A DNA stretch of 28,560 nt from a virus, in the IMG/VR virus record IMGVR_UViG_3300038825_000967, positions 1 through 28,560 of that record, one strand, 5' to 3'. This document shows positions 1-28,560 of the stretch, one piece after another. The translations under genes and the position numbers were made by a program. Within the stretch, counting starts at the first letter, position 1; each line of letters starts with the position of its first letter. A model generated the notes under the pieces. That model was not told where the DNA came from. It searched no databases and was given only the letters and a program-made list of their open reading frames with translations.

Positions 1-95
1 TATTGACCAACAAAACTACTTGTAACTAAAATTATAGCTATAATACTTTTTAGAGATAGAGTAAATTTACTTGATTCTGAAACTTCTGTAGCCAT
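1..95 (-). CDS. 5' fragment of the membrane-anchored coiled-coil gene (duplicate of 28281..28556)
   Basis: This is the first 31 codons (starting MATEVSESSK) of the gene found whole at 28281..28556, cut by the window edge. Its start codon overlaps the stop of the preceding 62-residue gene as TAATG. This shows that the small membrane protein gene at 95..283 lies directly upstream of it in the circular genome. It should not be counted as a separate gene. Confidence 0.9.
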   Translation of the reverse strand, partial: MATEVSESSKFTLSLKSIIAIILVTSSFVGQ

Positions 96-98
96 TAT
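1..98. repeat. Left copy of terminal direct repeat
   Basis: Positions 1-98 are identical to positions 28462-28559. The bases that follow differ (T at 99, C at 28560). The repeat contains the first 95 bases of a gene that is complete at the right end, so it most simply reflects a circular or circularly permuted genome whose ends overlap in the assembly. A true short terminal repeat of the virion DNA is the alternative. Confidence 0.95.
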
Positions 99-283
99 TT
101 TTTCATATTACAAGATTTATCTGCTAACCCTTGACCTATAATTAGAGCTACACCAACAACCAAAAGGCTATTCATTTTTGTTTCACTAATTCCTAAATCT
201 TCTGAAAACATTATAACCATTAGTATAGAGAATCCATACCAGAACTTTCTTGATAAAATTATTTTATTTATTACTTCTTTCAT
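95..283 (-). CDS. Small two-TM membrane protein, holin-like candidate
   Basis: A 62-residue protein that I do not recognise by family. It shows two hydrophobic stretches, about residues 13-30 (FWYGFSILMVIMF) and 39-54 (NSLLVVGVALIIGQG), separated by a short acidic loop, with a charged, lysine-ending tail. Size and topology resemble a class II holin, and the gene opens the cassette leading to the endolysin, so a role as holin, antiholin or pinholin is possible. However, a better holin candidate (3-TM family) lies further along at 26914..27300. It begins two bases after the secreted LDLa-like gene and is coupled to the next gene by TAATG. Function is inference only. Confidence 0.7.
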   Translation of the reverse strand: MKEVINKIILSRKFWYGFSILMVIMFSEDLGISETKMNSLLVVGVALIIGQGLADKSCNMKK

Positions 284-285
284 AT

Positions 286-795
286 TTATTTTAATTTAAA
301 ATTTATTTTTCCATTTTCTATATATAACCCTTTACGTCTATAAATTTCCTTACCCTCAATGTTATATATTTTATTTTTATTTTGAGAGTTTTTAAGTATC
401 TCAATTATACCTGTATTGTCACATGGCATACCAGTTAAACAATCTATATACTCTGTTATAGTTAAGGTATCTATTGTATTTATATACAAAGTATCTATAA
501 CATCTATATACAAAGTATCAGTTATAAATATAGTATCGCCTATATTGTATATATCACATTCTGCTAAAGTTGTTGGCACTGCGTCTGCTTCGTCTGATCC
601 ATCAACACAATCTAACCAGCCATCATTAAGATAAAACAAGTTGTTTAAACCATTAGGCACACACCCATTAGGACTATATTGAGTCCAATTACTCTCATCA
701 TCACCACAATAAAAGCCATTTTGCTCAACGCATAATTCACAATTAGTTTGACTAAAGCCAAAGCTAAATACTAAAAAGAATAATAATTTTCTCAT
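286..795 (-). CDS. Secreted LDLa-like protein with repeat linker and possible T9SS-type C-terminal tail
   Basis: A 169-residue protein with three recognisable parts. Residues 1-16 (MRKLLFFLVFSFGFSQ) form a signal peptide of flavobacterial style. Residues about 22-80 look like a bacterial LDL-receptor class A module: cysteines at 22, 30, 45, 63 and 80, and the calcium-cage motif DGWLDCVDGSDE at 58-69; the cysteine usually just before the DG is missing. A linker follows with three DTLYI/DTLTI-type repeats. The last ~30 residues (IYNIEGKEIYRRKGLYIENG, then KINFKLK) resemble the end of type A type IX secretion sorting domains (G-x-E-I ... GLYI ... G+), though shorter than usual. The likely place is the host cell surface or outside the cell. 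It sits between a barrel-like outer-membrane protein and the lysis genes. A fibre-associated or superinfection role is possible but unproven. Confidence 0.8.
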   Translation of the reverse strand: MRKLLFFLVFSFGFSQTNCELCVEQNGFYCGDDESNWTQYSPNGCVPNGLNNLFYLNDGWLDCVDGSDEADAVPTTLAECDIYNIGDTIFITDTLYIDVIDTLYINTIDTLTITEYIDCLTGMPCDNTGIIEILKNSQNKNKIYNIEGKEIYRRKGLYIENGKINFKLK

Positions 796-797
796 AC

Positions 798-1826
798 CTA
801 AAATATTAAATAGTTAAACCCTAATTTACATTCATAGATAGGCTTTTCCCAATACCTTAAATAAGTACCCTCTATAAATATTCCTAATGACTTTGTTATT
901 TTCCAACCTGTAACAAGTCCTAAATCTAAATCTATAGGTAGTTGTTCATATTCATAACTAAAATCATTTAATCCATAATGATAAGGCATTACATTTACCC
1001 AACTTAATAACCAAAAGTCATTACTATACTTATAATAAGATGCTCCAATTACCGCAGAAAGCTCATATACGTTACCTAATGCGTTTATTTCGTTTCTATT
1101 ATACTCTGCTATAGCTGAACCAAAATAGTGTTTAAAAAACTCATCATTTGAAGTTGCTAATAATTCTCCATTTTTAAACCAGTGAAATCTACCATTAACA
1201 AATTGACTAGAATAACCAAAATCTTCTGCTAGATCAAAAAAACTTTCTTCTCCACTTTCCCAAGTGTCCTCTATTGGGTTGTAGCCATATACCCTGTGAC
1301 TTCTACCGCAAACACCCATTGTAATATCCCAACGCCCCTTGTTTATTCTGTGCCTAGTATCAAATGATGTAAATTGTAAATCTCTAGCTTCATCATTTTT
1401 TACTTGTATTTTTGTTACCCCATTATGTCCTAAATATCTAATCCAAAAATCTTGATTAGTAAATTTTTCAGACCTATGACGGATAAAAGAGTAATTAAGT
1501 AAATACTCCCAACCGCTATTATTACCAATAAGAGTATTATCGCTATAGCTCTGCTCATCACCATAGTACCAACTTTTAATTTTTTGTTCAAAATCAAACC
1601 TAGCGATCTTGCGTATTCCAATAGTAAAATTATAATCGTATGGGTTAATTTGTGTAGTTTCTTCATAACCTTTGTTTATTGCTATAAAATCTTCATCTTC
1701 TACCATGCTTGTATTCATACTCATAGACGTATAAAAAGTAGCGTATTTAAAAAACTGTGCTTGACAAGTTCCTAATCCTAATATGCAAATTATTAGTAAA
1801 GCGTATATATATTTTGATGTTTCCAT
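798..1826 (-). CDS. Outer-membrane beta-barrel-like protein of flavobacterial phages
   Basis: A 342-residue protein starting with a signal peptide (residues 1 to about 23, hydrophobic core YALLIICILGLG, cleavage near QAQ). The rest is rich in alternating hydrophobic and aromatic strands with many Tyr, Trp and Phe residues, and it ends in phenylalanine (LGFNYLIF), which fits the C-terminal signal recognised by the BAM complex. I recall similar proteins (FKYATFYTSM..., NPYDYNFTIGIRKIARFD) in other Bacteroidetes phages, without known function. The start codon overlaps the stop of the fibre gene upstream. Placement between fibre and lysis genes suggests late expression and insertion in the host outer membrane. 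Receptor masking or superinfection exclusion is a guess. Confidence 0.8.
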   Translation of the reverse strand: METSKYIYALLIICILGLGTCQAQFFKYATFYTSMSMNTSMVEDEDFIAINKGYEETTQINPYDYNFTIGIRKIARFDFEQKIKSWYYGDEQSYSDNTLIGNNSGWEYLLNYSFIRHRSEKFTNQDFWIRYLGHNGVTKIQVKNDEARDLQFTSFDTRHRINKGRWDITMGVCGRSHRVYGYNPIEDTWESGEESFFDLAEDFGYSSQFVNGRFHWFKNGELLATSNDEFFKHYFGSAIAEYNRNEINALGNVYELSAVIGASYYKYSNDFWLLSWVNVMPYHYGLNDFSYEYEQLPIDLDLGLVTGWKITKSLGIFIEGTYLRYWEKPIYECKLGFNYLIF

Positions 1827-2374
1827 TATGCCTTTACTATTTGATAAGTTACATAAACATTAGCAGACCAACCACCATTAAAGTTACCGCTAGAAGATAA
1901 TTTTAAAGGTAAATTTTGTATACTAGCGTCATATAAAGCAAGTGAGCTAGATGTTCTAAAAAAAGCTGTATAAACATAGTTTGTTGTTCTGCTACTCATT
2001 ATTCTACCTACTTGCCCCCAATAATTTGTACTATCTGTAGGATCAAAGCTAACAAACATATTATTGTTAGAAGATTCAGTTGATGAAGCATAAGTACAAT
2101 GTATCTGTACACTTAAAGGTAAAGTAAAATAACCACTACCTGGAGCTCCTACTAATTGTTTAAAAGTACCTGCACTACCTGAATTGTCCATAGCTTGTAG
2201 ATCAGCGTTAGACACTGTTATTTTATCAGTTTGTATAATGTATTTAGAGTCTATTTTTTTACTTGTACCTGCACTACTACCTGTAGTATCAGAAGTATCA
2301 ACAACCATTAGTTTATCGTCATTAGCTGTGTTTTCTGCAAGTGCTGTCTTGTCTGTTAGTCTTTGTCCTGCCAT
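1826..2374 (-). CDS. Fibre-like virion protein
   Basis: A 182-residue protein. The N-terminal ~50 residues (MAGQRLTDKTALAENTANDD, then KLMVVDTSDTTGSSAGTSKK) have the look of the attachment module at the start of tail or head fibre proteins in Bacteroidetes phages. The remainder is Ser/Thr/Asn-rich with predicted beta content (FTLPLSVQIHCTYASS, NVYVTYQIV) and no catalytic motif, fitting a trimeric fibre tip or receptor-binding domain. It follows the neck adaptor gene after a 68-bp AT-rich gap and is coupled to the barrel gene by a stop-start overlap. Whether it belongs to tail or capsid cannot be told from sequence. Confidence 0.65.
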   Translation of the reverse strand: MAGQRLTDKTALAENTANDDKLMVVDTSDTTGSSAGTSKKIDSKYIIQTDKITVSNADLQAMDNSGSAGTFKQLVGAPGSGYFTLPLSVQIHCTYASSTESSNNNMFVSFDPTDSTNYWGQVGRIMSSRTTNYVYTAFFRTSSSLALYDASIQNLPLKLSSSGNFNGGWSANVYVTYQIVKA

Positions 2375-2442
2375 TTTTTAAATAAGTTTTTAATTTAGTT
2401 ATATTTTTTTGTCTTTCTTTGACTTTTTGTTTAGTTATCATT

Positions 2443-3015
2443 TTAACAACAAATAGTTATATCTGCTCCCTGTAAAAAAGATTTAGCTTTATTACTTAAT
2501 GGTGCTGTATCTAAATTTAAACCTGCATAGTAATTCTGCGTAGTAGGTGTTAAGTCTGCACCTGTGTTAGTAGAATATTCAGGAAATAAAGATGTATTGT
2601 TTTGTATGTAATCAATTAGCCTTTCTCTATAAAACTCACCCTGATCCATACTAGCATTTATAAGAGGTTTTAATTCTTCGTGGCTCACAGTACCCCCTTG
2701 TTCACTTGACATAGTTACAACTGCATTATTAACCATTCTTAGACGTAAGAACGGAAGTACAGTTGCGAACGAAAATTGTACAAGGCTGGGCTGAATGTAA
2801 GTCTGTAAAAGAGTTAAGTAATTACCTGTTAAATTACTAGCCTGAATGTCAGATATTAACTTAGCGTTTAAATCAGTACCTAGTATAGGTAGTATGTATC
2901 TATCTTGTGCCATAAGTATATAAGGCAGTAAAAGGTTATCATCAACTGAACCGCCTAAAGCTGAATCTCTTTTTAATCTATCTGTACTTATAAATAATGT
3001 GTGTTGTATTGCCAT
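2443..3015 (-). CDS. Neck / head-tail adaptor-like protein
   Basis: A 190-residue protein following the portal gene by 8 bp. Residues 27-55 (DNLLLPYILMAQDRYILPIL, then GTDL) resemble the helical start of head-completion or connector proteins seen next to portal genes in Bacteroidetes phages, where residues in such a helix line the neck ring. It is mainly helical, and ends in two cysteines (DITICC), which is odd and unexplained. Function is inferred from position and general resemblance; I cannot name a family with certainty. Confidence 0.6.
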   Translation of the reverse strand: MAIQHTLFISTDRLKRDSALGGSVDDNLLLPYILMAQDRYILPILGTDLNAKLISDIQASNLTGNYLTLLQTYIQPSLVQFSFATVLPFLRLRMVNNAVVTMSSEQGGTVSHEELKPLINASMDQGEFYRERLIDYIQNNTSLFPEYSTNTGADLTPTTQNYYAGLNLDTAPLSNKAKSFLQGADITICC

Positions 3016-3023
3016 ATTTTAAA

Positions 3024-5198
3024 TTATTTTACACCTGGATAATGTCCTTGATTAGGCATATTTACAGGTGCTATTTTACTATCTTTTATTCCTCTAGGGT
3101 TTCTAACATAACTTTTAGGAATGCTACTAACTTTGTTATAGTCATTGTCTAAACTTTGACCATCTTTTAATTCAGTACCTTTTTTAAGTCTATATAATAT
3201 CTCTTTCCATTTATGTCTACAATAAACCCCTCCTTTAAACTTAAATAAATCATATTTTTTTCCTTTGTGCCCTAATTGTTTATTTACGCCCGATCTACTT
3301 GCTGCATCTATATCTTCTATTCTCCACACAAAACCTCCTCTGCTTAGCCTCATCATATTTTCACAAAACGGTCTACTCTTTCCTGTTTTCTTTGGTTTTG
3401 TTGATCCTACTGCATACTTAAATCTAACTCTATAAATAGATTTGTCTAAATAACTAAATTTATCTTCATTAGATTTTATTTCATTTACTGCAAAATTCTC
3501 TTTCTTTTGTATTAATCTATCCGCCCAGTCCTCGTAGCTTTCTTCACTACCATAATCTCTTTCGTCTACTATTTCCCAGTCATCATTTATGTAATTTTCT
3601 TTAGTTTTTAAACTTTCTATTATACTACTATAACTTTCATCAGATAGTTCAGTTAATTCTTCAACATTTTCTATTTCTTGGACTTTTTTTTTTGCCCAAC
3701 TTTGTCCTGGATCACCTCCCCACAACTTCCATGCAATTGCACCTGCTGACGGATACCCCTCTTCACCTGGACTGAAACCCTCTGCTTTTTTATCTACTTC
3801 GTGTCTTGCAAAAAAACTATTCATTCTTTTAATCGTGTCTAAACTTAAATTTTGACCGTTAACTATTGACCTGGCACGAGCAACAGCAACCATAGTACCC
3901 CCTCTACCATACTCCTTACGCATTTCTAAACCCATTTTAGCCTGCTCTATCATTCCTTTTGTAGGCTTAGTATCTATATCATCAAGAGCTTTAAATTCTT
4001 TTTTTATTGGCTCATTGTTACCTGTATCTATTCCCTCTTTTTCTTGTTCATCTTCGTCAAGTTTACCAACATTACTAATGTCTATAAAATCAGCAGGTTT
4101 AAGCGTTTTAAAGTACAAATCAAGGTTTATGTCGTTTGCATGAAATATTGGCTCTAAACCGCTTAAAAGCGTGTTTTGGAATGGTTTAATAACTGTATTG
4201 TTAAATAACGAATAAGAATCTCTTAATTCATCTGCATTATTGCCAAAACCAGATCCATCACCCTTAACCCCAAATAATAAAGGGCTTGTAACTCTATGTC
4301 CTGTTAAAACTTTTCTGGTTGTTTCAGTAGATAAGAATTGGTAGCTATCAGAATTGTCATTAGCATTAATAGGTACTATTTCAGGTGCTGTGTCTTTACC
4401 ATCATTAAACGTCAATAGTATTTTACCTGCATTGCCTGAACCACCAAATTTAGCGTTTATTTGTCTTTCTATAGTTCTTCTTTCTTCCCTTGTTGGTATT
4501 CCGTTAGACATATTTATAGCCATGCTAGGAAACATACCTGATTTAATATTAGACAAATGAAATTGTGCAATCTCCATATCTAACTGTATATAGCTAGTAG
4601 AACCCTGATAGTCAGGTGTAGCGTAATAGTATGATCCTGGAGAGTAATCTTTTATACATAATACTTGATTAGCGTCTGACCTATCTTTTAAGTCAAATGC
4701 TTTATAGTATCTAGGCTTATGTTTTCTTGTGTTTTCCCAATCTGCACTATAGTAATAATCATTAACTTTACCATAAGCGTCAGCTTTACCGCTTCTTATA
4801 TATTGAGCAGGTATATGTCTAACTTCTACTATTTTTGTTCTTGGTCTATTCCATATTGTGTTTACATAGCACATACCAAATAATTTAAGGTCAAATGCTA
4901 AACATTTTAACGTATCTTTTGGTGAATTGTGTAATAAACTACTTAAAGCTAACCAACTCTCTTTTTTAGCGTCACTTTCTTGTCTATCTGTAGCGTCTAA
5001 ACCCTCACCATATATCATACTACTTACACCTTTTATAATAGCGTTGTTTATACTACTACCATTGTATAATTCTAATAAATATTGAGGATATAAGTTATCT
5101 GATCCAAATTGTATCCAATCTTTATTATTTACTTCTGTAATTGTAGGCAAATTATATTCTGCTAAATGTATTACTGATATGTTGTCTTTCTTTTTCAT
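3024..5198 (-). CDS. Portal protein fused to a GEEGYPSAG module and a MuF-like C-terminal domain
   Basis: With the ATG at 5198 the protein is 724 residues; this start overlaps the upstream stop as TAATG, and the in-frame ATG at 5222 would add eight residues. Residues 1 to ~375 are a portal domain forming the dodecameric DNA gate at the capsid vertex (IQFGSDNLYPQYLLELYNGS, GDGSGFGNNADELRDSYSLF). Residues ~409-505 hold a separate module common in phage head proteins (GRGGTMVAVARARSIVNG, FARHEVDKKAEGF, EEGYPSAGAIAWKLWGGD). Residues ~588-675 look like a MuF/gp7-type head-morphogenesis tail domain (RPFCENMMRL ... EDIDAAS ... GGVYCRHKWKEI) with Cys/His pairs. Portal and minor head protein are usually separate genes, so this is a fusion or an extended portal. 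Unusually, it lies far downstream of terminase and after the capsid gene. Confidence 0.85.
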   Translation of the reverse strand: MKKKDNISVIHLAEYNLPTITEVNNKDWIQFGSDNLYPQYLLELYNGSSINNAIIKGVSSMIYGEGLDATDRQESDAKKESWLALSSLLHNSPKDTLKCLAFDLKLFGMCYVNTIWNRPRTKIVEVRHIPAQYIRSGKADAYGKVNDYYYSADWENTRKHKPRYYKAFDLKDRSDANQVLCIKDYSPGSYYYATPDYQGSTSYIQLDMEIAQFHLSNIKSGMFPSMAINMSNGIPTREERRTIERQINAKFGGSGNAGKILLTFNDGKDTAPEIVPINANDNSDSYQFLSTETTRKVLTGHRVTSPLLFGVKGDGSGFGNNADELRDSYSLFNNTVIKPFQNTLLSGLEPIFHANDINLDLYFKTLKPADFIDISNVGKLDEDEQEKEGIDTGNNEPIKKEFKALDDIDTKPTKGMIEQAKMGLEMRKEYGRGGTMVAVARARSIVNGQNLSLDTIKRMNSFFARHEVDKKAEGFSPGEEGYPSAGAIAWKLWGGDPGQSWAKKKVQEIENVEELTELSDESYSSIIESLKTKENYINDDWEIVDERDYGSEESYEDWADRLIQKKENFAVNEIKSNEDKFSYLDKSIYRVRFKYAVGSTKPKKTGKSRPFCENMMRLSRGGFVWRIEDIDAASRSGVNKQLGHKGKKYDLFKFKGGVYCRHKWKEILYRLKKGTELKDGQSLDNDYNKVSSIPKSYVRNPRGIKDSKIAPVNMPNQGHYPGVK

Positions 5199-5806
5199 TA
5201 TGAATCGTATGTAGGTTGCCAATTTTGTGTACCATATTGACTATCTCTATTATTAGTATTGCTATATCCCTCCATAGGTACACTCGCTTCTATTAAATCA
5301 TTATTAGAGTACTCATTAAAAAAACTTACAGGATTATCTGTCTCTATAAAACCATAAGTGTTATCTACTGAGGTGTTTAATACTATACTTAAACCGTCTA
5401 TTTTAGTTGCAAAAGATAATTTTAAAATATGTGTATAAATAGCAGATGTATAATATAAATCTATATCATAAGTATCTCCCATAGGTAGTACAATGTTACC
5501 CAATCTTTTTGATAAATTATTTGTAGTATCATAGGTAGAAATATTGCTGGTTGTAGGATAATAAACCTTTAGTAATAAAGTCCAACACCTAGAATTGTTT
5601 AAAAAAGTAGGACTATTATAGTCTCCGCTATCTGTAGGATAAGCAGCTATAGTTCTAATAAAATTAGTGTTTCTACCTCTAACATAAAACAACAAATTTT
5701 TACCACTTAATAAACTTGTATCTATAGCACTTGTAATATTTTCATAAAAATACACATTTTGTAATTGTGCCATTCCACCTGTATAATTCAAATTATATGT
5801 AGCCAT
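5198..5806 (-). CDS. Unknown predicted beta-rich virion protein
   Basis: A 202-residue protein that I do not recognise. It has no signal peptide or membrane segment, is low in charge and rich in Tyr, Asn, Thr and Ser, with alternating strand-like segments (KNLLFYVRGRN, WTLLLKVYYPTT, ILKLSFATKI), as in small structural or decoration proteins. It is coupled on both sides by TAATG overlaps: with the 47-residue gene before it and with the portal after it. That tight coupling suggests a head or neck component made in step with the portal. No catalytic motif is visible. Confidence 0.6.
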   Translation of the reverse strand: MATYNLNYTGGMAQLQNVYFYENITSAIDTSLLSGKNLLFYVRGRNTNFIRTIAAYPTDSGDYNSPTFLNNSRCWTLLLKVYYPTTSNISTYDTTNNLSKRLGNIVLPMGDTYDIDLYYTSAIYTHILKLSFATKIDGLSIVLNTSVDNTYGFIETDNPVSFFNEYSNNDLIEASVPMEGYSNTNNRDSQYGTQNWQPTYDS

Positions 5807-5949
5807 TAACTTCTAATTGTAAAAATTTTAGTATAGTATTCTTTAACTAATCTTGCTTGTTCTTCTGAATCTTCAACAGTAGCTAATCTTTCAATTAATT
5901 CTTCATACATACTTGTATTTATATCTACGTTTTCTGTTTTAGTTCCCAT
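5806..5949 (-). CDS. Small acidic helical protein (47 aa)
   Basis: A short gene starting at ATG 5949 (MGTKTENVDINTSMYEELIE ...) and ending IFTIRS with TAA at 5806-5808. The stop overlaps the next start as TAATG, and the start lies inside the end of the gene before it (11-bp overlap). The middle (ELIERLATVEDSEEQARLVKE) is a strongly amphipathic helix. The perfect fit between neighbours supports it as real. Function is unknown; a small scaffold or portal chaperone is one possibility. Confidence 0.7.
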   Translation of the reverse strand: MGTKTENVDINTSMYEELIERLATVEDSEEQARLVKEYYTKIFTIRS

Positions 5950-6148
5950 TGTGACCACCTATAAAATCTAAATCATCTTCTACTACTTTTTTTGTTTTAA
6001 TCTTTTTCTTTTTAGATTGGTTTGTAAAATATTTTTCTTTAACCTCTTGGCTTAAATTATTTACTTGATGAGGTTTAAGATCACCAAAAGCCAAGTTCAT
6101 ATTTAAGGGTTTGTAGTCTTTGTATTCGTCTTTAACTTTCCAAGCCAT
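5939..6148 (-). CDS. Small basic phage protein heading the portal cluster (69 aa)
   Basis: I choose ATG 6148 (MAWKVKDEYKDYKPLNMNLA ...) rather than the ATG at 6190, because the extra 14 residues would be encoded within the late-promoter-like motif at 6160-6188. The protein has a proline-containing N-terminal half, a lysine-rich stretch (KKKKIKTKK) and an acidic end. Similar short ORFs near Bacteroidetes phage capsid genes begin with a W-K-(V/I)-K-D-Y-K pattern, but their role is unknown to me. It is the first gene after the terminator at 6252-6285. Confidence 0.65.
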   Translation of the reverse strand: MAWKVKDEYKDYKPLNMNLAFGDLKPHQVNNLSQEVKEKYFTNQSKKKKIKTKKVVEDDLDFIGGHNGN

Positions 6149-6159
6149 AATATAGTTTA

Positions 6160-6188
6160 TTATAAATATAAAAGTCATAATATTGTTC
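6160..6188 (-). promoter_or_regulatory. Putative late promoter P4 (portal cluster)
   Basis: On the minus strand this 29-bp element reads GAACAA, 14 spacer bases, then TATTTATAA. The same two blocks with identical spacing occur at 8659-8687, 9710-9738 and 18310-18338. Here it lies between the terminator at 6252-6285 and the first portal-cluster start at 6148, exactly where transcription must restart. Bases flanking GAACAA (TTGTGAACAA) also match the protease-side copies. Confidence 0.6.
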
Positions 6189-6251
6189 ACAACTTGTATA
6201 TTATATTAAAGTTTTTTTATATAATTATAATAATTGTAAAGTTTAGTTAAT

Positions 6252-6285
6252 AAAAAAGGGTTACCAAATAGATAACCCTCTTTTA
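6252..6285 (-). terminator. Rho-independent terminator after the tail-tube candidate
   Basis: On the minus strand GGGTTATC (6278-6271) pairs with GGTAACCC (6265-6258) around a 5-base loop, with one G-T pair, and is followed directly by six T residues. It begins about 22 bases after the stop of the 205-residue gene. Confidence 0.85.
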
Positions 6286-6306
6286 AATTGAGTAACGATT
6301 TATTAA

Positions 6307-6924
6307 TTATCCAGTAGTGATAGTTAAATTTGCTTCATCAGTTAAACCGTCAAACGGATATTTAGCTGTAGGTGATCCACCTGTACCAACTCCTGCTGTA
6401 GCATTTATCCAAATTAAAGGATCTTTTTCTTCACCTCTTAGTTCTAAAGTAAAACCTGTCATATCTCCTTTAGCAGCGCCAGAAACAGCAGTACCAGCAC
6501 TAACGTCCATTCCGTTATCCATACCTAACAAAAATAAGTTATCGTTGTTATCAAGAACAAAAACTTGACTTCTATTGTAAGAAATTAGTTTTAATTCATT
6601 GCTTTGTGCAACGCTTAATTTTTGCATAGTAATAGACAAAGTTTGTTCAAAAAATGTAGTACCTGTTGCAGGATCACTAGTAAAGTTTACTGTCATAGAA
6701 GATAAGTTTGGTCTTAAATCATATTGAAATACTGTTACAGCTCCACCACTTTGTATATCCCAGTTAGCAAAACCTGCTGTATCTATAACATTAGTATCAG
6801 TACCGTCAAAGGTAGCATTAGCTCTAATGTCTGAACAATATGACTTAACAAAGTATATACGCTTTAAACCGCCTATTTGATCTTTACAATCAACTAATAA
6901 ACCTTTTGTTAAATTACAAGCCAT
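6307..6924 (-). CDS. Candidate major tail (tube) protein or second major virion protein
   Basis: A 205-residue protein starting MACNLTKGLLVDCKDQIGGL, a beginning I recall from conserved virion proteins of Bacteroidetes phages. It is rich in predicted beta strands (IYFVKSY, GTTFFEQTLSITMQKL, NELKLISY, MTGFTLELRGEEK) and in Gly/Thr/Ala turns, with no membrane segment or enzyme motif. It stands alone between two strong terminators directly after the major capsid gene, so it can be made in large amounts. No other gene in the window looks like a tail-tube protein, which supports that role; a capsid decoration protein is the main alternative. Confidence 0.65.
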   Translation of the reverse strand: MACNLTKGLLVDCKDQIGGLKRIYFVKSYCSDIRANATFDGTDTNVIDTAGFANWDIQSGGAVTVFQYDLRPNLSSMTVNFTSDPATGTTFFEQTLSITMQKLSVAQSNELKLISYNRSQVFVLDNNDNLFLLGMDNGMDVSAGTAVSGAAKGDMTGFTLELRGEEKDPLIWINATAGVGTGGSPTAKYPFDGLTDEANLTITTG

Positions 6925-6950
6925 GTTATTTATTTTATATTATTAATACT

Positions 6951-6980
6951 AAAAAAAAGGGGTGATGTTTCACACCCCTA
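6951..6980 (-). terminator. Rho-independent terminator after the major capsid gene
   Basis: On the minus strand AGGGGTG (6979-6973 side) pairs with CACCCCT (6964-6958 side) around a loop of about 8 bases, followed by an uninterrupted T run (positions 6958-6951). It starts 14 bases after the capsid stop codon. Because the following gene has no visible promoter, some read-through is likely. Confidence 0.88.
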
Positions 6981-6993
6981 ATTTATCTATCTA

Positions 6994-7968
6994 CTATGTC
7001 CAAACAGAAGTAGCAAATACTCCATCTGTCGGTACCGCAGTTTGTACACCCATTGCAAAGTTCATTACAATTCTTATGTTATCTGAACCGTCAAATTGAT
7101 AAGTAGGAATTATAGATACTTCCGTGTAATCAGTAGCAGCGTTCATACCTACAACTAAATTCTCAGGGTAAGTAGCTATAATTGTGTCATTAAACATACC
7201 AGGACAAACATAAATAGGGAATCCCATGTAAGTCAATCCTGTAAATGTACCAGCTGCACCTACTTGTTGGTAAGTAGTTTCAGCAGCTAATTTTTGAGCA
7301 TATATAGCGTAAGTTTTTTGATTCATATAAAATCCAAAACCTGGTTTGCTTAACATACCTGAAGCGTTAGCTACAACAGAATTATAAACTGCTCCTAAGT
7401 CAGTTAATATATCATTAGTAGAAATAGCACCGTCTAAATCTACTTCAAAAAAGTCTTTACAAGCACTAGCGTCTGCACCTGCTTCATCTAAAGCTCCGTC
7501 ACTAGATTGAAAACCAATTCCAAAAGGTGAAGAACCTTTCCAAATCATATTTTCTATTTGCTCTCCTGCTTTTGCTGCAACTGAAGCTAATAAAAAGTCT
7601 TGAAAAGTTCCTGGTAGGTTTCCGTTTCTATCCATATTTTCACCTATCCAAGTTGGAAACACTGTTCCTCTACAAATTTCTTCATTTACTTTTAAATCAG
7701 TAAGTGTTAAAACTTGTTCAGTTAAACTTGTATCATTTTCAGATGAAAAACCACAAGCAGCAGCAACCACAGGATCACTAATGCCTAAATTTGTAATTCT
7801 AGCAGATTTATTTAATCCGTCTATTGTTCTCACATATCCTTTAGCAATTGTGTCAGGACTTTTAACCGCAGCAGTTACATAAGGAAGTGCTAATTTTCCT
7901 GCATAAGACGTATATGCAGAAACATCAATATCAAACTGATATTCTTTTGATAAATTGTACTTATTCAT
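6994..7968 (-). CDS. Major capsid protein (HK97-fold type)
   Basis: A 324-residue protein without signal or membrane segments. Length and composition fit the HK97-type capsid proteins of Bacteroidetes siphophages. The body holds helical and strand segments such as NMIWKGSSPFGIGF and a FYMNQKTYAIYAQKLAAETT helix typical of the P-domain spine. The C-terminal part (NIRIVMNFAMGVQTAVP) resembles the end of this family. It follows the scaffold gene by 15 bp and precedes a strong terminator, the expected setting for the most abundant virion protein. There is no obvious N-terminal delta domain, in keeping with the separate scaffold gene. Confidence 0.85.
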   Translation of the reverse strand: MNKYNLSKEYQFDIDVSAYTSYAGKLALPYVTAAVKSPDTIAKGYVRTIDGLNKSARITNLGISDPVVAAACGFSSENDTSLTEQVLTLTDLKVNEEICRGTVFPTWIGENMDRNGNLPGTFQDFLLASVAAKAGEQIENMIWKGSSPFGIGFQSSDGALDEAGADASACKDFFEVDLDGAISTNDILTDLGAVYNSVVANASGMLSKPGFGFYMNQKTYAIYAQKLAAETTYQQVGAAGTFTGLTYMGFPIYVCPGMFNDTIIATYPENLVVGMNAATDYTEVSIIPTYQFDGSDNIRIVMNFAMGVQTAVPTDGVFATSVWT

Positions 7969-7983
7969 TTTGTGTTAATTTAA

Positions 7984-8646
7984 TTATTTATTATTAATGT
8001 AATATGCTGCTCTTTGTTTAGCAGTCATTGTAGCTAAATTCGGTTTTTCCGATTTAGTGTTATTTTCAGGACTATGAGTAAAACCCTCACTTCCAGGTTG
8101 TTTTTCTAATTCAACTATTTGAGATTTAAGTTCTTCTACTTCTTCTAATAATGATGAAATCATATCTTTTGACATTTCTACCATTTCCTCTTCTTTAACT
8201 TCTTCTTTAACTTCTTCAACCTCTTCTACCTCTTCTGACATTTCTTCTTTATCCTCTCCATATACTGCTTTTTCCAGCTCGTCAATTCTTTTAGCTAAAG
8301 CTGAAAATTTATCTTCTTCTTCTTTGTGGTCAGGAGTATGTTCCATTTCTTCTTTTTCTTCTTCTGCTTCAACACCCTCTGCTTCTTTTTCTTCACCCAT
8401 GTCTAAAATTTTAGAATCTTCATCTATAGTTAGTTTAGCACCATCAGACATTGTGTAAGTACCTGCACCTAATGGTGAAGTTTCACCGTCATCACCAACA
8501 ACCATTACAGTAGAACCAATCATAAACTGGTCATCTTCGGTTGCTAATACTCTACCGTCATCTAAAATCATTTCAGCATACATTTTTACTTCTTTGCTTT
8601 CCTCTTTTGATAATAAGAGGTTTTTGATTTTTTCTATTGTAGTCAT
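7984..8646 (-). CDS. Capsid scaffolding protein with N-terminal SH3-like beta module
   Basis: A 220-residue, very acidic protein. Residues ~22-82 (YAEMILDDGRVLATEDDQF ... GAGTYTMSDGAKLTIDEDS) form a small beta domain that in Bacteroidetes phages often precedes the scaffold coil. Residues ~85-185 are Glu/Lys-rich coiled coil (LAKRIDELEKAVYG, SLLEEVEELKSQIVELEKQ) with an EEVEEVEEVKEEVKEEE tract encoded by tandem 12-mers. The tail (ATMTAKQRAAYYINNK) is a basic helix like those that bind capsid subunits. It lies between protease and capsid genes, the classical position, and has its own late-promoter-like motif 12 bp upstream. Confidence 0.85.
   Translation of the reverse strand: MTTIEKIKNLLLSKEESKEVKMYAEMILDDGRVLATEDDQFMIGSTVMVVGDDGETSPLGAGTYTMSDGAKLTIDEDSKILDMGEEKEAEGVEAEEEKEEMEHTPDHKEEEDKFSALAKRIDELEKAVYGEDKEEMSEEVEEVEEVKEEVKEEEMVEMSKDMISSLLEEVEELKSQIVELEKQPGSEGFTHSPENNTKSEKPNLATMTAKQRAAYYINNK
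8191..8235. repeat. Tandem 12-mer repeat inside the scaffold gene
   Basis: TTCTTTAACTTC occurs twice in perfect tandem (8191-8202, 8203-8214) and is followed by degenerate copies (TTCAACCTCTTC ...). On the minus strand it encodes the Glu/Val/Lys tract of the scaffold. Such a tract can lengthen or shorten by slipped replication without breaking the frame. Confidence 0.85.
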
Positions 8647-8658
8647 TGTTATCTTTTT

Positions 8659-8687
8659 TTATAAATATTAAACTTAAATTATTGTTC
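8659..8687 (-). promoter_or_regulatory. Putative late promoter P3 (scaffold/capsid)
   Basis: On the minus strand it reads GAACAA, 14 spacer bases, TATTTATAA; the upstream flank reads GTGAACAA as in P4. It fills the 47-bp gap between the protease and scaffold genes and ends 12 bases before the scaffold ATG. Confidence 0.6.
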
Positions 8688-8693
8688 ACAGGC

Positions 8694-9707
8694 TCAGCGT
8701 TTTACTGTCCTATTTTTTATAGCAGAACAGACTTTAGCAGCAGTTTCTTTGCTTCCGTATTGTTTCACCATATCTTTTATACACTGATCCCATTTATAAA
8801 CTGCTAGAGCTTGTCTATTTACAAAAGCAGCATACTCAACGTATTTATATTTTTTCTTGTATTTCTTTTTCTTTTTACCAAACTTATCTTCTACATATTC
8901 TTTCTTAACACTATCTGCATGAGTTTCACAAGCCATGTACCTAGTAACCCCATTTATTTTATGTATATGAAAACCTGAACAACCTTTAAACATTTCTGCA
9001 TATATTTTAGCTTCTTCTTTAGTAGCAAATAAAGGCTCTCCATCTAAACTACCAACAACTGATAATTCATTCTCTAATATTAAATCTCTTATTTTACCTA
9101 GTGTAACCTCATCAGGACAATCAGTACAATCTTCTGCTAAATCTATAATATCTTTAGGCTTTGACGCTTCAATTAATTTATCTGTAAAATATCCCTCAAT
9201 GCTAAAACCTCTTACCTTGCCCTTTTTTACTGATTCCCAAATTTCATTATTATTTACTTTCATTTTAACAAACCAAGTTCCTATAGGTAGTTTATTAAAG
9301 CCATAAGAATTTGACTTGTCATTTTTCTTATCTTCTTTGATCCAACTCTCCACAACAGTCATGCCCTCAACAGGTACTTTATGCTCATAAGTAGCGCTAT
9401 TGTTTCTTAAACTAGACATAAATAGCTCCTGAGCTTGTTTTATAGTTTCTTCTGTAAAATATACAATATACTTTTCATCTTTTTCTTGATCGTATCTAGG
9501 AATCTCTTTATTAGGAATTAATACTGCCCCTACTAAAGTTTTTTGCTCTTCATCTAATTTAGCTAAAGTTAAGAATTGGTCTTTGTTAAAAAATACCCAG
9601 TTTTCCTCAATAGCAGGAAACTCTACTAAACTAATAGCCTCAACACCAAATCTATCTGCTTCTTCGTCTATAATTAGTTCTACTTTTTTTAGTTTTTCTT
9701 TGCTCAT
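8694..9707 (-). CDS. XkdF-like capsid maturation protease with C-terminal Cys/His module
   Basis: A 337-residue protein. Residues ~55-178 match the XkdF-type phage serine protease domain (KTLVGAVLIPNKEIPRYD, TYEHKVPVEGMTVVESWI, GTWFVKMKVNNNEIWESVKK, VRGFSIEGYF). His109 and Ser169 are the likely catalytic pair. The C-terminal third holds a compact Cys/His cluster (C243, H247, H249, C260, H263 in GCSGFHIHKINGVTRYMACE), then a lysine-rich run and a helical end (AAKVCSAIKNRTVKR). The role is cleavage of scaffold and capsid precursors during prohead maturation. The next gene is the scaffold and then the capsid gene, as expected. The protein is longer than a bare protease because of the added C-terminal part. 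Confidence 0.88.
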   Translation of the reverse strand: MSKEKLKKVELIIDEEADRFGVEAISLVEFPAIEENWVFFNKDQFLTLAKLDEEQKTLVGAVLIPNKEIPRYDQEKDEKYIVYFTEETIKQAQELFMSSLRNNSATYEHKVPVEGMTVVESWIKEDKKNDKSNSYGFNKLPIGTWFVKMKVNNNEIWESVKKGKVRGFSIEGYFTDKLIEASKPKDIIDLAEDCTDCPDEVTLGKIRDLILENELSVVGSLDGEPLFATKEEAKIYAEMFKGCSGFHIHKINGVTRYMACETHADSVKKEYVEDKFGKKKKKYKKKYKYVEYAAFVNRQALAVYKWDQCIKDMVKQYGSKETAAKVCSAIKNRTVKR

Positions 9708-9709
9708 AC

Positions 9710-9738
9710 TTATAAATATAATTTGTTAATTTTTGTTT
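9710..9738 (-). promoter_or_regulatory. Putative late promoter P2 (capsid protease)
   Basis: On the minus strand it reads AAACAA, 14 spacer bases, TATTTATAA; a TTG just upstream (9742-9740) stands 19 bases before TATATTTA, the spacing of Bacteroidetes -33/-7 promoters. It overlaps the tape-measure stop codon and ends two bases before the protease ATG, so its transcript would be nearly leaderless. Confidence 0.55.
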
Positions 9739-11437
9739 ACAAGGTTGCTTGTAAGTTTAAATCATTTTGTAATGCTTGACTACTACTTACATCACTTTCT
9801 ACTACAAATGCTTGTACTGGTGGTGGCTCTGTTCCTATAGCTCCAAATACAGGTGCTACTGGTACAGTATCTTCTATACCTGCTCCTGCATTTATAGTAG
9901 GTGTTGATCCACCGCCCCCTGATTCACCTGGAACGTCTGTTTGTAATATATTTCTAACATTAGCTAAACCCTGTGCTATAATACCTACTGCTCCTATTGT
10001 ACCAAATAAACCACCCTGTGCTAATGCTTTAGTTGCCCCTGCATAAGTATCCATAGTTGCTTGTGCTACCGCTAAACCTTTACCTGCCTTTGTTTCTGCT
10101 CCTACTAACGCTGTAATACCTGTTAAAGCACTACCTATTATTTGTCTTCTTTGGTCTTGTAATGCTTGTTCTTTTATTGTATTTTCTTTGTCTAGCGCGT
10201 CTTTCTTTTTTTGATAATCTTCCTGTATCCTTGTTTTAGTGTCAGCTAAATCTTTTTCATTACTTATAGTTAAATCTGCTAGTTTAAGTAATCTTTGTTT
10301 TTCTTGTTCAAACTCTAATTCTTTCCTATCTTGTTCTTCAATACCTATTTTAGATAATTCTTCTTGAATAGATTGCTGTTCTTGTAGTAAAACATTTTCT
10401 TGTTCTATTTTTTCTTTATCTAATTTTTGCTTTCTTAATCCTACTTCTAATAAGGCAGTTTCAATAGCTTCTTTTTGTGTTAATAAGTCTACATTTTTAG
10501 AGTCAGCAGCTAATAAAGCTCCTATACTAGATAACTGTTTTTTTAAACCTTCTTCTTCTAGTTTTCTAGCTTTTTCTGACAATTCTGATAGTTTTTCATT
10601 TGCTTCTATTCTGTCTGCAAAACTCTTAGAAATATCATCTCTAATTGTTCTTTGAGCCTCTGCTTCTGCTTCTGCTTGAACAATTAATTGTCTTTGTTGT
10701 TCTTCTAATAACCCTAAATTGTTTTTAGCCCTTGTCATCCCTCTAGCTTGATTCAAAATACTATTAACTGTTACATCATCTAAAGTGTTACTAAATTCTT
10801 CATAAGTTACTTTAGCTATATTAACTACTTCATCTACTCCCTCTCTAAAATCTGTTACTATATTTTTAGTTGCTTCTATACCATCTTTAGCAACTTTTAA
10901 TAAAGATTCTTTATAAGCATCAACTTGTTTAGTCAATTTTTGTATTCTTTCTACATCACCTTTACCTAACCAACTTTTCTCCCATGCTAACTGTACTTGA
11001 CTTATAACTAGACCTATACCCATAAAAGCTGCTTTAAAAGGTAATAAAGCAAGTTTTAAAACATTATTCATTATTCTACCCAAAGCGTCAAAGTTATCAC
11101 TTGATTCGGTTGTTCTACTAAATATACTTTCAAATGTTGTTATAACTTTATTTAAAACTACACCAATTACATTAAAAGCGGTACTAACTGTATCTACTAC
11201 TGCTTGGTTTTGCATTAACGCGTTTGTAACAGCGTCTACTATTTTCATTATTATACCAAACCCTGCTGCCTTCATGGCAAAGCCTACGCCTTTAAAACCA
11301 GACGCTAAACTTGATGTTGCTGATTTTTGTTCTTTAGTAGTTTTACCTAAATCAACAACCTCATCTTTTATCTTCTCTAGGTTTTCTACTGCTCCTTTGT
11401 AATTTACTTCTGCTTCTAGTATAATTTTCTCTGCCAT
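9737..11437 (-). CDS. Tail tape measure protein
   Basis: A 566-residue protein with the standard tape-measure layout. A short N-terminal helix (AVENLEKIKDEVVDLGKTTK) is followed by hydrophobic segments (~50-70 GVGFAMKAAGFGIIMKIVDA; ~125-150 LKLALLPFKAAFMGIGLVIS), a long Glu/Lys/Gln-rich coiled coil (~230-430), a second hydrophobic patch (IIGSALTGITALVGA, GGLFGTIGAVGIIAQGL) and a Pro/Gly-rich end. It sets tail length and is ejected with the DNA. At about 0.15 nm per residue, 566 residues predict a tail near 85 nm, so a short siphovirus. No muramidase or peptidase domain is seen. Confidence 0.88.
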   Translation of the reverse strand: MAEKIILEAEVNYKGAVENLEKIKDEVVDLGKTTKEQKSATSSLASGFKGVGFAMKAAGFGIIMKIVDAVTNALMQNQAVVDTVSTAFNVIGVVLNKVITTFESIFSRTTESSDNFDALGRIMNNVLKLALLPFKAAFMGIGLVISQVQLAWEKSWLGKGDVERIQKLTKQVDAYKESLLKVAKDGIEATKNIVTDFREGVDEVVNIAKVTYEEFSNTLDDVTVNSILNQARGMTRAKNNLGLLEEQQRQLIVQAEAEAEAQRTIRDDISKSFADRIEANEKLSELSEKARKLEEEGLKKQLSSIGALLAADSKNVDLLTQKEAIETALLEVGLRKQKLDKEKIEQENVLLQEQQSIQEELSKIGIEEQDRKELEFEQEKQRLLKLADLTISNEKDLADTKTRIQEDYQKKKDALDKENTIKEQALQDQRRQIIGSALTGITALVGAETKAGKGLAVAQATMDTYAGATKALAQGGLFGTIGAVGIIAQGLANVRNILQTDVPGESGGGGSTPTINAGAGIEDTVPVAPVFGAIGTEPPPVQAFVVESDVSSSQALQNDLNLQATL

Positions 11438-11598
11438 ATTAATTTTATTTTTTTATATAGTTCTTTAAATGTTGCGGGAAACTCATCTGATCCTGTAGCA
11501 AAATCATATTTATAACCTGACGCTTCTAATTCTGTTAAAAGGTTAATTGATATAGGTATCAAATTACCTACTTCTTTTATGTATTTTTCTAGTTCCAT
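11416..11598 (-). CDS. Small protein before the tape measure (60 aa)
   Basis: A 60-residue protein (MELEKYIKEVGNLIPISINL ...) overlapping the end of the 1143-residue gene by 10 bp and the start of the tape measure by 22 bp. It is mostly helical, with an aromatic/acidic middle (YKYDFATGSDEFPATFKEL) and a basic end. The tight overlaps support a real gene. A helper for tape-measure folding fits the position, but the true G/GT chaperone pair appears to be at 17564..18306, so the function is unknown. Confidence 0.65.
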   Translation of the reverse strand: MELEKYIKEVGNLIPISINLLTELEASGYKYDFATGSDEFPATFKELYKKIKLIWQRKLY

Positions 11599-14500
11599 AA
11601 TAAAAATGCTAAATCTTGAAACAATATTCTATTTCCGTTTTGAAATATTGCACTTAATGATATTTTTGTGTCATCATTACCTACAGGTTGAGTTAATAAT
11701 TCAATCTTTGCTGTCCACATAACCTGTTCGTCTGCACCACCAATTATTAAAGGTTTCCAAAAGCCCTTACTGTCAAAGTTTGTAATATTTACAGTAGGTG
11801 TGCTAAAAGCTGAATCTTTGTTAGAATGATCTAAACTACCTCCTGCTGTTCCTACAAAACTAGGTGGTGCGCTTCTATTAACTAATAAAGTTAAATAAAC
11901 AAACGTTCCTACCTTACCTTTATTTGTTCCATCTAAAACAGTACCTAACAAAGTTACCCTAACATCTACCATACTTAAAGGGGGTAATAATAACATCTTG
12001 CGTGTATAGTTATTATTTGTAAACTCGTATTGTGTAGAATTGTCAAAGCTAGTTGCCTGAGCATAAATAGTAATAGAACGTGTCATTTCCGTATCTCTAC
12101 CCATAGCATTAATAGAAAAATTATTTTCTATATTAGGCATTAATGCAGGTATATAGCTATTGTTTATGCTGTTGTTAATTAGCATAGGTTGTTGAATAGG
12201 GTTAAATATATCGTCTGCAAAAGTTACAGTAGAGGTTGAAAAATCTGTATTAGTATAAGTAGCGTAACAATCACCAACCCCTGTAGTAGAGTTAGTTTCT
12301 ACAAATACCCAATCTGGGTTTTGTTGTGTACAGCATTCGTTAGTAATAGTTGTACTTGCTCCTGTACCGTTATCTGTCCAAGACATTAATCCTGAAGCAG
12401 ATATAGTAAATGTAGCGTCGCAACTTGTTTCTAGTCTTTCTATTACTTTTAACAATGTAACTTTAGTAGATTTGTTTCCGCCTACTAAATAATTATCTAC
12501 GCTTATAACCCTCCATAGACAATTTTTTATAAAGTATGTATTTTGAAAACCTGATCCCTCAAAGGTTCGTATATCTTCAGGTGTTAAATACATATAACAT
12601 TCCATTATTCTAGCCTCTTTATCATATATTTCATTAATATATTGCGCCCAATACTCATTGTAGTATCCTTTTAAACTTGGTGTATTACCAAAGTAATTAA
12701 AACAAAAACCTGTATTAAAGGAAGGGCTATAATAAGTCCAATTAAGTATTTTTGTGTCAGATACTACTCCAGTATTTAGATTATCTAAATTGTACTGAGT
12801 GCATAAAGGAAACTTATTTGTAGTTGGTGCACTAGGGTTTGAAAATTTATAAAACTCTAACCCAGTTAAAACGCTTGATATTATAGCGTTTGAGTATATA
12901 GCAAATTTATAAGAATTATTAGTAACAGGATTAGTTCCTGTAAATTCTACTGGAGTTCCTGAGTAGTAAAATAGTTTTGGTTTTAAGTCAGATAAAGGTT
13001 GGCTACCCTCGTTTAATTCAGCTCCAAAATTATAAGCAATAGCAACGTCTTGACCAGGCATAGCAGAGTTTATTCCTGTGTTATCCCATAACGGTACACC
13101 CTGAGCTATAAAAGGACTCATTACGCTAAAGTTTTCAAATTCGCCATTAGAAAAATCATTAGTCATTTGTTTGTTCCTTTCACCATATACTACGTTTTGT
13201 TGACTTGTATAACGTTCATTTAAAAAGTCGTTATCTTCTAAATCTTTAAATTTTAAGGACTTGCTTTGTAATTCATTAGTAGATTTTACTACTTGCTCTT
13301 TTGATAAATCTAGTTTTTCTGTCCAGTAATTAGTTGAACCACCATCTATAAAATCTTGATATGGTTCTATTAATAATAACTTTTCATTGTCAGGATCAGT
13401 TTTAATAATTAAATTAAACCTATTTACTAAATCTTTTATAAAGTCTGCTTGTGTTATGTCAGGCATATTGTAAAACATACTTACCTCTCCCTTTTCTAGT
13501 CCATTAAACATACCTACTTGACCATTACCTAAACTTTGAATAGATAAATTACTTATTACAGGAGTCCAAGTTTGAGTTAATAAACTGGCTGGGCTTTCAC
13601 CATTGTTAAAAAATACAACTAAATAACAACCAAAACCTGTACCTGTAGGCAAAGTGTGGACAAAAGTTAATTCGTGAGTTCCTGGAGTTAATGTTACGCT
13701 TTCAGTATCTAAAGCGTAAGAGTTACCCTCATAGCTTCTCCATTGAGCTATACAATCAATAGATTGTAATGTAGAGCCAGATGTAGTTTGAGTTGGTATT
13801 AATATAGTAAATTTTGTTTCTACTTCTACTTGACCGCTAGGTAGCAACGTGTCTACACCTGTTAAGTCTTGATTTTGAAAAAATATACCTGGAGCAAATT
13901 CTACTGGTTGGTCTATAAAAATAGGCATTGCCGATAACGTTTGAAACAACATATTGTTAGGATCGTAATCTTCGTTATTTAAAAGCAAATAGGGATATGA
14001 TATATTAGTTAAAGAGCCACTGTAAAAGTTTATAGGTGCTGATAATAACGTTCCTGTGTTTGTTCCTTTAAAACCTACAAAAGCCCCATTGTTACTATCT
14101 GTTGATAGTTTAAATCTAGTCTGTACTCTTTCGTGTTGAGGGGCTAACGTCATAAATATTCTACTAAACCAATTTGTATCAGTTACAGGTGTAGATTCAT
14201 TTGTGTCATCAATTCCTAAAAATGTACTTTTAATTTGATAACCTGTTTTTTGTGATATTATTCTAACTAATCTTTGTATTCTTATAGCAGGTTTTAACAT
14301 ACTAGGTCTTATAACTCCGTATTGATCTAAAGCATTTAAAACTGCTATATTATCTAAATTATAATTCTCATTTGTAAAGCCCATTTCATCTAGTAAATCA
14401 TCAGGCGACCAAAACATAGAAGAGCTTAAAGGTTGGCTAGAAAAACCATAATCTATTATAGGGTACATTATATCGTTAGTAGTAGTTGGTGTATCTTCTG

Positions 14501-15020
14501 TAGTAGTAACCCCTGTTGTCCAACTATTAATTACATTATCTACTGTTAACTTATGATCTAGTTGTTTGTCTTCTGTTATAGCTCCTGTAGAATCATTTAC
14601 ATTTATAAAAGCGTCTTGTAGTTTTTTGTCTTTTAAGTCTGTAAAAAAATCTGCTGTATTTCCAAATAAAGATACTTCGTATAATCTAGCGTTTAAATAT
14701 ATTGCTTTAAGTTGTATAAAACCTTTTAATTGTGGTACACTATCTATATATAAAATAGCTTCAAATTTTGTTTGAGCATTGTATATTAAAGTGTCTAAAT
14801 TAACATCAAAATAATTTTCAAAAAAGTCATTATTACGATTTGAAAAAGGTAGTTTAATTGTTTGACTAAAACTAGCTTTTCTTTGATCAGGGTTTTTTAA
14901 ATCTAACCAATTATAATTTACTACAACATTAGGAGCTTGTTGTAAATCTAACTCAAATTGATCTACATCAAAAGGTGTTGCGGTATCAGTTTGTCTATAT
15001 GCAACTAATCTTACGTCCAT
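11589..15020 (-). CDS. Large tail-tip / baseplate hub protein
   Basis: An 1143-residue protein, the longest in the window, with no signal peptide. The N-terminal region (QFELDLQQAPNVVVNYNWLD, RKASFSQTIKLPFSNRNNDF, AILYIDSVPQLKGFIQLKAI) is a pattern I recall from conserved large tail proteins of Bacteroidetes phages. It resembles hub proteins that start with beta domains joining the tail tube. The middle and C-terminal parts are beta-rich, Asn/Thr/Ser-rich, as in tail-tip or adhesin regions. Its neighbours are another large tail protein and the tape measure. The exact part (hub, Dit/Tal-like, central fibre) is inference. Unusually, it lies before the tape measure rather than after it. Confidence 0.75.
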   Translation of the reverse strand: MDVRLVAYRQTDTATPFDVDQFELDLQQAPNVVVNYNWLDLKNPDQRKASFSQTIKLPFSNRNNDFFENYFDVNLDTLIYNAQTKFEAILYIDSVPQLKGFIQLKAIYLNARLYEVSLFGNTADFFTDLKDKKLQDAFINVNDSTGAITEDKQLDHKLTVDNVINSWTTGVTTTEDTPTTTNDIMYPIIDYGFSSQPLSSSMFWSPDDLLDEMGFTNENYNLDNIAVLNALDQYGVIRPSMLKPAIRIQRLVRIISQKTGYQIKSTFLGIDDTNESTPVTDTNWFSRIFMTLAPQHERVQTRFKLSTDSNNGAFVGFKGTNTGTLLSAPINFYSGSLTNISYPYLLLNNEDYDPNNMLFQTLSAMPIFIDQPVEFAPGIFFQNQDLTGVDTLLPSGQVEVETKFTILIPTQTTSGSTLQSIDCIAQWRSYEGNSYALDTESVTLTPGTHELTFVHTLPTGTGFGCYLVVFFNNGESPASLLTQTWTPVISNLSIQSLGNGQVGMFNGLEKGEVSMFYNMPDITQADFIKDLVNRFNLIIKTDPDNEKLLLIEPYQDFIDGGSTNYWTEKLDLSKEQVVKSTNELQSKSLKFKDLEDNDFLNERYTSQQNVVYGERNKQMTNDFSNGEFENFSVMSPFIAQGVPLWDNTGINSAMPGQDVAIAYNFGAELNEGSQPLSDLKPKLFYYSGTPVEFTGTNPVTNNSYKFAIYSNAIISSVLTGLEFYKFSNPSAPTTNKFPLCTQYNLDNLNTGVVSDTKILNWTYYSPSFNTGFCFNYFGNTPSLKGYYNEYWAQYINEIYDKEARIMECYMYLTPEDIRTFEGSGFQNTYFIKNCLWRVISVDNYLVGGNKSTKVTLLKVIERLETSCDATFTISASGLMSWTDNGTGASTTITNECCTQQNPDWVFVETNSTTGVGDCYATYTNTDFSTSTVTFADDIFNPIQQPMLINNSINNSYIPALMPNIENNFSINAMGRDTEMTRSITIYAQATSFDNSTQYEFTNNNYTRKMLLLPPLSMVDVRVTLLGTVLDGTNKGKVGTFVYLTLLVNRSAPPSFVGTAGGSLDHSNKDSAFSTPTVNITNFDSKGFWKPLIIGGADEQVMWTAKIELLTQPVGNDDTKISLSAIFQNGNRILFQDLAFLLWN

Positions 15021-16450
15021 TAACTATTAGTTTTTACTTTGTTTGCGTATTCTAAATTAATTGTGTATTGTATTTTTATTTTATCGTTTACACTTGTTTT
15101 TTTTGTATATGTAGTATTAGTAATTATCATAGGGTATACAATACTATTGTCTGCTAATAAATGTACGTTAGTAGACGTAAACAATTCTTCTAACCAAGCC
15201 CCCTCATCTTCATTTAACCAATCACTATTTACTACTAATTTTCTTTTTGCTTCAGTAAATAAAGTTTCTCTACCTCTATCGTAGTTTTCGTAATCAAAAG
15301 TAGCACTATTCCAACTACCAACTACTTTTTCCATTTCTTCGCTTTTTATATCTATACTTTCTATAGACTTACCCCTAAAATTCATATAATCCCAACAACC
15401 TAACCTATTACGCCAAGCTAATCTAACATTATCATATCTACTACAACTTTGGTGTCTATCATCTATACCTGTTCTACTAGCTCCGTATCTATAAAAGTAA
15501 TATTTATCTGTTTCTTGATTACCAGAACCATCAGCTCCATATATAACATAATACGCCCAATCAGTAAACTCACTTGGTTGATTGTCAGGTTCGTCTAACT
15601 GAGATTCTAAATTATAAGTACCGCAACCAAAATACAACAAACTATTTTTTACATCATCAGCAGTAGCTTTACCGCCACTGGCTACATCATTAGTAAAGTA
15701 CTTAGTAGAACCTATTTGACCACCTGAGCTATTATAATATTCTATAGCCATCTTTACTAACGCATCTCCATCAGTAATTAACCCATCATTTATAAAGGCT
15801 ATTGTTAGTTCGTCTATATTTTCTGCTGCTGTGTTACCCCCTCTTACAAATTGTACCCTCGGAGCATTAGTTAAAAACTTCTTTGTTGCTCCACTTGGTA
15901 TATAATTTGTTAAAGGATTGTTTGTTCCGTCTATATCTAATCCCCCTACATTAGTAGCAGTTTTAGTAAAGGGTGTTGTTGCAGGTATAGAATATATTAT
16001 TTCACTAGCTCCATCTACACCTCCACTAGGTAAAGTTAAAACAGGAGCAGCAGTTTGACTTGTCGCTTTTTCATAACCCCCCTCTACTTTTATACCTACT
16101 ACTTGACTTGTATTTTGTGAATAGGAATTAGAGGTATCACTTATTCCTATTGAGTGTATACTACCATCTATTGTGTCTGCTGCAATATTACCTACATTTG
16201 ATTCTTGTGTTTCTAAGCTAGATCTAACTATTTTATGTATATCTATTATTCCTACACCTGCGTTATTTTTATGAACCTTAATAGTAGTTAACAATGTCCA
16301 TGTACTGGCGTTAGTTGTACTCTTGTATATTTTAGCAACGTATTTAAATTTAGCGTCATTTATAATTGATGTACTTTCTTTTAAAACAAATATCATAGGA
16401 TTATTTGCTCCTGCTAATTGATTTGGTTTTTGTTCTATTGTATACGCCAT
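15020..16450 (-). CDS. Tail-tip structural protein
   Basis: A 476-residue protein without signal or membrane segments. The start (MAYTIEQKPNQLAGANNPMI) and the later segment YDNVRLAWRNRLGCWDYMNF recall a family of Bacteroidetes phage structural proteins encoded beside the large hub protein. The predicted fold is mainly beta. It overlaps the start of the hub gene by one base (TAATG type) and likewise the gp10-like gene upstream, so all three are probably made together. A distal tail ring or baseplate protein is the likely role. Confidence 0.7.
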   Translation of the reverse strand: MAYTIEQKPNQLAGANNPMIFVLKESTSIINDAKFKYVAKIYKSTTNASTWTLLTTIKVHKNNAGVGIIDIHKIVRSSLETQESNVGNIAADTIDGSIHSIGISDTSNSYSQNTSQVVGIKVEGGYEKATSQTAAPVLTLPSGGVDGASEIIYSIPATTPFTKTATNVGGLDIDGTNNPLTNYIPSGATKKFLTNAPRVQFVRGGNTAAENIDELTIAFINDGLITDGDALVKMAIEYYNSSGGQIGSTKYFTNDVASGGKATADDVKNSLLYFGCGTYNLESQLDEPDNQPSEFTDWAYYVIYGADGSGNQETDKYYFYRYGASRTGIDDRHQSCSRYDNVRLAWRNRLGCWDYMNFRGKSIESIDIKSEEMEKVVGSWNSATFDYENYDRGRETLFTEAKRKLVVNSDWLNEDEGAWLEELFTSTNVHLLADNSIVYPMIITNTTYTKKTSVNDKIKIQYTINLEYANKVKTNS

Positions 16451-17055
16451 TACTTCTTACTTAAATTAATTTCTATTTTATCTGGTTGTTCTATTTCTAT
16501 TGAGTTATCTATATCAACTGCAAATGCTTCCGCTATCTCTGAGTTTAAATCTCCTATCATATCTTCATAAGGCTTTGTTATAAATCTAGTTCTTTCTAAA
16601 CCTCTTTGATATATACTTCTTGATATTAAGAATACTAAACTATCTTTTGTTATAAATCTTCCTGCTCCTTTGTTATTTTTCCAATCTTTCTGTATTCTAC
16701 CTTTAATACCTTTTATATCTACCCAACGTCTAATAGCTCTACGCAATCCCCCTCTTTGACCTGTGCCTGTACCAAATCTAAACGGACTACCTTGACCTCT
16801 AGCTCTACCACTACCACTAAAACCACCTGCCCCTTTTACACCTTGATCTACAAAAACCCAATAATCCTCTGCATTACCAAAGTCCATTTTAAACTTAATG
16901 CCTGTAGTAGTCTTTTCTATATCATAACTCATTTCATTAAATAGAGTTCCTTTAGCTCTTTTACCTTTCTTGTTTAAATTAGCTCTAGCCTTTTCTATTA
17001 GCTTACTACCAAAACTACTTAATATCGCTTCTATTTCTGTTGTTTCTATATCCAT
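16450..17055 (-). CDS. HK97 gp10-like tail completion / neck protein
   Basis: A 201-residue protein. Features of the gp10-like family of phage tail-completion proteins are an N-terminal helix (LIEKARANLNKKGKRAKG), a strand pair, then WVFVDQGVKGAGGFSGSGRA with Gly/Arg-rich sequence and PFRFGTGTGQRGG. The pattern V-D-Q-G-V-x-G followed by PF-F is typical of this family in Bacteroidetes phages. Position between tail terminator and tail-tip genes fits a head-tail joining role. It is strongly basic in the middle and acidic at the end. Confidence 0.72.
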   Translation of the reverse strand: MDIETTEIEAILSSFGSKLIEKARANLNKKGKRAKGTLFNEMSYDIEKTTTGIKFKMDFGNAEDYWVFVDQGVKGAGGFSGSGRARGQGSPFRFGTGTGQRGGLRRAIRRWVDIKGIKGRIQKDWKNNKGAGRFITKDSLVFLISRSIYQRGLERTRFITKPYEDMIGDLNSEIAEAFAVDIDNSIEIEQPDKIEINLSKK

Positions 17056-17567
17056 TATGTATTTCTATCTTCGTCACTAGGCTCAATAGGTGCGTCACAT
17101 AGTGAATTATGGTTATTAACTTGCATTGTAAAACTAGCTGACCAACCTGTTAGCATATTAGCAAACCGTACTGTAAAAGGTTCTGCGTTTATAGGTAAGT
17201 TTAAAACTACCTCACCAGGAACGTAACTATATTTCTTTCCACTATCTCCGCCTGAAGTTTGTACTGATAAATTTTGTCTAAACTCTGCTATAATGTCTTG
17301 CATTATTTGTAGCATTTCAGACCATACTTCCTCTCTATTAGTTAAATCTTCTTTTATCTTGTTCATAGTAAATACAGTAAAAGTGTAAGTCATAACACCT
17401 TTATCTATATTAGTATTACCTGGTTCTACATATAGTATAGGAAAATCTGATTGATCTAGTTTGTTTATATCAACTTCGTCTAACATACCGCTATGAAAAG
17501 AATTAATCAAAAAATGATTTGTGGCTATTGTATTAAAGTCGTCTACTATGTTTTTATATGTTATCAT
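17055..17567 (-). CDS. Tail terminator-like protein
   Basis: A 170-residue protein resembling minor tail / tail-terminator proteins, which cap the finished tail tube and join it to the head. Supporting segments are FPILYVEPGNTNIDKGVMTY, the strand TFTVFTMNKIKED and the helix VWSEMLQIMQDIIAEF, then a C-terminal strand set (AEPFTVRFANMLTGWSASFT). This mixed alpha/beta order and size match that group. Its ATG overlaps the TGA of the frameshifted chaperone as ATGA, and its stop overlaps the gp10-like gene start. Confidence 0.68.
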   Translation of the reverse strand: MITYKNIVDDFNTIATNHFLINSFHSGMLDEVDINKLDQSDFPILYVEPGNTNIDKGVMTYTFTVFTMNKIKEDLTNREEVWSEMLQIMQDIIAEFRQNLSVQTSGGDSGKKYSYVPGEVVLNLPINAEPFTVRFANMLTGWSASFTMQVNNHNSLCDAPIEPSDEDRNT

Positions 17568-18306
17568 TTATATTTATTATAATTACTTTTTTCAATATTA
17601 TTTTTGTCTTGTTGGTAGCTTAAATATGTAAACAATAACGTTATTTCTGTTTGTGTAATTTTCTCTATATCTAATATAGAAGATGACAAACCAAATATAA
17701 TATTATACCAACCCCATTTACCTGCTAAAGTTTTTTCTCCTTGTTCCTCATTACCTCCATCGAATAATTGTTTAAATCTTCCAACAAGTCTTTGCCTAAA
17801 TGAAAAAAAAAATCTATCGCAGATAGTGTTGTACTCATTGGTAACTCTTTAAACTTATCTATTTCTAATTCATCAGGATCATAAGGTTTTACGCTATAAA
17901 ATCTACCTGACTCTCTATCTATCTCTCTATATAAAACACTCATCACTCTATGTAAATTTTTATTTATATCTTTTCCGTATTCCTCTATATCTACAAACTC
18001 TCCTGTTGTTATTTTGCTTAAATTAGGAATAAAGCCATATTTTTTACCTTTAAACTTTATTCTCTTTTCTAAAACTGTTTCATTCTTGCTATTTACAAAT
18101 TTGTTTATTTTATCTACTAAAAGTTTCTTGTGTTTTAATTGTAGCTTTTTTATTAGCTTTTTATCAATCTTACAAAACATAGAAATAATCTCATCATCTC
18201 TAGTTTTTCTTTTAGTTTTTGCTATTTGTAAATATCTTTGATATTCTGCAATAGTAATATCTTTCCATTCTGTAGGCACTATAACCTCAAATTGTTCTTT
18301 AGCCAT
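17564..18306 (-). CDS. Tail assembly chaperone GT, product of a probable -1 frameshift
   Basis: The first 192 codons are those of the shorter chaperone. At the A6 run (17736-17731) a -1 slip gives 55 more residues starting TLAGKWGWYNIIFGLSSSIL and ending SNYNKYK, with TGA at 17566-17564 overlapping the next ATG. The extension has no start codon of its own but is open, protein-like and precisely fills the gap to the next gene. Its KWGWYN...I start is a pattern I recall from the second chaperone ORF in Bacteroidetes phages. In lambda, gpG and gpGT arise this way and load the tape measure for tube assembly. The fused protein would be 247 residues. Slipping is inferred, not shown. Confidence 0.75.
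17725..18306 (-). CDS. Tail assembly chaperone G (unshifted product)
   Basis: A 193-residue protein. The beginning (EVIVPTEWKDITIAEYQRYL) is typical of the first tail-chaperone ORF in Bacteroidetes phages. The middle is lysine-rich and the end helical (SAIDFFFHLGKDLLEDLNNY) before stopping four residues after the slippery run (EKKL, TAG). It lies 30 bp after large terminase, with a late-promoter-like motif ending three bases before its ATG. A T10 run within the gene is read through in frame. Most product should be this short form, with a minor fraction of the frameshifted form. Confidence 0.8.
   Translation of the reverse strand: MAKEQFEVIVPTEWKDITIAEYQRYLQIAKTKRKTRDDEIISMFCKIDKKLIKKLQLKHKKLLVDKINKFVNSKNETVLEKRIKFKGKKYGFIPNLSKITTGEFVDIEEYGKDINKNLHRVMSVLYREIDRESGRFYSVKPYDPDELEIDKFKELPMSTTLSAIDFFFHLGKDLLEDLNNYSMEVMRNKEKKL
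17731..17737 (-). other. Probable -1 ribosomal slippage site
   Basis: On the minus strand the zero-frame reads GAG AAA AAA CTT TAG. A lysyl-tRNA on the second AAA can move back one base and still pair with AAA, after which reading continues ACT TTA GCA GGT AAA TGG. A stop two codons later and the open downstream frame fit programmed slippage. It is not a canonical in-phase X XXY YYZ heptamer. Confidence 0.6.
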
Positions 18307-18309
18307 TTG

Positions 18310-18338
18310 TTATAAATATAAAATTGTTGTTTTTGTTC
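18310..18338 (-). promoter_or_regulatory. Putative late promoter P1 (tail genes)
   Basis: On the minus strand it reads GAACAA, 14 spacer bases, TATTTATAA, like P2-P4. It occupies the whole 30-bp gap between the large terminase stop and the tail chaperone ATG, ending three bases before that ATG. Confidence 0.55.
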
Positions 18339-19506
18339 ATAATATATAATACTTACCACTATAATTAGTAGTTAGTTTATTTAAAGCTACATATCTAATA
18401 GCGTCTATAAGGTGATCTAGTTGATTTGTAGCAGGTTTGTTTATTACTTGACCATTCTTGTCTACAAGCCATTTATAGTACTTAAATTCATTTATAGCGT
18501 TTGTGCTATTCTTTGTTATATGTATTTTATATCTTCTTAATACATCAATACCCATATTAATACTATCAGCACCTTTTTTAGCAGGAAACATTGAGAACCC
18601 TAAACGTCTTATCTCCTCTCCACTTTTAGGCTCTGCTGAATCGTAAATAATCTCTGTCTGTCTTGTTATATTAAGCTCTCTTAACTTATTACCTATATCT
18701 TGATTAGTTAAACCCTTAGCGTATAACAATTCATTAATATATAAATCATCATTTAGCTTATATACTTCTGCTATTGCTGTTGGATCATTACTATAGCCAA
18801 AGTCCATACCTAAAGCAATTAGAGTAGCTTCTGTTGGCACGTTATTACATATTTCAAATTGTCTGAATATAGTTTCAGTAGGTTGTGCCATATCCCCTAA
18901 ACCATAAATTTTCCAATAGTTAGAATCTAAATCTCTTAACCTTTCTATTTCTTTAATAGTTTCTTCAGGTAAAAAAGGATTATCTAAATAAGTTGATTTA
19001 ATGAATGTGCAATCTTCTCTATTTATAACGTTGTCATATATCCAGGAATAAGGATCAGAAGGGTTAAAGTCTAAATAAATGTTTTCAGTTGTTCTTAGAC
19101 TTAGCTGAACCCACGATTCAAAATCAAACTCATTTGCCTCATTGAGCCAAAGTATATTTCTTTTTCTTCCTCTAATCTTCTGTGGCATATCAACTGAAAT
19201 AAACTCTATTTCATTTCCATTTAATTTATAAGTAAGTTCTGATTTATTATGATTTTCAGGATTGTATAAATTGTGGCTTTCTAATATATTAAAGAAATCT
19301 CTATAAGCAGTACCTTTAAGAGCAGGTAATGTTTTACGACAAATAGTATATACCTTACCCTTGCTTTGTAATGCTTTAAGTATTATTAATTGAGCTAAAC
19401 TATATGTCTTACTGCTTCTTGTTCCACCTTGATTAACTACAATTCTTGTACTAGCATTAAGATTCTTTTGTAGAACTACTGTTCCCTTTAGATTCAATAA
19501 TTTCAA
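18337..19506 (-). CDS. terL: Terminase large subunit (PBSX-type ATPase-nuclease)
   Basis: A 389-residue DNA-packaging motor. The ATPase part has Walker A GGTRSSKT (27-34), Walker B with acidic residues ILWLNEANE (118-126) and the coupling motif LDFNPSD (145-151). The RNase H-like nuclease has its metal-binding acids at GMDFG (D235), YDSAEPKS (D289) and LDHLIDAIRY (D364, D368). Length and motifs fit full activity. The start overlaps the small-subunit gene by 50 bp. The motor docks on the portal, whose gene is unusually far away (3024..5198). The cutting mode (headful or cos) cannot be decided from sequence alone, although the circular assembly fits headful permutation. Confidence 0.95.
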   Translation of the reverse strand: MKLLNLKGTVVLQKNLNASTRIVVNQGGTRSSKTYSLAQLIILKALQSKGKVYTICRKTLPALKGTAYRDFFNILESHNLYNPENHNKSELTYKLNGNEIEFISVDMPQKIRGRKRNILWLNEANEFDFESWVQLSLRTTENIYLDFNPSDPYSWIYDNVINREDCTFIKSTYLDNPFLPEETIKEIERLRDLDSNYWKIYGLGDMAQPTETIFRQFEICNNVPTEATLIALGMDFGYSNDPTAIAEVYKLNDDLYINELLYAKGLTNQDIGNKLRELNITRQTEIIYDSAEPKSGEEIRRLGFSMFPAKKGADSINMGIDVLRRYKIHITKNSTNAINEFKYYKWLVDKNGQVINKPATNQLDHLIDAIRYVALNKLTTNYSGKYYIL

Positions 19507-19840
19507 TTTCTATTTTCTTAATGTCTTCTTCGTTAGATGTTAAGTTAATATTCTGTCTTTGTATATATCCTCGCTTATGTCCTTTATGTTGTAGGTAGAA
19601 TATAATACTTTTTTCTTTTTCGTTTTCTATGTTTTTAAATAGTTTACTTTCTACAAAGTCTAATTTTAAATTATCTATTTCATCTACTTTTTTTCTAAAC
19701 TCCTCATCTTCTTTATACCATTTATAAAAACTACTTCTGCTTATACCTGTTCTATTACAAGCTGTTGATACTATACCTAAGCTACTTTCTAATGCTTGTA
19801 GTAATGTGTCTTTCTTTAGTGTGCGTTCTTTTTTGCCCAT
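19457..19840 (-). CDS. terS: Terminase small subunit-like DNA-binding protein
   Basis: A 127-residue protein with an N-terminal helix-turn-helix (LLQALESSLGIVSTACNRTG then ISRSSFYKWYKEDEEFRKK), followed by an oligomerising helical part (DFVESKLFKNIENEKEKSII) and a YLQHKGHKRGY segment. This order is typical of small terminase subunits, which bind the packaging site. Overlap with the large subunit and the acidic, Ser-rich tail support this. It follows the ParB-like gene by 10 bp. Confidence 0.82.
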   Translation of the reverse strand: MGKKERTLKKDTLLQALESSLGIVSTACNRTGISRSSFYKWYKEDEEFRKKVDEIDNLKLDFVESKLFKNIENEKEKSIIFYLQHKGHKRGYIQRQNINLTSNEEDIKKIEIEIIESKGNSSSTKES

Positions 19841-19850
19841 TTTATTAAAT

Positions 19851-20330
19851 TTATTTTATAGTTACTTTATATCCTTGTGCCTTTAAATCTTCATATAATT
19901 TATTAGCTAACTTAATGTCTTTCTCTTTTACTGTTACAGTTGTTGGCTTATCTTCTTCTATTTTATCTATATTAAAACCAAGTTCTACATGCTTAAACCC
20001 CCAATCTAGCAAGTCATCTATATCAAAGTTACATAGTGTATCCATATCCCATTCTGCGGTATTCTTGTTTAACCTTATGTTTAACTCTTTTTCATCTTCT
20101 TTAGATAGATTTACTCTAACTACTGGTACAAGCTCTGCTCCAAGTTCTCTCATTATTCTTACCCTTTGATGACCACCTACTATAGTATTGTCTGCGTTTA
20201 TTATTATAGGATCAACACAACCAAACTTTTCTAATGAGTTTTTTAAGTCTTCATATTGTTTGTTAGTCATTCTTCTAGGGTTATACTCTGCAGGATTTAA
20301 TTCTGCTATTTTAACTTTTTCTATTTTCAT
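19851..20330 (-). CDS. ParB-like (ParB/Srx fold) protein
   Basis: A 159-residue protein with the ParB N-terminal motifs: LNPAEYNPRRMTNKQYEDLK (11-30), FGCVDPIIINADNTIVGGHQ (36-55, including GGHQR at 52-56) and RLNKNTAEWD (86-95). There is no HTH or methyltransferase domain and no parA gene nearby, so plasmid-type partition is unlikely. In phages such proteins are often linked to DNA modification or act as nucleases, and IbrB of E. coli is of this type with a PAPS-reductase-like partner, IbrA. A PAPS-reductase-like gene lies 2.2 kb upstream in the same direction. Immediately before terminase, a role in marking or nicking DNA for packaging is also possible. Confidence 0.85.
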   Translation of the reverse strand: MKIEKVKIAELNPAEYNPRRMTNKQYEDLKNSLEKFGCVDPIIINADNTIVGGHQRVRIMRELGAELVPVVRVNLSKEDEKELNIRLNKNTAEWDMDTLCNFDIDDLLDWGFKHVELGFNIDKIEEDKPTTVTVKEKDIKLANKLYEDLKAQGYKVTIK

Positions 20331-20335
20331 ATTTT

Positions 20336-20608
20336 TTATAAATCATTAAAATATAGTTTATCTCTTTGTTTTACCGCTTCTACAAAACTATTATAATCGT
20401 AAGTAGGTTTTTTATTTCTTTCTTTATATAACATAGTATATATTGGCTCTTCTGTTTTCTTGTCTGCAAAAAATATATCTTTTGTTTTTTCACAATACAA
20501 TAGTATAACGTCTTTTTTATAGTGTTCACTTGCTTTTTGTTCTATAAACTTCCAGTTGTTTTTTATCCACCATTTTGCTTCTGTATATGACATTTTTTCT
20601 ATATTCAT
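20336..20608 (-). CDS. Unknown small protein (90 aa)
   Basis: A 90-residue protein that I do not recognise (MNIEKMSYTEAKWWIKNNWK ...). It is mixed helix and strand, rich in Lys, Tyr and Trp, with a central strand pair (DVILLYCEKTKDIFFADKK). Its start overlaps the HNH gene's stop by one base (TAATG), so both are translated together. No membrane or catalytic motif is visible. Confidence 0.6.
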   Translation of the reverse strand: MNIEKMSYTEAKWWIKNNWKFIEQKASEHYKKDVILLYCEKTKDIFFADKKTEEPIYTMLYKERNKKPTYDYNSFVEAVKQRDKLYFNDL

Positions 20609-20871
20609 TAGTATCTATGATTATGTTTATATTTATTTAATTCTCTTAATTGGTTGTTAAATTGTTTGTCTGTTTCTGCTTTTATGTGACAAGCTCTACA
20701 CAAAGCAATAAGATTTTCTATTTGGTTTTTATGTCCTCTCGGATCACCACCTATACCTCTAGCGTCTATATGGTGTATGTCAACTGCTTGTTTACTACAA
20801 TGCTCACATAGTATAACATCATCTATAACGTAATCGTGATAATCCATATATATCTTAATATACTTCTTCAT
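20608..20871 (-). CDS. HNH endonuclease
   Basis: An 87-residue protein with a compact HNH/zinc fold: CEHC (22-25), DIHHID (31-36), an Asn-containing turn (NQIENLIALC) and CRACH (58-62). The two CxxC pairs would bind zinc and the HH pair with Asn/His the catalytic metal. HNH proteins close to terminase genes often assist packaging by nicking or cutting DNA with the terminase complex; here three genes separate them. A homing endonuclease is less likely because the gene is tightly fitted (ATGA with the gene before, TAATG with the gene after). Confidence 0.85.
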   Translation of the reverse strand: MKKYIKIYMDYHDYVIDDVILCEHCSKQAVDIHHIDARGIGGDPRGHKNQIENLIALCRACHIKAETDKQFNNQLRELNKYKHNHRY

Positions 20872-21233
20872 ACTTTACAAGACTTTTCATATACCTTTTT
20901 AAGATTATTCATTATTTTTTTATTACATGGTGAACAGCTTTTCCATTGAGGGTTCTGACCAAATACCCCTTTATATAAAGTAGCTATTATAGTTTTTTCT
21001 TCTGCATTTAATCTTTGCCTTAATTCTATACCTGGAACTACCTCGTCATATATTTTTATCTCATCTTCTGTAAACTGTCTAATGTTTCTAAAATTTGGAA
21101 ACATTTGATTAAGTTTTTGTTTACGTTCCTCACAACCACAATCCTCACCTAATACTTTTTTTGCTAATTTGTCTATACCAGTAGCTTTTGTAAACTTTGC
21201 TATGTCATCTCCTAGTCCTTTACTTTTTGTCAT
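20868..21233 (-). CDS. Conserved cysteine-containing phage protein, unknown function
   Basis: A 121-residue protein starting MTKSKGLGDDIAKFTKATGI, a beginning I recall from proteins of unknown role in flavobacterial phages. Two cysteine pairs (DCGCEERK near residue 32; WKSCSPCNKKIM near 100) and a last cysteine (KSCKV) could bind a metal. The rest is helical and basic. It is coupled by ATGA overlaps to the 39-residue membrane gene before it and the HNH gene after it. I can assign no function. Confidence 0.65.
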   Translation of the reverse strand: MTKSKGLGDDIAKFTKATGIDKLAKKVLGEDCGCEERKQKLNQMFPNFRNIRQFTEDEIKIYDEVVPGIELRQRLNAEEKTIIATLYKGVFGQNPQWKSCSPCNKKIMNNLKKVYEKSCKV

Positions 21234-21349
21234 AACTTTAAAAATTTATATATTAAATAACTTATTATTGGTGTACTCATCATTATAGTAAATATGTTTA
21301 AATGAGGCTCACCGCATAAACCAAAGAAGTGCTTTATAAATTCAATCAT
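21230..21349 (-). CDS. Small single-TM phage protein (39 aa)
   Basis: A short gene from ATG 21349 to TGA at 21232-21230, reading MIEFIKHFFGLCGEPHLNIF then TIMMSTPIISYLIYKFLKL. It has a short amphipathic N-terminus, a CGEPH turn and one hydrophobic helix (~19-36). The FGLCGEPH...(T)P(I/L)(I/L)SY pattern matches small ORFs I recall from other Bacteroidetes phages. It has ATGA overlaps on both sides, which strongly supports it. Inner-membrane location is likely and the function unknown. Confidence 0.75.
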   Translation of the reverse strand: MIEFIKHFFGLCGEPHLNIFTIMMSTPIISYLIYKFLKL

Positions 21350-21867
21350 TTTAAACTTTTTAAATAATTCTTAATAAATCTAATTGACTTCCCTAGTGTA
21401 CTTCTATTTATCTTTGTCGCTTTACTCATTGTATTTAGACTATAGTTTTCCCTATAATATATCTTAAATACCTCTACATCAAACCAACTTAAATGCTTTA
21501 ACTTTTCCTCTATCCATTGTAATCTATCTTCTTGTTCCTCTAACTGCTTTATCTTTTCTTTAGTCAAAGGTTCTTTAGTATAAATATAAAATTCTTTTAA
21601 TTGTTTTTCATTATATTGTTTTCTGTACTTTTTATGGTAAGGGCTTGTATTACTTTGGTATTGATTTAACATTATTCTAACTATATAAAAAGTAAGTTGT
21701 TTTTTTTCTATTATTATTTTAATCTTTTCTTGATCTGCATTATATAAAGCTAATATTGTTTCGTGTAACAAATCTTCATAATCTGGATGCCTATTGCTAG
21801 TTATACGTTTAGATATATCTAACAAATTAATGTAACTTTTTTCTAAATATTCGTTTAGTTTTTCCAA
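21346..21867 (-). CDS. Sigma-70-like transcription factor
   Basis: A 173-residue protein. Residues ~15-45 (SYINLLDISKRITSNRHPDY, then EDLLHETILALY) look like sigma region 2, and residues ~125-170 (LSWFDVEVFKIYYRENYSLN then an HTH TMSKATKINRSTLGKSIRFI) look like region 4. The linker is Lys/Gln-rich, with no obvious region 3. The expected role is redirecting host RNA polymerase to phage promoters. It is encoded in the early/middle part ahead of terminase and structural genes, so the conserved motif at P1-P4 is a natural candidate target. Divergence is large, and it may be a sigma-fold regulator instead. Confidence 0.7.
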   Translation of the reverse strand: MEKLNEYLEKSYINLLDISKRITSNRHPDYEDLLHETILALYNADQEKIKIIIEKKQLTFYIVRIMLNQYQSNTSPYHKKYRKQYNEKQLKEFYIYTKEPLTKEKIKQLEEQEDRLQWIEEKLKHLSWFDVEVFKIYYRENYSLNTMSKATKINRSTLGKSIRFIKNYLKSLK

Positions 21868-22145
21868 AGCTCTACAAATAAATTAACTCCTGAGTTTTTT
21901 AAAGCATTATACTCCCATTTACCAAGTGGACTTATTTCTACTACTACCATTTGTGGAGTGTATTGATCCTGTATAAAATCTATTTTATTTAGTATATATT
22001 CATCCTCATCAATTATAATCTGTGTTTCTTTATGTATATAAACATCATTTGTTATTCCTCTATCTACCTCAAATAAAAAGTATCTAAAATTTTCTCTACC
22101 GTCTTTTGTTCTTATATTTTTGTATGCCTGGTGTTTTTTTCTCAT
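21855..22145 (-). CDS. Unknown protein (96 aa)
   Basis: A 96-residue protein (MRKKHQAYKNIRTKDGRENF ...) that I do not recognise. A basic N-terminus is followed by alternating strand-like pieces (YFLFEVDRGITNDVYIHKET, IIIDEDEYILNKIDFI, QMVVVEISP) and a helix. It is coupled by ATGA with the VRR-NUC gene before it and overlaps the sigma-like gene start by 13 bp. It may belong with one of these neighbours, but nothing in it shows how. Confidence 0.6.
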   Translation of the reverse strand: MRKKHQAYKNIRTKDGRENFRYFLFEVDRGITNDVYIHKETQIIIDEDEYILNKIDFIQDQYTPQMVVVEISPLGKWEYNALKNSGVNLFVELWKN

Positions 22146-22486
22146 AACGTTTTAGTGTAATTAGTAAATATTTCTATAAATTCTTCTAGTGAATAACATA
22201 CAACAGCTTTATATCTTCTTGCACTTAAATTAGCTAACCATAACTTCTGATCTTTGCTTGGCTTATTGTATTTAACTTTAAGCTCTACCATTAATCCATT
22301 ATACTTTTTATTAGGTTCAAATATTAATATGTCTGGAACGCCTTTTTTGTAATGTTTTTTAACTAAAGCCTTTTGTTTGTAGTTTCCTTTACCTAAATAA
22401 ACACCTCCTAGTGTTGAAGTCCAAAGTATATGAGGATAATAGTTTAAATAATCGACTATGCTATTATGTAAATCTTGTTCTTTCAT
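22142..22486 (-). CDS. VRR-NUC domain nuclease
   Basis: A 114-residue single-domain PD-(D/E)xK nuclease. Key residues are an N-terminal Glu in KEQDLHNSIVDYL, the metal site GVPDILIF (D52), VELKV (E68, K70), and a Gln in PSKDQKLWLANLSARRYKA. This matches the standalone viral form of VRR-NUC. Eukaryotic FAN1 carries the same domain and cuts branched DNA, so resolving replication or recombination intermediates is likely here. It is followed by an unknown gene and then the sigma-like gene. Confidence 0.82.
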   Translation of the reverse strand: MKEQDLHNSIVDYLNYYPHILWTSTLGGVYLGKGNYKQKALVKKHYKKGVPDILIFEPNKKYNGLMVELKVKYNKPSKDQKLWLANLSARRYKAVVCYSLEEFIEIFTNYTKTL

Positions 22487-22581
22487 TTAAGTTGACTTTT
22501 TAAATATTCCCAAGTTAAAGCTCCTAGTATAAAAACAAATACTATTAATATTATTAAACTTAAATTACTTATTTCTATCAT
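22483..22581 (-). CDS. Very small single-TM protein (32 aa)
   Basis: A short gene from ATG 22581 to TGA at 22485-22483: MIEISNLSLIILIVFVFILG then ALTWEYLKSQLK. It is almost entirely one hydrophobic helix (~8-24) with a short basic cytoplasmic-type tail. It lies just after the PP-loop gene stop and its TGA overlaps the VRR-NUC ATG. It fills the only gap in this stretch. Function is unknown. Confidence 0.6.
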   Translation of the reverse strand: MIEISNLSLIILIVFVFILGALTWEYLKSQLK

Positions 22582-22582
22582 A

Positions 22583-23434
22583 TTATGTCGCTTTACAAAA
22601 ACAATCTGTTTCTATATCCATATCTAAATCATTAAATAAAGAAGCCTGTTGTTTATTTATATCGTGCTTATCTTTTACAACTTTAAAAGGTTGTTTTGAT
22701 AATTCTATTAATTGTTCTATACTAAAATTGTTTCTTAAATCAAATCTTGGTAGTTTTTCAGAACTATACTTATTTTCCATATCTAACCACCATTTAGCTA
22801 TACTAGGGTTTTCTTTTATTAATGTAAGCCTTTTTCTTAATGATTTTTTAAAACACAAATCACAATTACCCTCATAATCTTTTAAATCTAAATCAAAACA
22901 TTGTTTATCCCACCAATTACGAATAAAACTACTATCTACTTTTATATCATCACACAAAGGGTATATAATATTTTGTTGTTTAGCAGTATTACTTTTTCTG
23001 TGTCTTTCATCATATCTTATACCCATAGCAGTAATAACTTCTTTATAACCTAAATTTTTTACATATTTATTAATAGGTGTTTGTTTTAATTCTCTTGTGC
23101 AATTACTAGCAAAAACAGTTGGTATAGGATACGCTTTTAACATTTCTTCAAATGGTTCACCATTTCTATTTGCAGTTTTAAAATCTACAACTTTAAAATC
23201 TGTTCCTTTACCTTTTTCTAAATTTATTTTAGCCTCCAACCATACTACGCTTAAATTCCATTCTTTATCGCACCTATCTATAAATTGTAAAGTTTCTTCT
23301 TTTTCTTTTCCTGTGTTAGCAAATACAAATAATTTATCATAATCTTTATACTTATCATAATTATTAAGAAACTGCCCCATAAAAGCAGAGGTTCTACCAC
23401 CACTAAAAGTACAAACTAATAATTTATCTTTCAT
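22583..23434 (-). CDS. PP-loop ATPase, PAPS reductase-like
   Basis: A 283-residue member of the adenine nucleotide alpha-hydrolase fold. The PP-loop SGGRTSAFM is at 11-19, followed by VFANTGKEKEETLQFIDRC (37-55) and a downstream GIRYDERHR (138-146). Cysteines at 112 (NCTRELKQTP), 191/194 (NCDLCFKKSLRKR) and 278/280 (DCFCK) could hold zinc or an iron-sulfur cluster. True PAPS reductases reduce sulfate for cysteine; phage forms more likely adenylate another substrate, for example in nucleic-acid modification. DndC (DNA phosphorothioation) and IbrA are relatives of this type. A ParB-like protein is encoded nearby, as in the IbrA/IbrB pair. The substrate cannot be read from the sequence. Confidence 0.82.
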   Translation of the reverse strand: MKDKLLVCTFSGGRTSAFMGQFLNNYDKYKDYDKLFVFANTGKEKEETLQFIDRCDKEWNLSVVWLEAKINLEKGKGTDFKVVDFKTANRNGEPFEEMLKAYPIPTVFASNCTRELKQTPINKYVKNLGYKEVITAMGIRYDERHRKSNTAKQQNIIYPLCDDIKVDSSFIRNWWDKQCFDLDLKDYEGNCDLCFKKSLRKRLTLIKENPSIAKWWLDMENKYSSEKLPRFDLRNNFSIEQLIELSKQPFKVVKDKHDINKQQASLFNDLDMDIETDCFCKAT

Positions 23435-23564
23435 TTGTAATAAATATGTTAATTTGAAATATTAATAAGTAAATATGTATCTCCCAATACGTTCTTATTT
23501 CGTCAGGTGCAAAGTGTCTTACCCCTAACATTAAACCATTCCTTATTAAAGTAATAAACATCAT
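23424..23564 (-). CDS. Small conserved phage protein (46 aa)
   Basis: A short gene from ATG 23564 to TAA at 23426-23424. It begins MMFITLIRNGLMLGVRHFAP and continues DEIRTYWEIHIYLLIFQINI with a short polar end. It overlaps the stop of the replication-protein gene as ATGA and the start of the PP-loop gene by 11 bp. The G-L-M-(L/F)-G-(V/F)-R ... E-I-(H/N)-(I/L)-Y pattern is one I recall from tiny ORFs in flavobacterial phages. It is hydrophobic with aromatic strands and perhaps membrane-associated. Function is unknown. Confidence 0.72.
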   Translation of the reverse strand: MMFITLIRNGLMLGVRHFAPDEIRTYWEIHIYLLIFQINIFITNER

Positions 23565-24349
23565 AACCGTTTTCTGTACCTAATATACCCCGCCGACGTC
23601 TCTATCCTTTCGTATCCGCAATTTTTAACGAGATGATTATAAAATTTGTTTACTTGTGCTTGGTCGTCTTTAATTCTGTTTAAGTATGCACTATCTAAAA
23701 AGTCAGGCATATTATTTGCACTACTTCCTCTACTAAAATTTTTTTGGTTTCTACACCACCTTTTATATCTTAAACTTGTGTTCCAAGTTTTTTCTAACAT
23801 CCACCTCTCTTTACCTACATTATTTTCCTCTCGCCAGTAATCTACAAAATCTTCAATATAATCTTTAGGTTCTAATTCTTTTAAATCATTTAAAAACTTT
23901 TCTTTGCGTGTATATACTTTCTTATTTTTAATTCTTATTTCTTTATTATTATTAATAGAGCTTGAATTTTTTAATATCTTGTTATTAAAATTTTTACAAT
24001 CTAGTTCTTCAGTTTTTTCAATTCTAGTATTTAAAAAATTTAATATCTGGGAATGATCTATCTTAAAATGCTTTTTAGCTGGCACACCCTTTAGCACTAC
24101 CTGAATTATGCCCCACTTTTCAAGCACAGATAATGCTTGTTTGATTTGATAGTAAGAAAGGGTGGTGCTACAACTAATATCATTTGTTACATTAAAAAAA
24201 TAGCCCCCATTATTTTGAGAGCTATCTTTAAAGTATTCTTCTTTTTGTATAAGATCAGAAAGAACCAAACTAGCATCTACGCCTAAATTAACGAGAAGAC
24301 ATTTATTTAAAATTAAAAAAGGAGTAGAAGCTAGTATTGATTTTTTCAT
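23561..24349 (-). CDS. Replication initiator-like protein (winged helix plus DnaD-like tail)
   Basis: A 262-residue protein. The N-terminal ~110 residues (VDASLVLSDLIQKEEYFK, GGYFFNVTNDISCSTTLSYY, QIKQALSVLEKWGIIQVVLK) form a winged-helix domain seen in phage replication proteins that read origin DNA. An Asn/Lys/Ser-rich linker follows, then a helical part (FVDYWREENNVGKERWMLEK, TWNTSLRYKRWCRNQKNF) that commonly ends such proteins and may contact helicase or loader. No helicase or primase is encoded, so the host replisome is probably recruited. It lies downstream of the SSB-like gene. The origin may lie in or near this gene or in the AT-rich gaps beside it. Confidence 0.75.
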   Translation of the reverse strand: MKKSILASTPFLILNKCLLVNLGVDASLVLSDLIQKEEYFKDSSQNNGGYFFNVTNDISCSTTLSYYQIKQALSVLEKWGIIQVVLKGVPAKKHFKIDHSQILNFLNTRIEKTEELDCKNFNNKILKNSSSINNNKEIRIKNKKVYTRKEKFLNDLKELEPKDYIEDFVDYWREENNVGKERWMLEKTWNTSLRYKRWCRNQKNFSRGSSANNMPDFLDSAYLNRIKDDQAQVNKFYNHLVKNCGYERIETSAGYIRYRKRL

Positions 24350-24404
24350 TTGCCTAAAATTATATAAAATTATTTTACATTTTATAAAATCTAATTATTA
24401 GTTA

Positions 24405-24422
24405 TTAACATACAATAGTTAA
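24405..24422. promoter_or_regulatory. Imperfect palindrome upstream of the replication gene
   Basis: TTAAC at 24405-24409 and GTTAA at 24418-24422 form an inverted repeat; TTAACATA is shared with the palindrome at 25111-25129. It lies in the 69-bp AT-rich gap before the replication gene and could be an operator or part of an origin. The evidence is weak because the region is so AT-rich. Confidence 0.25.
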
Positions 24423-24826
24423 AAAGGCATTTCAACTGACTTCTTGTCTTTTAGAAATTCGTCATATTTTAAAGTATATTCTTCTATTTCATTTACACTA
24501 ATAACACCTCCTGAAGCTAAATCAACAGCACCTTTAAAAGCTACACTAAATCTAATTTCTGCATTAGTATCAGTTTTAGTATTTGAATAACTAGGAGCTG
24601 AAGTATTGTTATTAAACTTTGATTCACCTTTAAAAACGATTTTAACAGTAGATTTAGGGCTTATTGTATATTCTACCTCATCCCCTACGCTTTCATAAGT
24701 TTTATCTTTCTTTTTATACATTTTACCAATATCTCCATTTTCAAAGACAATAGTAAATATATACATATCATTAAACTTTTCTGATTGTAAATTTAGTTCT
24801 GTAATTTTTGATTTTTTAATTTCCAT
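24419..24826 (-). CDS. SSB-like / OB-fold DNA-binding protein
   Basis: A 135-residue protein. The N-terminal half alternates strands and turns as in an OB fold (MYIFTIVFENGDIGKMYKKK, GDEVEYTISPKSTVKIVFKG). The middle is a Ser/Asn/Thr-rich linker (SKFNNNTSAPSYSNTKTDTN), and the protein ends VEMPF, like the hydrophobic-Pro-Phe tip by which bacterial SSB binds partner enzymes. In Bacteroidetes phages, similar proteins lie beside replication genes. It follows the HTH regulator gene by 4 bp and precedes the replication protein. I did not find an intact classical SSB signature, so this is a likely rather than firm call. Confidence 0.6.
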   Translation of the reverse strand: MEIKKSKITELNLQSEKFNDMYIFTIVFENGDIGKMYKKKDKTYESVGDEVEYTISPKSTVKIVFKGESKFNNNTSAPSYSNTKTDTNAEIRFSVAFKGAVDLASGGVISVNEIEEYTLKYDEFLKDKKSVEMPF

Positions 24827-24830
24827 TTTT

Positions 24831-25055
24831 TTAGTATTTAATTAATAATTCGTTAATATCAAGTTTGACTATTTCACAAAGTAATAAAAGCTCACTTACT
24901 TTAAATGAAAAAGGACTATCTAATTTCGCCAACATTGTGGGATAAGACAACCCTAGTTCTTTTGCTAAATGATTTTTTCTTACTTTGTTTTTCATCATTT
25001 CTAGGATCAATGTATCTCTAACATCTTCCTGGTTTTTAAATTGTGTAAATCTCAT
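24831..25055 (-). CDS. Small HTH transcription regulator (Cro/CI-like)
   Basis: A 74-residue protein from ATG 25055; a TTG at 25061 would add MFM and is less likely. The helix-turn-helix is at KVRKNHLAKELGLSYPTMLA, with a following helix (KVSELLLLCEIVKLDINELL) as in small lambda-type regulators. It is the first gene of the leftward programme and is divergent from the rightward small-gene operon. The 120-bp divergent gap contains a 19-bp palindrome (25111-25129) as a likely binding site. Without an integrase, it probably acts as an early switch rather than a lysogeny repressor. Confidence 0.8.
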   Translation of the reverse strand: MRFTQFKNQEDVRDTLILEMMKNKVRKNHLAKELGLSYPTMLAKLDSPFSFKVSELLLLCEIVKLDINELLIKY

Positions 25056-25110
25056 AAACAATAAATTTTATGCAAGATAATAAAAATAACTTTATAAAAA
25101 TAAAAAGATA

Positions 25111-25129
25111 TTAACATAGCTATTGTTAA
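25111..25129. promoter_or_regulatory. Candidate operator palindrome in the divergent control region
   Basis: TTAACA (25111-25116) and TGTTAA (25124-25129) face each other across TAGCTAT, giving a near-perfect 19-bp inverted repeat. It lies midway between the leftward HTH gene and the rightward operon promoter. A weak leftward -7-like box (TATCTTTT, minus strand 25110-25103) lies beside it, which suits autoregulation. Confidence 0.45.
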
Positions 25130-25147
25130 TAAAGTATTAATTATTTA

Positions 25148-25180
25148 TTTGTTTTGTTAAATTTATTTTACATATATTTG
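25148..25180 (+). promoter_or_regulatory. Bacteroidetes-type promoter of the rightward operon
   Basis: TATATTTG (25173-25180) is a perfect TAnnTTTG -7 box, with TTTG at 25148-25151 upstream at 21-bp spacing. The first ATG comes four bases after the box, so a nearly leaderless message is expected if that ATG is used. Confidence 0.65.
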
Positions 25181-25184
25181 TTGT

Positions 25185-25334
25185 ATGAAAACAAAAAACA
25201 AAATAATGTCAGAGCAAACTTTTCCTGAATGGGAAAAGAACATAAACAATATTCTTGATAGGATTGACAAGATTTCTAACAATGAATATTTTAAAAGAGA
25301 ATCAATTAAAGTAGAATATAAAAAAAACAAGTAA
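25185..25334 (+). CDS. Small charged protein heading the rightward operon (49 aa)
   Basis: Reads MKTKNKIMSEQTFPEWEKNI then NNILDRIDKISNNEYFKRES and a short basic end (TAA at 25332-25334). An internal ATG at 25206 (MSEQTFPEW..., 42 residues) is an alternative start and may be preferred if transcription begins close to 25185. It is helical with heptad-like hydrophobics (INNILDRIDKI), and its stop overlaps the next start as TAATG. Function is unknown; as the first gene behind a strong host-type promoter it is probably made very early. Confidence 0.6.
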   Translation: MKTKNKIMSEQTFPEWEKNINNILDRIDKISNNEYFKRESIKVEYKKNK

Positions 25335-25411
25335 TGGAATTAATAATATTTTTAACATTTGCACTTATAGTAAAAGTAGGAGAATACGCTAACAAAAAAG
25401 GATATAGATAA
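25334..25411 (+). CDS. Tiny membrane protein (25 aa)
   Basis: Reads MELIIFLTFALIVKVGEYAN then KKGYR. Residues 2-15 are a hydrophobic helix followed by a basic tail, as in single-pass small membrane proteins. Both ends are TAATG couplings (25332-25336 and 25409-25413), which is strong support for so short a gene. Function is unknown. Confidence 0.55.
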   Translation: MELIIFLTFALIVKVGEYANKKGYR

Positions 25412-25620
25412 TGGAAATAATAATAAATAATAAAAAGGTTAATTTAGATACTATAAAAGTAGACGGTATATACTCTTGGGATTATCCTGAATATTGTGAC
25501 GCTTATGTCTGTTTTGCTAAATTTTTAGACGGATCAGCATTAAATCGTAATGAATTAGAACAAATAACAGACAATTACCCTGAATTAGTAAATGATTTAG
25601 CACATCAAATAAATAATTAA
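25411..25620 (+). CDS. Small acidic phage protein (69 aa)
   Basis: A 69-residue protein with the pattern DGIYSWDYPEYCDAYVCFAK then FLDGSALNRNELEQITDNYP. I recall related short phage and bacterial proteins with D-Y-P-(D/E)-(Y/F)-x-D-A-Y ... (D)G..L...ELE, of unknown role. It is acidic and soluble, with a strand pair then helix. It is coupled to the tiny membrane gene by TAATG. Confidence 0.65.
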   Translation: MEIIINNKKVNLDTIKVDGIYSWDYPEYCDAYVCFAKFLDGSALNRNELEQITDNYPELVNDLAHQINN

Positions 25621-25623
25621 ACT

Positions 25624-25827
25624 ATGAACATAAATATAAACGCTGATACCTTAGCAATAGCATTAGCACATAATAAAGTAGAAAAAAAGTATTCTGACTT
25701 AAACATAGAATATACTATAAACAACTATGATGAATTTAGAAGTTTTAAGTATACTAATGAAGCACAAAAAGATTTTGACAAATACTACAAATATTTTTAT
25801 AACATAATAATAGAAAATAAAAAATGA
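25624..25827 (+). CDS. Unknown small protein (67 aa)
   Basis: A 67-residue protein (MNININADTLAIALAHNKVE ...), rich in Asn, Tyr and Lys, with a C-terminal amphipathic helix (KDFDKYYKYFYNIIIENKK). No motif is recognised. It starts 3 bp after the previous gene and ends in an ATGA overlap with the next, so it belongs to the same transcript. Confidence 0.55.
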   Translation: MNININADTLAIALAHNKVEKKYSDLNIEYTINNYDEFRSFKYTNEAQKDFDKYYKYFYNIIIENKK

Positions 25828-26096
25828 ATCAAAAAGAACAATTAATAAATTATCTCCACGAACACTTTAGTATAACAACTTTAGAGTGTATGCAAAAACT
25901 AATGATACTAGACCTACAAGGAATTATAAGAGATCTAAAAGGTGATGGACATAGAATAGAATCTTTTTATATTAGTAGAAAAAATATGTATGGAGATGTT
26001 AAGAAATTTAAAAGATATTATTTAATTCAAAACCCATACGACTATGTACAATTTGAAAGAGAAAGAGAAGTTTTAAAAGGTATTGTTTTAGAGTAG
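25824..26096 (+). CDS. Small helix-turn-helix / winged-helix protein
   Basis: A 90-residue protein. Residues 1-45 (QLINYLHEHFSITTLECMQK, LMILDLQGIIRDLKGDGHRI) fit the short winged-helix pattern seen in phage early proteins: a helix, 'SITTLE', a recognition helix, and then the wing (YISRKNMYGDVKKFKRYYLI). DNA binding is likely, perhaps to oppose or time the leftward HTH regulator. It is the last gene of the rightward operon; a hairpin begins at its stop codon. Confidence 0.7.
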   Translation: MNQKEQLINYLHEHFSITTLECMQKLMILDLQGIIRDLKGDGHRIESFYISRKNMYGDVKKFKRYYLIQNPYDYVQFEREREVLKGIVLE

Positions 26097-26119
26097 TTTT
26101 TTTCATTACTGTACTACTC
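26091..26119 (+). terminator. Hairpin at the end of the rightward operon
   Basis: GAGTAGT (26091-26097) pairs with ACTACTC (26113-26119) across a T-rich 15-base loop, and includes the stop codon of the last rightward gene. It lacks a T run after the stem, so it may be a weak terminator or an RNA-protecting stem in front of the stronger hairpin that follows. Confidence 0.45.
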
Positions 26120-26121
26120 GG

Positions 26122-26179
26122 AATAAGGGTAATTATATTAGTAGGGATAACATTCTAATATTTTTGCCCTTATTTTTTT
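26122..26179 (+). terminator. Main terminator of the rightward operon
   Basis: AATAAGGG (26122-26129) pairs with CCCTTATT (26167-26174), and inside it ATATTAG (26135-26141) pairs with CTAATAT (26155-26161). The stem is followed by a T run (26173-26179). It touches the end of the convergent metallophosphoesterase gene. On the minus strand no T run follows, so leftward transcripts may not stop here. Confidence 0.75.
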
Positions 26180-26951
26180 ATAGTTCCATTAGAAGATTTA
26201 TAGGTAACTTACCATTGTTTAAAACAACAGCACAACCAATAGCTTGTTTTTTAAAATTTTTAGCATAGGCTGCTGCATAGCTTTTATTGTTTATACCTAC
26301 CCCTGTTTGACAAGCAAAAACTCTAAATTTTTTTCCAACTAACCATCTTACATACGCTTCTGTATGAGTATGACCACAAACGCTTGACATCATATTATTT
26401 TTTGCTTTTGTAAAAGCCTGTCCTCCCTCCCCGTGTTCATACAATACATTGTCATATATAACACTTTCTACCCAATTCCAATCAGGAGTTCCTAAAACGT
26501 CATTATAACTTTTAATCCAAGCACTTGGTATTCCTCCTGTCATACTTTTACGGGCAGCCATTCTATCGTGATTTCCAATACAAACATCTATACCATTTGG
26601 TACTGTTTTATTGTTGAATGCATTATACCATCTACTAATTCTTTTTATAGCTAATTTTAATTCGTTACCAGCAGACAAACCATCAGGATCAGGTTCGTGA
26701 TAACTAAACCCGTGCGAATCAATACAATCTCCTATGAATATTACTTGATTGCAATTATATTTATGATATTGATCTATACAAAAATCTAAATACTTGTCAA
26801 GACAAAAAGGTTCGTGTAAATCTCCTATTACTAAAATATTTCTTTTAGTATTGTTTCTTTTGTCTTTTATTAAATCGTGTTCTGCTTTAGTTAGCCTAAG
26901 TCTATAATCTTTTTTAATTTTTTTTGAGTTTTTCCACACTTCTACCACCAA
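26178..26951 (-). CDS. Calcineurin-like metallophosphoesterase
   Basis: A 257-residue enzyme with the full metal-binding set: GDLH (43-46), GDCID (74-78), GNHD (126-129), a His at EHGEGG (173) and GHTHTE (193-198). The fold uses two metal ions and hydrolyses phosphomono- or diesters; the substrate is unknown. The N-terminal ~38 residues (WKNSKKIKKDYRLRLTKAEH ...) are basic and lie partly over the holin gene (38-bp overlap); there is no later Met before the catalytic core, so this start is likely. It is the last gene of the leftward programme, downstream of holin and endolysin. DNA/RNA or nucleotide turnover is as likely as a cell-wall role. Confidence 0.88.
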   Translation of the reverse strand: MVVEVWKNSKKIKKDYRLRLTKAEHDLIKDKRNNTKRNILVIGDLHEPFCLDKYLDFCIDQYHKYNCNQVIFIGDCIDSHGFSYHEPDPDGLSAGNELKLAIKRISRWYNAFNNKTVPNGIDVCIGNHDRMAARKSMTGGIPSAWIKSYNDVLGTPDWNWVESVIYDNVLYEHGEGGQAFTKAKNNMMSSVCGHTHTEAYVRWLVGKKFRVFACQTGVGINNKSYAAAYAKNFKKQAIGCAVVLNNGKLPINLLMEL

Positions 26952-27300
26952 AGTATGCTCCTATCACCGTTATTAATGTAAGTTGTAGTAAGTCTGTCCA
27001 TTTATCTGCTACATCAAAAGCTATAGAACCGCTATCTATAAATACAAGTAGCATAGTACAAACTATAAGGAATATTAAAACAAGTGGTCTTACTGATCGT
27101 GTTAGTATATTACCATTTGCGTCTGCTTCCCAACGTGCAGTAATATTTTTTTCTAACTCTATTTTATAAGAGTTCATTATTTCTTTTAGCTTTGCTTTAG
27201 CATTTAGCTTTTCTTCTTTGCTTGTTATGACATTATCTAAAATCTCACCAACACCGTCTATAACCTTTTCAGTTCCTAATATGTTTTTAAATATCCCCAT
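26914..27300 (-). CDS. Holin of the 3-TM (gene-transfer-release) type
   Basis: A 128-residue membrane protein from ATG 27300 (MGIFKNILGTEKVID...); an ATG at 27312 would add four residues. A helical N-terminal part (SKEEKLNAKAKLKEIMNSYK) precedes the family signature R-W-E-A-D ... L-T-R-S-V-R-P (ARWEADANGNILTRSVRPLV), then two to three membrane helices (LVLIFLIVCTMLLVFI; LLQLTLITVIGAYFGGRS) and a KKN tail. It would form the inner-membrane lesion that starts lysis. It overlaps the endolysin stop by 14 bp and the metallophosphoesterase gene by 38 bp. Confidence 0.85.
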   Translation of the reverse strand: MGIFKNILGTEKVIDGVGEILDNVITSKEEKLNAKAKLKEIMNSYKIELEKNITARWEADANGNILTRSVRPLVLIFLIVCTMLLVFIDSGSIAFDVADKWTDLLQLTLITVIGAYFGGRSVEKLKKN

Positions 27301-27904
27301 AAATATCTTCACTATTAATTAATGTATAAGTAAACTTGTTACCCCAAATTGCCTCAGCTTTATAACAAGCAAATATAAATTCTTCCCAATCGTCATTACT
27401 TGCTATTACTTGACAACCTGCCGACCATTTATCTACTTGTGTAGATTTCTTTCCTTTTCTGGCTGTAGCTCTATGTATGTTTATACCAAAATAACCTGTC
27501 TGTGTATTGTTATCATCTAAATCATAACAAGCGTCTTTGTTGTTATCTCTATATACCGTAACCTCTCCCTCTCTTTGACATAAAGCGTCATAGTTTCCTC
27601 TATGTTTATCTATTCTATATGCTTTGTATTGTCCTGGTTTCATACAAGCCACACCCTCTTTTCTCATTATTTCAACTTGTGTCCAATGTCTGCCTGGATC
27701 AGTAGTAGCGTCAAAACTATAGAATTGCCATTCTCCGTTTACTTTATAAGATAGTGTAATTTTATCGTCAAACTTATTTGTAACCTCATCACCTGTAGCG
27801 CTGTTCCTAACGCCCACAATGTTTAAATTATAATCGCCTTTATCAAACCAATTATACCCTTTGTCTTTTACTGTTTCTTCAATAAGTTCTCTAGTTAATT
27901 TCAT
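27287..27904 (-). CDS. L,D-transpeptidase-like (YkuD-type) endolysin
   Basis: A 205-residue protein without a signal peptide. The C-terminal part has the catalytic pattern of the YkuD fold: His144 (GINIHRAT) and Cys164 within WSAGCQV (160-166), spaced as in H...S-x-G-C. The N-terminal half (YNLNIVGVRNSATGDEVTNK, FDATTDPGRHW) is a beta-rich lead typical of phage forms. The role is inferred as cleavage or re-joining of peptidoglycan cross-links at lysis, delivered through the holin gene product encoded next. The start overlaps the thioredoxin-like stop as TAATG. Confidence 0.8.
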   Translation of the reverse strand: MKLTRELIEETVKDKGYNWFDKGDYNLNIVGVRNSATGDEVTNKFDDKITLSYKVNGEWQFYSFDATTDPGRHWTQVEIMRKEGVACMKPGQYKAYRIDKHRGNYDALCQREGEVTVYRDNNKDACYDLDDNNTQTGYFGINIHRATARKGKKSTQVDKWSAGCQVIASNDDWEEFIFACYKAEAIWGNKFTYTLINSEDIYGDI

Positions 27905-28284
27905 TATTCAAATTTACTTATAATTATACTATCTATTTTTTCCTGTACTTGTTTCTTGTTAACATTTAGTTGAAAAAGTAAGTTACCTGTAAATCGGCAT
28001 ACTTCTTGTGAATTGTTAATAACTACTAATGTTGGTAGAACTTCTATGTTATATTTTTCTTGTAGTGCTGTACAAATTCCAATATCTGCTTTAACAGTAT
28101 TACAATCTTCTAGGTCTTTTAAAAAACTACAAGAGTTTTTATCGTTCCATTTCGCCCAAAATTCTATTACTAATATGCCATTAGTTTTAAGGTATTTATT
28201 TAAAGCTCCCTCACTTGTTATAGTATTTTGGCTTATGGCAACTTGCCCTACCAACAATAGTAGTATGTATTTTAGAAATCTCAT
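27904..28284 (-). CDS. Exported thioredoxin-fold protein with degenerate active site
   Basis: A 126-residue protein. Residues 1-19 (MRFLKYILLLLVGQVAISQ) are a signal peptide. The rest keeps the thioredoxin plan: strand ILVIEFWAKW (37-46), the loop where WCxxC should be (WNDKNSC, 46-52, with only one Cys), the acidic strand KADIGIC and EKYNIEVLPTLVVI with the cis-Pro at 84. Because CxxC is lost it cannot do normal dithiol exchange, so a chaperone, binding or monothiol role in the periplasm is more likely. Similar proteins beside lysis genes are familiar to me from flavobacterial phages. It is coupled to both neighbours. Confidence 0.78.
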   Translation of the reverse strand: MRFLKYILLLLVGQVAISQNTITSEGALNKYLKTNGILVIEFWAKWNDKNSCSFLKDLEDCNTVKADIGICTALQEKYNIEVLPTLVVINNSQEVCRFTGNLLFQLNVNKKQVQEKIDSIIISKFE

Positions 28285-28556
28285 TTTAATTCGTAAACCC
28301 TCTCCTCTATCTTCTCTACTTGGTTTTCTATTTTATTTAGTTTGTCTGCATTTGACATTACTGTTTTGCTAATTAGTTCTAGTTTTAAATCTAATTCAGA
28401 CCTGCTTATTTCTGATTGTGGTAGCCTTTTAGCTTCCTCAATTTCATTTGACAAGACCGCATATTGACCAACAAAACTACTTGTAACTAAAATTATAGCT
28501 ATAATACTTTTTAGAGATAGAGTAAATTTACTTGATTCTGAAACTTCTGTAGCCAT
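28281..28556 (-). CDS. Membrane-anchored coiled-coil protein of the lysis cassette
   Basis: A 91-residue protein: a short polar start (MATEVSESSKFTLSLK), one membrane helix (~17-35, SIIAIILVTSSFVGQYAVL), then a long charged coiled coil to the end (VMSNADKLNKIENQVEKIEE). The layout resembles inner-membrane spanins such as Rz, which bridge to the outer membrane in lysis of Gram-negative hosts, but no outer-membrane partner lipoprotein is evident. Its 5' part is repeated at 1..95. The stop overlaps the thioredoxin-like start. Confidence 0.75.
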   Translation of the reverse strand: MATEVSESSKFTLSLKSIIAIILVTSSFVGQYAVLSNEIEEAKRLPQSEISRSELDLKLELISKTVMSNADKLNKIENQVEKIEERVYELK

Positions 28557-28559
28557 TAT
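28462..28559. repeat. Right copy of terminal direct repeat
   Basis: Identical to positions 1-98. The window's last base (28560, C) differs from the matching base 99 (T). On the minus strand that difference would change the last codon of the 62-residue gene from AAA (Lys) to AGA (Arg). Confidence 0.95.
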
Positions 28560-28560
28560 C

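Follow-up and report, generated by a model that had tools for sequence, protein, structure and literature searches.

A conserved phage gene encodes a small exported protein in which a signal peptide is followed by a head of LDL receptor class A (LDLa) ancestry and, after a spacer, by a miniature C-terminal tail that also occurs on exported proteins of marine Flavobacteriales. The gene (286..795, minus strand; 169 aa) sits on the lysis side of a 28,560-nucleotide phage sequence, hereafter the window (positions 1 to 28,560 of IMG/VR record IMGVR_UViG_3300038825_000967), directly beside a gene for an outer-membrane barrel partner, OMP342. On balance, we favor an explanation in which this protein is exported, sorted by the host type IX secretion system (T9SS) and, together with OMP342, alters the host surface late in infection.

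Results

A sequence-only reading of the window had proposed a secreted protein joining an LDLa-like module, DTLYI repeats and a sorting-like end, and each of these elements is found in the 169-residue open reading frame, which runs from an ATG at 795 to 286. A signal peptide occupies residues 1-15 (751..795, minus strand) and ends in a GFS|Q-type cleavage site, the calcium-cage module DGWLDCVDGSDE lies at residues 58-69, DTLYI/DTIF repeats come after it, and the type A-resembling tail IYNIEGKEIYRRKGLYIENGKINFKLK closes the protein. We confirmed at least 95 relatives in IMG/VR; together with low regional pN/pS and a constant tail length, they argue that the reading frame did not arise by chance. 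In an alignment of 44 members the layout is constant: a signal peptide comes first, then a Cys-rich head of 65 residues (mean identity 82%), a spacer of DT(I/L)Y repeats (residues 81-114; 454..555, minus strand), an EYIDCxTGxPC knot (residues 115-125; 421..453, minus strand; mean identity 82%) and the tail. By inspection, an N-terminal Sec signal peptide and the strict domain order are kept in 79 relatives, almost all of which show xFS|Q or a similar cleavage site, and family members mostly carry 8-9 cysteines. Whereas the spacer varies from 24 to 129 residues, the stretch after DCxTGxPC measures 42-44 residues in all 79, placing the tail at the extreme C-terminus, as in type A CTDs. In the LDLa part, pN/pS is 0.19; over the final 28 residues it is 0.14, showing that the tail is under strong purifying selection. 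Among cultured phages (INPHARED), we found no relatives of the protein, of a distant member of its family or of OMP342; a single Staphylococcus phage match at E 0.6 was taken as chance. A PHROGs search with the protein returned no meaningful family.

A direct repeat of about 98 bp is common to both printed ends of the window. The sequence is therefore probably that of an entire phage, with the genes at either end lying next to each other. The phage is a tailed Bacteroidota phage, with Nonlabens phages P12024 as its major capsid relatives and Bacteroides phages among its best annotated terminase matches, and the hosts of this widespread marine family are probably Flavobacteriales. Immediately downstream of the LDLa-tail gene, in most close relatives as here, lies TM62, a 62-aa membrane protein (95..283, minus strand). 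Across the circular join, and on the same strand, follow a 92-aa protein with an N-terminal TM and a coiled coil that looks i-spanin-like by eye (28281..28556), an exported thioredoxin-fold protein with no CxxC in its active site (27904..28284), an endolysin-like protein (27287..27904; PHROG 33083) and a holin (26914..27312; GTA_holin_3TM / PHROG 3427). The thioredoxin-fold protein is present in 76 of 80 loci, with the site WAKWNDKNSC here and WNSSNEF or WNSDNSF in relatives. This order, from OMP342 through the LDLa-tail gene, TM62, the coiled-coil and thioredoxin-fold proteins and the endolysin to the holin, holds in phages without a match to the window's portal gene. No lipoprotein o-spanin was recognized by eye in the cassette, and no promoter or terminator near the LDLa-tail gene rose above chance level. 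Elsewhere in the window, a 283-aa protein (22583-23434, minus strand) starts with an SGGRTSAFM-type motif and resembles, by eye, PAPS-reductase or DndC-type ATP-binding proteins.

On its other side, the LDLa-tail gene has an obligate upstream partner, OMP342 (798..1826, minus strand), which encodes an outer-membrane beta-barrel with a signal peptide. In 79 of 80 loci OMP342 stands immediately before the LDLa-tail gene, and the remaining locus is cut off. Viewed from OMP342, the LDLa-tail gene comes 1-4 bases after it in all 28 further loci with enough sequence, and the further loci include contigs of up to 89 kb. Relatives of OMP342 were found in at least 573 IMG/VR stretches, and host genomes yielded only one marginal partial match. 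The structure predicted for OMP342 with fair confidence (mean pLDDT 72.5) is an outer-membrane beta-barrel with an inserted helical segment; a conserved inserted stretch of the family lies around residues 184-250. Fold comparison matched it to monomeric barrels of generic type (Tsx, NanC, KdgM, EstA), and only at Foldseek rank 45 did a T9SS translocon chain turn up. We considered OMP342 as a PorP/SprF or PorV protein and found no profile match to either. Type B CTD proteins with PorP/SprF-like partners (PMC12618676) offer a parallel in that the gene for an exported protein directly adjoins one for an outer-membrane barrel, but in NCBIfam scans the phage tail did not match type B CTDs and OMP342 did not match the PorP/SprF models.

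The head of the protein (residues 16-80; 556..750, minus strand) contains the cysteines C19, C22, C30, C45, C63 and C80. It shares with LDL receptor class A repeats (PF00057) the DGWxDCxDGSDE calcium cage and the positions of Cys I, II, III, V and VI, and the Ca ligands D58, D62, D68 and E69 of this acidic cage are invariant in 44 sequences. Unlike those repeats, it has a longer loop between Cys II and III and does not keep six cysteines in the canonical order, since Asn57 stands in place of Cys IV and an extra Cys, C19, precedes Cys I by three residues. A C19-C80 bond would replace the CysIV-CysVI bond. PF00057 matches 29 of the 44 members, with the best E value, 7e-4, in relatives; the window protein scores 12.7 bits against a gathering score of 24.1, and bacterial proteins sharing the module pass the cut-off at 26.7 and 47.7 bits. 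Every named match in the PDB profile search (21 of 21) is an LDLa-containing protein (best E 0.042). The whole module recurs in two bacterial proteins, L082 from Crocinitomicaceae and L083 from Neomarinimicrobiota, the second of which has the same inserts as the phage module together with all six LDLa cysteines, Cys IV included, and lacks the extra Cys. Given the PF00057 matches in relatives, the PDB profile matches and this six-Cys homolog, the proposed LDLa-like module holds up as a derived one, and judged by its sequence the phage head is a true LDLa derivative. In 299 genomes, the only host protein with the LDLa module is that of Crocinitomicaceae. That protein (L082:9956-13372; 1138 aa) has two LDLa-like modules, PKD and Kazal domains and a TIGR04183/PF18962 tail. 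Structure prediction of the whole phage protein reached fair confidence for the last 40 residues only, and a second comparison of the model with PDB chains gave no match.

If the tail is a sorting signal, it is not one that profile libraries recognize. Neither TIGR04183 nor PF18962 (Por_Secre_tail) matched the window protein, its tail, any of the 44 relatives scanned or the window as a whole, and the tail is thus not a canonical type A CTD. It occupies residues 142-169 (289..372, minus strand), about 28 residues as against 72-75, and has no YPNP start. In common with type A domains (TIGR04183/PF18962), it stands at the C-terminus of Sec-exported proteins and combines a YN(I/L)xGKxI turn, a GxYI strand and a lysine-rich last strand. 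With fair confidence (block pLDDT 75-82), AlphaFold2 gave residues 130-169 a single helix and four short strands, and not the seven-stranded beta-sandwich of type A CTDs. Strands 1, 2 and 5 of that sandwich seem to be missing, and the remainder resembles the beta3-beta4 hairpin (YNxxGKEI) together with the final two strands (GxYI and the K-rich end). In a split-half hhalign comparison with 26 canonical CTDs, the YNxxGKEI half aligned to their beta3-beta4 motif (P 5.6e-5; 0/200 permutations), and the GLYI... half alone was not significant (5/200 permutations). Because the split was designed after the whole-tail result (P 0.0013, with the best null close behind), we treat it as supporting evidence only. 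A near-invariant lysine lies close to the C-terminus of type A CTDs (PMC10994853); all 79 phage tails have a Lys among their last four residues that may be its structural equivalent.

The same short tail is found on host proteins. An HMM made from phage tails only picked up tails of host proteins at E values of 4e-7, 4e-6 and 2e-5 (for 1000 sequences), all at the C-terminal ends of exported marine Flavobacteriales proteins, and the contigs of two host mini-tail proteins resemble ordinary chromosome. Of 299 Flavobacteriales genomes, 17 had matches to a combined phage and host tail profile (18 in all at E <= 1.1e-4), spread over several passenger families. The host proteins that we read are small, almost all have an evident signal peptide, and their tail is at the protein end. 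Outside Flavobacteriales, a search without its own positive control found no mini tails in 395 genomes sampled across the phylum. One passenger family, present in 56 of the 299 genomes, carries the mini tail in 9 cases, a full type A CTD in 11 and another short tail in 4, and the mini tail sits exactly where its siblings bear full TIGR04183 domains. A tree of the passenger domain alone requires at least five tail changes; for the mini tail, at least three are imposed by well supported branches. Two full-CTD siblings match TIGR04183 at 2e-12 and 4e-12; the host mini-tail proteins miss it, so the same miss by the phage tail does not refute a sorting role. The simplest reading of these three host-tail results is that the short tail does the job of the full CTD. 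SprA is encoded in 16 of the 17 genomes with mini tails and type A cargo in all 17, but this co-occurrence is weak evidence because T9SS is nearly universal in Flavobacteriales (29 of 30). For the initial idea of a T9SS-type tail, then, the profile check put forward with it (TIGR04183) came out negative in all 44 members, and the indirect evidence, from host exported proteins that carry the short tail and from the one family in which it replaces full type A CTDs, is good.

Discussion

We propose the following model. Export by Sec to the periplasm is strongly indicated. There, the host T9SS probably reads the mini tail in place of a full type A CTD and so would place the LDLa-like calcium head outside the outer membrane; the tail would be a "mini-CTD" doing the work of a type A signal. 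With somewhat less assurance, the obligate pairing of the genes suggests that the protein pairs with OMP342. The barrel probably enters that same membrane and either anchors the protein or is modified by it. Most likely, the pair would change the surface of the infected cell late in infection, a timing and place that we propose on account of the barrel partner, the export-type tail and the adjacency to lysis genes. As to the benefit, our first choice is receptor masking or superinfection exclusion, which might, more tentatively, keep progeny from being lost on infected cells and debris. Envelope disruption, with the pair preparing the outer membrane for lysis, is our second.

The gene neighborhood also invites an account in which the LDLa-tail protein and OMP342 form a periplasm-facing factor of the lysis cassette that helps to breach the outer membrane, next to the i-spanin-like 92-aa protein and as an unusual stand-in for an o-spanin. 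In that case, the tail would be an outer-membrane or periplasmic attachment element and not an export signal. A cassette order that persists where the portal gene is unmatched, and a cassette in which no lipoprotein o-spanin was recognized by eye, would both fit such a role, but host exported proteins unrelated to lysis carry the same tail in place of type A CTDs, and we consider this account rather unlikely. Position can be read in yet another way, as the gene lies between structural and lysis genes: the protein might be a tail fiber or tip component of the virion whose LDLa head binds the host receptor. Calcium-bound LDLa modules are protein-binding domains, which would suit that task. A Sec signal peptide and mostly 8-9 cysteines are, however, ill-suited to cytoplasmic virion assembly. 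Moreover, in larger phages the gene stays with OMP342 and the lysis genes and not with the window's portal gene, which makes a virion role very improbable.

The tail could instead be a beta-hairpin module unlinked to T9SS, its likeness to type A CTDs being convergent and the host short tails serving some other role, such as dimerization or outer-membrane attachment. Convergence would be compatible with the missing library match and with a significant alignment to canonical CTDs that is confined to the tail's first half. Set against this, the short tail has repeatedly taken the place of full type A CTDs at one and the same position in a single host family, and it stands at the very end of exported proteins; we judge convergence improbable. 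We therefore retain sorting of the LDLa-tail protein by the host T9SS as the preferred reading.

Phage proteins that act on the host envelope have precedents. Llp of phage T5 is a receptor-blocking lipoprotein, and the LDLa-tail protein would resemble it in being exported and in acting on the outer membrane of the host, but it has no lipobox. Closer to the present case is Cryophage, reported in 2020 to encode three proteins with T9SS type A domains (an endoglucanase, a GH39 and a PA14 protein) and for which the authors suggested superinfection exclusion (PMC7468147). In both cases, phage-encoded proteins are proposed to use the host T9SS. The Cryophage domains, however, were annotated as T9SS type A, whereas here an LDLa-like head is joined to a shortened tail that falls below every library cut-off, with a fixed barrel partner. 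The sequence-only reading held that a phage changing its host's exterior by such a route, if the tail works, would be something new; in view of this precedent the T9SS-cargo idea is only partly new, and what the present family adds is the LDLa head, the shortened tail, the barrel partner and its breadth. Within the papers searched, nothing further turned up on LDLa modules in phages or on phage T9SS cargo beyond Cryophage.

If this model is correct, a large uncultured marine phage group routinely sends a protein of its own through the host's outer-membrane export machine, and a class of proteins with a signal of about 30 residues is absent from the type IX cargo lists of marine Bacteroidota. 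Put more broadly, and more speculatively, marine Flavobacteriales may use an unnamed short T9SS signal, the mini-CTD, that current models do not see, and a large phage group infecting them may have adopted it, along with a dedicated barrel partner, so that infected cells expose an LDLa-type binding protein that depends on calcium. The mini tail also offers a natural and compact way to ask which portion of the CTD is read by the T9SS. For HBP35 (gingivalis), the last 22 residues of the CTD sufficed for secretion of GFP (PMC4804311), whereas another study found the overall CTD architecture important; in RgpB, a single CTD point mutation abolished secretion (PMC11285876). The HBP35 result speaks for export by the mini tail; the RgpB mutation, like the three strands that the mini tail seems to lack, speaks against it.

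A second short host tail (..KIVDILGRET....LFYIYDDGTVEKR..) was seen on four proteins, L127, L128, L132 and L136, of the same passenger family as type A CTDs, and may be another unrecognized sorting signal.

Follow-up and report, generated by a model that had tools for sequence, protein, structure and literature searches.

Bipartite motifs before the late genes of uncultured Bacteroidota phages: putative promoters for a phage-encoded ECF-like sigma factor

Introduction

How are late genes switched on in a phage whose structural genes are each preceded by the same short, two-part sequence, and which sigma factor reads it? This question is raised by a family of uncultured viruses of Bacteroidota bacteria, represented here by 28,560 nt of IMG/VR record IMGVR_UViG_3300038825_000967 (positions 1 to 28,560; the whole stretch of DNA analysed, hereafter the window). 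The record begins and ends with a 98-bp direct repeat (1-98 and 28462-28559), so the window probably represents an entire genome of ~28.46 kb that is terminally redundant or was assembled as a circle; nine related records also carry repeats (26-128 bp) at their ends. No host was assigned, because a capsid-alignment search of genome contigs gave no relatives. At 22583-23434, a 283-aa gene, whose product starts with an SGGRTSA motif and is PAPS-reductase-like by eye, had no match among 27 related records and is, by this comparison, a window-specific insertion. A first-pass annotation, made from the letters of this DNA, had described four copies of the two-block element and proposed a late promoter family read by a sigma-like protein of the phage; here, we followed up this proposal by computational analysis.

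Results

Four exact copies in the window

The motif RAACAA-N14-TATTTATAA occurs in four exact copies in the window, all on the minus strand, and both the coordinates and the 14-base spacing first given for them were reproduced exactly. The copies, the genes that they are predicted to drive, and the neighbouring terminator are as follows:

18310..18338, minus strand: P1, putative late promoter, GAACAA-N14-TATTTATAA; ATG of gene 18306..17725 lies 3 nt downstream
17725..18306, minus strand: gene predicted to be driven by P1, first after TerL, tail-chaperone-like (phrog_32199, E 2.7e-17)
9710..9738, minus strand: P2, putative late promoter, AAACAA-N14-TATTTATAA; ATG of the head maturation protease gene lies 2 nt downstream
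8694..9707, minus strand: head maturation protease (annotation match), predicted to be driven by P2
8659..8687, minus strand: P3, putative late promoter, GAACAA-N14-TATTTATAA; ATG of the scaffold-like gene lies 12 nt downstream
7984..8646, minus strand: scaffold-like gene predicted to be driven by P3, followed by the major capsid protein gene (7968..6994)
6160..6188, minus strand: P4, putative late promoter, GAACAA-N14-TATTTATAA; ATG of the 69-aa gene at the head of the portal cluster lies 11 nt downstream
5939..6148, minus strand: 69-aa gene predicted to be driven by P4, start of the portal cluster
6251..6285, minus strand: intrinsic terminator directly upstream of P4, 15-pair stem and U-run (z -3.9)

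In 300 dinucleotide shuffles, a check that the first-pass annotation had itself suggested, the exact motif occurred at a mean of 0.003 copies per shuffled window (maximum 1) against the four real ones, and at spacings of 5-30 any single spacing reached at most two copies. The four exact copies are not due to chance.

The strong terminator announced ahead of the 6160 copy is indeed present, as a 15-bp hairpin with a U-run at ~6285-6251 (z = -3.9); a second terminator lies at 6958-6979, directly after the capsid gene, which ends at 6994. Other parts of the earlier description needed refinement. The gene behind the 6160 copy, taken as the first of the portal cluster, is the 69-aa gene, which follows the terminator downstream of gp6924 and precedes the portal cluster. 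The agreement of the flanks (T[GA]A) is in part explained, at the 18338 and 9738 copies, by the preceding gene, whose stop codon overlaps the -35 block. Furthermore, the statement that no copy lies inside a gene body holds for the exact four, but not for a fifth site (21606-21578) within the sigma-like gene.

Conservation in group A

A capsid-protein scan gave 80 related loci (915 kb), in which the exact motif occurs in 68 gene-sense copies at spacing 14 and one at spacing 15; antisense copies, and copies at any other spacing from 6 to 23, were absent from these loci. With a weight matrix, built from 27 longer phage records, the A-type motif was detected at a score of 21 in 90 sense and 0 antisense sites among 21 group-A genomes (580 kb). 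In nearly every window-type genome these sites lie after TerL and before the protease, the scaffold and the post-terminator small gene. The P1 place carries a site in essentially all group-A genomes, and the B form described below instead in group B. Moreover, the four late-gene positions are kept in 20 relatives; absence of the motif before these genes in close relatives was one of the refutations that the first-pass annotation had named. The shared bipartite motif thus stands before late and structural genes, exclusively on the coding strand, and the matrix found no sites before early genes in group-A relatives.

The group-A consensus is RAAC(A/g)A-N10-TTTATATTTAT(A/T). The RAAC block at -35 is nearly invariant (C in 99%), and the late -10 block TATATTTA equals the host TAnnTTTG box with its last G changed to A, this final A being conserved in 99% of 73 sites. 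The contrast with host-type promoters drawn by the first-pass annotation is therefore real, but finer than it had claimed: it lies in this single base, together with the conserved AAAC block at -35. A canonical host-type box is found elsewhere in the window:

25173..25180, plus strand: host-type -7 box TATATTTG ahead of the rightward (early) operon; a TTG lies 21 nt upstream of the box

The distance from motif to ATG varies from 0 to 84 nt, whereas the spacing between blocks is fixed at 14 nt. In two relatives (L045/L046), 73 nt are inserted between the motif (8020, 11786) and the ATG of the small gene, with the motif intact, as expected of a promoter rather than a translation signal; the leader would be longer. 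Another record (G019) has two distinct capsid genes, one 73% and the other 55% identical to that of the window, along with two copies of the scaffold promoter, a duplication that is either real or a chimeric assembly end.

The phage-encoded sigma-like protein

The genome encodes a sigma factor of its own, at the place where a sigma-like protein had been pointed out, and both profile and fold identify it as ECF-type:

21346..21867, minus strand: ECF-type sigma-70-like factor (sigma2 + sigma4; TIGR02937, Foldseek), proposed reader of P1-P5

With ~170 aa, it consists of sigma2 and sigma4 alone, as ECF (Group IV) factors do, and is matched by TIGR02937 over its full length (residues 3-169 of 172, E 8.8e-8); since its 31.9 bits fall below the curated cut-off of 42.9 bits, we call it ECF-like, a divergent relative, and do not file it as an ECF member. 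The same profile matched 19 of 20 sigma homologues (E down to 6e-9). An AlphaFold model of moderate confidence (pLDDT 76, pTM 0.47) shows a helical sigma2-linker-sigma4 arrangement, for which the best 24 Foldseek matches in the PDB were all sigma factors, nearly all of them ECF. AAC is typical of ECF -35 elements, and the RAAC block contains it.

The sigma gene was detected in 27 of the 39 records searched, and the 12 misses are all fragments of at most 17.3 kb; all records of sufficient length carry it. A tblastn search of the protein against 50,697 phage records gave no match. Directly after the sigma gene in most relatives lies a phrog_32048 gene (20868-21233 in the window) with a CGC..RK..LN stretch, whose product is a candidate sigma partner.

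A fifth, intragenic site

21578..21606, minus strand: P5, intragenic site, AAACAA-N14-TATTTATAC, a near-perfect copy within the part of the sigma gene that encodes the sigma2-sigma4 linker

P5, missed in the first pass, lies upstream of the terminase genes. Among 35 A1 sequences, its 11 codons have the lowest synonymous diversity of 163 codon windows (0.026, mean 0.276), and 0 of 20,000 amino-acid-matched resamples were as low. The homologous stretch in group B, which fits the B consensus partly, is likewise the lowest of 160 (0.045 vs 0.292, P = 0.001). Because it occupies the least synonymously variable stretch of the sigma gene, P5 is probably functional as a promoter; its transcript would take in the gene at 21233 and those that follow it, as far as TerS and TerL. 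The possibility that translation starts internally beyond P5 was rejected, as no conserved start codon is present there. A-type sites near the terminase operon were sought in group A2 and none was found, so the fifth promoter is not universal. In the P12024L group, described below, a promoter sequence lies directly after the sigma gene and before the terminase genes.

A second motif class in group B

In the seven group-B records, the A matrix found no A-type site. At the same four places these genomes carry RAACRA-N14-TATATACTATTA, with a -10 block different from that of A. A matrix built on this form gave 28 sense sites in the seven genomes, exactly four each, and 0 antisense, together with 0 in the A genomes; at the thresholds chosen, neither matrix picked up sites of the other class. 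In the early region of most group-B genomes (e.g., G014 at 24586), the B matrix also gave a weak hit (score 13-22, compared with at least 31 at true sites), which may mark a different class of promoter with early or middle activity.

Between A1 and B, identity is 86% for TerL and 75-85% for the portal-cluster proteins m5222 and m3015, compared with 52% for the sigma; it is also low for m18306 (35%) and m25061 (48%), so strong divergence extends beyond the sigma. In the sigma tree, B is nested in A1 (support 100/100) at the end of an exceptionally long branch (1.14 changes/site), and A2, more distant but sharing the A motif, lies outside A1 + B. These relations are most simply explained if the ancestor was A-type and B underwent a single concerted switch. 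We consider it more likely than not that the sigma and the -10 element switched together within A1, from TATATTTATAA to TATATACTATTA at all four sites and probably at P5, with the -35 fixed and the late mRNAs leaderless or nearly so. A constant -35 and a varying -10 would be expected if sigma region 4 were conserved and region 2 or the linker had changed, an assignment that we infer from the sequences. A host factor could also explain the concerted switch, because group B may differ by host.

The capsid gene shows another pattern. The major capsid protein (6994-7968 in the window) is 92-94% identical to that of the window in two group-B members (L006/L007) and averages 71% in A1 members; this phylogeny, at odds with that of other genes, suggests recombination at the capsid gene.

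A third class in Nonlabens phage P12024L

Through the capsid search, gene order and the annotation of P12024L, a link to an isolate was found. The capsid protein of Nonlabens phage P12024L is 27% identical to that of the window, and a sigma-70-region-2 gene stands right after its VRR-NUC gene, a synteny shared with the window. Its late genes are preceded by AAACAA-N15-CGTTAATATA, all of these sites standing before late genes and the four strongest having the ATG 2 nt further on, and uncultured relatives of P12024L gave 22 sense and 0 antisense sites at N15. Since profile comparison between the two sigmas was not significant, synteny and the shared sigma-70 label are what suggests their homology. 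P12024L and P12024S (Inhavirus) thus resemble the window family in capsid protein, sigma beside VRR-NUC, -35 block and a start codon 2 nt downstream; they differ in the spacing of 15, the CGTTAATATA block at -10 and a sigma too diverged to align by profile.

Discussion

We consider, with a probability of about 0.86, that the motif represents late promoters at which host RNA polymerase is directed by the ECF-like sigma that the phage itself encodes. The late promoter family proposed at the outset is favoured by the rigid spacing, the strand bias, the positions, and the motif classes of the sister clade and the isolate. Under this reading, TAnnTTTG promoters would serve the early genes, among them the sigma operon, and would be used by host RNA polymerase carrying the host primary sigma. 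The phage sigma would then join the host core enzyme, its region 4 binding the invariant RAAC(A/G)A block at ~-35 and its region 2 melting the TTTATATTTAT block at ~-10. Transcription would start 1-4 nt beyond the -10 block, often at or beside the AUG.

With start codons 2-14 nt downstream of the sites, a number of the late mRNAs are expected to lack a leader. The -7 box of F. johnsoniae extends from -12 to -5 (PMC6847099); if TATATTTA is set at these positions, +1 would fall one base after the 9-mer, and the protease, tail-chaperone-like and A2 scaffold mRNAs would have leaders of ~1-4 nt. In F. psychrophilum, 5.5% of mRNAs are leaderless (PMC9723704).

The same geometry could be used to argue that these are promoters of the host primary sigma, with TATATTTA as a weak TAnnTTTG box and the conservation stemming from strong host-type promoters with an AT-rich upstream element. 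TATATTTA matches TAnnTTTR at the flavobacterial positions (-12 to -5, PMC6847099), which places starts at the ATG, and TTG is found upstream in two of the four window sites. However, neither the A that replaces the diagnostic final G nor the nearly invariant AAAC is a host feature, the -10 block is replaced in group B and in P12024L, and the early rightward promoter retains the canonical TATATTTG; we regard this explanation as very unlikely. Replacement of the -10 block also bears on the idea that RAACAA is the operator of a phage non-sigma activator recruiting host holoenzyme to a poor -10 box. The spacing would fit an activator bound beside the polymerase, and some copies show a partial palindrome in their upstream part, TTGTGAACAA, but it is not kept in group A2 (TAAAAAACAA), a sigma is encoded in all sufficiently long records, and the -10 block changes in concert between clades with RAAC constant, placing the variable specificity where sigma region 2 reads. 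Such an activator is likewise very unlikely.

An RNA-level element for translation initiation or processing before late genes would account for the short distance between the sites and the start codons (2-14 nt), and upstream sequence rich in A is favoured in flavobacterial translation (PMC6847099). Nevertheless, the invariant block spacing beside a variable ATG distance, the motif intact after the 73-nt insertion, and the constrained copy inside a gene body (P5) make it barely credible. A likeness of a different kind was also rejected. The T4 late box is TATAAATA, and the reverse complement of the motif, TTATAAATA, resembles it; this candidate was set aside, since it faces away from the genes.

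Transcription of late genes under phage-encoded sigmas is established, and divergence of sigma and promoter has been seen in Salmonella phage 7-11 and phiEco32 (PMC8948821). The 7-11 late promoters (GTAAtg-(16)-aCTA), read by the phage sigma SaPh711_gp47, resemble the sigma-read promoters proposed here: they are bipartite (-35/-10), of low copy number and placed before structural genes, they depend on a phage sigma with host core RNA polymerase, and a related phage has another sigma-promoter pair at comparable places in its genome. The 7-11 system differs in its sequences, host phylum and sigma family, and neither leaderless geometry nor an intragenic promoter is reported in the available portion of PMC8948821. 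The phiEco32 sigma, gp36, likewise drives late genes, from tAATGTAtA promoters (PMC8948821); these are single elements without a -35, and gp36 has no region 4 homology, whereas the window family keeps its -35 between classes. The sigmas of 7-11 and phiEco32 share 15% identity (PMC8948821), and the switch in the window family is caught at 86% TerL identity.

Xpf of the B. subtilis prophage PBSX is also a small sigma2-sigma4 (Group IV) protein and the positive control factor of a phage element (PMC10141391); it belongs to a defective prophage of a Firmicute, and the likeness drawn here is one of description. In flavobacteria, the primary-sigma promoter is TTTG / TAnnTTTG, and an ECF motif, SM6, carries a CGT box (PMC6847099, PMC9723704). 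The late sites share the -10 geometry, and CGTTA, the form found in P12024L, is similar to the CGT box of the ECF motif; the late sites of the window family differ in ending in TTTA, not TTTG, and in having AAAC at -35. In the open-access papers searched, we found no report of a sigma-dependent late regulon of such kind in a Bacteroidota phage.

In brief, the A, B and Inhavirus sigma-promoter pairs are natural sets with one part fixed and one changed, on which one can test how the specificity of a regulator is altered along with that of its full set of targets while function is kept. They offer candidate orthogonal sigma-promoter pairs for flavobacteria, and late operons may become predictable in many uncultured phages. 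If the proposed reading is true, the late mRNAs of these phages would have no leader or almost none, which is rare among the Bacteroidota.
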